A DNA stretch of 64,000 nucleotides, taken from contig NZ_JAGE01000001.1 in assembly GCF_000526495.1 (NCBI RefSeq), forward strand, positions 1,548,001 through 1,612,000, read 5' to 3'. Positions 1-64,000 of this stretch are shown here, piece after piece. The translations under genes and the position numbers were made by a program. The notes under the pieces were generated by a model. The model searched no databases. It was not told where the DNA came from and was given only the letters and a program-made list of their open reading frames with translations. Within the stretch, counting starts at the first letter, position 1. Every line of letters starts with the position of its first letter. This stretch comes from Ruminiclostridium josui JCM 17888 (GTDB lineage Bacteria > Bacillota > Clostridia > Acetivibrionales > DSM-1351).

Positions 1-1849
1 TTTTCTCAAATGGGTAGAGAGGCGTACTAACTTTTATTAAGTATTCTCCATCGTGTATCAGTTTCCAATCTAATTCTGTCCCGGTAACAAATTTTTGTGC
101 TAACTCAATCATGTATTCCGTGTTTATATCTAAAGTCTTCTCACCCTTTAATTGAGAAATAGCTGTTACGGGTTCACCTTTTAAAGAACCAAAGTAAATT
201 CCTAATTTTTTATTGGTAATAAATTTATTTCTCGTTATATACTCAAGCTTTGAAATAAAATCCTCTCTACTATCACCCAAAAGAGCTAAACGATATGTAT
301 AATGCTCCTTTCCTTCCTGAGCTGTATAACATATGTCTCTAATATCAAAATCTTTATTTATTTCAAGAAAGTCCCGATATCTTTTTACGTATTCCATTAA
401 TGCTACTTCTGTCTTTGCCGAAATTGGCAATAGATAACATCTTGTATCGCTAACCATGCGTTTACTCTCATTATTAACGTACTCTTCCAGAATAATATGA
501 CAATTTGTACCGCTCAAACCAAAAGAACTAATTCCACATCTTCTTGGATTTTTACCAAAATTCTCCCATGGCTGAACCTTGTCAACAACATATACAGCTG
601 AATTTATAAAGTTAATATTTTTGTTTGGTTCGGAAAAATTGATAGTTGGAAATAATGTGTGTGTTTTTAACCCTATTACACATTTAACCAATCCCAGTAA
701 TCCCGCTGCGGAATCTAAGTGCCCGTAGTTTGTTTTTATTGATCCTATTCCACAAAAGTGAGCTCTAGAAGTATATTTTTTAAATGCATTTGTAATTGCC
801 TCAATTTCTATAGGATCCCCGAGCTTTGTACCTGTACCATGAGCTTCCACATAACTTATAGTCTCCGGGTTAACATTACTATTTTCAAAAGCCTGAGTTA
901 TTACTTTTTCTTGTGCTGATACACTAGGTGCGGTAATCCCTATAGAAGCTCCATCGTTATTGCAGGCACTACCTTTTATTACGGCATAAATGTTATCTTT
1001 GTCCCTAATAGCTTTATTAAGAGATTTAAGTACAATGGCAATACATCCTTCTCCTTGTACAGTCCCATCAGCATCATCACTAAATGTCTTAACTTTATCT
1101 GTTGGTGACGCTATATCAGGTACTTGCTCACCTTTATATCTTATTGGTTCAAGTAGCAGGTTAATCCCCCCTACAAGAGCCATTTCACATTCATTATTTT
1201 TTATGGATTGGCAGGCCAAATGAACTGCTACCAGAGCTGAAGAACATGCTGTATCAACTGATAAAGAAACACCTGTAAGGTCAAAGATATAAGCTATTCG
1301 ACTCCCTATTATAGAATCAATATTTCCGGGCCCTGCCATAATAGCCATTTCAGGTTCGATTTCCTTCACACGTTTATAGTACTCAGTTGGATAAGGATGT
1401 CCCAAAAACACACCTGTTTTTGTACCTTTTAACTTTTGTCTCGTATAACCCGCATCTTCAAAAGCATGCCATGAAGTTTCAAGAAAAAGCCTTTGTAACG
1501 GGTCCATTAAACTTGCTTCCTTTGCAGATATCTTGAAAAACGGGAAATCAAATTTATCTATTTCCGGTAAAAACGCTGCATTTATGAATTGATAGCTTTC
1601 CTTACTAACTCCTTTAAAGCCAAGATAATCATTTACATCATCCATTCTTTCCTTACTTAAGGATGAAATACAATTCGTACCGTTATACAGTACATTAAAT
1701 AACTCACTTAAATTTTCTGCATTAGATAGCTTTATTGATATACCTATAATAGCGATATCATCGCTATTGTTAATTTTCTCTAATTTTACCTTGTTAGTTA
1801 ACTCTCCAGATTTCAATTTATTTAATAACTCAAAACTTCCATTGTTCAT
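1..1849 (-). CDS. Polyketide synthase, AT-less (trans-AT type), N-terminal ketosynthase part; continues off the left edge
   Basis: Extends a chain by decarboxylative Claisen condensation and is the last visible gene of the operon. The reading frame stays open to base 1, giving 616 codons. A ketosynthase domain fills about residues 25-455 with all three catalytic residues: Cys202 in DTACSS, His337 in EAHGTGT and His377 in NYGHLDSAAG. A KS-side linker follows. The frame then goes straight to the TELDW...TPLYPFEK stretch that normally follows an acyltransferase, with no AT domain (no GHSxG) between. This fits trans-AT enzymes, common in Firmicutes, so a separate AT gene is expected outside the window. 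The start is the ATG at 1849 behind GGTGG, 43 bases after the NRPS stop. Domains after the KS cannot be seen. Confidence 0.9.
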   Translation of the reverse strand, partial: MNNGSFELLNKLKSGELTNKVKLEKINNSDDIAIIGISIKLSNAENLSELFNVLYNGTNCISSLSKERMDDVNDYLGFKGVSKESYQFINAAFLPEIDKFDFPFFKISAKEASLMDPLQRLFLETSWHAFEDAGYTRQKLKGTKTGVFLGHPYPTEYYKRVKEIEPEMAIMAGPGNIDSIIGSRIAYIFDLTGVSLSVDTACSSALVAVHLACQSIKNNECEMALVGGINLLLEPIRYKGEQVPDIASPTDKVKTFSDDADGTVQGEGCIAIVLKSLNKAIRDKDNIYAVIKGSACNNDGASIGITAPSVSAQEKVITQAFENSNVNPETISYVEAHGTGTKLGDPIEIEAITNAFKKYTSRAHFCGIGSIKTNYGHLDSAAGLLGLVKCVIGLKTHTLFPTINFSEPNKNINFINSAVYVVDKVQPWENFGKNPRRCGISSFGLSGTNCHIILEEYVNNESKRMVSDTRCYLLPISAKTEVALMEYVKRYRDFLEINKDFDIRDICYTAQEGKEHYTYRLALLGDSREDFISKLEYITRNKFITNKKLGIYFGSLKGEPVTAISQLKGEKTLDINTEYMIELAQKFVTGTELDWKLIHDGEYLIKVSTPLYPFEK

Positions 1850-1892
1850 TAAAACCACCATTATCTATTTTTAAAATTTAGTACTCTAATAA

Positions 1893-4800
1893 TCAAACAG
1901 TAATATTATCAAGTAACCCAGCAAACATCTTGAAAAATTCCTCCATCTTATCCTCTCGTAAATTACAATAGCTATAACTACAATTGAATAAAATTTCATT
2001 TCCTACTTCTTCTCTCACCTCAATAAGAATGTCATAAACATCTCCCAAATTACCGTTGTAAACAAGACCTGACCTATATATAAACGGTATTATAGAGTTG
2101 GAGTTCTTTTTAAACTTTGTTAGCTTAAGACTATCTATTTTATATAATTTGCTTTCCTTTTCACGGATAATTGCAGAATTTACAGCATAGAATATATCTT
2201 CAATCCCATAAATTTCACTAAAGTCTAACTCGATGGATAAAGCCTTATTATCCTCATTTCCTGAAGAAGTCTGAATCTTAATTAATTGATTTTTACTTGA
2301 GTCAGAAATCAGTAAAGCAAAAAGAGATACCACTATATCCCAATAAGTTACATTTTCTTTTTGCGCTAATGATTTTAAACCCATAGTAGTCTTTTTAGAC
2401 AATCTGAATTCATACTTAATTTCTTTTTCTGTATTTATGGTATTACTAAAAAAATCTTCATTTAACGCTACTTCTAAATCTAATTCTTTACTTTCAAATG
2501 CAGTTTTCAATTCCAAAAGATATTCTGCCAGAGCTTGGATTGTTGGATATTTGAAAAAATCGGTTACTTTTATTTCTGGAAATTTAACACTTATTTGAGA
2601 GTGCATTTTAACAAGTAAAAATGAATTACCTCCTATGTCAAAATAATTATCTGTAACCCCAAACTTATCAATGTTTAAGTTTTGAGACCAAACCTCATAT
2701 AAATAAGCTTCAATCTCATTAGAAGGAAGGATATTCTCAGAATTAAAAGATACCTCCGGCTCTGGTAAAGCTCTAATATCTGCTTTACCGCTTGGTGTAC
2801 ACGGGATTGAATCAAGCCTTACGTAATAGTTCGGTATCATATAGTCTGGCAGATTGTGGGATAGATAATTCCTAATATCACTCGTTCCTATGTCATTTTC
2901 TGAGACATAATATGCACATAAAATTTTTTCATTATTATGTCCTTCTTTTGGAGCAATTGCAACATTTTTTATACCCGGGTAACTCAATATGTTTCTTTCT
3001 ATCTCTTCTAGTTCTACACGGAATCCTCTGATTTTTATTTGAGAATCCATTCTACCGATATACTCTATAATCCCTTCTTCCAAGAAAACCCCTAAATCAC
3101 CTGATTTATAAAGCTTTTCAGCAGGATTTTTGCTAAATCTGTTGGCAACAAACCGGCTATTTGTCAATTCCTCCTGCTTTATGTACCCCGGAGAAACTCC
3201 AATACCTCCAATATATATCTCTCCAGGAACTCCAATAGGACAAAGATTCATTTCTTCATCAAGTATATATATTTGCATATTTTGAGCAGGTATCCCGATT
3301 GGGACAACACTTCTTCTGTCAGTAAACGGATTAAATTTATGAATCATACATCCTACTACCGTCTCAGTAGGACCGTACTCATTATATATACTAACCCTGC
3401 CGTCAAATTTCTCATATACTTTAAGTGCCAATTCCGTAGTAAGCTGTTCACCTCCAACAATAATTTTTTTAATCATTGATTTCGAACAGTCCATTTCGAG
3501 AAGTAACCTTAAATGAGTAGGCGTAGCTTTTATAATATTTGATACTCCATCTTTGACAATATTATTTAACACAGTTATTTCCTTGGGGTAAATTACTATA
3601 GTATTACCACTTATTAAAGGTGTGTATATAGAGGTAACAGTTAGGTCGTATGCAACTGAAGAATATAGCGGAAAATAAATCTGTTCATTTTCAAAATATT
3701 GTTTTATCGCCCATTCAACATAATTAACTACGCCTTTTTGTTTTATCATACAACCTTTGGGCTTTCCTGTTGAACCGGATGTGTAAATAATATATATCAA
3801 ATCCTCAGGGCTATAACTATTCTCAACGTATTCCCCTTTACCAGAAGATAAATCAACCTTGTCAATATTTATCACTTTATATAGCCTCTGGATTTCTTGA
3901 GTTTCTATAGAGTTTTCCGTTAATAAAACATTACAGTTGCAATCTTGCAGCATAAACATTTTTCTTTCATGAGGAAAATCAGGATCAATTGGTAAGTATG
4001 TAGCACCTGATTTTATAATACCTAAAATAGCTATAATTAGCCAAGGTGAATTGTTCATCATTAATCCAACAATCTCTCCCTTAGCCACACCTTCATTTTT
4101 CAGCTTATGTGCCAAGCTGTTAGAAATCTGTTTCAATTCTAGATAAGTTATCTTAATGCTGTTATGTATAATTGCAATCTTATCAGGTGTTTCCTGAACA
4201 CGCTTATCAAATAATTGCTGAATTGTCTTCTGTGAAGAAAACTTCTTTGCAGTATCATTGTATTCTAAGATGAATTTTTTCTCATTCTCTGGAGATATTA
4301 TTTTAATATCTTTAATAGAAATATCAGGATTATGTATAACAGCATTTATTATTCTTTTATAAAAAGCTATGTATCGCTCAATTGTAGTTTTCTTAAATAA
4401 TCTGGAACAATACTCAAGTTCAAAGTCTATAGTTCCATTATTCTCTGTTGCAAAGAAAGTTAAATCAAATTTAGATGTCTTTCTCTCATACCTATACTTT
4501 ACCAGGCTCATACCGGGAATTCTGAAATCAGAGTTATCTGAATTCTGCATAACAAAGGATACATCAAAAAGCGGATTTCGATTTGTGTTCCGTTGTACAT
4601 CCAAATCCTCTATTATATCTTCAAATTGATAATCCTGATTTTCAAAAGCATTTAATACTTTATCTCTAATCTGAGAAAGCAGAGTAGTAAATGGTAACTG
4701 TTTGTCAATATTCCCTTTAATAGGAATAGTATTAGCAAACATCCCCACTATATCATGTGTATCGGGATGAGTTCTTCCAGATGTAACAGTTCCTATTACT

Positions 4801-7800
4801 ATATCATCCTGGTTTGTTAGCTTATTAAACAGAATAAAAGAGACTGCCATTAACAGCATGAAGTTTGAACAATTTTCCTTTCTTGCAATCTCTTCAAGCT
4901 TATGCACCACTTCTCTTTCAATTGTAAATCTTATTCTATCACCATCATAATTCTGGATGTCGGGTCTTATGTAGTCCGTTATAAGATTTAAAACGGGAAT
5001 ATCACCTTTAAACTCTTCTAACCAATATTGCTTCTGCCTTTCAAGCTTTTTATTTAATTTTTGCTCTAATTGCCATTGGGCATAATCCTTATAGCTTTTT
5101 GTAAGTGCAGGCAATTCAACTCCGGAATATAACCTATAAATATCATTAATTAGAATACTGCTTGAAAAGCCATCTGAGATTATATGGTGCATGTCAATTA
5201 CAAGAACATGTAAGCTATTTTTCAGGCTAATTAAACCTACTCTAAACAGACATGGCTTACTCAAATCAAATGAACGCACAAATTGGTTTATTTTATCTTG
5301 TATGCTGGACTCTGTAGATTCCAACTCTTCAATACAAAAATCTACTTTTTCGTAAATTTTTTGTACGACTTCCTCATCTTTAAGTAAAAAAGCCGTCCTT
5401 AAGCTTTCATGACGTTGTATAAGGCATTTAAAAGCATTTTTAAGTTTCTCTATATCAACAGTATCTTCTATAAGATAAGCCTCTGTCATATTATAATTAG
5501 TGCTTTTAGGGTTCATTTGATTTAATATATACAGACGTTTTTGAGCTGATGCTAGAGCGTAAAACTCTTTTTCCTGTGCTTTCGGGATACCAGAATAATT
5601 CTCCTCTACACCGTTTCTAATATACTCCGCAATTTGCCTTATAGTAGATTTCTTAAACACCTCATCGACAGGTATCTTTATACAGAACTCTTTATATAGT
5701 CTTGATACTAAAACTGTTATTTTAAGTGAATGTCCGCCTAATCTGAAAAAATCCGTATCAATGCCAATCCGGTTCTTTTCTATAGATAAAATTTCCGCCC
5801 AAATATCACTTATTTTTTCTTCAATATCATCTCTCGGAGCAACATATTCTTCATCCATGCCAGTTTCAAATTCAGCTAACTTTTTGTAGTCCACTTTACC
5901 ATTTGGAGTCACTGGTATTTCCTGAATCTCTATAAGCTGTGACGGAATCATAAACTCAGGCAATTTAGTGCTAAGATAGTTTCGTAAACGAACCGTATCA
6001 ACTTTTGTTTCAGGAACTATATAAGCAATTAATTCTTTTTCATCCTCGGTAGTATCACGAACTGTTATTATTGCTTCCTTGATACCCTCATATTTGGATA
6101 TCATAATTTCTATTTCGCTTATTTCAAGTCGTGAACCCCTTATTTTCACCTGCTGATCATTACGTCCCAGAAACTCTACAGTCCCATCAGGTAGCCATCT
6201 TCCCTGATCACCTGTTTTATATATTTTTTCACCGGTACGGAAAGGATTTGCGACAAATCTTTCCTCAGTTAGTTCTGGTTTATTTAAATATCCCCGCGCT
6301 ATACCTGACCCACCTACATATATTTCTCCCGGAACACCTGATGGCTGCAGTTCACCATCGCTGTTCATAATGTATATACTTGAATTATTTATTGGTCTTC
6401 CAATAGGAATAGTTTGCTCGTAAGTCTTATCTACAGGTATCCATGATGAAAAGGTTGTATTTTCAGTAGGTCCATACATGTGTAGTATTTTAAGGTTTTT
6501 ATATTTTGTTCTAATATTATTTAAGTACTTTGGCCTCACAAGATCCCCACCGATTAGAAAGTACTTTAGATTTTTGAAGACACTATCATTATAAAATGCT
6601 ATCTGATTAAACAATTGAGGTATTAAGTGCAATATTGTTATATTATTATTGTTTATATAATCCCCAAGTTGAAAAGGATCCAACAAAACCTTATTATTTA
6701 TAATATGTAGTGTCAAGCCGTTTAGCAATGATGCCCACACTTCAAATGTAGTAATGTCAAATACAAAAGATCCTGTCATAAGCAGATGATCTGATGGCTC
6801 TACTTCAATGAAATTCATTCCCTTAACAAGACTTATGACTCCCTTATGCTCTATCATTACGCCCTTAGGATTACCTGTGGAACCTGACGTATAAATGACA
6901 TAAGCAAGTTGAGCCGCATCTGTATACTCTTGAATACACGAAAAATCTTCATTAGCATTTGTGTCTGTAACCGTATTTAAACTAATAATGTCTCCTTTAA
7001 AACCAAGGTCGATTATTTTGTCAAAATACTCCTCAAATGACAATATAATTTTCACTTGCGAATCATCTAGCATGTATTTTATCCTGTTCAAAGGATAATT
7101 TGGATCAAGAGGCAAGTATGCGCAGCCAATTTTTAATATCGCCAGCAAACCCACTATGGTTTCCGGTGATGAATGTGTCATTATCCCAATAATTGAACCA
7201 GGTTCGATACCGTTATCAATGAGTTTACAGGCTAGTATATCCGACAAATAATCTATTTGCCTATACGTTAAAGATTCATTATTATAAATTACAGCATCAT
7301 TTTCGGAGAATTTTTCTGCTGTTTCTTTAAATAATTTATGTATAGTCGAACCCTGTGGATATGGTACCTGTGTATTGTTATATTCATTGAGAATTTTTTC
7401 TTCTTCGTACTTTGTTATGATTTTATAATCTTTTATTTTACCGTAGGGATTCTCAATTATTTGTGAGAATAAAAATGAAAACCGCTGACCCAGGGCATTT
7501 ATTGTACTATCTTTAAACAAACAGGCATTATATGAAATAACTAACTCTAAATCAACATTACTTCTCCTGAGAAGTAAAACCATTTCACTGCCAAATTCCC
7601 CGTAGAAGCTTTCAGTCTTATTTTTTTCATGTATCTTATCAAACATAAAAAAATATCTAAAAATTTCACTGTTTTTATATTGATCTAATTTTTTGATTAC
7701 TTTTTTTATGGGATAGAAATAGTTTTTATACCCTCCAGATACCTTCTCTTTTACTTTTGTAAGTATTGCCATGAATGTATCGTCACTATTTATGTCAGTA

Positions 7801-8129
7801 TTAATTACTATGCAATTTTCGAAATCTAATACCTGGTTTATCAACATGGGAACAGATATGCCAATGTTATTACCGCCGGTATATTTGTGCATCAATATCG
7901 TAAATACCGCAAGTTGAAATACGAAAATTGAAATATCGTCATTTCTACATATTCTATATAATTTCTGGCATTCATCCCTGTCAAGATTAAAACAACAAGA
8001 CTTTACTTCTACTCTGCTATTATTTGGGTAATCATACATAATTCCTGCATTATAAATGCTACCAGATAATTGATTTATCCAATACTCTTTTGCTTTTTCC
8101 AACGAATCGTTATTAATAAATGTTCTCAT
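1893..8129 (-). CDS. Two-module nonribosomal peptide synthetase (half-C, A, PCP, C, A, PCP, half-C)
   Basis: Activates two amino acids and joins them on carrier domains. Numbered from the ATG at 8129 (behind GGGG; another ATG lies four codons upstream with no ribosome site): C-terminal half of a condensation domain 1-240; adenylation A1 260-755 (TSGSTGNPKG, YKTGD, NGKVD); carrier Ser801 in LGGHS; full condensation domain 855-1285 with HHIISDG; adenylation A2 1300-1790; carrier Ser1836 in IGGNS; another C-terminal half-C 1900-2078. By eye against GrsA, the A1 pocket residues are D458 I459 F462 H501 L525 G527 M551 T559 F560 K745 and the A2 residues are D1495 L1496 T1499 K1534 I1557 G1559 E1584 V1592 G1593 K1782. 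A2 closely matches the known Asn code. A1 begins like hydroxyphenylglycine codes. There is no epimerase or thioesterase, so the chain probably passes to the downstream PKS. Confidence 0.95.
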   Translation of the reverse strand: MRTFINNDSLEKAKEYWINQLSGSIYNAGIMYDYPNNSRVEVKSCCFNLDRDECQKLYRICRNDDISIFVFQLAVFTILMHKYTGGNNIGISVPMLINQVLDFENCIVINTDINSDDTFMAILTKVKEKVSGGYKNYFYPIKKVIKKLDQYKNSEIFRYFFMFDKIHEKNKTESFYGEFGSEMVLLLRRSNVDLELVISYNACLFKDSTINALGQRFSFLFSQIIENPYGKIKDYKIITKYEEEKILNEYNNTQVPYPQGSTIHKLFKETAEKFSENDAVIYNNESLTYRQIDYLSDILACKLIDNGIEPGSIIGIMTHSSPETIVGLLAILKIGCAYLPLDPNYPLNRIKYMLDDSQVKIILSFEEYFDKIIDLGFKGDIISLNTVTDTNANEDFSCIQEYTDAAQLAYVIYTSGSTGNPKGVMIEHKGVISLVKGMNFIEVEPSDHLLMTGSFVFDITTFEVWASLLNGLTLHIINNKVLLDPFQLGDYINNNNITILHLIPQLFNQIAFYNDSVFKNLKYFLIGGDLVRPKYLNNIRTKYKNLKILHMYGPTENTTFSSWIPVDKTYEQTIPIGRPINNSSIYIMNSDGELQPSGVPGEIYVGGSGIARGYLNKPELTEERFVANPFRTGEKIYKTGDQGRWLPDGTVEFLGRNDQQVKIRGSRLEISEIEIMISKYEGIKEAIITVRDTTEDEKELIAYIVPETKVDTVRLRNYLSTKLPEFMIPSQLIEIQEIPVTPNGKVDYKKLAEFETGMDEEYVAPRDDIEEKISDIWAEILSIEKNRIGIDTDFFRLGGHSLKITVLVSRLYKEFCIKIPVDEVFKKSTIRQIAEYIRNGVEENYSGIPKAQEKEFYALASAQKRLYILNQMNPKSTNYNMTEAYLIEDTVDIEKLKNAFKCLIQRHESLRTAFLLKDEEVVQKIYEKVDFCIEELESTESSIQDKINQFVRSFDLSKPCLFRVGLISLKNSLHVLVIDMHHIISDGFSSSILINDIYRLYSGVELPALTKSYKDYAQWQLEQKLNKKLERQKQYWLEEFKGDIPVLNLITDYIRPDIQNYDGDRIRFTIEREVVHKLEEIARKENCSNFMLLMAVSFILFNKLTNQDDIVIGTVTSGRTHPDTHDIVGMFANTIPIKGNIDKQLPFTTLLSQIRDKVLNAFENQDYQFEDIIEDLDVQRNTNRNPLFDVSFVMQNSDNSDFRIPGMSLVKYRYERKTSKFDLTFFATENNGTIDFELEYCSRLFKKTTIERYIAFYKRIINAVIHNPDISIKDIKIISPENEKKFILEYNDTAKKFSSQKTIQQLFDKRVQETPDKIAIIHNSIKITYLELKQISNSLAHKLKNEGVAKGEIVGLMMNNSPWLIIAILGIIKSGATYLPIDPDFPHERKMFMLQDCNCNVLLTENSIETQEIQRLYKVINIDKVDLSSGKGEYVENSYSPEDLIYIIYTSGSTGKPKGCMIKQKGVVNYVEWAIKQYFENEQIYFPLYSSVAYDLTVTSIYTPLISGNTIVIYPKEITVLNNIVKDGVSNIIKATPTHLRLLLEMDCSKSMIKKIIVGGEQLTTELALKVYEKFDGRVSIYNEYGPTETVVGCMIHKFNPFTDRRSVVPIGIPAQNMQIYILDEEMNLCPIGVPGEIYIGGIGVSPGYIKQEELTNSRFVANRFSKNPAEKLYKSGDLGVFLEEGIIEYIGRMDSQIKIRGFRVELEEIERNILSYPGIKNVAIAPKEGHNNEKILCAYYVSENDIGTSDIRNYLSHNLPDYMIPNYYVRLDSIPCTPSGKADIRALPEPEVSFNSENILPSNEIEAYLYEVWSQNLNIDKFGVTDNYFDIGGNSFLLVKMHSQISVKFPEIKVTDFFKYPTIQALAEYLLELKTAFESKELDLEVALNEDFFSNTINTEKEIKYEFRLSKKTTMGLKSLAQKENVTYWDIVVSLFALLISDSSKNQLIKIQTSSGNEDNKALSIELDFSEIYGIEDIFYAVNSAIIREKESKLYKIDSLKLTKFKKNSNSIIPFIYRSGLVYNGNLGDVYDILIEVREEVGNEILFNCSYSYCNLREDKMEEFFKMFAGLLDNITV

Positions 8130-8143
8130 AAGTAACCCCATTT

Positions 8144-9517
8144 TTATTTAAAATCGAACTCAATATTGGGAATAAACTCCTCTAATACATTGCCAGTATA
8201 AACAAGATTTTCCACTAAGCATTTAGGATTGTCTATCAAGTCTACAATAATTTGCATAAAGCTCTTCATCATTTTTTCCACTTCTTGATTTTCATAAATA
8301 TCTTTTCTATATTTAATACTTACCTCACACTCTTGAAACAATCGTATTTCAAAAGTTATAGGAAAACTGGTTTTCAATCTATTGTTTTGATAATCAATAA
8401 CCCTCAGAATATTGTTATTAAACAAAAATTCCATATCTACAGGATAATTTTCAATAACCATAATTGAATCAAACAGTTCCTCATTTTTATTACACGAAAC
8501 ATATTTCTTTATCTCTGAAATAGGAACTTGTTCAAAATCACTTCTGGCTTCAATCTCCTTATTAACTCTAGTTAGAAGATCTATTATAGTGTCTTTTGGC
8601 TTTACTTTGACTCTTAAAGGTATAGTATTGATAAACAGACCAATAATTTTATCTACATCTTTTATTAAAGAATTTCTGCCTGACACTACAGTTCCAAAAA
8701 TAATATCATCAGTATAGCTTTTTTTTTGAAGACACAAACCCCAAACTGTAAATAATATAGATGATACAGTTATCTGATTTTCCATTGCAATACAATTTAA
8801 CTTGTCAAGTATTTGTTTGCTTATTATTGAGTCGTAAGCTCCAATATCATAGGATTTAGTATCATTATCTGGCTCTCTTTTTGTAGTCTGTATAGTATCA
8901 ATCTTGTTCAAGTATTTTTTCCAGAAGCTTTCTGCATTTTTTTGCTTCTTTGATAATTTGACAAACTCCTTATAACTTGTCTTATACACTCTTGGAAGAC
9001 TTTTGTTCTGGCTTAAACTAATATATGCTTGTACAAATTCTTTTAATAGAATTCCATTACTCCATCCATCATATATAATATGATGGATATTAATTATCAT
9101 GTGAAGCAAATTACTTTCCTCGCAACAGAAAGTTATGCGAAATGGAACTGTTGCCAGATCAAATCCTTTACTTATTTCATCAAATTTGATTTGCTCTATT
9201 CTTTCACTTATACTTTTAGAATCTTGTATCTCACTTAGATCGTAGTAAGTAATTTCAACATCATTTTTCTTAAGAATAATCTGTACAGGTGACCTTAACC
9301 CTTCCCACCGAAAGATTGTCCTCAAAGCTCCATTACTGTCTACTACGTGCTGCCACGCTTTTATGCATAAGGGAAATACCACATTCCCCACAAGTTTAAT
9401 ATGAATCTGTTCAAAATATTGGTCTTTGCCCTCATTAGCAATATAATCAAAAAGCATTGCTTCCTGCATAAATGATAAACCAATAATATCCTCTACATTA
9501 TTTGCATCAATTTTCAT
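8144..9517 (-). CDS. Stand-alone NRPS condensation domain protein
   Basis: A free-standing condensation enzyme of 457 residues, the length of one complete C domain. The catalytic motif HHIIYDG lies near residues 144-150, after an LSFMQEAML-type C1 motif near residue 14 and before the SGRN and GLFINTIPLR motifs of the C-terminal lobe. There is no adenylation or carrier domain. Its ATG overlaps the aminotransferase stop as ATGA, with AGGAG six bases upstream, so the two are translationally coupled. The next NRPS begins with only half a C domain, so this protein may supply the missing condensation in trans, for example acylating the first aminoacyl unit. That role is inferred; a separate release or coupling step is also possible. 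Confidence 0.9.
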   Translation of the reverse strand: MKIDANNVEDIIGLSFMQEAMLFDYIANEGKDQYFEQIHIKLVGNVVFPLCIKAWQHVVDSNGALRTIFRWEGLRSPVQIILKKNDVEITYYDLSEIQDSKSISERIEQIKFDEISKGFDLATVPFRITFCCEESNLLHMIINIHHIIYDGWSNGILLKEFVQAYISLSQNKSLPRVYKTSYKEFVKLSKKQKNAESFWKKYLNKIDTIQTTKREPDNDTKSYDIGAYDSIISKQILDKLNCIAMENQITVSSILFTVWGLCLQKKSYTDDIIFGTVVSGRNSLIKDVDKIIGLFINTIPLRVKVKPKDTIIDLLTRVNKEIEARSDFEQVPISEIKKYVSCNKNEELFDSIMVIENYPVDMEFLFNNNILRVIDYQNNRLKTSFPITFEIRLFQECEVSIKYRKDIYENQEVEKMMKSFMQIIVDLIDNPKCLVENLVYTGNVLEEFIPNIEFDFK

Positions 9518-10764
9518 GACTTACTCCTGATAAACTTAGCCAGTCTTTCTAAACCATCTTCGATTTGCTTTTCCGTAAGATTGCTGAATGCTATCCTTAT
9601 TTGATTTGTTCCTTGGCTCTTATTTATACAAAACATATACATAGGGCAAACTATAACGGAGTATTTTTCAACACATTCAAGAATTAAGCTATCCGTTAAT
9701 GAGAACGGAATGTCCAAACTCATAAAAAATCCTCCTAACGGTTTTTGCCAATTCAGGCCATGTCCAATGCACCGTCCAATAGTATCTATTAATATATTTC
9801 TATTTTTCATACAACTTTCAACTTTTGGTTTACACAATGCTTTCAGAGAATAATTTTCCTTTTCTAAAACTGCACCTAGCATTGCCTGAAGAATTACTGA
9901 TGAATTAACAGTGATAAAGCTTTTCACCTTTTTTAACATCTCGGAAAGACTATACGATACATTATTATGCTTTATCTTTCCATCTGCAAGTAAATACCCA
10001 AGTCTCATAGAAGGAAAAATAGTTTTTGAAAAACTGCCTATATGAATTACTCTTTTATATTTATCAATTGCTTTCAGAGTGGGTATTTTCTCTGTATCAT
10101 AAATATAATATCCATAAGGATTATCTTCTACGATATAAAAGTCATATTTTTCAGCTAATTCAATGATTTTTTTTCGTTCACTTAAAGGCATGTAGCTACC
10201 TGTCGGATTATGAAAATCAGGGACTTCGTATAATACTTTTGGTTTTTTACCCTGTTTTATTAGATTAATAACTGTATCTTCTAAGTCATCCATATCTATA
10301 CTTTGATTTTTTCTTTTAATTGTACATACATTTACTCCGGCTATTTTTGCATACCCTATAAAACCTATATAAGAAGGCTCGCTAACCATAAGAACATCCT
10401 TCTTAGATGAAAAAAGCGAATTTATAACTATAGCCATTGCTTCCTGTGCTCCATCAGTTATGATAATATCTTCCGAATCTATAGTTATACCTTCGTCATT
10501 GTATACAAGTTTTGCTATATATTCATTTATTATGCCTTTTGTGAAATTATATTGTCCCAAATAATTAAAGTAAGCATTTTCGTCCATATTCCGGGGTTTA
10601 TTTTTTTTCACAAAGTCCTTTATTCCCAAGACTACTTCCTCTACATTAAAGAATTCCTCATTTGGTCTCCCGGAACCGAATGAGATTGCTGACGGATGTT
10701 TAACGCTTATTTCATTGAGAAAATTCATTGATTCAAGATATGTATCAAATAAGTTATTATTCAC
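9514..10764 (-). CDS. PLP-dependent class I aminotransferase
   Basis: Transfers an amino group between a 2-oxo acid and an amino acid. At 416 residues it has the fold-type I layout of the AADAT/Aro8 and MocR-like group: GRPNEEFF near the N-terminus, DGAQEAM, NPTGSYMPLSERK, VEDNPYGYY, the PLP lysine in GSFSKTIFPSMRLGYLL, and a C-terminal arginine in NQIRIAFS. No DNA-binding domain precedes it. The start is GTG at 10764 with GTGAGG upstream; the end overlaps the condensation gene. Phenylglycine and hydroxyphenylglycine pathways (PglE, HpgT) use transaminases of this class, so amination of an arylglyoxylate for NRPS module 1 is the favoured inference. It could equally run backwards to make a 2-oxo acid for the oxidoreductase. 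Confidence 0.9.
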   Translation of the reverse strand: MNNNLFDTYLESMNFLNEISVKHPSAISFGSGRPNEEFFNVEEVVLGIKDFVKKNKPRNMDENAYFNYLGQYNFTKGIINEYIAKLVYNDEGITIDSEDIIITDGAQEAMAIVINSLFSSKKDVLMVSEPSYIGFIGYAKIAGVNVCTIKRKNQSIDMDDLEDTVINLIKQGKKPKVLYEVPDFHNPTGSYMPLSERKKIIELAEKYDFYIVEDNPYGYYIYDTEKIPTLKAIDKYKRVIHIGSFSKTIFPSMRLGYLLADGKIKHNNVSYSLSEMLKKVKSFITVNSSVILQAMLGAVLEKENYSLKALCKPKVESCMKNRNILIDTIGRCIGHGLNWQKPLGGFFMSLDIPFSLTDSLILECVEKYSVIVCPMYMFCINKSQGTNQIRIAFSNLTEKQIEDGLERLAKFIRSKS

Positions 10765-10780
10765 TCGGTTTACCTCACAT

Positions 10781-10966
10781 TTAAATATCCATACACTCTA
10801 TTTTTAATATTTCAACCAGAACCTTTAACTGTTTAGCATTTTTTTTAATGCATGGAATTGAATTACCACTTTGAACTAAATCTTGGACTGATTCCTCTAA
10901 CTTCTGAATTAGCCTTTGTATATCGGCAATATCTTCATGAGTTTTACTATTCTCAGCTACAAGCAT
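10781..10966 (-). CDS. Small conserved-looking protein, function unknown
   Basis: A 61-residue protein that I do not recognise. It begins two bases after the ligase stop behind a near-perfect AAAGGAGG, spaced normally from its ATG, and ends 16 bases before the aminotransferase start, so the operon layout argues that it is translated. The sequence is mostly predicted helix with a break at GNSIPC; it has two cysteines and no membrane segment. It is not MbtH-like (no NxExQxSxWP pattern) and has no carrier-protein serine motif. It might be a small partner of the ligase or aminotransferase, but nothing in the sequence proves that. Confidence 0.7.
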   Translation of the reverse strand: MLVAENSKTHEDIADIQRLIQKLEESVQDLVQSGNSIPCIKKNAKQLKVLVEILKIECMDI

Positions 10967-10968
10967 AT

Positions 10969-12300
10969 TTATGTTTCCTCCTTTATATTTATGTAGCGCT
11001 TGGATTTCAGTTCATTTGTTTGTAATTCTCCATTTTTCTTTAATGTAATAACAAAGTTAAGAAAAGTTTTGCTATATATTCTTTCTCTCAGCCTTTCCCT
11101 TATTTCGTCATATTCTGAATCTGCAACTCCACAAGCCGTCTCTACCACAAGCTCTAACTTTCTGATCTTTTCACTGACTTGTATTATATATTCTCTTCCT
11201 AGTTTTTCCTCGCTCTGTACGATGTCTTCTATAACCGCAGGGGTAACAAATGTTCCACGCACTTTAATCAAATGATCTATTCTTCCCTTTACGCCACCTT
11301 TTAACATCCTATATGTCCGATTACACGTACAGGGTAAATCCTGCCAGCAAGCCAAATCATTTGAATTAAATCGAATACACGGCCTACCCTTCCTGTGTAA
11401 AGCAGTTATTACCAAATAGCCGTATTTGTTAGGTTCTGTAATTATTTCATGAGTATCAAGATCTAGTATTTCTACTAAAAACATACTTTCATTTATGTGG
11501 AGTCCCCCTGACTTTTCAGAACATTCGAATCCCCAGGCTCCAATCTCAGTTGCTCCGATATGATCGTAAACATCACAATCCCATTGTGACTCTATTTCTT
11601 TTTTGGTTGAATTGATCAACGCACCCGGTTCACCAGCACATATAATCTTTTTTACTGAAGTTTTTCTTAAATCAATACCTTTTTCTTTTGCTACATCTAT
11701 TAATCTAAAAATATATGTTGGAGTAGATATTATTGTCGTGATATCCAGTTCCAGAATTTTTTCAATCCTTTGCTGAGATGTAAGCCCTCCAGCCGATACT
11801 ATCTCAGCACCGATTTTTTCACACCCGTAGTGAGCTCCCCAAAAACCAATAAACAAGTTATAATTAAAGGCAATTAATACTCTATCATTCTCCCTTATCC
11901 CCTGAGCCCAAAGAACCGTAGCCCAACATTCAGCCCACCAATACCAATCCTCTAGGGTGTCAGGTTGTCTTATGGGATTATGCGTTGTACCACTTGTTTG
12001 ATGATAGAAAACAACCTCATCTTCTGGAACGGCAAGTAAATTACCGTAAATTGAACTAGATTTATTTTTATCTAGAAATTCCTTGTTAACTATAGGAACC
12101 TTATTTATATCATCGAAACACTTAATCATGTCCGGATTTACACCATGTGCATCATATAAATTCCTATATGCCGGTGAGTTTAGATATGCAAATGTAAAAA
12201 TATCTTTAAACCTTTTAAACTGTAATTCTTTTATCTTGGTTACATCAAGGGTTTCCATGTACGGGTTCCAGTAAATAGATGATTCTTTATTAGTATTCAT
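10969..12300 (-). CDS. PaaK-family adenylate-forming ligase (phenylacetate-CoA ligase-like)
   Basis: Activates a carboxylic acid with ATP, probably to a CoA thioester. At 443 residues it has the length and order of PaaK: an N-terminal FAYLNSPAYRNLY helix, the P-loop near TSGTTHNPI (the usual glycine after TT is histidine), ICAGEPG, the YDHIGATEIG motif, a CTC cysteine cluster, GRIDHLIKVRGTFVTPAVIE, and a C-terminal lysine-rich KSKR tail. PaaK relatives act on phenylacetate and other aryl acids; the substrate here is unknown. In this operon it could make the aryl-CoA that the adjacent oxidoreductase would carboxylate. The ATG at 12300 follows AGGTAGG. A 237-base gap separates it from the oxidoreductase genes, the largest break in the operon. 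Confidence 0.88.
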   Translation of the reverse strand: MNTNKESSIYWNPYMETLDVTKIKELQFKRFKDIFTFAYLNSPAYRNLYDAHGVNPDMIKCFDDINKVPIVNKEFLDKNKSSSIYGNLLAVPEDEVVFYHQTSGTTHNPIRQPDTLEDWYWWAECWATVLWAQGIRENDRVLIAFNYNLFIGFWGAHYGCEKIGAEIVSAGGLTSQQRIEKILELDITTIISTPTYIFRLIDVAKEKGIDLRKTSVKKIICAGEPGALINSTKKEIESQWDCDVYDHIGATEIGAWGFECSEKSGGLHINESMFLVEILDLDTHEIITEPNKYGYLVITALHRKGRPCIRFNSNDLACWQDLPCTCNRTYRMLKGGVKGRIDHLIKVRGTFVTPAVIEDIVQSEEKLGREYIIQVSEKIRKLELVVETACGVADSEYDEIRERLRERIYSKTFLNFVITLKKNGELQTNELKSKRYINIKEET

Positions 12301-12537
12301 ATTTCAAACCTACCTGCATTATATATTATTGAATCACAGCTACCATGATAGTCCTGTACTCTCCTAGAAATTTCCGTATAAGTTAAATGGCCAGAAAGGA
12401 CAAACTTAGTATTGTGCTTCTCGTTCTTGAGTGAATAGATACCCGATATACAATTATTAGGCTTACTGGTACAATGGCCTAAATACTTTTGTAGTATACA
12501 TTTTGAAGAAAATACCCTAGAGCCTATTTATGTATTT
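12301..12537. other. 237-base spacer inside the biosynthetic operon
   Basis: Lies between the oxidoreductase beta gene and the ligase gene. It has no reading frame of note. I see no hairpin followed by a T-run and no convincing promoter, so transcription may read through. It is the only sizeable gap between 16162 and the left edge. Confidence 0.5.
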
Positions 12538-13338
12538 TTAAGGGGTACTATCCTCTTTAATTACTTTTTTAAATCGTTTTTGAAGTTTTAGATATTTAAG
12601 TGTATTTATATTCTCTGATATTTGAATATTAATCTTTTTTTGTCCTTCAATAATCTCGTAAAGTGTCCACAGCCCTGTTTCCACTGCTTTTCTTGCCACC
12701 TCAACTGTCATACTGGCATCAAACCCCCACCCCGTAGGGCAAGGAGTATGTATATGAATATATGCAGGCCCATTCACATCTTTAGCAGTTTTAACCTTTT
12801 TTTTCAAATCGTTTAAATAACCTATTGAAGCTGATGCTACGTATGGTATATTATGTGCCTCAACAATTTTAAGCATATCTTTTTTGGGAGTAAGCTTACC
12901 CCCTGGTGTAGTTGTTGTCCACGCACTGTAAGGACTTGAGCCACTACCTTGCATCCCAGTATTCATATATGCTTCATTGTCATAGCATATGTACAACACT
13001 CTTTCTCTTCTTTCAAGCATACCGGACAACGACTGTAACCCTATGTCTACTGTTGCCCCATCTCCAGCGAATCCCAATACTGTTATGTCTTCTTTGCCTC
13101 GAATATCAAGACCAGCACGGATTCCTGCCGCATATGCAGCAGTGTTCTCAAGATTACCTTGAAATCCCGGTATTTTTAGAGCTGTGGAATTGCCATAACC
13201 GGAAAAAAGCGCTGCGCAACCGGGGGGAATTACTATGATGGTTTTTTCGCCCAACACACCCAATACACATCTAATTGCAATTTCTAACCCACATCCTGCA
13301 CAAGTACTAACACCATTAGCTACTAGATTATTACTCAT
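12538..13338 (-). CDS. 2-oxoacid:ferredoxin oxidoreductase, beta (thiamine diphosphate) subunit
   Basis: Binds thiamine diphosphate and carries the catalytic core of a PorB-type enzyme that interconverts a 2-oxo acid plus CoA with acyl-CoA plus CO2 and reduced ferredoxin. The family marks are CAGCG near the N-terminus, GFAGDGATVDIG (the ThDP/Mg motif), YDNEAYMNTGMQ and a conserved second-half cysteine in HTPCPTG. I choose the ATG at 13338, with AAGG upstream, which puts the CAGCG motif at residue 10 as is normal. An upstream in-frame ATG at 13377 has no ribosome site. Most clostridia use a one-chain pyruvate enzyme for housekeeping, so a split enzyme inside an NRPS operon suggests a dedicated substrate, such as an arylglyoxylate. 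Confidence 0.92.
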   Translation of the reverse strand: MSNNLVANGVSTCAGCGLEIAIRCVLGVLGEKTIIVIPPGCAALFSGYGNSTALKIPGFQGNLENTAAYAAGIRAGLDIRGKEDITVLGFAGDGATVDIGLQSLSGMLERRERVLYICYDNEAYMNTGMQGSGSSPYSAWTTTTPGGKLTPKKDMLKIVEAHNIPYVASASIGYLNDLKKKVKTAKDVNGPAYIHIHTPCPTGWGFDASMTVEVARKAVETGLWTLYEIIEGQKKINIQISENINTLKYLKLQKRFKKVIKEDSTP

Positions 13339-13423
13339 ATGCAATATACCTTGTGAGCATAACGTCATGGTCATCATTTTTTACATCATATATAAAGTTC
13401 AGTATTTCTCTCAGTTTTTTCAT
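13331..13423 (-). CDS. Possible 30-residue coupling ORF between the alpha and beta genes
   Basis: A short frame beginning MKKLREIL starts at the ATG at 13423, just after the alpha stop, with GGTGG about 12 bases upstream. Its TAA overlaps the preferred beta start. It fills the otherwise empty 87-base gap. It may be a real micro-ORF that couples beta to alpha translation, or chance; no homology can be judged at this length. Confidence 0.3.
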   Translation of the reverse strand: MKKLREILNFIYDVKNDDHDVMLTRYIAYE

Positions 13424-13425
13424 AT

Positions 13426-14646
13426 TTAAACACTTCCACCTTTTTTATTTAGCTTTCTTATTTTCATTGCATCTTGCTGTACATCTATCCAATTTTTATC
13501 ACTAAATTGATCGTCTAATAAACCGTAGAAGATATGCTCAATGATTTTTTCCGTTATGTCTCTTCCACCCAAGCCTGTTATAAAGTTCTTAACTTTACAC
13601 TTGTCGTCTCCTATTAAATTTTTTATCTCCATGCAAAGTGGCCCAAATTCTGCTCCCAATCCCGCACTCCTATCTAAGACCCCTATACATTTTATTTCCT
13701 TCAATATAGCCTTTAGTTTTTTATATGGAAATGGTCTGAAGCACGTAACCTTTATCGCCCCTACCCTAATTCCGTTATTCCTAAGTTTGTTGACAACATG
13801 TTTGACTGTACCACAGGAAGAGCCCATACTCACAATGACCGCCTGAGCACCATCACACCTATATGTACTCACCATGTCATAGTCTCGGTGGAATATATCA
13901 TTGAATTCATTCTGAACTGATGAAATAATATCAATTGCATTATTAAAAGCTATTTCTTGCTGATAACGCATTTCCGTAAATTCCTCAGGTGGAATCAAAT
14001 TGTTTATCAGCATAGGGTTATTCATATCAAGAAATAAGTTTTTAGGCGTATATGGAGGCAAAAAAGCGTCCACAGACTCTTGAGACGGAAGCCATACCTG
14101 TTGAAGGGAGTGGGATACAAAAAAACCATCCATACACACCATAAGAGGCAGCATCACTTTACAATGTTCAGCAATTTTATACCCCATAAGCATTAAGTCT
14201 AATACTTCTTGTGTATTCTCAGCATAAAATTGCATCCAGCCTGAGTCTCGTTCAGCCATTGTATCCTGATGATCACACCATAGACTCCAAGGGGATACCA
14301 GTGCCCTATTAACCACAGGCATAACAATAGGAAGCCTGCAGCCTGAAGCAACACCAAGTACTTCATGCATTAAGGCCAGGCCAACAGATGATGTCGCAGT
14401 ACCAGTTCTAACACCGGCTAACTGAGCTCCAATAATATAGGATAACGCAGAATGTTCTGACTCCACACATGTGTATTTGCAGCTTATCTCTTTTTTGTCC
14501 ACCATTGTAGAAAGTTTTTCTACAATAGGACTTTGCGGTGTAATAGGATAAGCAGCAATAACAGATACTCTTGCGAGTTTCATAGCCTGGGCAGCCGCGC
14601 CATTACCGTCCAACATTTCTTTATTTGATTTTGTATACTTATTCAT
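13426..14646 (-). CDS. 2-oxoacid:ferredoxin oxidoreductase, alpha subunit
   Basis: Alpha subunit of the same PorA-type complex, 406 residues. The pyrimidine-binding domain opens with a DGNGAAAQAMKLA stretch and the AAYPITPQSP motif. Next come TATSSVGLALMHE and the NRALVSPWSLWCDHQD block, both typical of pyruvate-type alpha chains. The C-terminal half (from about residue 260) is the transketolase C-like domain with IVSMGSSCGTVKHV and FRPFP. Its ATG overlaps the delta stop by eight bases, so the genes are coupled. Related enzymes include pyruvate, 2-oxoisovalerate and phenylglyoxylate oxidoreductases; the chain alone does not settle the substrate. It lacks the extra domains of the fused clostridial enzyme. 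Confidence 0.92.
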   Translation of the reverse strand: MNKYTKSNKEMLDGNGAAAQAMKLARVSVIAAYPITPQSPIVEKLSTMVDKKEISCKYTCVESEHSALSYIIGAQLAGVRTGTATSSVGLALMHEVLGVASGCRLPIVMPVVNRALVSPWSLWCDHQDTMAERDSGWMQFYAENTQEVLDLMLMGYKIAEHCKVMLPLMVCMDGFFVSHSLQQVWLPSQESVDAFLPPYTPKNLFLDMNNPMLINNLIPPEEFTEMRYQQEIAFNNAIDIISSVQNEFNDIFHRDYDMVSTYRCDGAQAVIVSMGSSCGTVKHVVNKLRNNGIRVGAIKVTCFRPFPYKKLKAILKEIKCIGVLDRSAGLGAEFGPLCMEIKNLIGDDKCKVKNFITGLGGRDITEKIIEHIFYGLLDDQFSDKNWIDVQQDAMKIRKLNKKGGSV

Positions 14647-14908
14647 TCTTCACCATTAAAATATAATTTTTTCTACAAATATTTGCACAGATGCCGCAAC
14701 CTTTACAAAAATTATAGTCTATAGAAATCTTATTTTCGTTATCAATACTTATTATCCCAGTTGGACAATACTCCTCACATTGTCTACACATAATACACTT
14801 ACCATTATTGATAACAGGCTTGACGGTCTTCCAATTACCTACAGGAGCATTGTCAAACTTGGTTGCAACCGGTCCTAGCAAGCAATTAAGTAATTTTTGT
14901 TTTTTCAT
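14639..14908 (-). CDS. 2-oxoacid:ferredoxin oxidoreductase, delta (ferredoxin-like) subunit
   Basis: Carries electrons between the thiamine centre and free ferredoxin. This 89-residue protein has two classic 4Fe-4S motifs, CIMCRQCEEYCP and CKGCGICANIC, separated by the usual loop. The N-terminal 30 residues include the GNWKTVKPVIN stretch seen in PorD-like subunits. It starts inside the gamma gene (23-base overlap) and ends inside the alpha gene, which indicates coordinated, equal synthesis of the subunits. Confidence 0.92.
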   Translation of the reverse strand: MKKQKLLNCLLGPVATKFDNAPVGNWKTVKPVINNGKCIMCRQCEEYCPTGIISIDNENKISIDYNFCKGCGICANICRKNYILMVKNE

Positions 14909-15428
14909 AGGCCTCTCTTATAAGTCCTTCATAGACTTTACCAATATTTCGATCAAATATATCCTTAATACATTCTACAAGGCTCTCCAAACCCACAGCT
15001 CCTGCTTGTGCTAGCGCTCCAAGCATTGGAATATTTGCCCTATCCTGTTGTAATCTGTCCATAGATAATTGAGATGCATCAACATAATATATATTTTTAA
15101 ATGAATATTTCGTGAAAATAGTACTTTCTGACGAATTAACAATGAGTATTGTGTCTTGGTGTATTCCTTTAGATATATCAATTCCGTTATTTTTTATAAA
15201 TGGATCGAACAACATAACAATATCTGGCTCATATATAAATGTATTAAGAAGTATTGGCTTTTCGTCAATATAAACATCTGAAGAAACAGGCGCACCTCTT
15301 CTTTCATGTCCATAAGCCGGTATGATTTTAGCATATTTATTTTCATAAATACATGCCAAACTACATATTAGTTTAGATGCTGTTACAACTCCCTGGCCAC
15401 CAATACCATATATTTTTATTTTTTTCAT
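14886..15428 (-). CDS. 2-oxoacid:ferredoxin oxidoreductase, gamma subunit
   Basis: Gamma subunit of the complex, thought to help bind CoA. At 180 residues it has the family length and marks: GIGGQGVVTASKL at the N-terminus, the YGHERRGAPVSSDV loop, and NIPMLGALAQAG near the C-terminus. It starts at 15428, sharing a base with the methyltransferase stop, and runs into the delta gene. The ERRGAP form resembles pyruvate-type rather than 2-oxoglutarate-type gamma chains. The substrate is inferred from context only. Confidence 0.92.
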   Translation of the reverse strand: MKKIKIYGIGGQGVVTASKLICSLACIYENKYAKIIPAYGHERRGAPVSSDVYIDEKPILLNTFIYEPDIVMLFDPFIKNNGIDISKGIHQDTILIVNSSESTIFTKYSFKNIYYVDASQLSMDRLQQDRANIPMLGALAQAGAVGLESLVECIKDIFDRNIGKVYEGLIREAYEKTKIT

Positions 15429-16162
15429 TATACAAGTTCCTTCGTAAATTCATAAGCTGCAATGCTCACAGCTATTTGAAGACTTAATGAGTCAATACAG
15501 TCATTCTGTGATATAGCTAAACTAACACCATAATTACTGAATTCCTTTGGTAGTCCTCTTGACTCATTTCCAAAAACTAATGAAAAAGGATATTTGATAT
15601 TATCTTTCTGGTTAATCTCGTGAAGCTTTTCTTTACCATCCAGCATGAACATATATAAATTATGATTACCTGCAAAACTCAGATACTCGTCAAATTCATT
15701 ATAGTACTCAAAATTAATACTAAATAATGCCCCCATTGAAGCCCTTATAACTTTTGGGTCAAATATATCAACCGCCGGACGGACAAGCGCCAAATCGCTA
15801 ATTCCAAATCCAACTAATGTTCGAATAATTGTCCCCAAATTTCCCATATTACTTGGGTTAACTAAGACAACATGATTATTTGATGCATTAATTTTTGAAT
15901 TGTACTTTTTTAAAACACCAACAACCAAACAATTTTCCTTTGGAGATATTCTTTGAATAAATTTGTCATCTGTAACTACTTCTACTCTTTCCCTTATACA
16001 TATCTCATTTAGATTATTAAAGAATTCGCTCTTATAAAAGCTTGTTGAAATAAATACTTTTAATATAACACCCGGCATTAACTTTAGAAGCTCAATAGTA
16101 GGATAAGCTCCAAAGGTATATGTATACTCGGCATCTTTTTTATAATTTTTAAATTTAAACAA
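15428..16162 (-). CDS. SpoU/TrmH-family RNA 2'-O-methyltransferase; possible self-resistance gene
   Basis: A SAM-dependent, knotted SPOUT enzyme that methylates a ribose 2'-OH in rRNA or tRNA. It is 244 residues with the three SpoU motifs: NMGNLGTIIRT (near residue 108), VFGNESRGLP (near 193) and DSLSLQIAVSIAAYEF at the C-terminus, plus a short N-terminal substrate-binding part. The start is TTG at 16162 behind GGGAAGG. It is the first gene of the biosynthetic operon and its stop overlaps the oxidoreductase gamma start, so it is co-expressed with the pathway. Housekeeping rlmB is present elsewhere in this window. TsnR and AviRb are SpoU enzymes that protect producers of ribosome-targeting antibiotics. 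Self-resistance here is an inference; a neutral tRNA methylase is the alternative. Confidence 0.85.
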   Translation of the reverse strand: MFKFKNYKKDAEYTYTFGAYPTIELLKLMPGVILKVFISTSFYKSEFFNNLNEICIRERVEVVTDDKFIQRISPKENCLVVGVLKKYNSKINASNNHVVLVNPSNMGNLGTIIRTLVGFGISDLALVRPAVDIFDPKVIRASMGALFSINFEYYNEFDEYLSFAGNHNLYMFMLDGKEKLHEINQKDNIKYPFSLVFGNESRGLPKEFSNYGVSLAISQNDCIDSLSLQIAVSIAAYEFTKELV

Positions 16163-16333
16163 AATATCCTTCCCTTTATGTAAGTTTATATTATTTTTTT
16201 TGCTCTTAGACCTGAAACAGCAAACACAGTAAACACTTTATTCTCTACAATAATTCGTCACTACAGGGTCCCATCATAAATACTTTCAAAATTTACTTGG
16301 AGTTATATTTGAGAGTGAATAGAATACATATTT

Positions 16334-16361
16334 AAAAAACACTGCATATTTCTATGCAATG
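16334..16361 (-). terminator. Intrinsic terminator in the operon leader (candidate attenuator)
   Basis: On the minus strand a nine-pair stem (CATTGCATA with TATGCAGTG, one G-U pair) with a GAAA loop is followed by six T residues. It lies between the promoter and the first gene. Flanking segments near 16370 and 16310 can pair around or against it, so an alternative fold is possible. Confidence 0.6.
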
Positions 16362-16451
16362 CTATCAAATATCCACTCACTATCCATTTTAACTTATTGA
16401 AGAATACTACTGACTTTTCTTAAACTAAAGTAAAACCGGCCTTTAATTATT

Positions 16452-16463
16452 CTAAAAAAGCAT
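16452..16463 (-). CDS. Three-codon leader ORF (Met-Leu-Phe)
   Basis: An ATG at 16463 follows GGGG at a five-base spacing and is followed by CTT, TTT and TAG. It lies in the leader, about 100 bases upstream of the intrinsic terminator. Very short leader ORFs often couple ribosome stalling to antitermination in antibiotic-resistance genes. The ORF could also be chance. Confidence 0.35.
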   Translation of the reverse strand: MLF

Positions 16464-16645
16464 AGCTTCCCCTTTCGTTTATTAGATATAAAATAAACTA
16501 TAAAGATTTTACTGTATTTTCCTTATCTTCAGATAACGAGCACTGGCTACGATTATTGTGCGATAAGTGCTTTTTAGAATCTTAAGAATATGTTATAATA
16601 TTTTCCTATAATAACAATTAAATACATATTTTAATTTCTTATCCT

Positions 16646-16674
16646 ATTATACCAGAAAATCTATTATAAGGCAA
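16646..16674 (-). promoter_or_regulatory. Sigma-A promoter of the NRPS/PKS operon
   Basis: On the minus strand, TTGCCT (16669-16674) and TATAAT (16646-16651) are separated by exactly 17 bases. Transcription would start near 16639, leaving a leader of about 475 bases before the TTG start of the methyltransferase. That leader holds the mini-ORF and terminator listed separately. The promoter sits between the operon and the end of the IS30-like element. Confidence 0.7.
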
Positions 16675-16701
16675 CATTTTCATGTATTTTTGTTATCAAT
16701 T

Positions 16702-18372
16702 GTTGAATGAAAAAGTAAATTCCACTTTTAAAAAATTAGAGTAGAATTTAGTCTTACGTAAATTCCACTACTTCATGTATAATTAATTTTGGTTTCCCAA
16801 TCCGCAGTGAAAGGAGTTAATTATGTCTAATTTAATACCAGGAAACCAAAAACATCTTACCCTAGATAATAGGATTTTTATTGAAAAATCACTAGACAAC
16901 AATTTACCTTTTAAAGTGATTGCGAAATATTTGTGCAAAGACCCTACTACTGTTTCAAAGGAAGTCAAGAAACACCGTTCTCTTACTTCTAGAAACAATT
17001 TTGTATCCCATAATCATTGTGTTCATCGTGGTAAATGTGGCCTTACAAATGTCTGCAAACGTACTGTTGCTTGTAAGAAGCAATGCAGAACATGTAATGC
17101 TTGTAATACCCATTGTGACCAGTTTAAAAATGAAATATGCAGTAAAGTATTAAAGGCTCCTTTTGTTTGTAACGGTTGTTCTAAAAAAGCTGGATGCAGG
17201 CTTGATAAATATTTCTACAAAGCAACTCAGGCTAATCGTCAATATAAGACTATCCTTGTTGAATCTAGAAATGGAATCAATATATCTGAAGATTCACTTA
17301 ATCAGATGGATGCAATTGTCACACCTTTAATTTTGCAGGGCAGACTCCGTACCAAATACTTAAAAATCATCCCGAAATAAAATGCTCTGAAAAAACAATT
17401 TATAATTATATTGCATCTGGTGTGTTATCTGTGAAAAACATTGATCTCCCCAGAAAAGTAAAGTATAAGCCTCGCAAACAATACAGACCAAAAGCCAAAG
17501 ATACAGGGATTTTTGAAGGACGAACTTATAATAATTTCATGAAATATATGGAATCCCATCCAGAGACGAATGTTGTTGAAATGGATACAGTAGTCGGTTG
17601 TGAGGGTAGCCGAAAAGTACTACTTACATTATTCTTTCGCAGCTGCAAATTGATGTTAATTTATCTATTGCCAGATAAGACAGCAACTTCTGTTAAAAAA
17701 ACATTTGACCATCTGGAAGAAAAAATGTCTCCTATCGGCTTCTACAACACATTTCCAGTTATTTTAACAGACAGAGGTACGGAATTTTCAAACCCAGAAG
17801 GACTGGAATGTGGGATTGATAATACCATACGCACATCCATATTTTTTTGTGTTCCTATGGCTTCGTGGCAAAAACCAGGTATAGAAAAGAACCACGAATA
17901 TATACGTTCTGTTCTTCCCAAAGGCTCATCCTTTGATAAACTAACGCAATGGGATGTAACAAGACTTGCAAATCATATTAACAGTACAGCAAGAGCCAGT
18001 CTAAATGGAAGAACCCCATTAAAACTGGCTCAATTGCTACTGGAAAAACATGCATTAAATGCATTCGGACTAAGAGAGATATCCTGCGACGATATCATCC
18101 TAAAACCAAAACTGCTGAAATAGAAACACAAACCAAGAGTTAAAACTGCGGATAGAAACCTCAATATCAACTCTATTCCGAGTGGAATTTAGTTTTACAA
18201 AAAATCCTCCAGTCGGCTGTTTGCCATGCAATTTTTTCTTCAGAGCAATTTTCTGTATGCTTATTATACTATATTTCAGGCACAAAGAATATAGTTCAAA
18301 GACTTGATTTAGTGGAATTTACTCTTCATTGTGGAATTAAAATTTACAGTGGAATTTAACTTTTCAATTAAC
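16702..18372 (+). mobile_element. IS30-family insertion sequence, probably inactive
   Basis: About 1.67 kb, bounded by imperfect 24-base inverted repeats at 16702-16725 and 18349-18372 (20 of 24 matching by eye). Several internal copies of a GTGGAATTTA motif lie inside both ends and may be transposase-binding repeats. It carries one transposase gene with a frameshift. I could not define a target duplication, so the exact ends are uncertain. Confidence 0.7.
16823..18123 (+). pseudogene. IS30-family transposase, frameshifted
   Basis: Two adjacent frames together make one IS30-like transposase. The first (16823-17380) has a helix-turn-helix (FKVIAKYLCKDPTTVSKEV) and a cysteine-rich zinc-binding region at residues 70-130. 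The second, read in frame from about 17341, continues QTPYQILKNHPEIKCSEKT and carries the DDE catalytic core (VEMDTVVG, LTDRGTEF, EKNHEYIR). The break lies in the G-run near 17335-17341, where one base appears to be missing. IS30 transposases are normally one chain, so this is read as loss of function. A sequencing error or frameshifting cannot be ruled out. The first ATG has GAAAGGAG upstream. Confidence 0.85.
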
Positions 18373-18422
18373 GTTTTATTGTCAATATTTACTAGAAGTT
18401 TTCCATTCATTATAGTCTCTTT

Positions 18423-18581
18423 CTAGAATTTGCTGATTAAATCCATCCTGTTCATTACTTGATATACCTGTTCATGATGATCATTGTCTTCAATAAACTG
18501 TTCACGGCATTCTTCAAGAAGCTTGTTATGAATTGAGGTCAGTACTTTAAATAAGTCAGAGCACACAAAGTCAATTACCAC
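18423..18581 (-). pseudogene. Fragment resembling a CotF-like spore coat protein C-terminus
   Basis: A 52-codon minus-strand frame, from a GTG-like codon to TAG at 18423, includes DLFKVLTSIHNKLLEECREQF and DNDHHEQVYQVMNRM. This resembles the C-terminal end of ferritin-like CotF-family coat proteins, from memory only. There is no good start or ribosome site and the rest of the domain is absent, so it is a remnant next to the IS30 end. Confidence 0.4.
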
Positions 18582-18699
18582 TTAGCTAGTGGCTTGATTA
18601 AGCCTTATAAGGGCATGTTACTGGTATGCGCTACTCGCGCTCTGAATATACTGCCAATTGCAAAACTTTTCCAGTGGCCACCCTATAGGGTGGCTCTAT
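18582..18699. other. Short non-coding stretch with an 18-base palindrome
   Basis: Contains the palindrome GCCACCCTATAGGGTGGC near 18677-18694. A T-rich stretch follows it on the plus strand but not on the minus strand. It has no coding content and lies between two gene remnants. Confidence 0.35.
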
Positions 18700-19100
18700 T
18701 TATTTGCTTCCTTTTACCTGCTCCTCCGTGAACGAATCAATATATTCTTTTAAACTCAATTTTTCAGCTATTTGATCTCCCTGTAACTGCTTTTGCGTTT
18801 TGAGCGGGTGATAAATCCGATCTATGAGAGACTTATATTCTTCAAAGTGATCTCTAAGCAACTCATTGATTCCATTAACTTCGCTAATTTGACGATGATA
18901 GGTTCGAATGTTGTGATAAAGACTTTATAATTCATCAATCAAGCGGGTAGTGCTTTCTTTTGCTGCCAGCAGTGCATCATACATTCGTTGAGGTTCTGAT
19001 TCTTTTGCTTGCTTTATGCTGGAATAAGACGAAAATACCAAAGAATTATATTCTTGGGTTTTAGCATTTGAGATCGTATCTAATAACTTTTGTACCTTCG
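18700..19100 (-). pseudogene. jetA: Remnant of jetA (Wadjet plasmid-defence subunit, DUF5716)
   Basis: About 130 codons match the C-terminal part of JetA, the kleisin-like subunit of the Wadjet (JetABCD) condensin complex. Recognisable stretches are QEYNSLVFSSYSSIKQA, YDALLAAKESTTRLIDEL, SLYHNIRTYHRQISE and DHFEEYKSLIDRIYHPLKT. An in-frame TAA at 18925-18927 interrupts the frame where relatives have a lysine, so a point nonsense change is likely. The 5' two-thirds is missing: the frame joins a truncated C39 peptidase gene at about 19095, which marks a deletion junction. After RIYHPLKT the sequence no longer resembles JetA. No jetB, jetC or jetD is present in the window. Confidence 0.65.
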
Positions 19101-19372
19101 ACAACAACATGTGCTATGCATGACAGAGGAAACTCAGAAAAAAAGGCCTCCTGATTTCCCTTTACTCCCTTTACTGTGAAGCCAAGACTCTCAGCAGCCT
19201 TTATCACTCCATATTCATTTGTACCTTGCTTGTCGGTTCCTGCAATCTCCCTTATTTTTGTTATTGAAGTTTTAAAGCCGTACTGCTTGCTTATAGTAGC
19301 CAGACATGCGGCACCGCAATCTGTGATGTCATGCTGCTTGACACAGTAGAAATGTTTGAATGGGGTTTGCAT
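19094..19372 (-). pseudogene. Truncated bacteriocin ABC exporter, N-terminal C39 peptidase only
   Basis: In intact exporters this domain cuts double-glycine leaders while the peptide is exported. About 93 residues remain: the catalytic cysteine is in QHDITDCGAACL, followed by KYGFKTS and TDKQGTNEYG, and the frame reaches CIAHVVVEG just before the catalytic histidine region. It then runs into jetA-derived sequence, so the histidine/aspartate half, the membrane domain and the ATPase are lost. Its ATG shares a base with the stop of the small membrane protein gene upstream, an intact operon junction. The product cannot export anything alone. Confidence 0.8.
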
Positions 19373-19587
19373 TAGCTAACTCCATTATTATCTTTTTTTG
19401 TATTTACAATACTTGATATGGTCACAACAGCAAAACAAGTTATTACTATAATTATTACATAACTGATCCTGAATTCATCCCGTCTAAAATAATATATATC
19501 TAAAAGATATAATCCTAATATAGCAATACACATTGGTATGAATTTTTTAAATATCTTTTTTAATAATAACTTATCCTTAACACTCAT
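19372..19587 (-). CDS. Small two-helix membrane protein, possible bacteriocin immunity protein
   Basis: A 71-residue basic protein with two predicted membrane segments, near FIPMCIAILGLYLLDIYY and ISYVIIIVITCFAVVTIS. I do not recognise a family. It lies between two bacteriocin precursors and the exporter fragment, where an immunity or accessory protein is usual. I chose the ATG at 19587, with AGGGAG upstream; an in-frame ATG seven codons earlier lacks a ribosome site. Confidence 0.55.
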   Translation of the reverse strand: MSVKDKLLLKKIFKKFIPMCIAILGLYLLDIYYFRRDEFRISYVIIIVITCFAVVTISSIVNTKKDNNGVS

Positions 19588-19729
19588 AATAAAATTCTCC
19601 CTAGACATTTTATTTATTATATATATTAATTCTCACTAATGCGTTCAGTGCCTGTAATTAATAATGTACCAGTAAAAATCCAGAACCAAATATGCAGAAT
19701 AATTTTAATCCGCATATCTGGTTCTTAAA

Positions 19730-19957
19730 TTATTTAATTACGGAATAGGGCAGCCCAACCCCACCCATAATCCTGTTGATGCACCCGCGATTACAGACTG
19801 GGCAATATTTTTTTGAATCTCCACTTATTGCTACTGCGGTACCACCAACATACAATCCAACAATGGCACCTGCTGCTGCTCCACAAACCGCAGACAATAA
19901 TCCGCCAGCTTCTATAGCTTGAATTTCTTCATAATTTAATTCAATGAAGTCTCCCAT
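19730..19957 (-). CDS. Double-glycine-leader bacteriocin-like precursor peptide (1)
   Basis: A 75-residue peptide precursor. The first 19 residues, with ELNYEEIQAIEAGG, form a bacteriocin-type leader ending in Gly-Gly, where a C39 peptidase would cut. The core is glycine- and alanine-rich (AAAGAIVGLYVGG, with several GxxxG spacings) and ends with a cysteine-bearing tail (CPVCNRGC). The start is the ATG at 19957 behind AGGAGG. It is tandem to a second precursor and upstream of the exporter remnant. Two-peptide bacteriocins use GxxxG helices, so a pair is possible; a signalling peptide is an alternative. Confidence 0.72.
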   Translation of the reverse strand: MGDFIELNYEEIQAIEAGGLLSAVCGAAAGAIVGLYVGGTAVAISGDSKKYCPVCNRGCINRIMGGVGLPYSVIK

Positions 19958-19974
19958 AACTTGCACCTCCTATC

Positions 19975-20211
19975 CTATTTGAAAGCTTTATCCCACGCTT
20001 GGGATATTATCTCATATGATACTACTCCTGCTATATATCCTCCTGCTGGTGTAGCATATGGAGAAACTATAGCGCCAATTACCGCACTTACAGTAGCACA
20101 AGTAACAACTTTGCAAACATCACCAAAAAGGTTCCCTCCATCAACACACATCATTTCATCCTGTGTTAACTCAGCAAAACCAATATTGTTTAAGTTCATA
20201 GCATATGTCAT
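19975..20211 (-). CDS. Double-glycine-leader bacteriocin-like precursor peptide (2)
   Basis: A 78-residue precursor. Its leader contains FAELTQDEMMCVDGG, close to the ELxxxExxxVxGG pattern, with cleavage expected after Gly-Gly near residue 26. The core is hydrophobic (VSAVIGAIVSPYATPAGGYIAGVVS) with two early cysteines and ends in a short charged tail. The ATG at 20211 follows GAGG at eight bases. The frame stays open 31 codons upstream, but no ribosome site lies there. It ends 17 bases before the next precursor start, so the two are co-expressed. Confidence 0.75.
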   Translation of the reverse strand: MTYAMNLNNIGFAELTQDEMMCVDGGNLFGDVCKVVTCATVSAVIGAIVSPYATPAGGYIAGVVSYEIISQAWDKAFK

Positions 20212-20346
20212 AATTTCTACCTCACTTTTACTGATTTTTTTACAAATGTATCCACTTCTATCCATTCTGCGCATAAACTTCAATAATAAAGTTTTTACAT
20301 TCATAGTTTATATTAACTACTGTCCCATGGGGTTTACAGCAGATAA

Positions 20347-20816
20347 TTACAGGACATTGCGACTTACACCTATATAAACATCAATTGCCATTTCATCAGC
20401 AGTCATTCCTGGCAAAAGATCTTTAACCTGAACATTATAACCTGCCGTTATCTGTTGTAATTTATTCTGTTGTATGAATGCAAGTATCTCATTATATGTA
20501 TTTTGTAATGTTGCCGGATTACCTTCATGCCTTGCATATACAGCATCAAATATGTGAAATAATGGTTTAAATATGTATTCACCTGAAAATTCAAAATTCT
20601 TATCTATTGGAATAAGAATTTCCATATCCATAATAGTTTGTCCACAATGTTCTTCAATTGCAAAAGTTACGGTAACAATCGGTCCGGCTTTTTTTATTCC
20701 ATTATCCTGAAGAAATTTACCATTTGGGACATTTCATTGTTTATTTCTTCTTGTGTCATTCTTTTTCTGAGTGACAAGACATTTTCTAATTTAAGTTCTT
20801 TTCCTGATTCTATCAT
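20347..20816 (-). pseudogene. Frameshifted GyrI-like/effector-binding-fold gene (DUF5085-like)
   Basis: The downstream frame (20347 to about 20720) reads GPIVTVTFAIEE, then MDMEILIPIDKNFEF, EYIFKPLFHIFDAVYARHEG and AGYNVQVKDLLPG. This is a compact ligand-binding fold of the GyrI/BmrR type, and I associate it with DUF5085 from memory. The first 35 codons (ATG at 20816, then LENVLSLRKRMTQEEI) are in another frame. The break lies near MSQM/KFLQDNG, about 20715, so one indel splits the gene. Its original role is unknown; it sits upstream of the bacteriocin genes. Confidence 0.6.
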
Positions 20817-20971
20817 ACTATTTTACATATTCCCCTAGTCAAGTATAATTTTGTAAGTAGATGTTGACACATATTATATACCATTATCTTTTAGCTTACT
20901 ATAGTTATCTTTTATACTCCCATGTCAGCGTCAGGGGTGATATATTATAGCCCCTAACTACTCTTGAAATT

Positions 20972-21566
20972 TTAATTTTTGTAGTTATATTTTTCGAAAA
21001 GACCTTTAAATTTTATTTTTTTAATAGCTTCTTTACTATTTTTAGCTCCAAGTTTTTTTAGTATATTCTTGACCTGTGTACGCAACGTGTTGTTTGTCTT
21101 TGATAATTTTGCAGCAATTTGTGAATGGGAAAGCCCTTGTTCCATAAGTTCAAATACTTCTTTTTCTGCTGTTGTCAATTCCCTTAACCTTTCATCTTTT
21201 TTAAGTCTTGCATAATCATCAAGAATTACCTGTATTGACGAGCGATTGTTGAAAGTTTTTCTTATTGTGTTTGGCAAGTCCAAATAATCTTCTTTTAGAA
21301 GGTAATCTACAGCCCCAACTTCAAAGGAATCTTTGATTAATTCGTCATCGTTATACGAAGTAAGCATGATTATTTTAGCATTGGAAAATTCCTTTATTTC
21401 AAGTGCTGCAGCCACCCCATCCTTAAGGTTTTCCGACAAGTTAATGTCCATAATTATTACATCTATTTTGATATCTGCTGCCAGCCGTACAGCCTCGACT
21501 TTACTGTTTGCTGAAGCTTTAACAAATATATCATCCTCCTGCGAAAGAAAAGAATTTAATATTTTA
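20972..21566 (-). pseudogene. LuxR-type response regulator, 3' part, disrupted by IS21
   Basis: Most of a response regulator. The receiver continues from LNSFLSQEDDIFVKA through the phospho-acceptor region VIIMDINLSENLKDG and the IIMLTSYND/KEDY elements. A C-terminal helix-turn-helix follows (LTTAEKEVFELMEQGLSHSQ, NTLRTQVKNILKKLG). The first 18 codons are on the far side of the IS21 element at 23984-24037. Removing the element and one copy of the 7-base duplication restores a continuous frame: DPAWIKI joined to LNSFLSQ. From what is left, translation could only start inside the receiver. Confidence 0.9.
21560..21566. repeat. Target-site duplication, left copy (TATTTTA)
   Basis: Seven bases directly repeated at 23984-23990, flanking the IS21-family element exactly. 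The size is within the 4-8 bases usual for this family. Confidence 0.85.
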
Positions 21567-21675
21567 TGTTAGTGCTACTCTAAAATTGTACCACATACCG
21601 GTAAAAAATTAGGCCACCTTAATCAAATTTCCTGTATGATTATGTTGACAGCATCATCGTACAGGAGGAAAGGAT

Positions 21676-23160
21676 ATGATTAAGATGGCACAATTAGAGG
21701 ATATCAGAAAAATGTACTTCATGGAAGACCTAAGTATCAGGGAAATAAGCCGCAGAACTGGAATGCACAGGGATACGATCTCAAAATATATTTCCATGGA
21801 TGAACCAAAACCGCCGAAATATAAGTTGACAAAAGAACGTAGCCATCCGGTATTAGGCCCATACATACCAATGATCAAGCAAATAATAGAAGACGATAAA
21901 ACAAGGCATCGTAAGCAGCGTCACACAGGGACTAAAATATTTGAGACACTTAAAAAAGAAGGCTTCTTGGGCGGATACAATACTGTAATGGATTACCTGA
22001 GGAAGGAATACAGAAAGCAAAAGGAAGCTTTCCTGCCATTGGAGTTCGAACTGGGGGCCTATGCAGAAGTGGACTGGACAGAAGCATACTTTTATCTGAA
22101 AGGCAAAGAAACCAAGGCACATTTGTTTGTAATGAAGTTGAGAGGATCAGGCGGATTCTACGTAAGAGCATACCCTTTTGAGAAACAGGAAGCATTTTTT
22201 GATGGGCATATCAAATGCTTTGAGTTTATGAACGGTGTACCATACAAGATAGCATATGACAATCTAAAAACGGCAGTGAAGAAGATACTCGAAGGCAGCA
22301 ACAGAGAAGAACAGGAGCAATTTATCGCCTTACGTACCCATTACCTTTATGAATCTTCATTCTGCCGGCCAGCAAAGGGAAGCGATAAAGGCGGTGTGGA
22401 GAATGCAGGCAAAGAGGCTGTGCGAAGGTTCTTCGTACCCTACCCTGAGGTTGATTCCTTTGAGGAGTTGAATGAATATCTGCACAACGAATGCATAAAG
22501 ATTTTGGAAAGTAATCCGAAATGGGAGGCGGAAAGGGCTGCTTTGAGGCCATTACCGACAGTAAGGTTTGATGGCGCGAGGTATAAAGAAGCAAAGGTCA
22601 ACCGCTATTCTATGGTACAGTTTGAAACTAACCGATACTCTGTTCCCACGATATATGTGGGAGAGAAAGTCACTGTTAAAGCTACAGCAGATGAAGTAAA
22701 AATACTATACAAAGGGACAATGATAGCAAGCCATCCAAGGATATACGGACGATACCAGGAGCAGATAAAGCTTGATCACTATCTGGAACTGCTGCTGCAA
22801 AAATCACGCGCCCTGGGCAACACAAAAGTATATAAACCTCAGATGCTGGCACCCGTTTATGAGCAGTATCGTCGAAGCTTAAATGCAAGAAGTCCGAGAG
22901 GCAACAGGGAATTCGTAAAGATACTTATGCTGCACAGGGATTACCCTACGGCACTGGTGACAGAAGCTATTGAAATAGCTATGGCATACAATGTATACAG
23001 TTATGACGGTTTATTTAACATATTAGGACAGCTGCTGGTCTCAGGCAATCCTAAGACGGCTCCTGTCAGCAAAGACAAGCTTCAGGGCATCCCCGAGGTT
23101 GTTGTAATACCTCCTGATCTCAGCAAATACAGCGCTCTCATGTCAGGAGGTGGGCAATAA
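21676..23160 (+). CDS. istA: IS21-family transposase IstA
   Basis: The DDE transposase that cuts and joins the element ends. It is 494 residues, normal for the family. An N-terminal helix-turn-helix (LSIREISRRTGMHRDTISKYI) is followed by the catalytic core: aspartate in YAEVDWTEAY, aspartate in IAYDNLKTAV, and glutamate in the GSDKGGVENAGKEAVRR block. The C-terminal beta-barrel includes VNRYSMVQFETNRYSVP. The ATG at 21676 follows AGGAGG, and its stop overlaps istB by one base. No disruption is visible, so activity is plausible. Confidence 0.95.
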   Translation: MIKMAQLEDIRKMYFMEDLSIREISRRTGMHRDTISKYISMDEPKPPKYKLTKERSHPVLGPYIPMIKQIIEDDKTRHRKQRHTGTKIFETLKKEGFLGGYNTVMDYLRKEYRKQKEAFLPLEFELGAYAEVDWTEAYFYLKGKETKAHLFVMKLRGSGGFYVRAYPFEKQEAFFDGHIKCFEFMNGVPYKIAYDNLKTAVKKILEGSNREEQEQFIALRTHYLYESSFCRPAKGSDKGGVENAGKEAVRRFFVPYPEVDSFEELNEYLHNECIKILESNPKWEAERAALRPLPTVRFDGARYKEAKVNRYSMVQFETNRYSVPTIYVGEKVTVKATADEVKILYKGTMIASHPRIYGRYQEQIKLDHYLELLLQKSRALGNTKVYKPQMLAPVYEQYRRSLNARSPRGNREFVKILMLHRDYPTALVTEAIEIAMAYNVYSYDGLFNILGQLLVSGNPKTAPVSKDKLQGIPEVVVIPPDLSKYSALMSGGGQ

Positions 23161-23918
23161 TGCCGGTCAATAAAATGCTTATTGAAACTTACTTGAAGAA
23201 GCTAAAAATGCCTCAGGTGGCAAAAACCTATGAATCCCTGGCAAGAGAAGCCGCAGACAACAATCTGGATTATGAAGAATATCTGCTGTGTGTGCTGGAG
23301 CAGGAAGTACACCAGCGGGAGAACAACCGGATTCAGAGAGGGATACGACAAGCGGGCTTCCCCGTAATCAAAACGATTGAAAGCTTTGACTTCCTTGCCA
23401 TACCTTCTTTGAACAAACCACGGGTATTGAAACTCATGCAGGGAGAATATATCCGAAGAAGAGAAAATGTCATTTTGATAGGCAACTCCGGAGTAGGGAA
23501 AACCCATATTGCAACTGCGCTCGGTTACGAGGCTTGTCGGCAGGGTATGAAGGTCAAATTCTATACGGCAGCTGGTTTGATAAATGAATTGCTTGCAGCA
23601 CAGCAGGAATATCGTCTTAACAAGTTCGAAAAGCAATGGCTGGCGCCGCAATTAGTGATCCTTGACGAATTGGGCTATGTGCCCTTCAATAAAGTCGGAG
23701 CTGAATTATTGTTCCAGTTCTGCTCCTCCCGATATGAGAGAGGCAGCCTGATCATAACTACAAACTTAGAATTTCCAAAATGGACGGAGGTGTTAGGCGA
23801 TGAACAAATGACAGCTGCCCTGCTTGACCGCCTGACCCATAATGCACACATACTGAACATCAATGGTGAAAGCTACAGGTTTAAGCAGGCTCTTTCCAAG
23901 CAGGCAAATAATGACTGA
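23160..23918 (+). CDS. istB: IS21-family helper ATPase IstB
   Basis: A DnaC/DnaA-like AAA+ ATPase that selects the target and remodels DNA for IstA. It is 252 residues with Walker A GNSGVGKTH near residue 109, Walker B LVILDELGY, and sensor-like IITTNLEFPKW. The N-terminal helical IstB domain holds YLKKLKMPQVAKTYE. The ATG overlaps the istA stop. The right inverted repeat lies about 65 bases after its stop. Confidence 0.95.
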   Translation: MPVNKMLIETYLKKLKMPQVAKTYESLAREAADNNLDYEEYLLCVLEQEVHQRENNRIQRGIRQAGFPVIKTIESFDFLAIPSLNKPRVLKLMQGEYIRRRENVILIGNSGVGKTHIATALGYEACRQGMKVKFYTAAGLINELLAAQQEYRLNKFEKQWLAPQLVILDELGYVPFNKVGAELLFQFCSSRYERGSLIITTNLEFPKWTEVLGDEQMTAALLDRLTHNAHILNINGESYRFKQALSKQANND

Positions 23919-23983
23919 TTTTTTATGAAATGGTGGCCTGATTTTACTCCGGTAAGTGGCCTAAATTTTGATTGACATTAACA

Positions 23984-24037
23984 TATTTTAATCCATGCAG
24001 GATCATCCTCAACTATCATTACCTGTATTTTATCCAT
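23984..24037 (-). pseudogene. LuxR-type response regulator, 5' part (18 codons)
   Basis: The ATG at 24037 opens MDKIQVMIVEDDPAWIKI, the start of a receiver domain with its acidic pair, then runs into the IS21 element. It overlaps the kinase stop by eight bases, the usual coupling in a two-component operon. The rest is at 20972-21566. Bases 23984-23990 are the right copy of the target duplication. Confidence 0.88.
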
Positions 24038-25076
24038 TGACCAAACTCCTTTTGATTAGCTTATCAAGCAAACCGGATACTCTACTTTTATGAAAAATAA
24101 TTTGTATCGTTGTTCCCACATTTTTTTCGCTGATTACTTCCAATTTACCACCATGTAAGTTCATAACGTTAACACAGTATGATAGCCCCAGTCCAAAATT
24201 ATTACTGGTTCGTTTTGTAGAAAAAAACGGATCAAATACATAAGGAAGATTTTCTTTTGATATTCCACATCCAATGTCACTTATAGCAATAATAAATGTT
24301 GATTTATTTGAAACAGTATCTATCTTGAGTTTACCTGCCTTTTCCATCGCTTCTATGGCATTTTTTAATATATTATGAAACACTTCCTGAATATGAAGGC
24401 TATCACATTTAATAAAAAGGTCATTGTCAAAATTGTTTTCCAGTATGATTTCTTTATTTTTGATAAATGGAATTACCATGTTTATAGAGTTTGTAAATAT
24501 ATCCTTAACATTATTAACCTGCTCGTTCAAGGTAATCTCTTGAATATGCTTCTGAATATGCTTAACCATCTTTGTAAGGTAATCACTAGAATCAAGAATA
24601 AATCCAATATTTTCGTCAATATCCGGGATATTGATATTTTGATTTTTAAGCTTGGATTTAATCGTATTTGTACACATTCCTATTTTTATAATCTCATTCT
24701 TTATACTATGATTCATAATTGATGTTCCTGAGGTTATAGCCTTAATAGTACTGTCCAAACGATATTTTTCAAATTTAACTCTAACCCCCATAACTCCATA
24801 CCTAAAGCTTGCATATACGAATATTATGAAAGCACCCGATATTGTTATCGCATTATATCTCCATATACTCTCAATCCGTAATGCTCTTAAAATATAATTA
24901 GCCGTAATAGCAAACAGGGTTGTAGGCGTAATTAATATGCAAGTAAGCAATCTTTGCTGCTTTTTACGTGCATTTTTCTCAGCTTTATATGAATAAATTA
25001 AATGGAAATAAAATACATAAGTGATATGAGAGATATGCCTAAGAATGATAACGAAAATCCGACCTATTTCTGTCAA
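24030..25076 (-). CDS. Sensor histidine kinase, probably N-terminally truncated
   Basis: Senses an unknown signal and would phosphorylate the (now disrupted) response regulator. Of 348 residues, 1-95 hold about three membrane segments. The phospho-acceptor is probably His123 in IMNHSIKNEI. The HATPase domain has the N box (FHNILKNAIEAM), G1 (DIGCGIS), F box (FDPFFSTK) and G2 (FGLGLSYC). The only upstream start is TTG at 25076, inside a TTTGACAGAAA direct repeat and without a ribosome site. It directly abuts the T-run of the tRNA terminator. Intact relatives usually have more membrane helices, so the 5' end has probably been lost to a junction here. Confidence 0.75.
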   Translation of the reverse strand: MTEIGRIFVIILRHISHITYVFYFHLIYSYKAEKNARKKQQRLLTCILITPTTLFAITANYILRALRIESIWRYNAITISGAFIIFVYASFRYGVMGVRVKFEKYRLDSTIKAITSGTSIMNHSIKNEIIKIGMCTNTIKSKLKNQNINIPDIDENIGFILDSSDYLTKMVKHIQKHIQEITLNEQVNNVKDIFTNSINMVIPFIKNKEIILENNFDNDLFIKCDSLHIQEVFHNILKNAIEAMEKAGKLKIDTVSNKSTFIIAISDIGCGISKENLPYVFDPFFSTKRTSNNFGLGLSYCVNVMNLHGGKLEVISEKNVGTTIQIIFHKSRVSGLLDKLIKRSLVNG

Positions 25077-25094
25077 ATTTCTGTCAAAATAAAA

Positions 25095-25120
25095 ACTTCC
25101 GAGATTTTACAATCTCGGAA
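25095..25120 (-). terminator. Terminator of the tRNA-Gly/tRNA-Thr transcript
   Basis: On the minus strand CTTCCGAGATT pairs with AATCTCGGAAG around a short loop and is followed by TTTTTATTTT. It lies just after the tRNA-Thr CCA end and touches the kinase start. Confidence 0.85.
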
Positions 25121-25133
25121 GCCTTTATTTTAG

Positions 25134-25209
25134 TGGAGCTCCCAATCGGAATCGAACCGATGACCTCATCCTTACCATGGATGCGCTCTGCCTACTGAGC
25201 TATGGGAGC
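25134..25209 (-). tRNA. tRNA-Thr (anticodon GGT)
   Basis: A 76-base cloverleaf with encoded CCA. The acceptor GCTCCCA pairs with TGGGAGC, the anticodon loop is ATGGTAA (anticodon GGT), and the T loop is GGTTCGATTCC. It is the second gene of a two-tRNA transcript and forms the right edge of the rearranged zone. Confidence 0.95.
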
Positions 25210-25215
25210 ATATAT

Positions 25216-25289
25216 TGGAGCGGGTGATGGGAATCGAACCCACGCTGTCAGCTTGGGAAGCTGATGTTCTACCATTGAACTACACCCGC
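25216..25289 (-). tRNA. tRNA-Gly (anticodon CCC)
   Basis: A 74-base cloverleaf with encoded CCA. The acceptor GCGGGTG pairs with CACCCGC, the anticodon stem TCAGC/GCTGA carries loop TTCCCAA (anticodon CCC), and the T loop is GGTTCGATTCC. It lies six bases upstream of tRNA-Thr. Confidence 0.93.
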
Positions 25290-25316
25290 ACAAGTACGGG
25301 ACATTAGAACGAACGT

Positions 25317-25346
25317 ATTATAGCATGTTGGAAGCTATATAGTCCA
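25317..25346 (-). promoter_or_regulatory. Promoter of the tRNA pair
   Basis: On the minus strand TGGACT (25341-25346) and TATAAT (25317-25322) are 18 bases apart, about 25 bases before the mature tRNA-Gly 5' end. Confidence 0.55.
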
Positions 25347-25372
25347 GTACTGAAAACTCCAATTTAAGCAAA

Positions 25373-26032
25373 TTAGGCTTTTTGTTCTTCTAGATATTTC
25401 TCCAATTTACGTTTTACACGCTGTAGCGCATTATCAATAGATTTTACATGCCTGTCCAAATCTTCCGCAATCTCTTGGTATGATTTTCCGTCTAGGTATG
25501 AGGTCAAAACCTCCCATTCAAGAGAACTCAGAATCTCACCCATCTTACTTTCTATTCCTTTAAACTCTTCCCTGTTTATAATCAACTCTTCCGGATCACT
25601 TATGCTTTCCTCACTGATTATATCCATCAAAGTTCGGTCAGATTCTTCGTCAAAAATAGGCTTATTCAAAGATACATATGAATTAAGCGGAATATGTTTT
25701 TGTCTGGTAGCAGTTTTAATAGCGGTAATTATTTGTCTGGTAATACAGAGTTCTGCAAATGCCCTGAAGGATGAAAGCTTGTCCCCTTTAAAGTCTCGTA
25801 TAGCTTTAAAAAGTCCAATCATTCCTTCCTGAATTATGTCTTCTCTGTCCGCACCTATAAGAAAGTATGTTCTGGCTTTAGCCCTAACAAAACTTTTATA
25901 CTTGTTAATAATATATTCCAGAGCTTGTTGGTCACCTGCTCTAGCCTCTAGTATTACATCTTCATCAACCATACCAGAATATGTTTGATAGACCTCAGCC
26001 TTTAAGTTTGTTTTCAATACATCTGCCCCCAT
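25373..26032 (-). CDS. sigH: RNA polymerase sigma-H factor (early sporulation)
   Basis: An alternative sigma factor that directs early sporulation and transition-phase genes. It is 219 residues with region 2 (DQQALEYIINKYKSFVRAKA, then EDIIQEGMIGLFKAIRDF) and region 4 (LSSLEWEVLTSYLDGKSYQE, then SIDNALQRVKRKL). The spacing and the TRQKHIPLNSYVSLNKP linker are those of SigH/Spo0H rather than sigma-70. It follows rlmB and mrnC on the same strand, the order seen in many Firmicutes. A hairpin near 26078-26108 separates it from rlmB. The true start may lie a few codons inside. Confidence 0.95.
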   Translation of the reverse strand: MGADVLKTNLKAEVYQTYSGMVDEDVILEARAGDQQALEYIINKYKSFVRAKARTYFLIGADREDIIQEGMIGLFKAIRDFKGDKLSSFRAFAELCITRQIITAIKTATRQKHIPLNSYVSLNKPIFDEESDRTLMDIISEESISDPEELIINREEFKGIESKMGEILSSLEWEVLTSYLDGKSYQEIAEDLDRHVKSIDNALQRVKRKLEKYLEEQKA

Positions 26033-26077
26033 TTTGGCTTACATAAGTATGGTAAGAATTATTTTAAAATAAAGATA

Positions 26078-26108
26078 TAGACACTCATTTAAAATTATAA
26101 GTGTCTAT
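26078..26108 (-). terminator. Probable terminator after rlmB
   Basis: AGACACT and AGTGTCT form a stem around an AT-rich loop, and the minus strand then runs into an A/T-rich stretch. The T-run is imperfect, so partial read-through into sigH is possible. Confidence 0.5.
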
Positions 26109-26193
26109 GTTCTGTATGTCAAGTTTACTTTGATATTCCATAAATGTTGCAGGTATGGAAAAAATAAGGTTTGATTATAAATAAAAAGTATTT

Positions 26194-27126
26194 TTATTTA
26201 CCTCTTTGCTTTAGTATTTCATACATAACTATAGCTGCTGCAACAGACGCATTTAATGAGCTGATTTCCCCATGCATAGGGATATTAACAACAAAATCAC
26301 ATTTCTCTCTTACAAGTTTACCCATTCCTTCGCCTTCACTTCCCACAACGAGAGCTATGGGGCCCTTTAAATCGCTTTCATAAAAAGCTTTTTCACCTGT
26401 AGAGTCAGTTCCAACAACCCAGACATTGTTTTTCTTTAGATATTCTATAGTCTGTGAAATATTGGTTACTCTTGATACAGGCACGTACTCCACTGCTCCC
26501 GCTGATGCCTTTGAAACCGTGGAAGTCAGTCCTATGGCCCTTCTCTTTGGAATAATTACTCCATGAGCTCCAACAGCATTAGCTGTTCTTAAGATTGCCC
26601 CGAAATTATGTGGATCAGAAATCTCATCCAGTATGATAATAAACGGAGGTTCTCCCTTCTCCTGAGCAGCTGCAAGTATATCGTCCACCTCCACATATTC
26701 CTTGACTGCCACATAAGCTATAACCCCTTGGTGGGATCTGGTTGTAGACATTCCATCCAGTATATTTTTGTCAACCTCAGTTGTGATAATCCCTTTTTGC
26801 CTTGCAATAGCTATAATTTGTCTAATAGAACCTTCTTTTTCGCCCTTGGCTATAAATAGCTTGTTGATGGTCCTGTTGGCTTTCAGAGCCTCCATTACAG
26901 AGTTTCTTCCCTCCAACTTGTCGCTTTCCTCGGGAACAGCATTCACCATTTCAAGGTTTTCAAACTCGGTATTTTTTACTGGTGCCCCATAGAATCCTCT
27001 CTTTGCAGACTCGCTCTTGAACCCCTTGCGCTCATCCCCTTTTATCCCGCGTTTTTTACTGTCTCCAGAAAAATTCTTTCTATCAAAACGGGAATTACCT
27101 GATTTTCTGTTTCTTGCTTCCGCCAT
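26194..27126 (-). CDS. rlmB: 23S rRNA 2'-O-methyltransferase RlmB (TrmH family)
   Basis: Methylates the ribose of a conserved 23S rRNA guanosine (G2251 in E. coli). It is 310 residues. The first 65 are a charged, disordered extension rich in Lys, Arg and Gly. The L30e-like substrate domain (EGRNSVMEALKANRTINKL) comes next, then the SPOUT domain with motifs DPHNFGAILRTANAVGAHG, LVVGSEGEGMG and SSLNASVAAAIVMYEIL. It lies 31 bases after mrnC in a conserved housekeeping order. It serves as an internal contrast to the second SpoU gene at 15428-16162. Confidence 0.95.
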   Translation of the reverse strand: MAEARNRKSGNSRFDRKNFSGDSKKRGIKGDERKGFKSESAKRGFYGAPVKNTEFENLEMVNAVPEESDKLEGRNSVMEALKANRTINKLFIAKGEKEGSIRQIIAIARQKGIITTEVDKNILDGMSTTRSHQGVIAYVAVKEYVEVDDILAAAQEKGEPPFIIILDEISDPHNFGAILRTANAVGAHGVIIPKRRAIGLTSTVSKASAGAVEYVPVSRVTNISQTIEYLKKNNVWVVGTDSTGEKAFYESDLKGPIALVVGSEGEGMGKLVREKCDFVVNIPMHGEISSLNASVAAAIVMYEILKQRGK

Positions 27127-27157
27127 ATTCTTAAATCCACACTTTCATCGTTAATTG

Positions 27158-27577
27158 TTATTCCTCAACTGCCAGTCTTAGAATTTCCATAAGACGTTCA
27201 TAGTTATTTGTAAGGTATAAATATCCTATCAAAGCCTCAAAGCCAGTAGAATACCTGTAGTCCGTAACATCTGCATGTTTAGGCACCGTAGCTGATTTAG
27301 CATTACGGCCTCTTCTGACAATATCCTGCTCTTCCGCAGTCAGTTTGTCATTAACACGGTGAACTATATCTGCCTGAGACTTTGCCTTAACATACTTGAC
27401 AGACATTTTATGAAGCATATTTACATTTGACTTGTTGTTTATTACAAGCATAGTACGTATATAGACTTCATAAACCGCATCCCCTATATAAGCTAAAACC
27501 AATGGCTGAAGATTCATCACGTCCATCGGTTTAATATCAAAATCTTTGCGCATGTTTTGTATGGTTTCTTCAAACAT
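27158..27577 (-). CDS. mrnC: Mini-ribonuclease III
   Basis: A double-strand RNA endonuclease that matures 23S rRNA in Gram-positive bacteria. It is 139 residues and consists only of the RNase III catalytic domain, with the signature LAYIGDAVYEVYIR and a downstream TGFEALIGYLYL helix carrying acidic metal ligands. It lacks the C-terminal double-strand RNA-binding domain of RNase III. In related genomes it sits beside cysS; here exonuclease III and an NlpC/P60 gene lie between them. Confidence 0.95.
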   Translation of the reverse strand: MFEETIQNMRKDFDIKPMDVMNLQPLVLAYIGDAVYEVYIRTMLVINNKSNVNMLHKMSVKYVKAKSQADIVHRVNDKLTAEEQDIVRRGRNAKSATVPKHADVTDYRYSTGFEALIGYLYLTNNYERLMEILRLAVEE

Positions 27578-27677
27578 TCATTTTCTCCAACTCTAATATG
27601 CCTTTTTATGCATATTTATTATACACGAAAGTAGCATATGTTAAAACAATTTTTATCCATCATTACTTTTCCTTTAC

Positions 27678-27806
27678 TTATCCACAACTAAAAGGTAAAC
27701 TGAATGATATTTAACACATTATCCACATTGTTTTCATATTGTGGACAGGTTTTCTGTGGATAATGTGCATAAATCTGTGTATATATTTAAAATAGGCTTA
27801 TCCACC
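27678..27806. promoter_or_regulatory. Cluster of five DnaA-box-like sites
   Basis: TTATCCACA occurs at 27678-27686 and 27719-27727, and its complement TGTGGATAA at 27755-27763. Near matches are TGTGGACAG at 27740-27748 and TTATCCACC at 27798-27806. They mix orientations within 129 bases between mrnC and the exonuclease gene. Three match the DnaA consensus exactly. No dnaA, dnaN or other origin gene is near, so a DnaA-titration or regulatory cluster is more likely than oriC. Confidence 0.7.
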
Positions 27807-27836
27807 ATGTGAATAATTCTGGGATAAGCAACTTAA

Positions 27837-28598
27837 TTATTCACACTTAATTGTCAATCCTACAGGACAATGGTCAGAACCCATAACGTCAGAATATATT
27901 TCAGCATCTACAATTCTATCCTTTAGTGCTTCTGATACACAAAAATAATCTATTCTCCATCCTGCATTCTTTTCTCTTGCTTTAAACATATATGACCACC
28001 ATGTGTAGGCTTCTGTTTTATCAGGATACAGAGTTCTGAAAGTATCCACAAACCCCTGGGCCAAAAGTTCCGAGAATTTTTCTCTTTCCTCCATGGTAAA
28101 GCCTGCACTTCTCTTATTTGACTTAGGATTCTTTATATCTATTTCCTGGTGAGCCACATTCATGTCTCCGCAAACTATAACAGGTTTGGTCTTCTCCAGC
28201 TGCTTCAGGTACACCCTGAAGTCATCTTCCCACTTCATGCGATATTCCAGTCTTTCAAGCTCTCTCTTGGAGTTTGGCGTATATACGTTTACTAAAAAGT
28301 AATCTTCAAACTCCAGAGTTATAACTCTTCCTTCATTATCGTGTTCTTCGATACCGATTCCGCAGGAAGATGATAAAGGCTTTATTTTTGTAAAAATAGC
28401 TGTACCTGAGTATCCTTTTTTAGCAGCATAATTCCAATAATGTTCATACCCTTCAAGCTCCAGTTCAATCTGCCCTTCCTGAAGCTTTGTTTCCTGAACA
28501 CAAAATATATCGGCATCCACCTTTTTGAAAAAATCCCAAAAGCCTTTGCCAATACATGCTCTAAGTCCATTCACATTCCATGAAACAAGCTTTGTCAT
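27837..28598 (-). CDS. Exodeoxyribonuclease III / AP endonuclease
   Basis: Cuts DNA at abasic sites and removes 3' blocking groups in base-excision repair. It is 253 residues of the Xth/ExoA family with [11 protein letters not shown] near the N-terminus, FCVQETKLQ with the metal-binding glutamate, [20 protein letters not shown], and the C-terminal WRIDYF and GSDHCPV with the catalytic aspartate and histidine. It starts at ATG 28598 and appears to be a single-gene unit. The DnaA-box cluster lies immediately past its stop. Confidence 0.95.
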
Positions 28599-28662
28599 AA
28601 GTATTTTCTCCCGTTTTAAAATAAATTAAATCAAGTATATCATAAACCTAAAAAAAATTCTT

Positions 28663-29496
28663 CTAGTTAAGATTTGCTCCGAATGCCTTTGCAATTTTAA
28701 TAAAGCAGACATCCAACCATTTAGTATCCCCACTGTGATTATACCAGTAAACATTGTCAATACCCGCATTTTGGCTTAAAAAGGCAATAGCCTTTACCAA
28801 TTCATTATAATCATCCAGCGTATTCACTTTTACAAAACCAGTTTTTCCGTTTAATTTTATCTGATACCATCCGTTGTCGGTTTTTCCTGTCACTTGTACA
28901 AGACTGTCTGCATTTATGGTTCCTATGCTTGCAGTATTATCAAATGGCTGTTCATTTACCGAAGTTTTAACTTTTGCTTTTTTAAAAGAATTTTCAGGCT
29001 TAATAACCGCTTCAGGTTTTTCGTTGGCAAAGAAATTCAGTCTGCCAAAAGTATTAAAGGATGAAAACAGCTGTGTTTCAACTACTCCATAAAAAGTTCC
29101 TCTTGCATGAATAACTCTACCATTGCCTACGAATACTCCTACATGAACAATACCTGAAGCTGATTTATTAAAGCATAAATCTCCTGCTTGTAAATCATTT
29201 ACACCTATAGCTTTGCATAGCTTAGAAAATATCTGCTGGGAGGTATAATCAGCAGTACTTGCAATAAGTTTCATTTTTCTTAGTGCATACACAATTAATC
29301 CCGAACAATCATAATATTCTTTACCCAACCATCTTTCAGCGGAGTAACCGTCAAAATAATAATGGGATCTTCCAAACTGTTTAACCAATGCAGCCAAGGC
29401 TTCCTTGGTTAAAGGCGTATCATTCTGTCCTCCATAAACATATCCGCTGCCAATCTTTGACCTGATAATCCCTATAAATTCCTGCAGCTTGTTCAT
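28663..29496 (-). CDS. NlpC/P60 cell-wall hydrolase with SH3-like domain
   Basis: A peptidoglycan stem-peptide endopeptidase. It is 277 residues. The NlpC/P60 domain (about 5-160) has the catalytic cysteine in YYDCSGLIVYAL, histidine in IVHVGVFVGNGRVIHARG, and an N-terminal VYGGQND loop. An SH3b-like wall-binding domain follows (about 190-240: TINADSLVQVTG, GWYQIKLNGKTGFVKV). No signal peptide or membrane helix is visible, unlike most secreted members, so it could be an endolysin-type or sporulation lysis enzyme. The ATG at 29496 follows AAGGAG, which lies in one arm of a perfect hairpin listed separately. Confidence 0.88.
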   Translation of the reverse strand: MNKLQEFIGIIRSKIGSGYVYGGQNDTPLTKEALAALVKQFGRSHYYFDGYSAERWLGKEYYDCSGLIVYALRKMKLIASTADYTSQQIFSKLCKAIGVNDLQAGDLCFNKSASGIVHVGVFVGNGRVIHARGTFYGVVETQLFSSFNTFGRLNFFANEKPEAVIKPENSFKKAKVKTSVNEQPFDNTASIGTINADSLVQVTGKTDNGWYQIKLNGKTGFVKVNTLDDYNELVKAIAFLSQNAGIDNVYWYNHSGDTKWLDVCFIKIAKAFGANLN

Positions 29497-29505
29497 TCAA
29501 TCACT

Positions 29506-29549
29506 CCTTCATATTATGTTAATAAATACCTATTAACATAATATGAAGG
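29506..29549 (-). promoter_or_regulatory. Perfect 19-base inverted repeat masking the ribosome site of the NlpC/P60 gene
   Basis: Arms at 29506-29524 and 29531-29549 are fully complementary with a six-base loop. In the minus-strand transcript the 3' arm ends in GAAGG, part of the AAGGAG site 10 bases before the ATG at 29496. The folded RNA would hide the ribosome site. As DNA it could be an operator. Confidence 0.6.
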
Positions 29550-29588
29550 AAAACACAAAAATCACACCTTGGTTTTGACCAAGGTGTG
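29548..29588 (-). terminator. Terminator after cysS
   Basis: CACACCTTGG and CCAAGGTGTG pair around TTTTGA (29563-29588), followed on the minus strand by ATTTTTGTGTTTT. Confidence 0.85.
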
Positions 29589-29628
29589 AAAGGATTTGAG
29601 AAATATATTAAATTTACTTGTTATCAAA

Positions 29629-31014
29629 TTACAAAAGCTTTAATTTAGGCCCATTTGCAGTATCTTCTACTGCGTACCCCATAGCCTTTAATTCGTCTCT
29701 TATCTCATCTGAACGTTTCCAGTTCTTTTGAGCTCTGGCCTCCTGTCTTTCTTCCAGGAGTTTCTGGACCTCTGGACTTACTTCTATCTCACCTGTCCCG
29801 CCCTTCTTTTTCTCCAGATTAAATCCGAATATTTTGTTCATTTTAGTAAGAAGGTCATATATTTCCTGTGACTTTTTGCCGTATCTGATTGCATTCCAAG
29901 CTACTCCCAAAGCTTTTGGAATATTCAAGTCATCATTTATTGCATCTTCAAAATCACTGAGGAACTCTTTTACAACAGCACTGTCGATTTTTTCATTTCC
30001 ATCTTTGTGAGAAAGCACACCTTCCACAAACCTGTCATAAGAAACCTGCGCCGACTGCATAACATCCCATGTAAAGTTCAGCTTATTTCTGTAGTGGGCA
30101 TTCAGACACATATACCTAAAAGCCAAAGGATCATAGCCCTTTTCCTTTAAATCTTCAATAGTATAGGTATTACCAAGACTCTTCGACATTTTACCATTGT
30201 TAACCATCATGAATTCGCCGTGCATCCAGTAGTTTACAGCTGGTTTCCCCAAAAGCGCTTCAGACTGAGCAATTTCATTTTCATGATGAACGGGTATGTG
30301 GTCAACTCCACCTGTATGAATATCAAAGGTATCTCCAAGATATTTTCGTCCCATTGCAGAACACTCAATATGCCATCCAGGGTATCCCATTCCCCATTGA
30401 CTTGGCCATTGCATAATGTGTTCCTTTGGTGCTTTCTTCCATATGGCAAAGTCCGCAGGATGACGCTTTTCCTCATTTACCTCGACTCTTGCTCCTGCAA
30501 TCTGGTCTTCAAGGTTTGCCCTTGAGAGCTTTCCGTATCCCTCAAACTTCTGTATGTCAAAATATATACCGTCGCTAGTTTCATATCCATAGCCCTTATC
30601 AACAAGTCCATGAACAAATTCCAGCATTTCCGGAATATGCTCAGTTGCCTTTGGCACAATTTCAGGAACCTGTATATTGAGTGCTTTTATATCTTTCATA
30701 AAAACGTTAGTATAATATTCGGCGATTTCCCAAGGTGTCTTTTTCTGTTCACGAGCACCTTTTACCATTTTATCCTCGCCCTCGTCTTCATCTGAAACAA
30801 GATGTCCTACGTCTGTAATATTCATAACATGTTTAAGGCTGTATCCGTTATATTCCAGAACCCTCCTTAGTATATCCATAAATACATATGTGCGAAGGTT
30901 CCCAATATGAGCATAATTATAAACTGTAGGCCCGCAGGAATATATACGTACCTCTTTATCGTCAATAGGCTTGAAATCTTCTTTCTGCCTTGAAAGTGTA
31001 TTGTATACCTTCAT
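29629..31014 (-). CDS. cysS: Cysteinyl-tRNA synthetase
   Basis: Charges tRNA-Cys with cysteine. It is 461 residues, normal for the family. The class I signatures are AHIGNLRTYV (HIGH-type) near residue 36 and KMSKSLGN near 266. Zinc ligands are Cys28 in YSCGPTVYN and the CSAMG and HHENE elements. The C-terminal DALR-like helical domain ends with RAQKNWKRSDEIRDELKAMG. It lies 22 bases after cysE on the same strand, so cysteine synthesis and use are co-expressed. Confidence 0.97.
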   Translation of the reverse strand: MKVYNTLSRQKEDFKPIDDKEVRIYSCGPTVYNYAHIGNLRTYVFMDILRRVLEYNGYSLKHVMNITDVGHLVSDEDEGEDKMVKGAREQKKTPWEIAEYYTNVFMKDIKALNIQVPEIVPKATEHIPEMLEFVHGLVDKGYGYETSDGIYFDIQKFEGYGKLSRANLEDQIAGARVEVNEEKRHPADFAIWKKAPKEHIMQWPSQWGMGYPGWHIECSAMGRKYLGDTFDIHTGGVDHIPVHHENEIAQSEALLGKPAVNYWMHGEFMMVNNGKMSKSLGNTYTIEDLKEKGYDPLAFRYMCLNAHYRNKLNFTWDVMQSAQVSYDRFVEGVLSHKDGNEKIDSAVVKEFLSDFEDAINDDLNIPKALGVAWNAIRYGKKSQEIYDLLTKMNKIFGFNLEKKKGGTGEIEVSPEVQKLLEERQEARAQKNWKRSDEIRDELKAMGYAVEDTANGPKLKLL

Positions 31015-31036
31015 TCTTTTCTCCTCTCATGTACTT

Positions 31037-31744
31037 CTATTTATTAATTGTATTATTTTCATTCTTTTTATTCAAGGGCTGAGAATTCTCACTCGACGCC
31101 CTTCCAATGTCACATATCATATTTTCAAGATGTTGCAGACGATTTGCAAGTTTACAAATCTCCTGTGACAAGGGATCCGGCATATGTATCTGATCTAGAG
31201 ACTCCGACGGATTATCAACTCTCTTACCTGCCTTTTTAACGGTTCTCCCTTTTACTCCTACCACTGTAGAAAATGGCTCAACTTCAAAGGAAACAAAAGT
31301 ATTTGCTCCTATAGTTGAATTATCTCCGATTTTGAAGGGTCCTAAAACCTTGGCTCCTGCTCCAATAAGAACATTATTCCCAACTGTAGGATGACGTTTT
31401 CTCCCCTTGTCCTTCCCTGTTCCTCCAAGGGTAACACCGTGGTATATAGTACAGTTGTCTCCTATTTCGGCTGACTCTCCTATAACGACACCCATTCCGT
31501 GATCTATAAACAATCCGCTGCCTATTTTTGCACCCGGATGTATCTCTATCCCTGTAAAATGTCTAGCAAATTGTGATATAAACCTTGCTATAAAAAACCT
31601 CTTCTTTTTATAAAACCAATGAGCTATCCTGTGATATACCAGAGCGTGAAAACCTGGATACAACAAAATGACCTCCAGCGTACTCTTTGCAGCAGGGTCA
31701 CGACTAGCTATTGATCTTGCATCATACATCAGACCTTTTTTCAT
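31037..31744 (-). CDS. cysE: Serine O-acetyltransferase
   Basis: Makes O-acetylserine from serine and acetyl-CoA, the first step of cysteine synthesis. It is 235 residues. The left-handed beta-helix of hexapeptide repeats (about 65-170) includes [35 protein letters not shown] and [18 protein letters not shown]. The short N-terminal helical part is the EpsC-like form common in Firmicutes. The C-terminal 45 residues are polar and probably flexible. No T-box or other leader structure is seen upstream. Confidence 0.96.
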
Positions 31745-31878
31745 ACTGTATCCTTTATATATAAATTAAATTCTAAATCATTATATTCCTATTCAAAAAA
31801 CAACCCTTTATAACTATAGTAATTTTAACAGTTTTAATTTTCTATGTAAATAAGTATAACATTGAGTATACTATATAA

Positions 31879-31906
31879 TAAAAAAGGAAGGATTTAAATC
31901 CTTCCT
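31879..31906 (-). terminator. Terminator after the hypothetical gene at 31929-32807
   Basis: A palindromic GGAAGGATTTAAATCCTTCC is followed on the minus strand by TTTTTTATTATAT. Confidence 0.85.
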
Positions 31907-31928
31907 CTTTCGCCTTACAGTTGCTACA

Positions 31929-32807
31929 CTAGTCCTCGCATTGATTAACGTCTTCGAGCAAAAGCCTTTCTTGATCTGTCGCACCGGGGAAATCAAATTT
32001 TTGAGGTGGATAGAACTCATCATATGGAAAATCAAAGGTATCAAACAATTCACATGCATTGTCATCTGTTCCTGCAGGACAGTGCTTATGCGGATATGAA
32101 AAATCGAAAGCAGGTATTAAGAGTGGTACAACCCTTGCAAGACTAACTATTGAGAATAATCCTACTGTAACGTACACTCTTTTTGTAAGTACAGGCCCAG
32201 GCTGTGGACCGGGTCCTCTTTCCATTTCCCTGTCATCATCCAGTTTGTCTAAAAAGCCCTTTGTTCTTGCAGATAACGGAATCGGCTCTGCAACTTCTAT
32301 CTTACAGAAAGGCAGGTTACTTTGCTGCAGCTCGGCATTTGATTGAATGTCCAGTGCTCTTGGCTGGTAAAGTGATTTGAAAATCTTAACTCCGCCTTCT
32401 GAACCGAATAATATTATTTTCTTGTCATAGGATATGTTGCCTTCTACTGTAGTTATCTGAATTCTTTCCCTGCCTCCCACAGTTATTCTGGTAAAGAAAT
32501 CAAGTGTTACAGCAATAATAAATTTGACATCTACAGCATAAAAGCCTCTCTTAAAAGGAACTGCTTCTATATCCGTTATAACATCAGTTACCTCTGCCGT
32601 CCTAATTTTAACGTTAAAGGAATCATTAATAGCACGAACTTCAGCATCCGTAAGACGTTCAAAATATACTCTTGCATTTTCTATACAATCCCTGTCTTTA
32701 CATGAATCGTATATTTTTTCAGCATGTACACCGACGGCTTCTCTTATTTTACTGAGATCTCTCTCGCAAATAAGCCCCGATACCACTCTGTCATTATCTT
32801 GACCCAT
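31929..32807 (-). CDS. Hypothetical protein with acidic C-terminal tail
   Basis: A 292-residue protein that I do not recognise. The first 130 residues look globular and beta-rich (FYAVDVKFIIAVTLDFFTRI, RIQITTVEGNISYDKKIILF), with cysteines in a CKDRDCIENARVYFERL stretch. A helical linker follows (SARTKGFLDKLDDDREM). The last 60 residues are rich in Pro, Phe and Asp (FDFPYDEFYPPQKFDFPG). There is no signal peptide. It is single, ends at a strong terminator, and is divergent from the next gene across a 140-base promoter region. A structural or spore-associated role is only a guess. Confidence 0.8.
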   Translation of the reverse strand: MGQDNDRVVSGLICERDLSKIREAVGVHAEKIYDSCKDRDCIENARVYFERLTDAEVRAINDSFNVKIRTAEVTDVITDIEAVPFKRGFYAVDVKFIIAVTLDFFTRITVGGRERIQITTVEGNISYDKKIILFGSEGGVKIFKSLYQPRALDIQSNAELQQSNLPFCKIEVAEPIPLSARTKGFLDKLDDDREMERGPGPQPGPVLTKRVYVTVGLFSIVSLARVVPLLIPAFDFSYPHKHCPAGTDDNACELFDTFDFPYDEFYPPQKFDFPGATDQERLLLEDVNQCED

Positions 32808-32947
32808 AAAAATCCCCCTTAATTGCAGTTGTTTGATGATTTCCCTTAATTACATATTATGTTATTTTGATAAATGTGTGATTACTTTGTTTTGTTACTA
32901 AACAGCTAATTTTAAGCATATATATTAATGATTGGAGGCCGATAAAT

Positions 32948-34384
32948 ATGTACAATCCCAACAATAAACAATTTGTTTTTAAAGATTCCGAGGGTAAACT
33001 TTGGAATTTTTACTATGATAACAACCAAGGAATATGTTACAGCGTATTTTCCAAAAGATTCGCTTGGTCGGAGCCACGAGTGGTGCAGTCAGAAGCCTAT
33101 GAGCAATTCTATGTGGAAATTGATGAAAAGGATTGCTTCCATATTATATATCAGGATAAGAAAGGCAATATTATTTATTGCTTTATGCAGCAAAATGAAA
33201 CCGTTAAAGCGTTGCCAGTTCTTACCAGCAAATCACACTCTGTATTTAACAAACATTTATCGTTGATTGTTGCAAATAGTTGTGTACATATTTTCTTTAT
33301 AATTGAGCATAACGGAATATATATGCTGTCATATCAGACAATAACAGATGGTGTTCCTGTTGCACCAAAAAAAGTTGATAATATAACCTTACTTCCAAAT
33401 CCATACACTGTTGTCTATGATTTAAATGATGACATATATGTTTTTTATCATATATCCGACGGAAAGAACAACCAAATAGGATACAAGAAGTATTCTACTG
33501 TTAATAAAACCTGGAGCGAGTATTCACAAATTACTATGTTTTCCTCCAACAGTCAGAATCCCAGAGTTGTGGTTGACAGAAACGGTATTTTCCATATATG
33601 TTATGTAAGAAGACAGGATAAGCAATTTCAGTTGGTATATCAGCAAAAGATACCTGACAGAAACATGTGGACATCCGAAAGCATTCTGGCAGCTTCGGGA
33701 ACTCTTTTTTCCAATTATTCATTACTATCGGTAAAGAGCAGTCTGGTAGTTTATTATATTAAGGATGATTCCCTTTTTTCATTTATATCAAATGACTTCG
33801 GAGCCAGTTTTACAAAAGCTTCTAAAGGCACCTCTCTTTCAAGGCAGCACATTTGCGTCAGATATAAGTCAAATTGCCCATATGAGCATATACAGGCCAA
33901 CGAAATACCCGCCACATTTGTAAACGGCTTTAAGTTAATGTTTACACATGATTCCATAGATTCGGAAGGTAGTCTTAGTACTGACGAAATGAAGGATATT
34001 ATAACAACAGAAATTAAATTGCTGAAAAGACAGATAGCAGATTTAAAAGAAACTCAAAATAGCATTATCAACAATATTAAAGCACTTGAGTCAAATCAAA
34101 AGACCATGGAACTCTCTCTTATGAAAGAAATATCTAAAGTACTAATAGGGCTAAGGCCTGGAAAATCAGGTATTGAACCTATCCAGCCCAAAAGAAACAC
34201 TTTTGCAGAAGTATTTCCAAGTAACCTAAAACAGCGTAATAATCCCCATACTCAAGCATTTACCAATCTTCCGAAATCAAGAGAAGAACTAAAGCAACTT
34301 TTTGCAGATAGAGTAAAGAAAAAAGCAAAGTTACATAAAAATTTCAAAGGAGTATGGAAATTGAAAAGAAAGAAGAATATGTAA
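32948..34384 (+). CDS. Hypothetical protein: beta-propeller-like repeats plus coiled coil
   Basis: A 478-residue protein. Residues 1-315 consist of repeated beta-strand blocks with aromatic motifs such as FHIIYQDKKGNIIYCF, DDIYVFYHISDGKNN and GIFHICYVRR, like a BNR/sialidase-type propeller. About 340-400 is a coiled coil (DIITTEIKLLKRQIADLKET), and the C-terminal 30 residues are strongly basic (DRVKKKAKLHKNFKGVWKLK). No signal peptide is seen. The ATG follows GGAGG. It ends at a GGGGCAT hairpin (34386-34403). The specific function is unknown. Confidence 0.8.
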   Translation: MYNPNNKQFVFKDSEGKLWNFYYDNNQGICYSVFSKRFAWSEPRVVQSEAYEQFYVEIDEKDCFHIIYQDKKGNIIYCFMQQNETVKALPVLTSKSHSVFNKHLSLIVANSCVHIFFIIEHNGIYMLSYQTITDGVPVAPKKVDNITLLPNPYTVVYDLNDDIYVFYHISDGKNNQIGYKKYSTVNKTWSEYSQITMFSSNSQNPRVVVDRNGIFHICYVRRQDKQFQLVYQQKIPDRNMWTSESILAASGTLFSNYSLLSVKSSLVVYYIKDDSLFSFISNDFGASFTKASKGTSLSRQHICVRYKSNCPYEHIQANEIPATFVNGFKLMFTHDSIDSEGSLSTDEMKDIITTEIKLLKRQIADLKETQNSIINNIKALESNQKTMELSLMKEISKVLIGLRPGKSGIEPIQPKRNTFAEVFPSNLKQRNNPHTQAFTNLPKSREELKQLFADRVKKKAKLHKNFKGVWKLKRKKNM

Positions 34385-34385
34385 A

Positions 34386-34403
34386 GGGGCATCGCAATGC
34401 CCC
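34386..34403. terminator. GC-rich hairpin between a coding gene and an RNA candidate
   Basis: GGGGCATCGCAATGCCCC forms a seven-pair stem. The T-run is weak on both sides (TTTACAT on the minus strand), so terminator function is uncertain. Confidence 0.45.
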
Positions 34404-34424
34404 TCATCACTTTGAGTTAGTCCC

Positions 34425-34573
34425 AAAATGGCGTCCCCAGTATTTTGACACCTAGCCAAAGCCAGGTGGGTGTCCCGGTGGTATCTTCAGCCTTCCTTCG
34501 CCGTTGCACAACGTTCATGCCGTGTGTCGGAATTACCTAAGGCCTGACATCGTATACCAGACAGCAGACTCCC
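34425..34573 (-). ncRNA. Candidate structured non-coding RNA
   Basis: This GC-richer stretch lies in a 385-base gap without a gene. Read on the minus strand, helices nest in order: GGTAT with ATACC, CAGGCCTT with AAGGCTG, two inner hairpins (CCGACACACGG and CGTTGTGCAACG), then the 3' hairpin CACCTGGC...TAGGTG and GGTGTC with GACGCC before ATTTT. I cannot assign a class with certainty; raiA, 6S or another clostridial RNA are candidates. Confidence 0.5.
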
Positions 34574-34769
34574 TTATGAAAGATGTAGGTTCAAAATAAA
34601 GGTTTGATTCGCTCATTTCAGGATAACTGTTATTCAATTTTTGAAAGTTTACCAGTCCTATATATGACTGCTTTCGATGGGTTTATTATAACATCGGTTC
34701 TTACTCATGTAAAACAGAATCTGAATAATATATCAGTTAATAGCGACTGTTTTCTCCCTTATAATTTGT

Positions 34770-35027
34770 CTAATATAATCTTTCATACTTATTCTTTGAG
34801 AACCCCGAAATAACTCTGTATACTTCCTTTATAGGAGTGTTGATACGAGCGGCTTCCGCCTTTATCACTCCTAAATATTCTTCTGGGAATTTAAGGCAAA
34901 GTCCACATCCTCCCTTAGCAATGCTGCAAGGAGTAGATATAACTTCAAAATCATATCCTTTTTTTTCAAGTTCAGAATTCAGTTTATAAACATAATTACC
35001 AGATTCTAATATTGCAATACACTTCAT
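34770..35027 (-). CDS. DUF3343 family protein (putative Se/S carrier-like)
   Basis: An 85-residue protein. The pattern MKCIAILESGNYVYKLNSEL, then STPCSIAKGGCGLCLKFP, is the cysteine-rich small fold called DUF3343, sometimes annotated as a selenium or sulfur carrier. Three cysteines cluster at TPCSIAKGGCGLC. The ATG at 35027 follows GGAGTGG; the frame remains open 12 codons upstream without a ribosome site. It stands alone downstream of the glycosylase gene. The biochemical role is not established. Confidence 0.8.
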   Translation of the reverse strand: MKCIAILESGNYVYKLNSELEKKGYDFEVISTPCSIAKGGCGLCLKFPEEYLGVIKAEAARINTPIKEVYRVISGFSKNKYERLY

Positions 35028-35124
35028 AAAATCCACTCCAATTCCATAATATACTATACCCACAGTTAGTTGCTTTACATTAACATAATATTGAAATGGC
35101 TTTTAAAAAGTTCCGTAAATGTTT

Positions 35125-36012
35125 TTATTTCGACATACCTATTTTATTTAACCGTGCATGATAAAATAAATACTGTTGCGCATACCCTGTAAGGTCTCCA
35201 AACTGCTTTGAGGCAAATTGCTGTATTTCCTTAAGACCTGACTCTTTTTTTAAATACAACTCCTCCATCACACGTTTTACCCAAACATCAATTGGAAATA
35301 CGTCATATTTCAATCCGCTGAAAAGCAGTATACAGTCAGCCACCTTTGGTCCAACACCGGGAAGCTTCATTAGCGCCTTACGAGCCGCAGCTGTATCCAT
35401 GCTTCTTAAATGTTCTTCTGTTAAAAACCCCTGTGCCATTAAGGCAGATGTTTTATGAATGTACTTGCACCTGAACCCTGCCTTACACTGCTGTATTTCC
35501 TCTAATGACATACTTGCAAGTGCTTCAGCATCTGGAAAACTGAATGCATTAAGACTGGAATCAATACACTTTCCTCTTAATGCAGAAAGAGTATCTACTG
35601 TTTTCATTATTCTCGGTATCATGTTATTTGCAGATATTATAAATGAGATTAGCATCTCCCAGAAATCCTGTTTCAGAAGTCTTATTCCCCAGCCAGTTTT
35701 TATTGCTTCTTTCATTATTTCATCTTGCTCAAGAATAGACTTAATTTTTGAATAATCAGTGCCCAAGTCAAAATACTCATACCAAATGTCTATAAAATCC
35801 CGCTCTGTAGAATTGGTTATACAAAGAATCTCATTATTATAACTTACATTTACCAGTCGGCCTCCAGCTATTCCTCTATAGCTTCCATCATCCTGTCTTA
35901 TCCATCTGAAACACTGTCCACAGTCAAATATGTGTGTTAAATTGAAGTCTTTGACATTTTTTACGTAAAGGTTTCCATTTGTAGTTTCTAAAGTGTAGCC
36001 TTTATATTCCAT
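35125..36012 (-). CDS. ogg: 8-oxoguanine DNA glycosylase / AP lyase (OGG1 type)
   Basis: Removes 8-oxoguanine from DNA and cuts the abasic site. It is 295 residues with an N-terminal OGG domain (FDCGQCFRWIRQDDGSYRG), the middle NNMIPRIMKTV region, and the helix-hairpin-helix with LPGVGPKVADCILLF. The lysine there is the Schiff-base nucleophile, and PIDVWVKR carries the catalytic aspartate. The C-terminal helix ends YAQQYLFYHAR. It is single and minus strand, with a start at ATG 36012. Confidence 0.93.
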   Translation of the reverse strand: MEYKGYTLETTNGNLYVKNVKDFNLTHIFDCGQCFRWIRQDDGSYRGIAGGRLVNVSYNNEILCITNSTERDFIDIWYEYFDLGTDYSKIKSILEQDEIMKEAIKTGWGIRLLKQDFWEMLISFIISANNMIPRIMKTVDTLSALRGKCIDSSLNAFSFPDAEALASMSLEEIQQCKAGFRCKYIHKTSALMAQGFLTEEHLRSMDTAAARKALMKLPGVGPKVADCILLFSGLKYDVFPIDVWVKRVMEELYLKKESGLKEIQQFASKQFGDLTGYAQQYLFYHARLNKIGMSK

Positions 36013-36172
36013 TTTTATTCCTCCCCATTAAATAGTACCCCATCATATGCCCTATAAAACAATATATTAAGGATATTAATTAGCACTGGGAATATCAATG
36101 GTTATGTGTGGGAGAAATATGATATAATTTGAAAAATAGTGTAATTCACTTTTTATTATAACGGAGGTCACA

Positions 36173-36952
36173 ATGAAGGAGAAAATATATACAATACCTG
36201 TGTCAGATGCTTTTGCAGAGGATTGCGAATGTCCTCTTTGCGTTCTGGAAAAAAAGCTGGAAAATGAGTGTATAGAGTACGCTCTAGGACCATCCCTGAT
36301 GGAGCCAGATATGAGACAGGAGACAAATGAAAAGGGATTTTGCAAAGACCACTTTGAGGCTATGTTTAATAGTCAGGCTAATCGTCTTGGCCTTGCCCTC
36401 ATGATTAATACATTTTTGCAGGAAAAAAATAAAAAGCTTCAAAGCATATTTGAGACACGTGCCAGCTCATTGGAAAAGGATGCTAATGCCGGACTTATGA
36501 AGAATATTTCGAATAAAATTTCATCGAAGCAGACTGAAACTGACAAGCTGGTACAGGAACTTGTAGGGGAGCTTGATAAAATAGAAAACAGCTGTTCCAT
36601 ATGCAGTAAGCTTGAACACACAATGGATAGATATATTGATGTTATTTTTTATTTGTATTTCAGGGAACCTGATTTCAGAAAAGTTTTTGATTCCAAAAAA
36701 GGATTTTGCCTGAAACATCTTAAACAATTGCTTATTTCAACAAAAAAGTATCTTAATACAAGTGAAACAGCAATATTCACTAAAAAGCTCATGGAAATGC
36801 AAATTACCAACCTTGATAGAGTAGAAAAGGAAGTTGATTGGTTTACAAAAAAGTTCGATTATAGGTATAGCGACGCACCTTGGGGAAACTCAAAGGATGC
36901 TGTTTTAAGAAGTATTCAAAAAATAAGAGGAAATTGTAATTTAAAACAGTAA
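36173..36952 (+). CDS. DUF6062 family protein with paired cysteine motifs
   Basis: A 259-residue protein of unknown function. It has two similar halves, each opening with a CxxC pair (DCECPLCVLEK near 20; SCSICSKLE near 140) followed by a GFCxxH motif (EKGFCKDHFEAM near 62; KKGFCLKHLKQLL near 180). This suggests an internal duplication and metal binding, probably zinc. The middle is a helical coiled-coil-like linker. No signal peptide or membrane segment is visible. The ATG follows GGAGG. I match it to DUF6062 from memory. Confidence 0.85.
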   Translation: MKEKIYTIPVSDAFAEDCECPLCVLEKKLENECIEYALGPSLMEPDMRQETNEKGFCKDHFEAMFNSQANRLGLALMINTFLQEKNKKLQSIFETRASSLEKDANAGLMKNISNKISSKQTETDKLVQELVGELDKIENSCSICSKLEHTMDRYIDVIFYLYFREPDFRKVFDSKKGFCLKHLKQLLISTKKYLNTSETAIFTKKLMEMQITNLDRVEKEVDWFTKKFDYRYSDAPWGNSKDAVLRSIQKIRGNCNLKQ

Positions 36953-37005
36953 CATTTTATGTAAAAAATAATATTATGTAAAGTAGATAGGCAAATGTCT
37001 ATTTA

Positions 37006-37120
37006 GCCTTGAGCACCACATGACTACCACCAGTCCTGTACCGGCCCTCCCCCTGGCACAGTTATCGAGTCATAACATGCTATGCCCGTCAAAAGGTTCA
37101 TCCTTTCAGGTGCTCAAGGC
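37006..37120. ncRNA. Candidate structured RNA with a perfect 12-pair closing stem
   Basis: GCCTTGAGCACC (37006-37017) pairs perfectly with GGTGCTCAAGGC (37109-37120). Inside are three further hairpins: CCAGT...ACCGG, GGCACAG with CTATGCC around GTTAT/ATAAC, and AAAGG/CCTTT. This makes a compact four-way junction of 115 bases. It lies between a plus-strand gene and the end of metA, so the strand is unclear. No known riboswitch consensus is recognised. Confidence 0.5.
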
Positions 37121-37133
37121 ATTTAATAATTCA

Positions 37134-38054
37134 TTACTTTCCTAAGTTATTTAAATCGTAAGGTGTTTCCTGATATACATAGTAGTTGAGCCAATTTAAA
37201 AATAAAAGGTTTCCATGTCCCCGCCACCTTACAATAGGTTCCTTTGTTGGATCATCTCCGGGAAAGTAGTTTTTGGGAACCTCTATGTCCATCCCCTTTT
37301 CTACATCTCTCTCGTACTCATATTTAAGCGTGTAAGGATCATATTCGGAATGACCCGTCGCAAAAATGTGACGCCCATCTTTTGATGCAACTAGATATAC
37401 CCCTGCTTCTTTAGACTCAGCCAATATTTCTAGTTGTTCAACCATTGCTATATCCTCATGGGCAACTTCAGTATGTCTGGAATGGGGCACAAAAAACACA
37501 TCATCAAAGCCTCTGAGAAGTTTAACATGCTCCTTTATTTTTTTGTGTTCAAATACACCAAACATCTTCTTAGGCAAATCGCGTTTTGGTACGCCGTAAT
37601 GATAATACAGCCCTGCCTGTGCCCCCCAGCATATATGTAGTGTAGAGTATACGTTTTTCTTACTCCAGGCCATTATACGTTTAAGTTCTTCCCAGTAATA
37701 TACGTCCTCAAATGGCATTTGCTCAACTGGTGCTCCTGTGATAATCAATCCGTCAAAATGCTCACCTTGTACCTCGTCAAAGGTTTTATAAAAAGTTTTA
37801 AGGTGTTCCTCAGGAGTATTTTTTGACATATGGGATGCGGGGTGCAGCAGAACAATCTCCACCTGAAGGGGTGTGTTTCCAAGAAGTCTCAGTAGCTGCG
37901 TTTCCGTAGTTATTTTAGTAGGCATTATATTTAATATTGCAATTTTTAGCGGTCTTATATCCTGATGGTATGCCCTGTCCTCAGACATGACAAATATGTT
38001 CTCACTATTCAAGGTTTCCACCGCAGGTAGATTGTCAGGGATTCTGATTGGCAT
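37134..38054 (-). CDS. metA: Homoserine O-acyltransferase MetA
   Basis: Acylates homoserine (acetyl or succinyl) at the entry to methionine synthesis. It is 306 residues from ATG 38054, which has GGAGG at a good distance; the frame opens five codons earlier. Family marks are [13 protein letters not shown] at the N-terminus, [15 protein letters not shown], the nucleophilic cysteine in [15 protein letters not shown], and histidine and glutamate in ATGHSEYD. Pairing with metY, an O-acetylhomoserine enzyme, suggests acetylation. No S-box riboswitch is visible upstream. Confidence 0.95.
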
Positions 38055-38155
38055 ATTGACCTCCATCAACTAAATAAATAAATTGTAAAAAAAGTGCATA
38101 ATATAAATTATATTATGCAATAACGAAAAGTCAACTGTCAGCCAATATAGGTTTA

Positions 38156-39451
<1,296 letters not shown>

Positions 39452-39472
39452 TTATATGCTAGTAAGTTTATA

Positions 39473-39519
39473 GGTTTTATTATAATATATATAATAAAAC
39501 CAAATTTAATTTTAGTCAA
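39473..39519 (-). promoter_or_regulatory. metY promoter with overlapping palindromic operator
   Basis: On the minus strand TTGACT (39514-39519) and TATTAT (39491-39496) are 17 bases apart. A 29-base palindrome with 11-base arms (GGTTTTATTAT with ATAATAAAACC, 39473-39501) covers the -10 element, as expected for a repressor site. The regulator is not identifiable from sequence alone. Confidence 0.6.
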
Positions 39520-39622
39520 TACCTTTTATATATAATTTTGTTATGTATTTATTTTTAACTGTAAAATTTTATTTTACATACTTGATTATTTTATGAATTA
39601 TATATTTTGCTATAATTAAAAT

Positions 39623-39662
39623 AAAAAACCATTGCAAACACATCAACTTCTTTTGCAATGGC
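39623..39662 (-). terminator. Terminator after the osmoprotectant transporter genes
   Basis: CCATTGCAAA and TTTGCAATGG form a ten-pair stem, followed on the minus strand by TTTTTTATTTTAA. Confidence 0.8.
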
Positions 39663-39702
39663 CTTCTATTTGATTTCTATATTTATTTACATCGATTTTA
39701 TA

Positions 39703-41280
39703 TTAATCCTTTTTCAATAATCCTTTTTCAATCAAAAACTCTTTTGCTACTGCTGCAGGTTCCTTTTGAAGCTCATCAACTTTATAATTCAGCTCTATCA
39801 TAACTTCATTTGTAAGAATATCTCCCAATTCTTCAATCACCGGCTCTATTTCAGGATACTTCTGTAGTATTTCCTCTCGTACCAAAGGAATTGCATAATA
39901 TGGAGGAAAAAAGTTCTTGTCATCCTCCAAAGAAACAAGATCAAATTTCTTAAGTAACCCATCTGTAGAAAACGCATCCACAACACTTGTTTCCTTATTT
40001 ATTAAAGCTGTATACCTTGGAGAACCGTCTAACCCCTTGGTATCTTTAAATTCAAAATTATACTTTTTTGTAATTCCTAAAAGTCCATCTTCCCGGTTAA
40101 GAAATTCCAATGTTGTTCCTGCAATTAAATTAGGGGCTACCTTTGCCATGTCACTAATACTTTTTAAATTATATTTTTGCGCCGTTTCTTTTGTAACTGC
40201 AAGAACATAGGTATTATTGAAGCCCATCTGCTTTAGTACACTGATATTGAACTTTTCTTTGAAATCTTTTTTTACAGTATTATACACCTTATTCATATCT
40301 GATATGGGTGGATAATTCAGTGTATCTCCATATGCCGTCCCGCTATAGTCAAAATATAAATCAATATCCCCTGACTTCAGAGCCGAGAAGCACACCTGTG
40401 TACCCCCCAGATTTACTTTCCTTTCCACATTTAAATCAGTTTTTTCTTCAATAAGGTCAGCAAACATATTTACAAGTATATGCTGCTCAGTAAAATCTTT
40501 TCCTGCAATACGTATTACTTTTCCGCCAGTTCCTAAGCTGGAAATTATGGTTGAAAATATAATAATAACTGTCAGAAGTCCGGCCACTGACAACACTATC
40601 TTATTATATCTTCTTTCCCTCATCTGCTTTTCCTTTGATTTTTTTATTTTTTGCAGACTTATTGGCGTAACCATTTTTTCAATCAAGCCTACCAGATAAT
40701 CTACCAACAGCGCAAGTAGACATGCCGGAATAGCACCTGCCAAAATCTGGTTGTTATTTACTGTTCTTATACCTGAGAAAACCAGAAAACCCAATCCTCC
40801 AGCGCCGATAAACGCGGCTATGGTCATCAGTCCAACGGCCGTTACAGCTGAAATTCGGACTCCTGCCATTATTACAGGCAATGCCAGTGGAATTTGTATT
40901 TTTGCTAATATCTGAAATTTCGTAAGACCTATTCCCCGGGCAGCTTCCAGTGTCAGCGGATTTATATTTTGTATCCCTGTAAACGTATTTTTAATAATAG
41001 GCAAAAGTGAATACAGTATTACCATGACCACAGCCGGAAGTGTACCTATCCCTAAAAAGGGTATGGAAAATCCAAGCAGAGCCATGCTTGGAATTGCCTG
41101 AACTACATTAGCAAAACCCAATACTGGTCTGTTTAATTTTTTCACATAACTAATTAATATTCCAAGTGGTACACCCAAAATTATGGCTAATCCTACAGCA
41201 ATAACTGTAAGCTTAACATGCTCAACCAGAAGATTCAGTATTTGGGATTTATTTAGTACTAAGTAATCAATAAAATTCAT
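39703..41280 (-). CDS. Osmoprotectant (glycine betaine/choline-type) ABC transporter, fused permease and binding protein
   Basis: Imports compatible solutes. It is 525 residues in two parts. Residues 1-215 are a BPD-type permease with about six helices (GVPLGILISY, then the EAARGIGLTKFQILAKIQIPLA coupling loop and GAGGLGFLVFSG). After a membrane anchor near 230-250 comes an OpuAC/QAT-type binding domain (KVIRIAGKDFTEQHILVNMF, DLYFDYSGTAYGD, VVDAFSTDGLLKKFDL). The binding domain is thus tethered outside the cell. Such fusions are known in OpuF-type systems and in lactic acid bacteria. It ends at a terminator and starts 24 bases after the ATPase gene. The exact solute is unknown. Confidence 0.92.
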   Translation of the reverse strand: MNFIDYLVLNKSQILNLLVEHVKLTVIAVGLAIILGVPLGILISYVKKLNRPVLGFANVVQAIPSMALLGFSIPFLGIGTLPAVVMVILYSLLPIIKNTFTGIQNINPLTLEAARGIGLTKFQILAKIQIPLALPVIMAGVRISAVTAVGLMTIAAFIGAGGLGFLVFSGIRTVNNNQILAGAIPACLLALLVDYLVGLIEKMVTPISLQKIKKSKEKQMRERRYNKIVLSVAGLLTVIIIFSTIISSLGTGGKVIRIAGKDFTEQHILVNMFADLIEEKTDLNVERKVNLGGTQVCFSALKSGDIDLYFDYSGTAYGDTLNYPPISDMNKVYNTVKKDFKEKFNISVLKQMGFNNTYVLAVTKETAQKYNLKSISDMAKVAPNLIAGTTLEFLNREDGLLGITKKYNFEFKDTKGLDGSPRYTALINKETSVVDAFSTDGLLKKFDLVSLEDDKNFFPPYYAIPLVREEILQKYPEIEPVIEELGDILTNEVMIELNYKVDELQKEPAAVAKEFLIEKGLLKKD

Positions 41281-41304
41281 ATAAACCCCCCTTTTCTAAG
41301 TAAA

Positions 41305-42435
41305 TTATTCCAAATTCTCCATATCCAGATACTGCTGACTCAAAGTAGTAACAAGACTGCTCTTTGTTATCAATCCCAGAAGCTTTCCGTCTTCACTTAG
41401 AACCGGGATTGTGGATACATGCCTTTCGTCAACTATTTTCAAAATATCTATAATTGACTCATCTTCATGGACACTCAAAAATTCGGTAGACATAATATTT
41501 CCAACACTTATTTTACGGTCACTCTGGCTTTGTATCTGCCTTGCATTCACTATACCTATCAGCCTTTTTGTTTTCTCTTCAATTACCAACAGGCTATCCA
41601 CCTTCTCATTACGCATTCTCTCAATACATCTGAGAAGTGTCATATTACTATGACAGGTTACCGGAGTATCAATCATGATATCCTTTGCCTTTATAAATTC
41701 AGGAGAAGTCCATATTCTATTTTTTCCTACAAATTCTGACACAAAATCATTACTTGGATTTTTCAATATATTTTCAGGTGTATCATATTGTAGTATCTCT
41801 CCGTCTTTCATGATACATATCTTGTCCGATATCTTTATCGCCTCATCCATATCATGTGTAACAAAGACTATTGTCTTTTTAATGGATGCCTGTATATTTA
41901 TAAGCTCATCCTGCAGGCTGATTCTCGTAATAGGGTCAAGTGCAGAAAATGGCTCATCCATAAGAATAATCTCAGGGTCTGTGGCAAACGCTCTTGCTAC
42001 TCCAACCCTCTGCTGCTGTCCACCACTTATTTCTGATGGATACCTGTTAAGGAACTCATCTGGTTCCAATCCTATCATTTCCAATAGTTCGTAAGTGCGT
42101 CTTCTTATTTCCGTAGCATCCTTTTTTTGAACCTTAGGGATCAGCTCAATATTCTCTTTTATTGTCATATGGGGAAACAAACCTGTCTGCTGGATAACAT
42201 ATCCCATATTCCTTCTTAGCTTTATAATATCTTTTTTTTCTATATCCTCTCCATTGATAAATATCTTTCCGGATGAGGGTTTGATTAGGCGGTTAATCAT
42301 TTTTAAAGTGGTTGTTTTGCCGCAGCCGCTTTCTCCGATAAATGAAACCAATTGGCCTTTTTCAATTTCCAGAGAAATGCTTTTTAGTACAGTTTTATCT
42401 TTGTATTTTTTTGATATGTTTTCAAATCGAATCAT
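41305..42435 (-). CDS. Osmoprotectant ABC transporter ATPase with tandem CBS domains (OpuCA/ProV type)
   Basis: Powers the fused permease encoded just downstream. It is 376 residues: Walker A GESGCGKTT near residue 35, signature SGGQQQRVGVA, Walker B IILMDEPFSALDP and the switch THDMDEA. Two CBS domains follow (about 250-370: ARQIQSQSDRKISVGNIM; HVSTIPVLSEDGKLLGLITK), which in OpuA-type proteins sense ionic strength or cyclic di-AMP. A BusR-like regulator gene lies upstream behind a terminator. Confidence 0.94.
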   Translation of the reverse strand: MIRFENISKKYKDKTVLKSISLEIEKGQLVSFIGESGCGKTTTLKMINRLIKPSSGKIFINGEDIEKKDIIKLRRNMGYVIQQTGLFPHMTIKENIELIPKVQKKDATEIRRRTYELLEMIGLEPDEFLNRYPSEISGGQQQRVGVARAFATDPEIILMDEPFSALDPITRISLQDELINIQASIKKTIVFVTHDMDEAIKISDKICIMKDGEILQYDTPENILKNPSNDFVSEFVGKNRIWTSPEFIKAKDIMIDTPVTCHSNMTLLRCIERMRNEKVDSLLVIEEKTKRLIGIVNARQIQSQSDRKISVGNIMSTEFLSVHEDESIIDILKIVDERHVSTIPVLSEDGKLLGLITKSSLVTTLSQQYLDMENLE

Positions 42436-42515
42436 TTACTTTACCTTCTTTTCCCAATCAAATTTGAGCAACAACTTCATTATATAGTCAAGTTGTCACC
42501 TTTGTCAAATTACCC

Positions 42516-42558
42516 AAAAAAACCTCCTATTGTATTAATTGCTACAATGGAGGTTTTT
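42516..42558 (-). terminator. Terminator between the regulator and transporter operons
   Basis: A long stem (AAAAAACCTCC with GGAGGTTTTT, plus TATTGTA with TACAAT) followed by T residues on the minus strand. It separates the MFS-regulator unit from the opu unit. Confidence 0.8.
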
Positions 42559-42589
42559 ATTCAATGTCATTATTCTACTCTTTCAAATT

Positions 42590-43216
42590 TTATGGGTATA
42601 AGAATTTTCTTACTCTTTCAAAACAATTTTCATCTCCTATAAAATACACGATATCACCCTTCAAAAATATTGCATACGGACCCGGGGACAGCAATAGCTT
42701 AGTTTCTCTTTTTATCGCAACTATTGTTGCAGTTGTGGTGTGCCAGAAGTTTGTTTCGGATGCAGTCCGGTTCAAGTACGGAGTATCCTGTGTAATCTCT
42801 ATTTCAAATGGGGTAAAAGGATTTATTGAGCGAAAACGGTCCGTCTTCTCTATAAGCTTTGACAGGCAATCATTAAAAAATTGCAATTCCCTGGATTGCC
42901 GCTCCATGCTGTCCTGAATATCCTTTTTTAAATTATTTACAGTTTGTATTTCATGGTAATGGCGCACGAAATCCACAGCTTTTTCATAGGACTTAATTAT
43001 TACACCATTTCCAATTTCTGTCTCCACTATTCCCAAATCAGTCAGAACACATATAGCACGCCTTGCGGTTTCAGGTGATACCCCGTATTGGCTCGCTATA
43101 GAAGACCGAGCATATATTTTTTCGCCTACCGGGTAGTATTTGCTTGCAATTTTGGATGCAACATCCGCAGCAATCTGCTGGTATCGTGGGTTTGTAATTC
43201 GAACACCCTTATCCAT
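42590..43216 (-). CDS. GntR-type regulator with RCK_C domain (BusR-like)
   Basis: A transcription regulator of 208 residues. The N-terminal winged helix (RYQQIAADVASKIASKYYPV, then YARSSIASQYGVSPETARRA) is of the GntR/YtrA type. A helical dimer linker (80-130) leads to a C-terminal RCK_C/TrkA-C domain (TATIVAIKRETKLLLSPGP, GDIVYFIGD). This architecture is that of BusR, which binds cyclic di-AMP and represses betaine uptake in lactic acid bacteria and streptococci. The transporter genes just downstream fit that role, although the regulator is transcribed with an MFS gene. Binding of cyclic di-AMP is inferred, not shown. Confidence 0.85.
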   Translation of the reverse strand: MDKGVRITNPRYQQIAADVASKIASKYYPVGEKIYARSSIASQYGVSPETARRAICVLTDLGIVETEIGNGVIIKSYEKAVDFVRHYHEIQTVNNLKKDIQDSMERQSRELQFFNDCLSKLIEKTDRFRSINPFTPFEIEITQDTPYLNRTASETNFWHTTTATIVAIKRETKLLLSPGPYAIFLKGDIVYFIGDENCFERVRKFLYP

Positions 43217-43228
43217 GTCTGTTTCTCC

Positions 43229-44386
43229 TTAATCAATATAATGTTCTGATTTCCGATTTCTGAACAAAAACAGTATTATAACTGCCAGCAACATTGCAAA
43301 AGCCGGTACGGCAGTGGTATAACTGCTTCCATAGCTGCTTACTATCATTCCGGTAAAAAGACCCATTACCACAGGCCCCAACGCTCCGGCTCCCATGTTA
43401 AAAGCCAGCATAGTACTGCTTTTTTCCCCGGTAAGCCTTGTAATCCAAATAGTAAGCAAAGGATAAAAAGGTGAACACGCAAAGCCGGCCAGTGCAAACC
43501 AGGCTATTGCCATACCCTGGTTTGAGTAAATAACCATAACAAATGAGATTATCGCCAAAATTCCGTGTACCAGCAATATCCTGACCATATCAATGCTTTT
43601 AATTAGCCTAACCGAAAGGGTTCGCCCTGCAAACATAGCAGCCCATATGAAGATACTTGCCGCAATTCCTGAAATCTTTCCATAGCCACGGCTTTCAAAA
43701 AACATTGGCGCAAACCCCCAAAGTCCGGTTTCTGCCGCAACATATAAAAATAGTGTCAGAGGTGCTACCATATTTATAGGTCTTGTAAATACTATTTTGT
43801 ACTGCTTTAATGTATTCTTCAGAGAAACTGTATTTACCTCTGAATGACCTTTGTATTTTACAGTATATAATGCCATACCTAAAAATAATATACCGATAAT
43901 ATAATATGTAATTCTCCACATTCCAAGAAAGACCGTGAACATCAGAAGCAGAAGAGGAGTTATTATAGCTCCTACGGTAAAAAAAACATTGATAAATGCT
44001 ATGTTAGAGTCTGCCTTTTGTGTATCATATGCTGTTGTGAGAGACACAATTGCATTCTGACATATACTGCCGAAAAATCCTATGAAAAATATCCCTGCCA
44101 TAGTCATAATGTAATACCTTGAAAACCCGAATATCAATGTTGCTGCTCCTAATCCGGCAAACGCAGCTCTTAATATCTTTTGTCCTCCATAGCTGTCTAC
44201 AAGAGTTCCTCCAATTAAAACTCCCAGTGTAAATCCCAAAAACTGAATGCTTACCATACTGCCCTGCTGTACTGACGTAAAACCCAGCTCTTCAGCCAGT
44301 CTGGGCATAGCAAGTCCTGATGATGACAGTATCATGGCAATTAGACATAATTGAACACATAATAAAGGGATTGTTATTTTTTTCAC
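43229..44386 (-). CDS. MFS transporter, substrate unknown
   Basis: A 12-helix major facilitator of about 385 residues. GLAMPRLAEELGFTSVQQGSM and the GGTLVDSYGGQKILR loop (motif A region between helices 2 and 3) mark the N-terminal half. The second half begins near residue 195 (FTRPINMVAPLTLFLYVAAE). It resembles sugar- or FucP-like carriers but the substrate cannot be read. I place the start at GTG 44386, which has GAGGTG upstream, rather than the TTG 12 codons earlier. It lies 12 bases before the BusR-like gene, so both share a transcript. Confidence 0.85.
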   Translation of the reverse strand: MKKITIPLLCVQLCLIAMILSSSGLAMPRLAEELGFTSVQQGSMVSIQFLGFTLGVLIGGTLVDSYGGQKILRAAFAGLGAATLIFGFSRYYIMTMAGIFFIGFFGSICQNAIVSLTTAYDTQKADSNIAFINVFFTVGAIITPLLLLMFTVFLGMWRITYYIIGILFLGMALYTVKYKGHSEVNTVSLKNTLKQYKIVFTRPINMVAPLTLFLYVAAETGLWGFAPMFFESRGYGKISGIAASIFIWAAMFAGRTLSVRLIKSIDMVRILLVHGILAIISFVMVIYSNQGMAIAWFALAGFACSPFYPLLTIWITRLTGEKSSTMLAFNMGAGALGPVVMGLFTGMIVSSYGSSYTTAVPAFAMLLAVIILFLFRNRKSEHYID

Positions 44387-44458
44387 TAGTGCACCTCTCA
44401 ATAGATTTAATTTTTGATTCAAGGTATATTATATCTTAAAATCATGTTTTTTCATTAA

Positions 44459-45553
44459 CTATTTACCCATTTCCAAGAGGTTTCTGGATTTTTTTATCTC
44501 TGCAACAAACCAAGTAATAGTCGGTATTATCACCTGCATTGGGAAAGTATAGTACGGATATATTTCCATAGTCCAGTAAGTCATTTCTATTATAGTATGA
44601 TAAACAATATAGGAAAAGTAAATCATCAGTAATCCCGTTTGAATTACAATAGACCTATAATCCTTTAAATTAAAGACTTTAGCTATTCCTTTACATGTGG
44701 CCAGAAGACATACCGCACATTTTACAAAAACGGAGAATATAAATATAAAGGAAACTGTTACTTCTACTCCCTGTATAAAAGTACCAATTCTAATTCTACT
44801 GGTAGCTGCGTAAGACGAAAAATAAAAGTTTTCCGTTAAGTTTCCTAGTACAGCAATATTCCTTATTGTAGTTATGATAATCATACTGCTTGCAATAAGG
44901 GTTCCCCATATGTACACCTTTTTAGGTGATTTTTTTGTTTGAAGAGATGAAAAAATACAAAGAAAAAGGACAGTCTCAGCCATAGGGAAGGAAAATGTTA
45001 TAAATCCCCCTTTCAGTACCGGGGTTAAACCATTTCCAAGTATCGGTTGAAGATAATTTAGTCGAAGCTGTGTCATTCCCAATATAAATACAAGAGCTGT
45101 AAAAAAAATAATTAACGGTGCAAAAACAGACGCGGTCCTGCTAATAACCTCAACGCCAAGATAAACTGCAGCTATACACACCAGCCCCAAACAAAACAAA
45201 GATACAAACATAGGGGTCTCAGGTAAAGCCACTACAGTTACAAATTCCCCAAAATTTCTAAGTACAATTCCTCCCAGGTGAAAGCCATACCAAATATATA
45301 TAGCAGACAAAATTTTACCCGTTACTTTCCCAAATACAATACCAAATATATCAAATAAATCTTTTCCTGGAAAAATCGACAGTAATCTTGAATATATCAG
45401 GAGCATTGGGATAAAGAAAACTGTGGCAAGTATCGCTGAAATCCATGCATCATTCTTAGCATTTCCACCTGCACCTATAATCATGGTTGTCCCAATAATA
45501 AACATTAATAATAAAATTATTCCTTCTTTATCTGATATCTGTTCCTTTAGCAT
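44459..45553 (-). CDS. Spore germination receptor B subunit (GerAB/GerKB permease family)
   Basis: An integral inner-membrane subunit that binds the germinant in GerA-type receptors; its family is related to amino-acid permeases. It is 364 residues with about ten membrane helices. It begins LKEQISDKEGIILLLMFIIG, followed by the IIGAGGNAKNDAW loop and LRNFGEFVTVVALPETP. The ATG at 45553 follows GGAAGGTAGG; the frame opens six codons earlier. It is the last gene of a four-gene ger operon, after gerAA-like, gerAC-like and a small D-type gene. Confidence 0.92.
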   Translation of the reverse strand: MLKEQISDKEGIILLLMFIIGTTMIIGAGGNAKNDAWISAILATVFFIPMLLIYSRLLSIFPGKDLFDIFGIVFGKVTGKILSAIYIWYGFHLGGIVLRNFGEFVTVVALPETPMFVSLFCLGLVCIAAVYLGVEVISRTASVFAPLIIFFTALVFILGMTQLRLNYLQPILGNGLTPVLKGGFITFSFPMAETVLFLCIFSSLQTKKSPKKVYIWGTLIASSMIIITTIRNIAVLGNLTENFYFSSYAATSRIRIGTFIQGVEVTVSFIFIFSVFVKCAVCLLATCKGIAKVFNLKDYRSIVIQTGLLMIYFSYIVYHTIIEMTYWTMEIYPYYTFPMQVIIPTITWFVAEIKKSRNLLEMGK

Positions 45554-45560
45554 TTTAAAC

Positions 45561-45770
45561 CTACCTTCCAAGTATTAATGTAATCAAATGCTCTATAGGC
45601 CTAAGAGGAGTGGGGATTTTAACATTAAGCGATAATAAAACTGCTAAAGTTAATGACAATGCTCCCAATATGCCGTTTATTAAATAGTCAGGCCATAATT
45701 TCTTTTTATACAACGGAAAACAATTAAAAATAATCAAAAACGTATAACCTGCAATTATAAAAACAATCAA
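45561..45770 (-). CDS. Small two-helix membrane protein of the ger operon (D-subunit-like)
   Basis: A 69-residue protein with two membrane helices (IVFIIAGYTFLIIFNCF; ILGALSLTLAVLLSLNV) joined by a basic loop, KKKLWP. It lies between the C- and B-subunit genes with spacing of only a few bases. Some Bacillus ger operons carry small D-subunit genes of this size and topology that tune receptor function. Sequence similarity cannot be confirmed here. Confidence 0.75.
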   Translation of the reverse strand: MIVFIIAGYTFLIIFNCFPLYKKKLWPDYLINGILGALSLTLAVLLSLNVKIPTPLRPIEHLITLILGR

Positions 45771-45775
45771 ATTCT

Positions 45776-46924
45776 TTACCCACCTTTTTTTACTGTTTTG
45801 TACAATAAAGCACTGTTTTTTATATGCACTTTAGCATCAACTTCAACCTCCGAGTTCCTGAAAACCTCCTCCCACTTATCCGCCACTCTTTTCCATTTTT
45901 TTACATCCCTTTCCATAAACTTCTCGCCAAACTTAAATATATCAGTACCATACTCTGACTGAATTTTCTTAATGAATGTTTCTATTTTTTTTTGAGTTGC
46001 TTTTGAAGCACTGTCTTCCAGCCTTATTACAGCCCGTTCATTAGAAAAGTTTTCATACCCTCCAACTTCATCGATACCCACAGTTGCTTGTATATCTACC
46101 TTAAATTTAAGCTTTCCTGTTTCTACAATAGGTTTAACCTTTGTTCTACTTCGTAATATTTCTAAAGATATGGGAGCCGATAAACCCGCGTCCTCATGGC
46201 TAACCAGAACTCCGCCTTTCACTTCGTCCCTTATAAAAAGCAGGTCTTTTGTTTCTTCACCATCTAGTTCACCTGCCAATTTATCGTTTCTTATAATGGC
46301 TGCACCTGCTACACGAGGAATTAAATTCCCCTCTATATTTTCAAGATGTACCGCAGGAATTACCGTAGAAGTCCCTTTAGTTTGTAATTCAATACTGTAA
46401 TCCAACAAATCCATTTTAGGTGCTTTACTTAGCCTGGACTCATTTTGCAATATTTTATCAAGAGCAAATGATTTTATACTTTCCGTTGTTTCATGTCCCT
46501 CAAGTATTTCTTTGGCTGTATCCTGCTGTGAGTACAGTATATTCACATCATTCCTTATTTCAGCATCCCGGATATAAACATCAAGAGCCTTTGTAATTCC
46601 TTCTTCTGCTACCTCCTTGCTTAAAATTACAATCTTGCAATGGCTCCAATAAAGTTTCTTTCCTGTAACCGATATTCCGTTTCTTATAGCATCCAGTATG
46701 GTTTTTCCCTTTACAGAGATAAGTTTTGATTTTGATTTTGTATCATTATCACCAACGCTCTCAACTACTTCAGCTGTTATGTTATATTGTTCAGAGTCTT
46801 TATCTATAGCTGCTCCCGCAACAATGGCAAGCTCGTCCACTTCTCTGTAGTTCCAGCATCCGGCTGTAAAAAATAAATTCAAAAAAATAATTATGGTCAT
46901 AACAACACTTTTTAATTTTTTCAT
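45776..46924 (-). CDS. Spore germination receptor C subunit, lipoprotein (Ger(x)C family)
   Basis: The lipid-anchored outer subunit of a GerA-type receptor. It is 382 residues. A signal peptide ends in the lipobox TAGC (Cys23), then WNYREVDELAIVAGAAIDKD, typical for the family. Later marks are HCKIVILSKEVAEEG, IPRVAGAAIIRNDKLAGEL and the C-terminal GTDIFKFGEKF. Its ATG overlaps the end of the A-subunit gene by four bases, showing translational coupling. Confidence 0.94.
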   Translation of the reverse strand: MKKLKSVVMTIIIFLNLFFTAGCWNYREVDELAIVAGAAIDKDSEQYNITAEVVESVGDNDTKSKSKLISVKGKTILDAIRNGISVTGKKLYWSHCKIVILSKEVAEEGITKALDVYIRDAEIRNDVNILYSQQDTAKEILEGHETTESIKSFALDKILQNESRLSKAPKMDLLDYSIELQTKGTSTVIPAVHLENIEGNLIPRVAGAAIIRNDKLAGELDGEETKDLLFIRDEVKGGVLVSHEDAGLSAPISLEILRSRTKVKPIVETGKLKFKVDIQATVGIDEVGGYENFSNERAVIRLEDSASKATQKKIETFIKKIQSEYGTDIFKFGEKFMERDVKKWKRVADKWEEVFRNSEVEVDAKVHIKNSALLYKTVKKGG

Positions 46925-48486
46925 TTATTCTTATTCCTATTGTTTTTATTTGAAACTTGTCTTGTCAAATCCTTCGAGAAGATTTTGGGTCTTAGAGTCA
47001 TCTTCCACCAGGGTGCACGAATCCAAGCATCTTGGCCATCATGGTTTGTAGCCCGAGTATTATTCATCATATATGGAACTCCAAAAGAACGAATACTCAT
47101 CATGTGGAGATATAGTGCAATAATACACATCAATAATCCGTATATGCCAAGGAATGACGCTCCCATCAAAAAAATCGTACGGAATACAATAGTGACACCT
47201 ATGGCATACATATTAATCAATGTGGTAATTCCCGTAAGTGCAGTAACTATGATTACCGGGGCACTAACCAGTTTTGCCTCAACTGCAGCCTGACCTAAAA
47301 CCAAAGTGCCCACAATATTTACTGCTTGTCCTACCGGCCCGGGCATTCTTGTACCCACTTCTCTTAAAATATCAAATATAAAAAGCATAAGAAACAAAGA
47401 GAGAGAGGTTGGAAAAGGAACACCCGCCCTGGAAGAAGAAATGCTTATCAGCAGCGGAGTCGGAATCATCTCCTGATCATATGTGACAAGAGCCAAAAAT
47501 AATGCAGGTATGATAGAAGAAGCCACTGCTGTAAAGCCCCTAATTATACGATTTGTGTTTGCAAAGATGTAGTTGTTATAATAATCCTCGCTAGCCTGAA
47601 AATACTCTACGGCAAGAAATGGCACTGTTAATACGAATGGGCTTCCATCTACAAATAAAGCAACTCGCCCTTCAAGAAGTTTAGACGCTACAACATCCGG
47701 CCTCTCAAATGCTCCTACAGTCTCAAAAGGCGAATAGGGAGCATCTTTAATAAGCTCCTGAATATAACCTGAATCCAAAATTCCGTCAATCTTTATTTTA
47801 TCTAAACGTTTGTCAAGTTCAGTTAAGACTTCTTCTATGGCCAAACCTTCCAAATAGCATATACAGATAGACGTATGAGTTCTTTCTCCCAATTCCCTGA
47901 ACTTGAACTTCAAATCAGGATTTTGAATTTTTCTTCGTAACAACGAAAGGTTCACCATCAGTGATTCCGTAAAACCTTCTCTGGGACCACGCACAACCTT
48001 TGAAGATTCCGGCTCTGAAATTGACCTCTTTTCCCAACCCTTGGTTTCAATGACCAGACCTTTATCATATCCCTCTAAAATAAAAAGGGTATCACCTGAA
48101 ATTATTGAACTAACCATCTTATTAATATCTGTCTCAATTTTTACATTGTTTGATACTATGACCTTTTCCTTGATGTCTTCCAACAGATTATTAATATCAA
48201 TATTCTGAGCAAGATTATCTTGTAGAACAGGCTGAATAATATTTTCATTCACAACCTCTGTGTTAACCATACCTTCTATATAAATAATGCAACACTTGGC
48301 CTGCTTAAAGCTCTTATTCTGGAATTCCCTTGTTACAAGTGTCTGATCATCCTTGAATATGGCTCTAAACAGCGATATATTATCCTCCAAATTTACCGTC
48401 ATTTTTTTTAATTGTGAAGGATTTTGAAACTGCCAAGCATTTTCAGGATAGTTTGCTTTATACTTTTTTGAGCCTTTTTTATACAT
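46921..48486 (-). CDS. Spore germination receptor A subunit (GerAA/SpoVAF family)
   Basis: Membrane subunit of a GerA-type nutrient receptor. It is 521 residues. A large soluble N-terminal region (1-290) includes VSSIISGDTLFILEGYDKGL and KRSISEPESSKVVRGPREGFTE split by short linkers. About five membrane helices follow from residue 300, with FLALVTYDQEMIPTPLLISI, PFPTSLSLFLMLFIFDILRE and GQAVNIVGTLVLGQAAVEA, all hallmarks of the family. It is the first gene of the ger operon. Expression in the forespore under sigma-G is expected from the family, but I did not identify its promoter. Confidence 0.95.
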   Translation of the reverse strand: MYKKGSKKYKANYPENAWQFQNPSQLKKMTVNLEDNISLFRAIFKDDQTLVTREFQNKSFKQAKCCIIYIEGMVNTEVVNENIIQPVLQDNLAQNIDINNLLEDIKEKVIVSNNVKIETDINKMVSSIISGDTLFILEGYDKGLVIETKGWEKRSISEPESSKVVRGPREGFTESLMVNLSLLRRKIQNPDLKFKFRELGERTHTSICICYLEGLAIEEVLTELDKRLDKIKIDGILDSGYIQELIKDAPYSPFETVGAFERPDVVASKLLEGRVALFVDGSPFVLTVPFLAVEYFQASEDYYNNYIFANTNRIIRGFTAVASSIIPALFLALVTYDQEMIPTPLLISISSSRAGVPFPTSLSLFLMLFIFDILREVGTRMPGPVGQAVNIVGTLVLGQAAVEAKLVSAPVIIVTALTGITTLINMYAIGVTIVFRTIFLMGASFLGIYGLLMCIIALYLHMMSIRSFGVPYMMNNTRATNHDGQDAWIRAPWWKMTLRPKIFSKDLTRQVSNKNNRNKNK

Positions 48487-48584
48487 AACGTCATCACCGC
48501 AATCAATTCTATATATTGATTATAGTTATTTGCAATTTAGTCATAAAATAAACAAAATTTATAAATTTTTTCAAAACAAATCAA

Positions 48585-48620
48585 AACCCTAAAAAGCTTT
48601 AATTACCGCCTTTTAGGGTT
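48585..48620 (-). terminator. Terminator after the alcohol dehydrogenase gene
   Basis: AACCCTAAAA and TTTTAGGGTT form a ten-pair stem followed on the minus strand by T-rich sequence. Confidence 0.75.
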
Positions 48621-48654
48621 TGTTAGGTAAAATGTTATTTGATTATACGTATTT

Positions 48655-49836
48655 TTATTTTGCAAGTTTATAAATTTCAAGTACATCCTGCCAGTAAAGC
48701 TTCTTTAGTCCTCCGATTGGATGTTCTTTTCCATACGCCTCACCAGTGGCTTTTTTAGCCATAAGCTCGAACTTGCTTTCCTCTATACCGATTTCTGTTA
48801 AAGTCGCCGGAAGACCCATCTTTTTATAAAATTCACGAAGTTTTGTAATTCCTTCCATCACAATTGCATCTGGGTCACGATAGCTGCCTTCTACTCCCAT
48901 TACATTAACAGCAAACTGTACAAACATATTAATGTTCGTCTTATAAACATACTGCATCCATGCGGGAGTTAATATTGCCAGACCAGCACCATGTGCAATA
49001 TCATATATGGCACTCAACTCATGCTCCATATCATGACAAGCCCAATCCTGTGCCCTTCCAAGTCCAAGTATGTCATTATGTGCAATAGTACCTCCAAAAC
49101 CAACCTGGCACCATGCGTCATAATTTTCAGGGTTTTGTGAAACTATCAAAGCATTTTTCATAATGGTTTTAAGGGTTGTCTCACACAAGCCATCTGTAAG
49201 GTCTGTATGTGTAGTATTTGTGAAATATCTCTCAAAAATATGGCTCATCATATCCGCTACCCCATTAGCGATTTGATTTTTAGGAAGTGTAAAAAACAAT
49301 TCCGGATTTACCATGCTAAGTACAGGTTTTAGATAATTGCTGCCATATCCCTTTTTAATTTGTTTTTCTTCATTTGTAATTACCGTATGAGGACTGGATT
49401 CACTTCCTGCTGCTGGTATTGTAAGAACAGTGGCAACAGGCAGAGCACCTTTAATTTCACCGCCATTTTCATAGAAATTCCATATATTGTCATTGCGTGC
49501 ACCTAGTGCTATGGCCTTTGCAGAGTCTATTACACTTCCGCCGCCTACTGCAAGTATCAGGTCCACCCCTTCTTTTTTACAAAGTTCGGCCCCCTCCTCG
49601 GCTAATGACAACCTAGGATTAGGAACTACACCACCCAGTTCAACAAATTCTATGTTATTTTCTTTCAGGGAATCAACCACCTGATGATATAGTCCACTTT
49701 TCTTGATGCTGTTTCCTCCATAATGTAAAAGCGCTTTTTTTGTATATGGTTTAATTAAACTGCCTATTTCCTTTTGTGTGTCCCTACCAAATATAATACG
49801 TGTAGGTAGATGCATATCGAAGTTTAGCATAGTCAT
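48655..49836 (-). CDS. Iron-containing alcohol dehydrogenase (butanol dehydrogenase-like)
   Basis: Interconverts an aldehyde and an alcohol with NAD(P)H, using an iron centre. It is 393 residues of the group III family: LPTRIIFGRDTQKEIG, the nucleotide-binding LAVGGGSVIDSAKAIALGA, GSESSPHTVITNEEKQIKKG, and metal ligands in NGVADMMSHIFERYF, AHDILGL-type and YDIAHGAGLAILTPAWMQY. It resembles the BdhA/YugJ branch. The divergent MerR gene and the 19-base-spacer promoter upstream indicate induction, probably by aldehyde or thiol stress. Confidence 0.95.
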   Translation of the reverse strand: MTMLNFDMHLPTRIIFGRDTQKEIGSLIKPYTKKALLHYGGNSIKKSGLYHQVVDSLKENNIEFVELGGVVPNPRLSLAEEGAELCKKEGVDLILAVGGGSVIDSAKAIALGARNDNIWNFYENGGEIKGALPVATVLTIPAAGSESSPHTVITNEEKQIKKGYGSNYLKPVLSMVNPELFFTLPKNQIANGVADMMSHIFERYFTNTTHTDLTDGLCETTLKTIMKNALIVSQNPENYDAWCQVGFGGTIAHNDILGLGRAQDWACHDMEHELSAIYDIAHGAGLAILTPAWMQYVYKTNINMFVQFAVNVMGVEGSYRDPDAIVMEGITKLREFYKKMGLPATLTEIGIEESKFELMAKKATGEAYGKEHPIGGLKKLYWQDVLEIYKLAK

Positions 49837-49955
49837 TTTCCTTTCTCACTTACTATTATTTTTCTCAAATGTTATTATACTAATTTTTCACCTTAATTAT
49901 TTGACCCATCTTCAATTAGAACGTTGATGGAGCATATTACTTAAAGTATAATAAA

Positions 49956-49986
49956 ATTGTAAACCTTAACGTAAACTTTAAGTCAA
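49956..49986 (-). promoter_or_regulatory. MerR-type promoter of the alcohol dehydrogenase gene
   Basis: TTGACT (49981-49986) and TACAAT (49956-49961) are separated by 19 bases, longer than usual. The spacer holds a CTTAA...TTAAG dyad. MerR-family activators untwist such long spacers. The adjacent divergent merR-type gene is the obvious regulator. Confidence 0.75.
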
Positions 49987-50017
49987 TAGTAATTTTAAAA
50001 ATACAGGAGAATCTTTA

Positions 50018-50392
50018 ATGACCTATTCTATAAAGGAAGTATCGGATAAAACTAATTTGAAAGCCCATGTTTTACGCTATTATGAAAGAGAAGGCCTCCT
50101 TCCTAATGTATCCAGAAGCGAAAGCGGGATACGCCGGTATTCAGAAGAAGACCTTGAATGGTTGGGTCTTATCTGCTGTCTGAAAAACACCGGAATGTCC
50201 ATTAAGCAAATCAGAGAATTTGTGGCACTAAGCGCTCAGGGTAAAGAAACCCTGAAGCAGCGTTGTGATATGCTCATAGCGCATAAAAAGATAGTTGAAA
50301 GTCAAATTGAGGAGATGCAAAACCATCTGATAAAAGTTACTCATAAAATAGAGTATTTTACTTCTCAGTATGAGGAGTATTTGGGCAGATGA
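50018..50392 (+). CDS. MerR-family transcription regulator (AdhR-like)
   Basis: A 124-residue activator or repressor. The N-terminal MerR helix-turn-helix and wing (SIKEVSDKTNLKAHVLRYYEREGLLPNVSR, split here as two parts: SIKEVSDKTNLKAHVLRYYE and REGLLPNVSR) is followed by SGIRRYSEEDLEWL and a long dimer coiled coil (82-115). The C-terminus is short with no ligand domain, and a cysteine pair ICC at 51-52 plus Cys88 may sense electrophiles, as in AdhR and NmlR. It is divergent from the iron alcohol dehydrogenase gene with a MerR-type promoter between them. Confidence 0.9.
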   Translation: MTYSIKEVSDKTNLKAHVLRYYEREGLLPNVSRSESGIRRYSEEDLEWLGLICCLKNTGMSIKQIREFVALSAQGKETLKQRCDMLIAHKKIVESQIEEMQNHLIKVTHKIEYFTSQYEEYLGR

Positions 50393-50412
50393 TAGGGATT
50401 TTACGGAGTCCT

Positions 50413-51237
50413 CTATTTCTTATTCTCAACAACAAGGCTTTTGGCCACAACATTCATTCTCTGGATATTTAGTGCAGTCAAATGCTTTATTTGCTCACTT
50501 ACTTTTTCCTGAACCTCTCTTAAAAGAGGTTTAATCATATAACCATAAATCAGAACCAAATCCATCTCAATGTATATTCCGTCCGGCCTGTTTTCAGCTC
50601 TAAACCTGGATATTTTTGATACACCAGGGATATTTGACGTTACATACTCAACTATCTGGTAAATTGTGTAATCTGATATGGTGTAATTCCCCATGTAACT
50701 AAAGGTGGGCCGAACAACGGATTTTTCTCCTACCAACTGATAGCTGCCTTTTCCTTTTCGTCTAAATATCTGAAGTGGGTCAAGAAAATAACCCGAGAAA
50801 TCTTTCTTAATTTCGAAGGTTGGAACAGGAATAACATGTTTTCCCTGTTCTCTTCTTGTTGCCAAAGCCTGCTTGATTTCATATTCGCTGGCAACATCGG
50901 TAATATATACTTTCTCATCTACAGGGCCTATTCCAAGCCTTTCAGCTATGGTTTCTACCATCCCGTCAGAGGTTCCCAGAATGAGAAGTGCTTGTGCATT
51001 GTAGCGGGTAAGTGCATTTGCTACATCTTCCGTATGTTTTTTGTCCGTGAATAATGCTCTTTTAATTGAGGCAATCTTAGTGCTTTCCTTTTTCGCTGAA
51101 ACGCCTGCAATAATCTGATTGCCCTTTATAAGAAGCCCGTCATCTATAATAAAATCAGTTCCGCGTTCTCTGGCAACCCATGAAGCTCTGTGGCTTTTGC
51201 CTGTCCCACTCGGGCCCACAAATCCTATTACTTTCAA
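50413..51237 (-). CDS. P-loop NTPase with Asp23/Gls24-like C-terminal domain
   Basis: A 274-residue protein of unknown role. The N-terminus is a P-loop NTPase (GFVGPSGTGKSHRASWVARE; IIDDGLLIKG; LLILGTSDGM), about 1-125. The C-terminal 100 residues resemble Asp23/Gls24 envelope-stress proteins (SDYTIYQIVEYVTSNIPGV, then DGIYIEMDLVLIYGYMI). The combination is conserved in clostridia as I recall it, but no function is established. It is a single gene, minus strand, ATG 51237. Confidence 0.85.
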   Translation of the reverse strand: MKVIGFVGPSGTGKSHRASWVARERGTDFIIDDGLLIKGNQIIAGVSAKKESTKIASIKRALFTDKKHTEDVANALTRYNAQALLILGTSDGMVETIAERLGIGPVDEKVYITDVASEYEIKQALATRREQGKHVIPVPTFEIKKDFSGYFLDPLQIFRRKGKGSYQLVGEKSVVRPTFSYMGNYTISDYTIYQIVEYVTSNIPGVSKISRFRAENRPDGIYIEMDLVLIYGYMIKPLLREVQEKVSEQIKHLTALNIQRMNVVAKSLVVENKK

Positions 51238-51593
51238 AAAGTACTCCTCCTAAGAATTTCACGTTTATTTTATTATTTTGTACTTAATTATTGCATCCTT
51301 ATAATATTAATATAGCACAAATTTCGTAAAAAGGGAAAAGAGAGTCTCAAGACTCTCTTTTCTTCTCCCCGGACATTCTTCTTTTGTTACTTTTAATGTT
51401 TTGTCTTTAGTAATTAAGTTATATTTTGTCATTTGTAAATTAGTTATATTAGCGTATTGCCAATACATATTATTTATTATCAATATACTGCAATTACACA
51501 ATATATTGTATTTATATACCGACTCTTTGTCAATATATATCAACCTCAAAAGGTCTAGTACTATATTACTATTTTTCCCGGCATTTGTAAATA
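51238..51593. other. 356-base gap with a terminator and nothing else recognised
   Basis: Apart from the hairpin at 51337-51361 this AT-rich stretch has no recognised feature. It should hold the promoter of the gene at 50413-51237. A 114-codon open frame across it lacks a ribosome site and family features. Confidence 0.5.
51337..51361 (-). terminator. Terminator after the YtxC-like gene
   Basis: AAAGAGAGTCT and AGACTCTCTTT form an 11-pair stem with a two-base loop. Both flanks are T-rich or A-rich, so it may work in both directions. Confidence 0.75.
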
Positions 51594-52511
51594 TTATTCT
51601 TTGCTGTCTGATTTTACCATTACAATAGAGCATATGTCGCAGCCATTGCATAAAACAACTTTTCCTGAAAAAACATTTTTTATGGTATCAAGAAGTTTCT
51701 TATTTTTAAACCTCTCCCAGTTGTGAACTATAATGTTTCTGGGAGCCAGTGTTATCAGGGAACTAACCAAAAGATCATCATGGCTTATATCTGCTTCAGA
51801 CAGCTCAGTTACAAATTCCTGAATACATTCATTGGTTATTTCATGCTTTTTTTCATCTAAAAGCATGTAGTTATCATCATACTCCATAACAACATGAACA
51901 ACGTTGAATTTTGGATCCTGTATTTCAACAAAATATTTCAAAAGCCTTATAAACTCCTTGTATTCACGTTCAATTAAAAAATCATCCACTGCATTATCAA
52001 TAATTTCTTCCAACTCTTTGTTATAATCTTTTAATCTAAAATTTACAAATCCGTCAAGTATAATATTATTAGAACCTTCAAAGTATTCTAATAACTTATT
52101 TACAATAAGATTCCTTCTACGTATTTGAAAAAGTGTATTAAAAAAAACCTTGTCATCATTTCTAATAATCTTTTTACATATTTCCAATATTTCCCGTTTG
52201 TCAGCAGAATTAAAATAACCATAGTTGCTGTTTATTATTCTGTTTAAAAGACGTTCTTCGTATTGCTGAATTATATAATCCGCAAGTGCATTTGATATAT
52301 GGTATTTTAACAGCTCATACTGACTGGTTTTCTTTGAAAATAATCCCTCCTCCTCCAAATTGCATAGGATGGAAGTTGCACCTTCAATATCAACTACTTT
52401 TATTGAGTAATTAATTCTTTTTTCTCTTAATTGCTGAAGTTCATTATCTATATGCTGTATAACGTTTTCTGCGCTATCATTAACTCCGATTGAGAGGTAT
52501 TGATACTGCAT
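51594..52511 (-). CDS. ytxC: Putative sporulation protein, YtxC family
   Basis: A 305-residue soluble protein. It begins MQYQYLSIGVNDSAENVIQH and continues as an all-helical protein with QYELLKYHISNALADYIIQQ and VVHVVMEYDDNYMLLDEKKH, features I associate with YtxC. It ends with a three-cysteine stretch (CNGCDIC). YtxC is linked to sporulation in bacilli and clostridia, but its biochemical role is unknown. I chose the ATG at 52511, with GAAGGGAAG upstream, over one 18 codons earlier. It is single, ending at the 51337 terminator. Confidence 0.8.
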   Translation of the reverse strand: MQYQYLSIGVNDSAENVIQHIDNELQQLREKRINYSIKVVDIEGATSILCNLEEEGLFSKKTSQYELLKYHISNALADYIIQQYEERLLNRIINSNYGYFNSADKREILEICKKIIRNDDKVFFNTLFQIRRRNLIVNKLLEYFEGSNNIILDGFVNFRLKDYNKELEEIIDNAVDDFLIEREYKEFIRLLKYFVEIQDPKFNVVHVVMEYDDNYMLLDEKKHEITNECIQEFVTELSEADISHDDLLVSSLITLAPRNIIVHNWERFKNKKLLDTIKNVFSGKVVLCNGCDICSIVMVKSDSKE

Positions 52512-52657
52512 CAACTTCACTTCCCTTCGTGTGTAGTATATGTTTTCGTATAATGTTGTATTCAAAAGGCATTTAACAGTTTATTCTAAGTTATGTTACA
52601 TTATATGCATCCTATATTTTATAGGTACTACACACATTAAGATTATTTGTATGGTAA

Positions 52658-53413
52658 CTATTCCTGAGTAACTGGGATGATTGTCCCCAAATCAATCAAA
52701 TGTTCATCTTTAATAATAACCATGTCCACAGCTTTTAAACTTAAAAAATCATTTATTTCTTTATAATTTTTATGAAGTGTTATATCTCCGGTAAAAAGCA
52801 ATTTATCTTTTGCTATCAATCCCGTTGCTCCCCCAATAAACCCCATATCAAAGGGTTTCAGCTTTATAGCAGTATCAGGCTCAATTAAAAGCACATCTAG
52901 TCCCACTGATGTTGCTTTTCTATAAATATCCTGGTCTGATGTGATAATGCTATTACTGTCAACAACACATGTAAGACACTTAGAGTACCCCTGATTTACA
53001 TGTATAAGTTGTACTCCATTTTCATCCAACATTTTTTTGATAACGGGGTCTGTGTATTTAGTATTATGAAATGCATACTTGCCCACACTTGCAACATTGT
53101 AAGCAATAGTTCCCGGATATTTATTATGAAGGAAAGTTTCTCCCTTTATCATTTCAAAGCCCTTTTTGCAAAGTAATTCAATTATTTGCAACGATGTGTT
53201 AGGTGCATATACAATAATATTTCCCGAAATATGGTGAAACATAATATCAGGATGGCATGATACGGCAGGATACACATCAGGATGCTCTAATACGGGAATT
53301 ATATCTATTTTTCTATTTTTCAACTCATCAATTAGCTTTTTGGGAGCCCTCATATCTAATATAACAGAGGAAACATTTCCATCCGGCAAATTAGGTATTT
53401 TAACTGTTTTCAT
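52658..53413 (-). CDS. DUF6873 family protein
   Basis: A 251-residue protein of unknown function. It begins MKTVKIPNLPDGNVSSVILD and contains PVLEHPDVYPAVSCHPDIMF, YNVASVGKYAFHNTKYTDP and VNQGYSKCLTCVVDSNSIIT. These look like an alpha/beta fold reminiscent of agmatine/arginine-deiminase-type enzymes (a His-Pro-Asp site, a late cysteine), although I cannot confirm catalysis. GAGGG precedes the chosen ATG at 53413; the frame opens 16 codons upstream. It is a single minus-strand gene. Confidence 0.8.
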   Translation of the reverse strand: MKTVKIPNLPDGNVSSVILDMRAPKKLIDELKNRKIDIIPVLEHPDVYPAVSCHPDIMFHHISGNIIVYAPNTSLQIIELLCKKGFEMIKGETFLHNKYPGTIAYNVASVGKYAFHNTKYTDPVIKKMLDENGVQLIHVNQGYSKCLTCVVDSNSIITSDQDIYRKATSVGLDVLLIEPDTAIKLKPFDMGFIGGATGLIAKDKLLFTGDITLHKNYKEINDFLSLKAVDMVIIKDEHLIDLGTIIPVTQE

Positions 53414-53705
53414 ATTTTTCCCTCTTATGGTCTTTTGTCTCAAGTTAAATTTTAGTATCACACATATTTTTAATATTTCATATTATACTAAAGAAAGAAT
53501 CTTGAAAATCAAAAATCTTCTTATTCCAGTACTAACTGCTCTGCGAAAGCGGGACAGTTATTCAAATACACCGCATTTCCAAAAATGGAGATGCGGTTAT
53601 TTTATTTGTGGTGTCTTTTCCCACTAATAAAATCTGTTTATTTAATAATAATATAGAACTGTAACAGAATCTAATTAAATTTTAAAAAAGAAGGGAGTTG
53701 GTAAT
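53414..53705. other. Divergent intergenic region with a hairpin
   Basis: Holds the promoters of the flanking divergent genes (not pinpointed) and a plus-strand hairpin CCGCATTTCC...GGAGATGCGG followed by TTATTTTATT at 53571-53606. No gene precedes that hairpin on the plus strand, so it may be a leftover terminator or a leader structure. Confidence 0.4.
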
Positions 53706-53921
53706 ATGAGAACACCATTGGATAGAGTTGCATTAGTACTCATTATAATCGGAGCTCTTAACTGGCTTTCTGTAGGGTTATTCCGCTATGATCTTGTAAG
53801 TGCAATGTTTGGTTCCGCTTCATTAATTACAAGAGCAATTTTTGTTATCGTCGGTATAGCAGGACTGTACAGCATCAGTCTTCTTTTCAGAGAAAGTGAT
53901 CAAGCTGTACGTCAGCAATAA
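53706..53921 (+). CDS. DUF378 small membrane protein
   Basis: A 71-residue protein with two membrane helices. TPLDRVALVLIIIGALNWLS is the DUF378 hallmark, followed by GLFRYDLVSAMFG and a second helix, IFVIVGIAGLYSISLLFRES. The family is common in spore-formers, where members are induced in sporulation or stress, but their function is unknown. The ATG follows AAGAAGGGAG. It lies upstream of the spore protein gene, with 147 bases between them. Confidence 0.9.
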   Translation: MRTPLDRVALVLIIIGALNWLSVGLFRYDLVSAMFGSASLITRAIFVIVGIAGLYSISLLFRESDQAVRQQ

Positions 53922-54068
53922 ATAATCTTAATGGAAGATAACGCCATTGATTTTAGAAAGAAGTGACAGCAAGTAGACATAAATTTCCGTTATATTTTAA
54001 GCAATAATGCAAATTATATTAGTACACCGGTAAATCACAGGTGAAAATCACAAAGGAGGAATTTAATT

Positions 54069-54260
54069 ATGGCTAATAACAATAGTAATAACAGACCTTC
54101 AGGATTTGAAAACTTGAAATATGAGATAGCTTCTCAGGTTGGTGTAAACCTCAAAGAAGGTTATAATGGTGATTTAACTTCAAGAGAAGCTGGTAAAGTC
54201 GGTGGAAATATCACTAAGAGAGTATTCCAGGTATACAGGGATCAACACCAAAATCAGTAA
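54069..54260 (+). CDS. Alpha/beta-type small acid-soluble spore protein
   Basis: Coats and protects spore DNA and supplies amino acids at germination. It is 63 residues with the family signature KYEIASQVGVNL (which holds the GPR protease site) and the second block TSREAGKVGGNITKRVF. The ATG follows AAAGGAGGA. It is a single gene with its own terminator. Forespore (sigma-G) control is expected from the family. Confidence 0.96.
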   Translation: MANNNSNNRPSGFENLKYEIASQVGVNLKEGYNGDLTSREAGKVGGNITKRVFQVYRDQHQNQ

Positions 54261-54290
54261 GAATAAATTTTATGCTAAGTAATAAATAAT

Positions 54291-54330
54291 AAAAGGATGC
54301 TCGTCTTTTATGACGTGCATCCTTTTATTT
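54291..54330 (+). terminator. Terminator of the spore protein gene
   Basis: AAAAGGATGC and GCATCCTTTT, with inner CGTC/GACG, form a long stem followed by TTATTTT. Confidence 0.85.
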
Positions 54331-54470
54331 TAAAATTAACACTATAGTACTTTATTACTTGATAATCTTTATATATAATTTATATAAGTTAGTACATCAC
54401 TTTTGCGAAGAATTTAAATTAGCAGAGGATTTTATGTATTTCCAAATATAAATGATAAGGAAACAAGACT

Positions 54471-55514
54471 ATGACAGATTTTAAATCCATTTTGTCAAAA
54501 AAAATAACTAAGAGGGTACTCATACTTGCTGCATTTGCACTTCTGATATACCTTTTGAGGGGTATGGCCAACATGTTTCTGCTGACCTTCATATTTGCAT
54601 ATCTGGGGTATACTGCACAAAGTTATGTATTCAAACGGACTAAAATCATTAATTCAAGATTGCTCAAAGCAATAATTATAGCCTTTTATCTTGTAGCTGT
54701 AACATTGGCTGTGCTAGTTCTTTACAAGTATATTCCGGTAATTATATCAGAGCTAAAAGCCCTTACCGCACAAGTAAAAACCTTTTATAATACCACTTAC
54801 GAAAACGAGACTTTGAACTACATTATTTCGTTATCCAAAGAAATCAAGATCTCTTCCTATATAAGAGATAATTTTGAAGTTCTATATAAATCAATTTCAA
54901 ATATAGGTAAAATCGGTTTTGACTTTGTTATGGCAATTGTGTTAAGCCTGTTCTTTATATTGGAGAAAAACCGAATTGTCAGATTTACATCAGGTTTTAA
55001 AAACAGTAAACTATCTGTAGTTTATGATGAACTTTCATTCTTTGGACGTAAATTTCTGCAGTCTTTCGGAAAGGTAATTCAGACTCAGATAACTATTTCA
55101 TTTATCAACGCCATTCTTTCTATGATAATGCTTTATATACTCAAGTTTCCGCAGATTTTTGGACTTGGATTTATGATTTTTATTCTTGGTCTTGTCCCTG
55201 TTGCAGGTGTTGTAATATCACTTGTCCCCCTTTCCATGATAGCACTCAGAGTCGGCGGGCCTACAATGATTCTCTACGTTTTAATACTGATTGCAATTCT
55301 TCATGCTATTGAAAGCTATATTCTTAACCCTAAACTTATGTCTCAAAAAACAAAACTTCCTGTGTTCTACACATTTGTGGTATTAATAGTTTCAGAGCAT
55401 ATACTTGGAATATGGGGACTTATTATAGGTATTCCGATTTTTATATTTATACTTGATGTTTTGGAAGTCAAAAATCCTGATGCACCTGCTACATCAGATT
55501 CAAACAACAGTTAA
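54471..55514 (+). CDS. AI-2E family transporter (PerM/YdiK type)
   Basis: A membrane exporter or channel of 347 residues with about eight helices. The N-terminal pair (RVLILAAFALLIYLLRGMAN) is followed by an extracytoplasmic helical stretch (80-140). The C-terminal block holds FGRKFLQSFGKVIQTQITIS, FPQIFGLGFMIFILGLVPVAG, and ILNPKLMSQKTKLPVFYTF with GIWGLIIGIPIFIFI. Substrates vary across the family and cannot be read here. It is followed by two small genes on the same strand. Confidence 0.93.
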   Translation: MTDFKSILSKKITKRVLILAAFALLIYLLRGMANMFLLTFIFAYLGYTAQSYVFKRTKIINSRLLKAIIIAFYLVAVTLAVLVLYKYIPVIISELKALTAQVKTFYNTTYENETLNYIISLSKEIKISSYIRDNFEVLYKSISNIGKIGFDFVMAIVLSLFFILEKNRIVRFTSGFKNSKLSVVYDELSFFGRKFLQSFGKVIQTQITISFINAILSMIMLYILKFPQIFGLGFMIFILGLVPVAGVVISLVPLSMIALRVGGPTMILYVLILIAILHAIESYILNPKLMSQKTKLPVFYTFVVLIVSEHILGIWGLIIGIPIFIFILDVLEVKNPDAPATSDSNNS

Positions 55515-55558
55515 TAGGGTATACTTTCCTTATATAAAAAACAATAGGAGGCAATGCT

Positions 55559-55825
55559 ATGGCAAAATATAATGTTATGTCTGTTCTGACAAATAACAGA
55601 ATACAAAATGTGAATCTAATGCAAAATGTTCTCACTGAGTCTGGTTGTATAATTAAGACAAGACTTGGTATACATGATGCAAGCGAAAACAGCTGTTCAA
55701 ATGAAGGCCTTATAATACTTCATCTGACTGGTTCTGACGATGAAATAGAAAGACTGGAAAACAAATTAAATGAAATTCCAGGGGTCAAAGCCAAAAATAT
55801 TCGACTAAGCTCGGAAGATGCGTAG
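55559..55825 (+). CDS. Small ACT-like regulatory domain protein (TM1266 type)
   Basis: An 88-residue protein that is one ferredoxin-like (beta-alpha-beta-beta-alpha-beta) domain: KYNVMSVLTNNRIQNVNLMQ, CIIKTRLGIHDASENSCSNE, GLIILHLTGSDDEIERLENK and IPGVKAKNIRLS. The pattern fits ACT-like proteins such as TM1266, sometimes called iron-only hydrogenase system regulators. The ligand is unknown and no hydrogenase maturation genes are adjacent. The ATG follows AGGAGG; 44 bases after the AI-2E gene. Confidence 0.82.
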   Translation: MAKYNVMSVLTNNRIQNVNLMQNVLTESGCIIKTRLGIHDASENSCSNEGLIILHLTGSDDEIERLENKLNEIPGVKAKNIRLSSEDA

Positions 55826-55855
55826 TTTAATTTATTTTATCAGGGGGAAAATTCG

Positions 55856-56089
55856 GTGGCTGAACCTAAACGCTGCAAAGAGTGTAACTGCACTTTCCAA
55901 TATGTAACCAGTGAGCAATTATGTTTGAGCTGCAGTCAGAAAAACGAGTCCGAATTTCGGAGAATTAAAGAATTTTTAAAAGACAATCCAAAGTCATCGG
56001 TCAGTATGGTAGCAACTGCTCTTGATATAAGCGTATCCCACATACAGAAGTTTATTGATGAAGGAAGACTGGAAATCGTCAATAAGTAG
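55856..56089 (+). CDS. Small zinc-ribbon plus helix-turn-helix protein
   Basis: A 77-residue protein. An N-terminal zinc-ribbon-like part has two CxxC pairs (RCKECNCTF and LCLSCSQ). The C-terminal half is a small winged helix (SSVSMVATALDISVSHIQKF, then IDEGRLEIV), similar to short proteins annotated as flagellar-operon or MerR-like. A DNA- or RNA-binding role is plausible. The start is GTG at 55856 behind AGGGGG, 30 bases after the previous gene. Confidence 0.8.
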   Translation: MAEPKRCKECNCTFQYVTSEQLCLSCSQKNESEFRRIKEFLKDNPKSSVSMVATALDISVSHIQKFIDEGRLEIVNK

Positions 56090-56177
56090 CAGGAAAATTC
56101 AGCTAAAATGTTACTAATAGCTTACCTGCGTTTAGCCGATAACTAATGAAAATACAATTATTTTAAGGGGTGCCAAT

Positions 56178-56594
56178 ATGGATATTTTTGAGCTTATTGC
56201 ATATCTCAAGGAAACTGAAGGTTACATTGAGTATTCGTTTTATAAACATTCTTCTGAAATTATGAATGCTATCTCAAATAGGGGTATAGATGAAGTATTA
56301 AATATCATTTCCATGAGAGAAATTAAAAAAGGTGCGTACGAATGTGTTACCACTTGGGAAGTTGATAGTAATTCCTGCTTCAGTAAAACCGTAATAATTG
56401 ATATATCCAATGAAATGATTTATATCACCGAAACTTTGGATGGTGCTGACAGCCAGTCAGCCAAAGCAGATTTAGTTTCAGATTTTGATGTGCTAAAGGA
56501 ATATTCAGAAATTATTGATTTAATGAAGACCAAGCAATTAAACAGTATTGAAAAGGAATTACTTACAAAAGTTGTTGCTGCATTTTTCAAATAG
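56178..56594 (+). CDS. Hypothetical protein
   Basis: A 138-residue acidic protein that I do not recognise. It has no membrane or signal segment. The N-terminal helix (MDIFELIAYLKETEGYIEYS) leads to mixed alpha/beta sequence (ECVTTWEVDSNSCFSKTVII) and a helical C-terminus. The ATG follows AAGGGG and the gene ends at a strong bidirectional hairpin, so it is a clean gene unit. Confidence 0.75.
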   Translation: MDIFELIAYLKETEGYIEYSFYKHSSEIMNAISNRGIDEVLNIISMREIKKGAYECVTTWEVDSNSCFSKTVIIDISNEMIYITETLDGADSQSAKADLVSDFDVLKEYSEIIDLMKTKQLNSIEKELLTKVVAAFFK

Positions 56595-56628
56595 CACATA
56601 ATTTGATATTAACCTTTATATAATGAAT

Positions 56629-56680
56629 GAAAACGGAGCTTTGTACTAAATTACAGTTAGTGCAAAGCTCCGTTTTCATA
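56629..56680. terminator. Bidirectional-looking terminator
   Basis: AAAACGGAGCTTTG and CAAAGCTCCGTTTT form a 14-pair stem around a 18-base loop, with A and T runs on either side. Confidence 0.85.
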
Positions 56681-56740
56681 AAATACCATTTTTGAATTAG
56701 TATCTATATGTGTTAAAATATGTTCTAACGAGGTGATAAA

Positions 56741-57301
56741 ATGATTTCCGCTATACAATATATAGATACAAATATATTAAACTTTATTCAAAACAATTTG
56801 CACTCAGTTTTTATGGATAAATTTATGCCGGTAATTACTTTTTTGGGCAACAACGGTATGGTTTGGATTGTAATTGCTATTTTACTTGTGATTTCAAAAA
56901 AATACAGGACAACTGGACTTATGCTTATAGGTGCATTAGTAATTTGCCTGATAATAGGCAACCTTACCCTAAAGCCTATTATTGCAAGGTCACGCCCCTG
57001 TTGGGTCAATACAAGTGTACATTTGCTGGTGTCATCCCCTCAGGATTATTCTTTCCCATCGGGACACACCATGTCTTCCTTTGCAGCCGCTGTCGTTCTT
57101 TTCTTAAGAAGCAAAAAATTAGGGGTATGGGCCTTACTTGTTGCAGCTATGATATCCGTTTCAAGGCTCTACCTGTATGTTCATTATCCTTCCGATGTAG
57201 CCGCAGGGTTGATTCTTGGCATAGGAGCTGCTTATTTTTCTGTTAAAGCTTTACCTACAATGCAGAATATTCTCAAGAAAATAGTCAAAACCCGGTCATA
57301 A
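56741..57301 (+). CDS. PAP2-family membrane phosphatase (undecaprenyl pyrophosphatase-like)
   Basis: Removes phosphate from a lipid phosphate, probably undecaprenyl pyrophosphate in cell-wall lipid recycling. It is 186 residues with five or six membrane helices and all three PAP2 motifs: KPIIARSRP, FPSGHTM and SRLYLYVHYPSD with the catalytic histidines. The size is that of small BcrC/YodM-like enzymes. It ends at its own terminator at 57288-57312. BcrC relatives add bacitracin tolerance; whether this one does is unknown. Confidence 0.93.
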   Translation: MISAIQYIDTNILNFIQNNLHSVFMDKFMPVITFLGNNGMVWIVIAILLVISKKYRTTGLMLIGALVICLIIGNLTLKPIIARSRPCWVNTSVHLLVSSPQDYSFPSGHTMSSFAAAVVLFLRSKKLGVWALLVAAMISVSRLYLYVHYPSDVAAGLILGIGAAYFSVKALPTMQNILKKIVKTRS

Positions 57302-57312
57302 GACCGGGCTTT
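57288..57312 (+). terminator. Terminator of the PAP2 gene
   Basis: CCCGGTC and GACCGGG pair around ATAA, followed by CTTTCGATTT; the stem includes the stop codon region. Confidence 0.75.
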
Positions 57313-57316
57313 CGAT

Positions 57317-58426
57317 TTATTTCTTACTTGTTTCCTTTTCTATTTGTTTTTCCACACTAATTAAAACCTGACCTTTATTACTTTCTGATTTTTTCAATAA
57401 ATTGCTTGTTGCAGGGATAATCGCTGTTATAGGCAAAATAGGAATAAAGACTGGCGTATTTCCACTTCCATCAGATATTACGACTATCCCGTATTCGTTT
57501 TTATATATTGTCCCTGTAGCATGTACATTTGAACCTGTATATATATCAACATCGGTTTTACTGTTTAAATACTCATAAAGCGTCGTTACAATATCTGTAT
57601 CGTATCCCGGCGTGAAAGCAGGTACCGATAGATATGTAAAAGAAGGATTGTATACCGTACTATTACCGGTGTATATTGCTGTAATAGAATTAAGTGGAAT
57701 GGCTTGTTCTTGCCCGTTGTCCATTACTATGAATACCGCCCCGTTGTTTGCAGCAGGAGAAGCAAACAGCTGATAAGGTGTACCTGTTATGGAAGAAGCC
57801 GTTAACCCTTTGGTAAATACAGTTACCGTATTGGTAGGATAGAACATAATAATCTGCTGTATTATGTGTGATAACTGTGAATAACAAAAGTTTGTTGCTG
57901 AATTTTCTGACGGAGTACCTGTATATGTAAGCACTAATTTAGGAAAGTATGGCTCCCAAGAGATATTATTCGTTCCAAACTGAACAACAGTAGTACCGTC
58001 AGAATTAGTTAATGCTAAGCCATTGTTTGCAACAGTTCCGTTGAGCCAACTGTTTACTAAAGCTGTTACATCAATCTCAACTGTTTTATAAAGGTCATTT
58101 GTAGTAACATTAACCTGTGATTGTGTAGGTGTATAGGCCGGTTGTGTATTGTAGGTCACAGTAGTTTTGTTGAAAGGCTCCATTACCGTATTTACCACAA
58201 CGGGACTGGGATTGGTACCGCTTTTTGCAATAACAGCTAACTGAAGCACAGCACTGTCAACAAAACTTACGGGCAATGCTGGCAATGCTATTTGCATCAG
58301 ACTTATGCAATTTTGATACTGTGCATCATTACCTGAATAGATGGTTGGATATACCGAAAAATTAATAGTAGGTTGTGCAGAAGACACAAATGTCGTGTTT
58401 GGAATATCCACTACTACTGTTGTCAT
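57317..58426 (-). CDS. DNRLRE-domain protein, possible spore or surface protein
   Basis: A 369-residue protein rich in Thr, Asn and Val. The first 170 residues form a DNRLRE-like beta-sandwich (PTIYSGNDAQYQNCISLMQI, FNKTTVTYNTQPAYTP, VTALVNSWLNG, GLALTNSDGTTVVQFG). The rest is beta-rich sequence with two similar blocks (FIVMDNGQEQAIPLNSITAI and IVVISDGSGNTPVFIPI) that resemble spore-coat or SipL-type modules. No signal peptide is present, unlike most DNRLRE proteins, which suggests a mother-cell product such as a spore-coat component. That is inferred. Confidence 0.82.
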   Translation of the reverse strand: MTTVVVDIPNTTFVSSAQPTINFSVYPTIYSGNDAQYQNCISLMQIALPALPVSFVDSAVLQLAVIAKSGTNPSPVVVNTVMEPFNKTTVTYNTQPAYTPTQSQVNVTTNDLYKTVEIDVTALVNSWLNGTVANNGLALTNSDGTTVVQFGTNNISWEPYFPKLVLTYTGTPSENSATNFCYSQLSHIIQQIIMFYPTNTVTVFTKGLTASSITGTPYQLFASPAANNGAVFIVMDNGQEQAIPLNSITAIYTGNSTVYNPSFTYLSVPAFTPGYDTDIVTTLYEYLNSKTDVDIYTGSNVHATGTIYKNEYGIVVISDGSGNTPVFIPILPITAIIPATSNLLKKSESNKGQVLISVEKQIEKETSKK

Positions 58427-58496
58427 AATACAATTCCTTCTTTCATATTTGTTGTATTACTTACATAATATGATTAAAGGAATACTATGATGAATA

Positions 58497-59801
58497 TTAT
58501 TTTTCTTTGCCCGTTTTCTTAAATGTATTTTGGATTTCCTTAACGGCCTGTTCCTTGGTATAAGTTTTTGCAATATATCCTTGCATTATCTCTCCAAACT
58601 TCTGGTGAAAATCGTCATTCACATAGTTTACATACATATCTCCAACCATATTGTCCTTTTTATATGTCTCAAACTCCTTTGCAATCTGCATTTTTGACAT
58701 ATCGGCACCATTTACAGGTGGCATTACCTTTGCAATTTTTGAAAACCATTTCTTGCCGTAGTCGGAAGTAAAAAGCCAGTTATACAAATCCAAAACCTCA
58801 GACAATACGGGGGAATCCTTATATATTCTGGTAGCCTGCTCAGTTCCGGCTACAATAAATGCATTTGCCGTTTTGTCATCTACCGGATAACCTGTAATTC
58901 CTATCTTTATTTTAGGGTTAATATTTAAAATATCAGATTCGGCCCATGAACCCTGCCCTATTATCATAGCCGCCTTTCCCATGGCAAAATCAGCAAGTTC
59001 TGCTGACAGGTCTGTTTCAAGAGGCTTTATGTCACCATACTTTACTGTTAAATCAATAAATTTAAAGAAATTATCATTAATAAGCGGATACGTTTCAAAT
59101 TTATCTTTTCCGGAAGAAAAATTCTTTACTAGTCCTTCAACATCATCCGGCTTGGAGGCATCCATGAAATGCATAAAAACATGCCTGAACACCCATGGCT
59201 CCTTATATCCAGTTGAAAAAGGCTGTATGCCCATAGATTTCAGCTTCTGAGCCGCAGCTTCAAGCTCAACTAATGTTTTCGGCACAGGTATTTTGCTCTT
59301 ATCAAACAACTCCTTGTTGTATACTAAGCCATATACATTTTCTTTGATAGGAAAGCCATATACTTTACCTTTATATGACATATTCATTCTTACCTCGTCT
59401 GTCATGGCTTTTGCAAGAGGTTGACCTGTAAGGTCATAGGAGTATTTCGCGTATTCTTTTATCTCGCTTCCCGCGGAAGTTGTAAATACATCCGGCATAT
59501 CACCAGATTTAATCTTTGTTTTAAGTATTTGAGAATAATCCGATTGAATTGTTTTTAAGTTTACTGTTAAGTTTGGTTTGTTCTTTTTGTATTCCTTAAG
59601 ATACTCATTGATTGCATCAACATACTCAGGGTTATTGACAAAAATGTTGATATCTACGGATTTTTCCATAGATTCCTTTGATGTTTTCGAGGCAGTATCT
59701 TTCGAAGGCATTTTATCCATTGGATCCTCTTTTCTGCATCCTGTCATCATACTCACAGCCAGAACAAAAGCCAATATAAAAGATAACAATCTTTTTTTCA
59801 T
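58497..59801 (-). CDS. ABC transporter substrate-binding lipoprotein (family 1)
   Basis: Captures a solute, probably a sugar or oligosaccharide, outside the membrane. It is 434 residues. A signal peptide (MKKRLLSFILAFVLAVS) ends in the lipobox MTGC. The periplasmic-binding fold includes VDINIFVNNPEYVDAINEYL, MPDVFTTSAGSEIKEYA, YGFPIKENVYGLVYNKELFD and MGKAAMIIGQGSWAE. The start ATG at 59801 has AAAGGAG upstream; the frame opens 16 codons earlier. No permease or ATPase gene lies beside it, so it is an orphan that probably works with a shared transporter. Confidence 0.93.
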   Translation of the reverse strand: MKKRLLSFILAFVLAVSMMTGCRKEDPMDKMPSKDTASKTSKESMEKSVDINIFVNNPEYVDAINEYLKEYKKNKPNLTVNLKTIQSDYSQILKTKIKSGDMPDVFTTSAGSEIKEYAKYSYDLTGQPLAKAMTDEVRMNMSYKGKVYGFPIKENVYGLVYNKELFDKSKIPVPKTLVELEAAAQKLKSMGIQPFSTGYKEPWVFRHVFMHFMDASKPDDVEGLVKNFSSGKDKFETYPLINDNFFKFIDLTVKYGDIKPLETDLSAELADFAMGKAAMIIGQGSWAESDILNINPKIKIGITGYPVDDKTANAFIVAGTEQATRIYKDSPVLSEVLDLYNWLFTSDYGKKWFSKIAKVMPPVNGADMSKMQIAKEFETYKKDNMVGDMYVNYVNDDFHQKFGEIMQGYIAKTYTKEQAVKEIQNTFKKTGKEK

Positions 59802-59972
59802 CGGTATTTCTCCTTTGTATCCCTTTATCAAGTTTAATATAATCAACATTATGGATTTTTATACAGTAAAAGGTTCTTATCATATATTTTTCACCCATAT
59901 TAACTCTCCGTTGTGGTAAAATACATCATATAAATTAAAATAAAGAATATTATATAATTTTTCGGAGGTCAT

Positions 59973-61712
59973 ATGGAAACTTTTAAAAAGTTTATTAGAT
60001 TTTATAAACCATATAAAAAACTATTCTTCATTGATATGTTATGTGCACTTATTGCCTCTGCCATAGACCTTGCTTTCCCACAGATATTGAATCTGCTTAC
60101 AAAGGGTATATTCACTGGCAGTTCCTCTCAAATACTTCGCTCTCTATGGATTATCGGAACAGGACTTATTGTAATGTATATAGTCAGGTATTACTGCCAA
60201 TATTTTATAACCTCATGGGGACACATAATGGGGGCTCGCATGGAAAGCGACATGAGGCAAGAATTATTTGACCACTATCAAAAGCTATCCTTTTCTTACT
60301 ATGATAAAAACAATACAGGGGAAATGATGTCAAAACTCATTTCTGATTTATTCGATATAACCGAGTTGGCTCATCACGGTCCTGAAAACTTTTTCATATC
60401 TGCCATAAAGATAATAGGTTCGTTTACACTGCTGGCAATGATTAATGTCCCAATGACACTAATTTTGCTAGTTATTACATTAATAATGGGTATTTTCAGC
60501 CTGTTTAAAAATCGAAAAATGCGTTTAGTTTTCTTTGATAATAGAAAAAAGATTGCAACCGTAAATTCTCGTTTGCAGGACAGCCTGTCAGGAATAAGAG
60601 TTGTACAGTCCTTTGCAAATGAAGAAATCGAAAGGGATAAATTTTGTGAAAGTAATCTGAAATTTCTGGATTCCAAAAAAGACAGCTATCTTATAATGGG
60701 AAGCTTTCATGCTGGAAACTCCTTCTTTCAGGGGCTGCTTTACACGGTAGTACTTGTCAGCGGAGGTTTCTTTATAGCCAAGGGTGGCCTTAAAGCCTCA
60801 GACCTGGCTATTTATGCACTGTATATTGGTATCTTTCTTAATCCAATTGATGTTCTTATTAACTTTACCGAAGCCTTTCAAAAAGGATTTTCAGGCTTCA
60901 GACGTTTTCTTGATGTAGTGGAAACTAAGCCTGAAATAGTGGACAAAAAAGGTGCAAAACCTCTGGTAAACCCACGTGGAGATATCAGATACAATAATGT
61001 TTCATTTAGGTATGAGAAAGATTCAGAAGTATTAGATAACATAAACATATCCATTGAAGCAGGGAAAACCGTAGCATTTGTGGGTCCATCTGGCGGAGGA
61101 AAAACAACCTTATGCTCTCTTCTTCCCAGATTTTATGATGTTACTCAGGGACAAATTACAATCGATGGTAAAGACATCAGGGATGTAACTCTTAAATCTC
61201 TTAGGAATTGTATCGGAATAGTTCAGCAGGATGTATACTTATTTGCAGGAAGCATCCGTGAAAACATTGCATATGGCAAACCGGGTGCATCTGAAGAAGA
61301 AATAATCCAAGCCGCCAAAAATGCCAACATACATGACTTTGTTATGAGTCTAGAAGACGGTTATGACACATTTGTAGGGGAACGTGGTACACGTCTTTCA
61401 GGTGGCCAGAAGCAGCGAATAGCCATTGCCCGTGTATTTTTAAAGAATCCACCTATTCTTATTCTGGACGAAGCCACATCAGCACTGGACAATGAAAGTG
61501 AACGTCATATTCAGACTTCTCTTGAAGATCTTGCAAAGAATCGTACAACAATTGTAATAGCTCACAGACTTAGTACAATCCGTAATGCAGATGAAATAAT
61601 AGTTATAGACCAAAACGGGATTCAGGAAAGGGGTACACATGATACTTTGCTAAAACAGGACGGTTTGTACGCAAAGTATTATAATATGCAGTTTGAAGGC
61701 TTAGGGGAGTAA
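59973..61712 (+). CDS. ABC exporter, fused membrane and ATPase domains (MsbA type)
   Basis: A half-transporter that dimerises to export a lipid, drug or peptide. It is 579 residues. Six membrane helices cover about 15-300 (FFIDMLCALIASAIDLAFPQ; the DNRKKIATVNSRLQDSLSGI coupling region). The ATPase has Walker A GPSGGGKTT near 370, Q-loop QQDVYLFAGS, signature RLSGGQKQR, Walker B PILILDEATSALD and the H-loop IVIAHRL. No partner half-transporter is adjacent, so a homodimer is likely. It has no N-terminal peptidase domain, so it is not the missing bacteriocin exporter type. The ATG follows GGAGG. Confidence 0.93.
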   Translation: METFKKFIRFYKPYKKLFFIDMLCALIASAIDLAFPQILNLLTKGIFTGSSSQILRSLWIIGTGLIVMYIVRYYCQYFITSWGHIMGARMESDMRQELFDHYQKLSFSYYDKNNTGEMMSKLISDLFDITELAHHGPENFFISAIKIIGSFTLLAMINVPMTLILLVITLIMGIFSLFKNRKMRLVFFDNRKKIATVNSRLQDSLSGIRVVQSFANEEIERDKFCESNLKFLDSKKDSYLIMGSFHAGNSFFQGLLYTVVLVSGGFFIAKGGLKASDLAIYALYIGIFLNPIDVLINFTEAFQKGFSGFRRFLDVVETKPEIVDKKGAKPLVNPRGDIRYNNVSFRYEKDSEVLDNINISIEAGKTVAFVGPSGGGKTTLCSLLPRFYDVTQGQITIDGKDIRDVTLKSLRNCIGIVQQDVYLFAGSIRENIAYGKPGASEEEIIQAAKNANIHDFVMSLEDGYDTFVGERGTRLSGGQKQRIAIARVFLKNPPILILDEATSALDNESERHIQTSLEDLAKNRTTIVIAHRLSTIRNADEIIVIDQNGIQERGTHDTLLKQDGLYAKYYNMQFEGLGE

Positions 61713-61747
61713 AGTTTTTCTGTCTTTGCACGAGTACTTCCCGTATA

Positions 61748-61949
61748 AAATTATATCAATGATTGCTTCCAAGATATTTGCAAGTGTTTCTAGCTGCTCA
61801 TCTTAGGATATTTTACCGTCGCTCACATTCATCATCCATGATTCATTGTATCGCTAACACCTACATCGTGTAGGTGTTCCGGTAAAATATCCGACTTCGC
61901 CGAGAAACAACTGCAAATATCTTTAATCAAGCTTCCATTGATACAATTT
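61748..61949. repeat. Long imperfect inverted repeat (about 70-base arms)
   Basis: 61748-61818 and the complement of 61880-61949 share long blocks (ATATCAATG, GCTT, AAGATATTTGCA, TGTTTCT, GGATATTTTACC) with small indels. The 61-base centre holds a smaller hairpin, ACACCTACA...TGTAGGTGT. It lies between the ABC exporter and the convergent DUF438 gene. It could be a MITE-like element or a structured 3' RNA. Confidence 0.65.
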
Positions 61950-61978
61950 ATACTCTCGTACAGGCCAAAAAGAAAAAA

Positions 61979-63208
61979 TCAAGAGGATGCAAGTCTCTTC
62001 TCACCTGTAATATCCTGTATTGGTTTGATATCCTGTGTAACCTCAATAGTTCCCAGGTATTCACCTTTGGTATTTCTAACTGCAAAATACCTTATATACA
62101 CAAATTTATCTCCCATCCGTATCCAAAAATCTTCATGATCCTTTTTACCCGAGCTGAGATCCTCTACAATTTTTTCTACAATATGAACACTTGCCGGAGG
62201 ATGACAATTTTTCACTTCCCTGCCTATAATGGCTTTTGTTCTGGCAAATATTCTTTCCTTCCCCTGTGTAAAGTATTTTACTATACCGTCCTTATCTACA
62301 AAGGTCATATCCAATGGAAGCGTATTCAAAACCGCATTAATTTCATCAGGAGACATAATTCCTGCATCAAACTTTATATAACCGTTATTCGAAGGCTCCT
62401 CACCTTCTTTTTCAGCCTTTTTTTCAACGTTTATCTTTACTGGCTTCCATTTAACAACATTTTCCAAAAGACAGTACCCTATTTCACTGCTGCCCTCTTC
62501 AATAATGAGCCATTCGTCCTCAGACAATGTTTCCAATACCATTGGAAATAGTATATTCTCTTCCTTAAATATCATTTCTTTGACTCTTACTACCGTCTCT
62601 TCAGCCTTATCTGACAACTGCTCTTTGTTTACGCTACTGTAGTCTGTTAGAAGGGCCTTTACGTCCTTTATTGCATCTCGTATTTCATCATCAACTCCCC
62701 ACATTACCTTTGGAGGTGCTGTGATTTGGTACTTTTCCATAAAAGGGAATAAAAGGTTCTCTTTTCTTAAATAATGCTTGTCTATTTCCCAAAGCTTTTC
62801 AAAGTCATTTCTAAGATTTTGTATATTCTCACGTGTATCCTGACTTCGAAATTTTTCAATGTCAGTCTTAATTTTATCAATCAGACTTTCTATTTTTTTA
62901 TTTTCAAGTTTAAAAGTGTGTACAGGGTGTCCAGGCACATCTTCAGGCTTTTGGGGCCTGTGAATTTCTTCAATTGAACCCTTAAAAACTGCCGCATGAA
63001 CATCGCAAAGCCTTTGTACCTCTTCTACAGGCATTCCCTCCATCATAAGAGAATGTTCCATTTCAGATATTTCAGTAGGAGAAACTCCCTCAATAAGCTT
63101 TTCAAACCGCTCTTTAACTTCATCTACACTTTTGCCTCTGTGCAATTCGGAAATAAGTTCTTTTAAAACTTTTTGCCTGTATTCTCTGTTATTGATTACT
63201 TCGCTCAT
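61979..63208 (-). CDS. DUF438 / hemerythrin / PAS protein
   Basis: A three-domain sensor-like protein of 409 residues. DUF438 occupies about 5-75 (LKELISELHRGKSVDEVKER, MEHSLMMEGMPVEEVQRLCD, VHAAVFKG). A hemerythrin-like HHE region follows (HPVHTFKLENKKIE, KHYLRKENLLFPFME, KEENILFPMVLE), whose histidines and glutamates could hold a di-iron site. The C-terminal PAS domain spans about 300-400 (PLDMTFVDKDGIVKYFTQG, GREVKNCHPPASVHIVEKIV). An oxygen or nitric oxide response is inferred from the hemerythrin. The ATG at 63208 follows AAGGTTGG. The DUF1858 gene lies 13 bases upstream, a partnership common in anaerobes. Confidence 0.93.
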   Translation of the reverse strand: MSEVINNREYRQKVLKELISELHRGKSVDEVKERFEKLIEGVSPTEISEMEHSLMMEGMPVEEVQRLCDVHAAVFKGSIEEIHRPQKPEDVPGHPVHTFKLENKKIESLIDKIKTDIEKFRSQDTRENIQNLRNDFEKLWEIDKHYLRKENLLFPFMEKYQITAPPKVMWGVDDEIRDAIKDVKALLTDYSSVNKEQLSDKAEETVVRVKEMIFKEENILFPMVLETLSEDEWLIIEEGSSEIGYCLLENVVKWKPVKINVEKKAEKEGEEPSNNGYIKFDAGIMSPDEINAVLNTLPLDMTFVDKDGIVKYFTQGKERIFARTKAIIGREVKNCHPPASVHIVEKIVEDLSSGKKDHEDFWIRMGDKFVYIRYFAVRNTKGEYLGTIEVTQDIKPIQDITGEKRLASS

Positions 63209-63221
63209 AAACACCAACCTT

Positions 63222-63458
63222 TCATTCTTTAATGCTAAAGCCCTTTCCTTCAAGTATTTCTTTAATCTTTTGCATCTCTATACCCTTCATAACAGCTCCT
63301 TTGGGTATTGTCATAATACGTCCTGCAGTTTTTAACATACCCGGTGCAGTAATATTCTCAAAGCCTATTTCTTTAAGAATACCTATCATTTCCGGATATT
63401 CTTTGCAGATATCATGTACGGATTTTGATAAATCAATTACTTTTGATATAATAAACAC
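63222..63458 (-). CDS. DUF1858 protein
   Basis: A 78-residue protein with the DUF1858 fold: SVHDICKEYPEMIGILKEIG, then GFENITAPGMLKTAGRIMTI and a helical end. It is a small helical domain often fused or linked to DUF438/hemerythrin proteins. Here it is the first gene of that pair. The start is uncertain: GTG at 63458 lies very close to GGAAGTAGG, and a near-cognate codon a few residues inside may be used instead. Its function is unknown. Confidence 0.88.
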   Translation of the reverse strand: MFIISKVIDLSKSVHDICKEYPEMIGILKEIGFENITAPGMLKTAGRIMTIPKGAVMKGIEMQKIKEILEGKGFSIKE

Positions 63459-63589
63459 CTACTTCCAATCTGTAAAACTGTTAGTATTTATTATTCCCAT
63501 AAAATTATAATCTTAGTATTATTTGGTAATATTTTAAGATTCATGCTATAGAAGGGTTTTTGTATGCACAAAAGGAAAAGTCTAAATAA

Positions 63590-63632
63590 AAACGGCCGTT
63601 AAAAGCAACTTAGATTGCTTTTAACGGCTTCT
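63590..63632 (-). terminator. Terminator of the hypothetical gene at 63645
   Basis: GCCGTTAAAAGCAA and TTGCTTTTAACGGC form a 14-pair stem, followed on the minus strand by CGTTTTTATTT. Confidence 0.88.
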
Positions 63633-63644
63633 ATCCTATAAGGA

Positions 63645-63938
63645 TTAAATACATACTTTTTGTTTTGTTTCTCCTTCTATTTTTCCTATACCGTAACCGT
63701 AGCAAAAAGATTGGTACATACTTGTTACTATTAATGAATGTAAGCATTCCCTTTCTTCTTCATTAAGTCCCATATCCATTGTACGCATAAAATTTCTTGT
63801 TTTATCCCGGGCTATAAGCTTTATAGCCTCTCTTGTACCTGCCAAATCCTTTTCAAGTTTTTCTTTTCCCTGATGCAGGTAATCTTTTATGATGGTTTCA
63901 AATGTTTGTGATGGTTGCGCCTTATTAGTATCTGCCAT
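63645..63938 (-). CDS. Hypothetical protein
   Basis: A 97-residue soluble protein that I do not recognise. It is mainly helical and charged (TFETIIKDYLHQGKEKLEKD; LAGTREAIKLIARDKTRNFM), with a tyrosine- and glycine-rich segment near the end (FCYGYGIGKIEGE). The ATG at 63938 has GGAGG at a good distance; the frame opens four codons earlier. It is single and ends at a strong terminator, so it is a real gene unit. No function can be assigned. Confidence 0.78.
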   Translation of the reverse strand: MADTNKAQPSQTFETIIKDYLHQGKEKLEKDLAGTREAIKLIARDKTRNFMRTMDMGLNEEERECLHSLIVTSMYQSFCYGYGIGKIEGETKQKVCI

Positions 63939-64000
63939 TTCAGCCTCCATGTCTTAATACCTAAAACAACGGTACTTTTGTAATATTTAATAATATTACG

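Follow-up and report, generated by a model that had tools for sequence, protein, structure and literature searches.

An operon on the reverse strand of the window (the whole stretch of 64,000 nucleotides of Ruminiclostridium josui DNA that was analysed) would make its own non-proteinogenic amino acid and load the first module of a nonribosomal peptide synthetase (NRPS) with that monomer. The preferred reading, which is given a probability of about 0.45, is that reductive carboxylation of an aryl-CoA yields an arylglycine without oxygen and so feeds the adenylation domain of module 1 (A1). In such a route, a PaaK-like ligase would convert an aromatic carboxylic acid of the benzoate or 4-hydroxybenzoate class to its CoA thioester; a four-subunit oxidoreductase, acting as a synthase, would draw electrons from reduced ferredoxin and carboxylate this thioester with CO2, forming an arylglyoxylate; an aminotransferase would turn this into an arylglycine, either phenylglycine (Phg) or 4-hydroxyphenylglycine (Hpg); and A1, of valine-type descent, would activate it. 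The gene order, the enzyme families, the pocket letters, the position of A1 next to Val-type domains and the linkage of cassette and A1 in two distant Clostridia are observations; the direction of the oxidoreductase, the aromatic character of the acid and the A1 substrate are inferred from them. It is likely, in broader terms, that the cassette lengthens some acid with CO2 to supply A1. The most specific proposal is a tentative one, in which anaerobic Firmicutes may make Phg or 4-Hpg without O2 via ferredoxin-driven aryl-CoA carboxylation and A1 may have gained its recognition of arylglycine by modification of a valine pocket, separately from the Hpg domains of actinobacteria.

Antibiotics of the vancomycin, streptogramin and CDA types contain arylglycines as key building blocks. 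To our knowledge, the routes to them all pass through phenylpyruvate- or mandelate-type intermediates and belong to actinomycetes. If true, a route that needs three enzymes and starts with CO2 and a simple aromatic acid would differ from those routes, would explain arylglycine synthesis by an anaerobe, and would represent a second origin of the arylglycine pocket.

The synthetase and its surroundings

The NRPS is an open reading frame of 2082 aa (1893-8141, on the reverse strand, as are all genes below) with two stretches of Pfam AMP-binding, two of Condensation and two of PP-binding. Pfam together with inspection by eye gives the domain order A1-T-C-A2-T, flanked at both ends by condensation-like sequence; the piece upstream of A1, of about 264 aa, resembles by eye the C-terminal lobe only. 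The core motifs of module 1 (YTSGSTGNPKG, YGPTENTT, GRNDQQVKIRG, TPNGKVD and LGGHSLK) were all found. Motif coordinates and alignments place A1 at about 5835-7337, and the span of 5862-7349 given by the initial annotation was right. The AlphaFold2 model of A1, built from four sequences, had a mean pLDDT of 53.7 and a pTM of 0.44, with residues 138-221 and 289-404 below 50. The adenylation domain of module 2 (A2; 2697-4217 by alignment) carries the Asn-type code DLTKIGEVGK, identical in the alignment to that of both Asn domains of bacillomycin D synthetase (L057).

The start of a KS-containing PKS protein lies at 1-1861, and the rest of it extends for some 3.5 kb past the low-coordinate end of the window. 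A stand-alone condensation protein with an HHIIYDG motif (8144-9517; Pfam, 278.5 bits) adjoins the NRPS on the other side. At the head of the operon stands a SpoU-type RNA methyltransferase (15428-16162; PF00588, 93.9 bits), possibly a self-resistance determinant; it had no tblastn match in locus L026 and is not conserved. Pfam and NCBIfam recognised no source gene for an aromatic acid among the scanned cluster proteins, which counts against an arylglycine.

The A1 pocket

The position names 235, 236, 239, 278, 299, 301, 322, 330, 331 and 517 are those of GrsA, assigned through what we take to be its motif positions; the GrsA structure 1amu was among the structural-database matches. Counted from the first Met, the pocket residues are D462, I463 and F466 (235, 236 and 239; 6744-6758), H505 (278; 6627-6629), L529 and G531 (299 and 301; 6549-6557), M555, T563 and F564 (322, 330 and 331; 6450-6479), and K749 (517; 5895-5897), as located by motif coordinates and alignment. 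The ten-residue reading DIFHLGMTFK of the initial annotation is borne out, although its residue numbers were each four too low, which fits a start at Met5. A shift of these positions under a proper alignment was rejected, as they stay put in the alignments. Asp235 and Lys517, which are expected for an alpha-amino acid, are both present (D462, K749), and the lysine (K481 in A1 domain numbering) is invariant in the alignments.

The MAFFT alignment of adenylation domains had 46 rows, or 41 without five repeats, one of the 41 being the BamA acyl ligase domain; the tenth code letter K was entered as a constant in the tree data set. The annotated bacillomycin D synthetase served to calibrate code extraction: its six complete A domains in the L057 stretch returned the codes for Asn, Tyr, Asn, Pro, Glu and Ser.

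The first six letters do match DIFHLGLLCK, the Hpg code given in the initial annotation; however, F239, L299 and G301 are equally in the Val code, and only I236 and H278 are Hpg-specific. The last variable positions (M322, T330 and F331) had rightly been described as unlike the Hpg code. In Table 7 of PMC9113097, DIYHLGLLCK is printed as the Hpg code, assigned by bioinformatics, and DAFWLGGTFK as the Val code, for example of malacidin MlcM. A1 shares five of the eight variable letters with the Hpg code of the initial annotation, four with the printed one and five with the Val code (F239, L299, G301, T330, F331), a balance counted against the arylglycine reading. Since F239, L299 and G301 are in both codes and T330-F331 are Val letters, two matches discriminate for Hpg (I236 and H278) and two for Val (T330 and F331); M322 is in neither code. 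Among open-licence PMC papers, the exact string DIFHLGLLCK had no match, and DIFHLG had none at the start of a word. DIFHLG alone was rejected as an Hpg identifier because its F, L and G are common to the Val-type sisters and DIFH also occurs in the L038 domain (DIFHIGGVGK), which groups with Gly-type domains. The L038 occurrence is likewise counted against an arylglycine; the L038 genome had no match to the cassette aminotransferase at E 1e-60.

The six closest non-orthologous domains found, with 44-47% identity to A1 in the alignment, all carry DAFWLGGTFK. In a tree of 40 domains, which held no Hpg domain (the Hpg comparison uses the printed code and the described residues of 8GIC), the pair of A1 and its ortholog forms the sister group of the DAFWLGGTFK clade, with a support of 0.93 on all columns and of 0.98 with the nine pocket columns removed. 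In this tree A1 groups with Val-type clostridial domains, a point of difference from the teicoplanin domain. It shares five letters with domains such as MlcM (PMC9113097, Table 7), but differs from them in three, A236I, W278H and G322M, so that Ala, Trp and Gly are replaced by I463, H505 and M555. These changes are counted for the arylglycine reading, and so is the pocket of the ortholog in Cellulosilyticum ruminicola: it is 55-56% identical to A1 overall and has all ten pocket residues the same, which is more than chance.

In the excerpted text of PMC10687080, the phenol in the Hpg domain of teicoplanin (8GIC) is bonded by H237, which L261 and L287 hold, and also by the G263 amide, and L295, at the Leu330 position, packs on the ring; in the L295V variant a cavity appears that suits ordinary amino acids, in which the beta carbon is tetrahedral. 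H237, L261, L287 and G263 would map to 278, 299, 322 and 301, where A1 has H, L, M and G, which is counted in favour of an arylglycine, and H505 would be an Hpg-like phenol-binding residue. A1 resembles the excerpted description of 8GIC in Asp235, His278, Leu299 and Gly301 (D196, H237, L261, G263) and in the Glu five residues after Asp235 (E201), but has Met for L287 and Thr for the ring-packing L295; the latter, like the effect of L295V, is counted against. The Hpg-type Leu322 and Leu330 (8GIC) and Cys331 (printed code) are replaced by M555, T563 and F564. If a flat ring were to prolong a Val-like side chain, a smaller floor residue and bulkier sides would be required, as A236I, W278H and G322M may provide. 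The A1 selector looks half Hpg-like and half valine-like.

A serious rival, though a less likely one, is an unusual branched aliphatic amino acid as the A1 monomer. The cassette logic would be the same with a branched or alicyclic aliphatic acid, and A1 would activate a beta-branched product, a polar group of which would be bound by H278. Such an acid could, for instance, be short and either hydroxylated or fully substituted. The sister relationship to the Val clade, robust to removal of the pocket columns, and the retained T330 and F331 favour it; G322M and A236I, by contrast, would fill the space of an aliphatic side chain, and H278 occurs in seven of the 41 aligned domains (the A1 pair, L038 and four Ser-type), with no Val/Ile-type domain among them. 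Activation of plain Val or Ile, with the cassette serving another step such as supplying the stand-alone condensation protein with a starter acid, is improbable. The Val-clade placement and the five common letters agree with it, and the condensation protein beside the cassette could accept an acyl-CoA or an extra amino acid, but three of the eight variable letters are changed, all kept in the ortholog, and W278H would leave a hole around Val.

The acid-to-amino-acid cassette

Four adjacent genes encode a 2-oxoacid:ferredoxin oxidoreductase: gamma (14886-15428; TIGR02175, 138.6 bits, cut-off 81.1), delta or ferredoxin (14639-14908; TIGR02179, 89.8 bits, cut-off 60.05), alpha (13426-14646; PF01855, 236 bits; best PDB relative 9bt4 chain B) and beta (12538-13377; PF02775), all four models being above cut-off. 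The top NCBIfam scores of the enzyme are to pyruvate and 2-oxoisovalerate models, a point against an arylglycine. The best NCBIfam match of the beta subunit is PRK11864, a 3-methyl-2-oxobutanoate model (338 bits, under the cut-off of 405), which speaks for the branched aliphatic acid.

The ligase (10969-12300) is a phenylacetate-CoA-ligase-like acyl/aryl-CoA ligase by NCBIfam, PDB relatives and alignment. Its closest solved relatives are phenylacetate-CoA ligases (PaaK enzymes), and it scores 223.3 bits against the PaaK equivalog TIGR02155, under the cut-off of 646.3. The GEPGA and GxWGA motifs, common to it and 2-hydroxyisobutyryl-CoA ligase, again favour the aliphatic alternative. However, Tyr164 and Ser239, which in the excerpted text of PMC8388817 make the pocket of that enzyme smaller and more polar, align to Phe150 and Ala222 (with an inferred chain offset of 11 that fits both residues). 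This difference weighs against the aliphatic alternative and is counted for the aromatic one; 2-hydroxyisobutyrate was rejected as the cassette acid on the same ground.

Between ligase and aminotransferase, in three of three loci, lies a small 61-aa protein (10781-10966, by alignment) with no Pfam or NCBIfam match at E 0.001. The aminotransferase itself (9514-10764; class I/II, PF00155), a proposed arylglyoxylate transaminase, has as PDB relatives PH0207 and the alpha-aminoadipate and kynurenine aminotransferases.

Rumen bacteria make arylalanines from arylacetates via arylacetyl-CoA and CO2. By the same logic, the cassette might make an ordinary or substituted arylalanine, with an arylpyruvate giving a Phe- or Tyr-type residue for A1. 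The phenylacetate-CoA ligases and the kynurenine and aminoadipate enzymes among the relatives would suit this, yet A1 is unlike the bacillomycin D Tyr code DALSVGEVVK or DASTIAAICK, which we take to be an aromatic-type code; a dedicated route is unnecessary for Phe and Tyr; and the oxidoreductase has the four-subunit make-up and reaches 25-52 bits against indolepyruvate oxidoreductase models. An arylalanine is thus decidedly improbable.

Oxidoreductase, ligase, small protein and aminotransferase form a generic acid-to-amino-acid cassette. The initial annotation had read the oxidoreductase and aminotransferase as pointing to the same class of monomer as the pocket. Both genes exist and recur in one further complete cluster, but what they specify is the chemistry of acid plus CO2 to amino acid and not phenylglycine. 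The two do lend support to a dedicated monomer, probably a non-proteinogenic one.

Distribution of the cassette

Relatives of the cassette were sought by a contig scan with two short peptide patterns and by class and phylum searches that scored at most four candidates per genome. Aminotransferase orthologs were found in L013 (65%) and, split into two pieces, in L026 (58% and 54%); viral contigs scanned for the enzyme had no match. C. ruminicola has the collinear order PorG-PorD-PorA-PorB-ligase-small-AT-C-NRPS, except that a U32 gene has been inserted ahead of the NRPS; this collinearity is counted for the arylglycine reading. The cassette and the DIFHLGMTFK domain co-occur in both complete clusters found, from two distant Clostridia.

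A second C. ruminicola cluster has a U32 pair besides a related Asn module. Over 60 kb of its 70 kb contig, tblastn matched none of the four cassette components (oxidoreductase, ligase, small protein and aminotransferase), and the four A domains of this cluster (DICQLGMIWK, DVQFIAHVVK, AVIHIGLVGK and DLTKIGEVGK, the final K entered as a constant) do not include DIFHLGMTFK. This absence of A1 along with the cassette is likewise counted in favour. A Ruminiclostridium MAG keeps ligase, small protein and aminotransferase, without a close oxidoreductase (best 42%) and, at E 1e-100, without an ortholog of A1 (the best domain is 43% identical and reads DILQLGMVWK). Hence, the cassette-A1 linkage rests on two clusters, and the MAG gaps are counted against.

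The UbiU-like U32 protein of the cluster could add a ring hydroxyl without O2. The U32 pair as proof of ring hydroxylation was rejected, as the pair (43% and 35% identical to that of the window) also occurs in the 60 kb of the C. ruminicola cluster that lacks the cassette. On the MAG contig, moreover, the pair of proteins that lies upstream of the ligase bears little relation to the U32 pair of the window cluster (25% over 97 aa for one protein, no match for the other).

Comparison with known systems

The neighbouring genes match neither the known Hpg nor the known Phg pathway. The canonical Hpg route (HmaS, HmO, HpgT) includes the O2-dependent 4-hydroxymandelate synthase HmaS, which we take to belong to the 4HPPD family. 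The one genome searched, that of the window strain, had no match to the 4HPPD model at E 0.001, in line with an O2-independent arylglycine; as a control, the model matched 8 of 14 genomes, above its cut-off in one.

The Streptomyces PglA-E route, as excerpted from PMC7089894, has its genes co-located with an NRPS, as here, and has arylglyoxylate transamination as its last step, as proposed for the window operon. It differs in starting from phenylpyruvate and in using a pyruvate-dehydrogenase-like complex, alpha-carbon oxidation and a thioesterase, none of which was recognised in the window operon; the Pfam and NCBIfam scans of the neighbouring proteins, in which no Pgl sequence served as query, named none of PglA-D. 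That the oxidoreductase instead runs oxidatively, as PglB/C turn phenylpyruvate into phenylacetyl-CoA (PMC7089894, excerpted text), with further oxidation steps missing or encoded elsewhere, is very improbable, since the scans of the cluster proteins recognised neither an oxidising enzyme like PglA nor a thioesterase like PglD, and the CoA ligase would be redundant.

The reaction proposed for the arylglycine route is the reverse of that of PadEFGHI, the phenylglyoxylate:acceptor oxidoreductase of anaerobic aromatic degraders. The four subunits are homologous to Pad proteins but well under the NCBIfam cut-offs (PadG 307.5 of 700 bits, PadI 235.1 of 700, PadE 106.6 of 300, PadF 60.5 of 150), which is counted against an arylglycine. 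Open-licence PMC papers yielded nothing on phenylglycine made by a ferredoxin oxidoreductase through phenylglyoxylate or benzoyl-CoA in nonribosomal peptide clusters and, judged by titles, no on-topic paper on reductive carboxylation. In rumen anaerobes and methanogens, an acyl-CoA ligase and a 2-oxoacid oxidoreductase lead from acid to acyl-CoA, 2-oxoacid and amino acid. That route serves standard amino acids, whereas the cassette of the window sits in an NRPS-PKS cluster.

Organization of the cluster

A large biosynthetic cluster on the minus strand has its 5' part at the left end of the window. Reading down from 16162, the first gene encodes an RNA methyltransferase of the SpoU type. Next come the four subunits (gamma, delta, alpha, beta) of a 2-oxoacid:ferredoxin oxidoreductase, then a phenylacetate-CoA-ligase-like enzyme, a 61-aa protein and an aminotransferase of class I/II. 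After these lie a stand-alone condensation protein, the NRPS bearing the module 1 adenylation domain (A1), and a KS-type PKS extending beyond the window. The oxidoreductase, ligase, 61-aa protein and aminotransferase are here termed the cassette. A full condensation protein (8144-9517) stands ahead of the NRPS, the start of which (7350-8141) resembles by eye a condensation domain's C-terminal lobe alone; this arrangement recurs in Cellulosilyticum ruminicola. Near the upstream edge, inspection by eye showed transposase pieces at 16823-18123 and 21676-23918, namely IS30-like ones and an istA/istB pair of the IS21 type. Between them lie, likewise by eye, small peptides of the double-glycine type and an ORF resembling a C39 peptidase. 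One protein nearby has, again by eye, a dockerin-like repeat, which suggests a cellulosome-forming clostridium as the host.

In the genome (4.47 Mb, 2 contigs) the cluster goes on for ~30 kb below the window (locus L009). This part includes the PKS remainder, an ACP/class III aminotransferase/condensation protein, a second aminotransferase, radical SAM and B12-radical SAM proteins, and ABC transporters. A U32 protein resembling UbiU is encoded there together with a partner of 458 aa, as are a Dph6-like ATP-pyrophosphatase and an asparagine-synthase-like protein. Also present are an NRPS whose A domain is of Asn type and a beta-lactamase/ABC fusion; epimerisation and ABC features were in part identified by eye. 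The NRPS-PKS system is unusually rich in predicted modification genes, such as the Dph6-like (L009:5828-6538), B12-binding radical SAM (L009:4343-5776) and asparagine-synthase-like (L009:1942-3291) proteins.

U32 proteins of the UbiU/TrhP kind carry out O2-independent hydroxylations. The U32 protein of the cluster and its partner (L009:7654-10075, G000:C1:1535654-1538075 in genome coordinates) may by analogy serve peptide clusters as a tailoring hydroxylase that needs no oxygen; the former scored 62 bits against a cut-off of 440, and the latter had no Pfam match. The SpoU-type methyltransferase (15428-16162), which overlaps the first oxidoreductase gene, shows weak likeness to RlmB (54/160 bits) and to the TsnR/NshR resistance enzymes (48/425 bits), and could confer self-resistance against a ribosome-targeting product. 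It has no match in the C. ruminicola locus L026.

The adenylation pocket

The pocket letters of A1 (~5835-7337) in the initial annotation, DIFHLGMTFK, were borne out (D462, I463, F466, H505, L529, G531, M555, T563, F564, K749); owing to the choice of start codon, each residue number is 4 higher than the one then given. The extraction was calibrated with the annotated bacillomycin D synthetase, whose 6 complete A domains yield the expected codes in the same alignment under code-to-amino-acid equivalences that we take to hold; the GrsA position names, assigned via motif positions, are likewise presumed. The tenth-position Lys is invariant in two domain alignments. Since the pocket reading is correct and its letters are retained in the C. 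ruminicola ortholog, the code is a real feature.

Table 7 of PMC9113097 gives DIYHLGLLCK for 4-hydroxyphenylglycine (Hpg), assigned by bioinformatics, and DAFWLGGTFK, DAYWWGGTFK and DAYFWGVTFK for valine. Over the eight variable positions, A1 equals the Hpg form cited in the initial annotation (DIFHLGLLCK) at I, F, H, L and G, agrees with the printed form at four, and equals DAFWLGGTFK at F, L, G, T and F. The alignment comprised 46 rows, or 41 after dropping 5 repeats, one of the 41 being the acyl ligase of BamA. After the ortholog, the six domains closest to A1 all carry DAFWLGGTFK (44-47% identity). A tree was built from 40 domains, leaving out the repeats and the BamA acyl ligase and containing no Hpg domain. 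In it, A1 and its ortholog form the sister group of the DAFWLGGTFK clade, with support of 0.93, or 0.98 without the nine pocket columns. This placement and the shared letters therefore indicate a resemblance to valine-type domains, and A1 looks like one changed at three pocket positions (A236I, W278H, G322M).

Three of the 41 domains combine I236 and H278, namely A1, its ortholog and L038, an A domain from another genome of the same order; DIFHLG is confined to A1 and its ortholog (2/41). L038 reads DIFHIGGVGK and groups with Gly-type domains, a separate appearance of the pair; at E 1e-60 its genome gave no match to the cassette aminotransferase. The name 'Hpg code' is overstated, and the pocket is best described as Val-like with Hpg-like features.

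Distribution of the cassette

Cassette orthologs are rare among the genomes searched. At E 1e-60 the aminotransferase was detected in 2 of the 58 genomes from the order and, in the class sample, in 1 of 391 (the window's own). The ligase, at a threshold of E 1e-90, was present in 6 of the 398 phylum-sample genomes, with 39-51% identity in the five besides the window's. The ten ligase loci in the five genomes (2.7-4.3 kb per locus) had no oxidoreductase, aminotransferase or NRPS genes; the small protein had a weak match at one. When 84,980 species genomes were scanned with two patterns, 19 stretches emerged, and 2 of these encode relatives.

C. ruminicola JCM 14822 carries in one row PorG-D-A-B, ligase, small protein, aminotransferase, condensation protein, a U32-like gene and the NRPS. 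PKS and a terminal NRPS of Asn type come next. In this draft, four of the genes (those for the ligase, the aminotransferase, the PKS and the last NRPS) read as split between frames. A Ruminiclostridium MAG contig encodes ligase, small protein and aminotransferase (67, 46 and 65% identical to the window genes). In the MAG neither an A1 ortholog nor a close oxidoreductase was seen, which limits the argument for cassette-A1 linkage to two complete clusters. Another C. ruminicola cluster, on G811 contig 17, offers one natural control for this linkage. It holds an Asn-type NRPS and a U32 pair (43% and 35% identical to that below the window), and in the 60 of 70 kb read the cassette has no tblastn match and DIFHLG is absent from all four A domains found. 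The small protein (10781-10966; 51-61 aa) lies between ligase and aminotransferase in 3/3 loci; it has few conserved residues and ends in ..LKIECMDI in two of three.

Predicted monomer and comparison with known systems

Given the linked cassette, a dedicated, non-proteinogenic monomer of A1 is likely. Provided that the oxidoreductase works in the reductive direction, the ligase, oxidoreductase and aminotransferase would convert R-COOH to R-CH(NH2)-COOH, and with an aryl R these three steps would yield an arylglycine. The top candidate is a putative arylglycine formed without oxygen, and its main rival an unusual branched aliphatic amino acid. The PaaK-like group to which the ligase belongs takes in the aliphatic 2-hydroxyisobutyrate enzyme and also 2-phenanthroate ligase, whose substrate is a ring carboxylate (PMC11497795). 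Pocket residues Tyr164 and Ser239 described for the 2-hydroxyisobutyrate enzyme (PMC8388817) are Phe150 and Ala222 in the window ligase. The oxidoreductase is a divergent four-subunit enzyme: alpha is 63% identical to that of C. ruminicola and at most 43% to 29 others aligned (45% in a separate comparison), the window gene itself recurring as an additional row of the alignment. Alpha and beta both fall below the curated cut-offs of the pyruvate, 2-oxoisovalerate, oxalate and phenylglyoxylate enzyme models.

The oxidoreductase and aminotransferase had been regarded as an independent pointer to phenylglycine (Phg); the genes are present, but they do not match the known Phg and Hpg pathways. The canonical Hpg route employs the O2-dependent HmaS, a member of the 4HPPD family; the enzymes of the operon differ, and this family has no match in the window genome. 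The operon also differs from the L-Phg route as described in PMC7089894, from phenylpyruvate through phenylacetyl-CoA (PglB/C), benzoylformyl-CoA (PglA) and phenylglyoxylate (PglD) to Phg (PglE).

In the structure of teicoplanin A1 with Hpg (8GIC), the phenol is bonded by H237 and the G263 amide, the imidazole is held by L261 and L287, and L295 lies packed against the ring; combining H237Y and L295V shifted the selectivity of the pocket towards ordinary amino acids (PMC10687080). By code order, H237, L261, L287, G263 and L295 map to 278, 299, 322, 301 and 330. The window A1 retains H, L and G (278, 299, 301) and has Met instead of L287 (322); its Thr at 330, near to the L295V change, counts against the Hpg reading. 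Without thereby proving Hpg as the substrate, this comparison of residues supports a deep A1 pocket with a polar floor.
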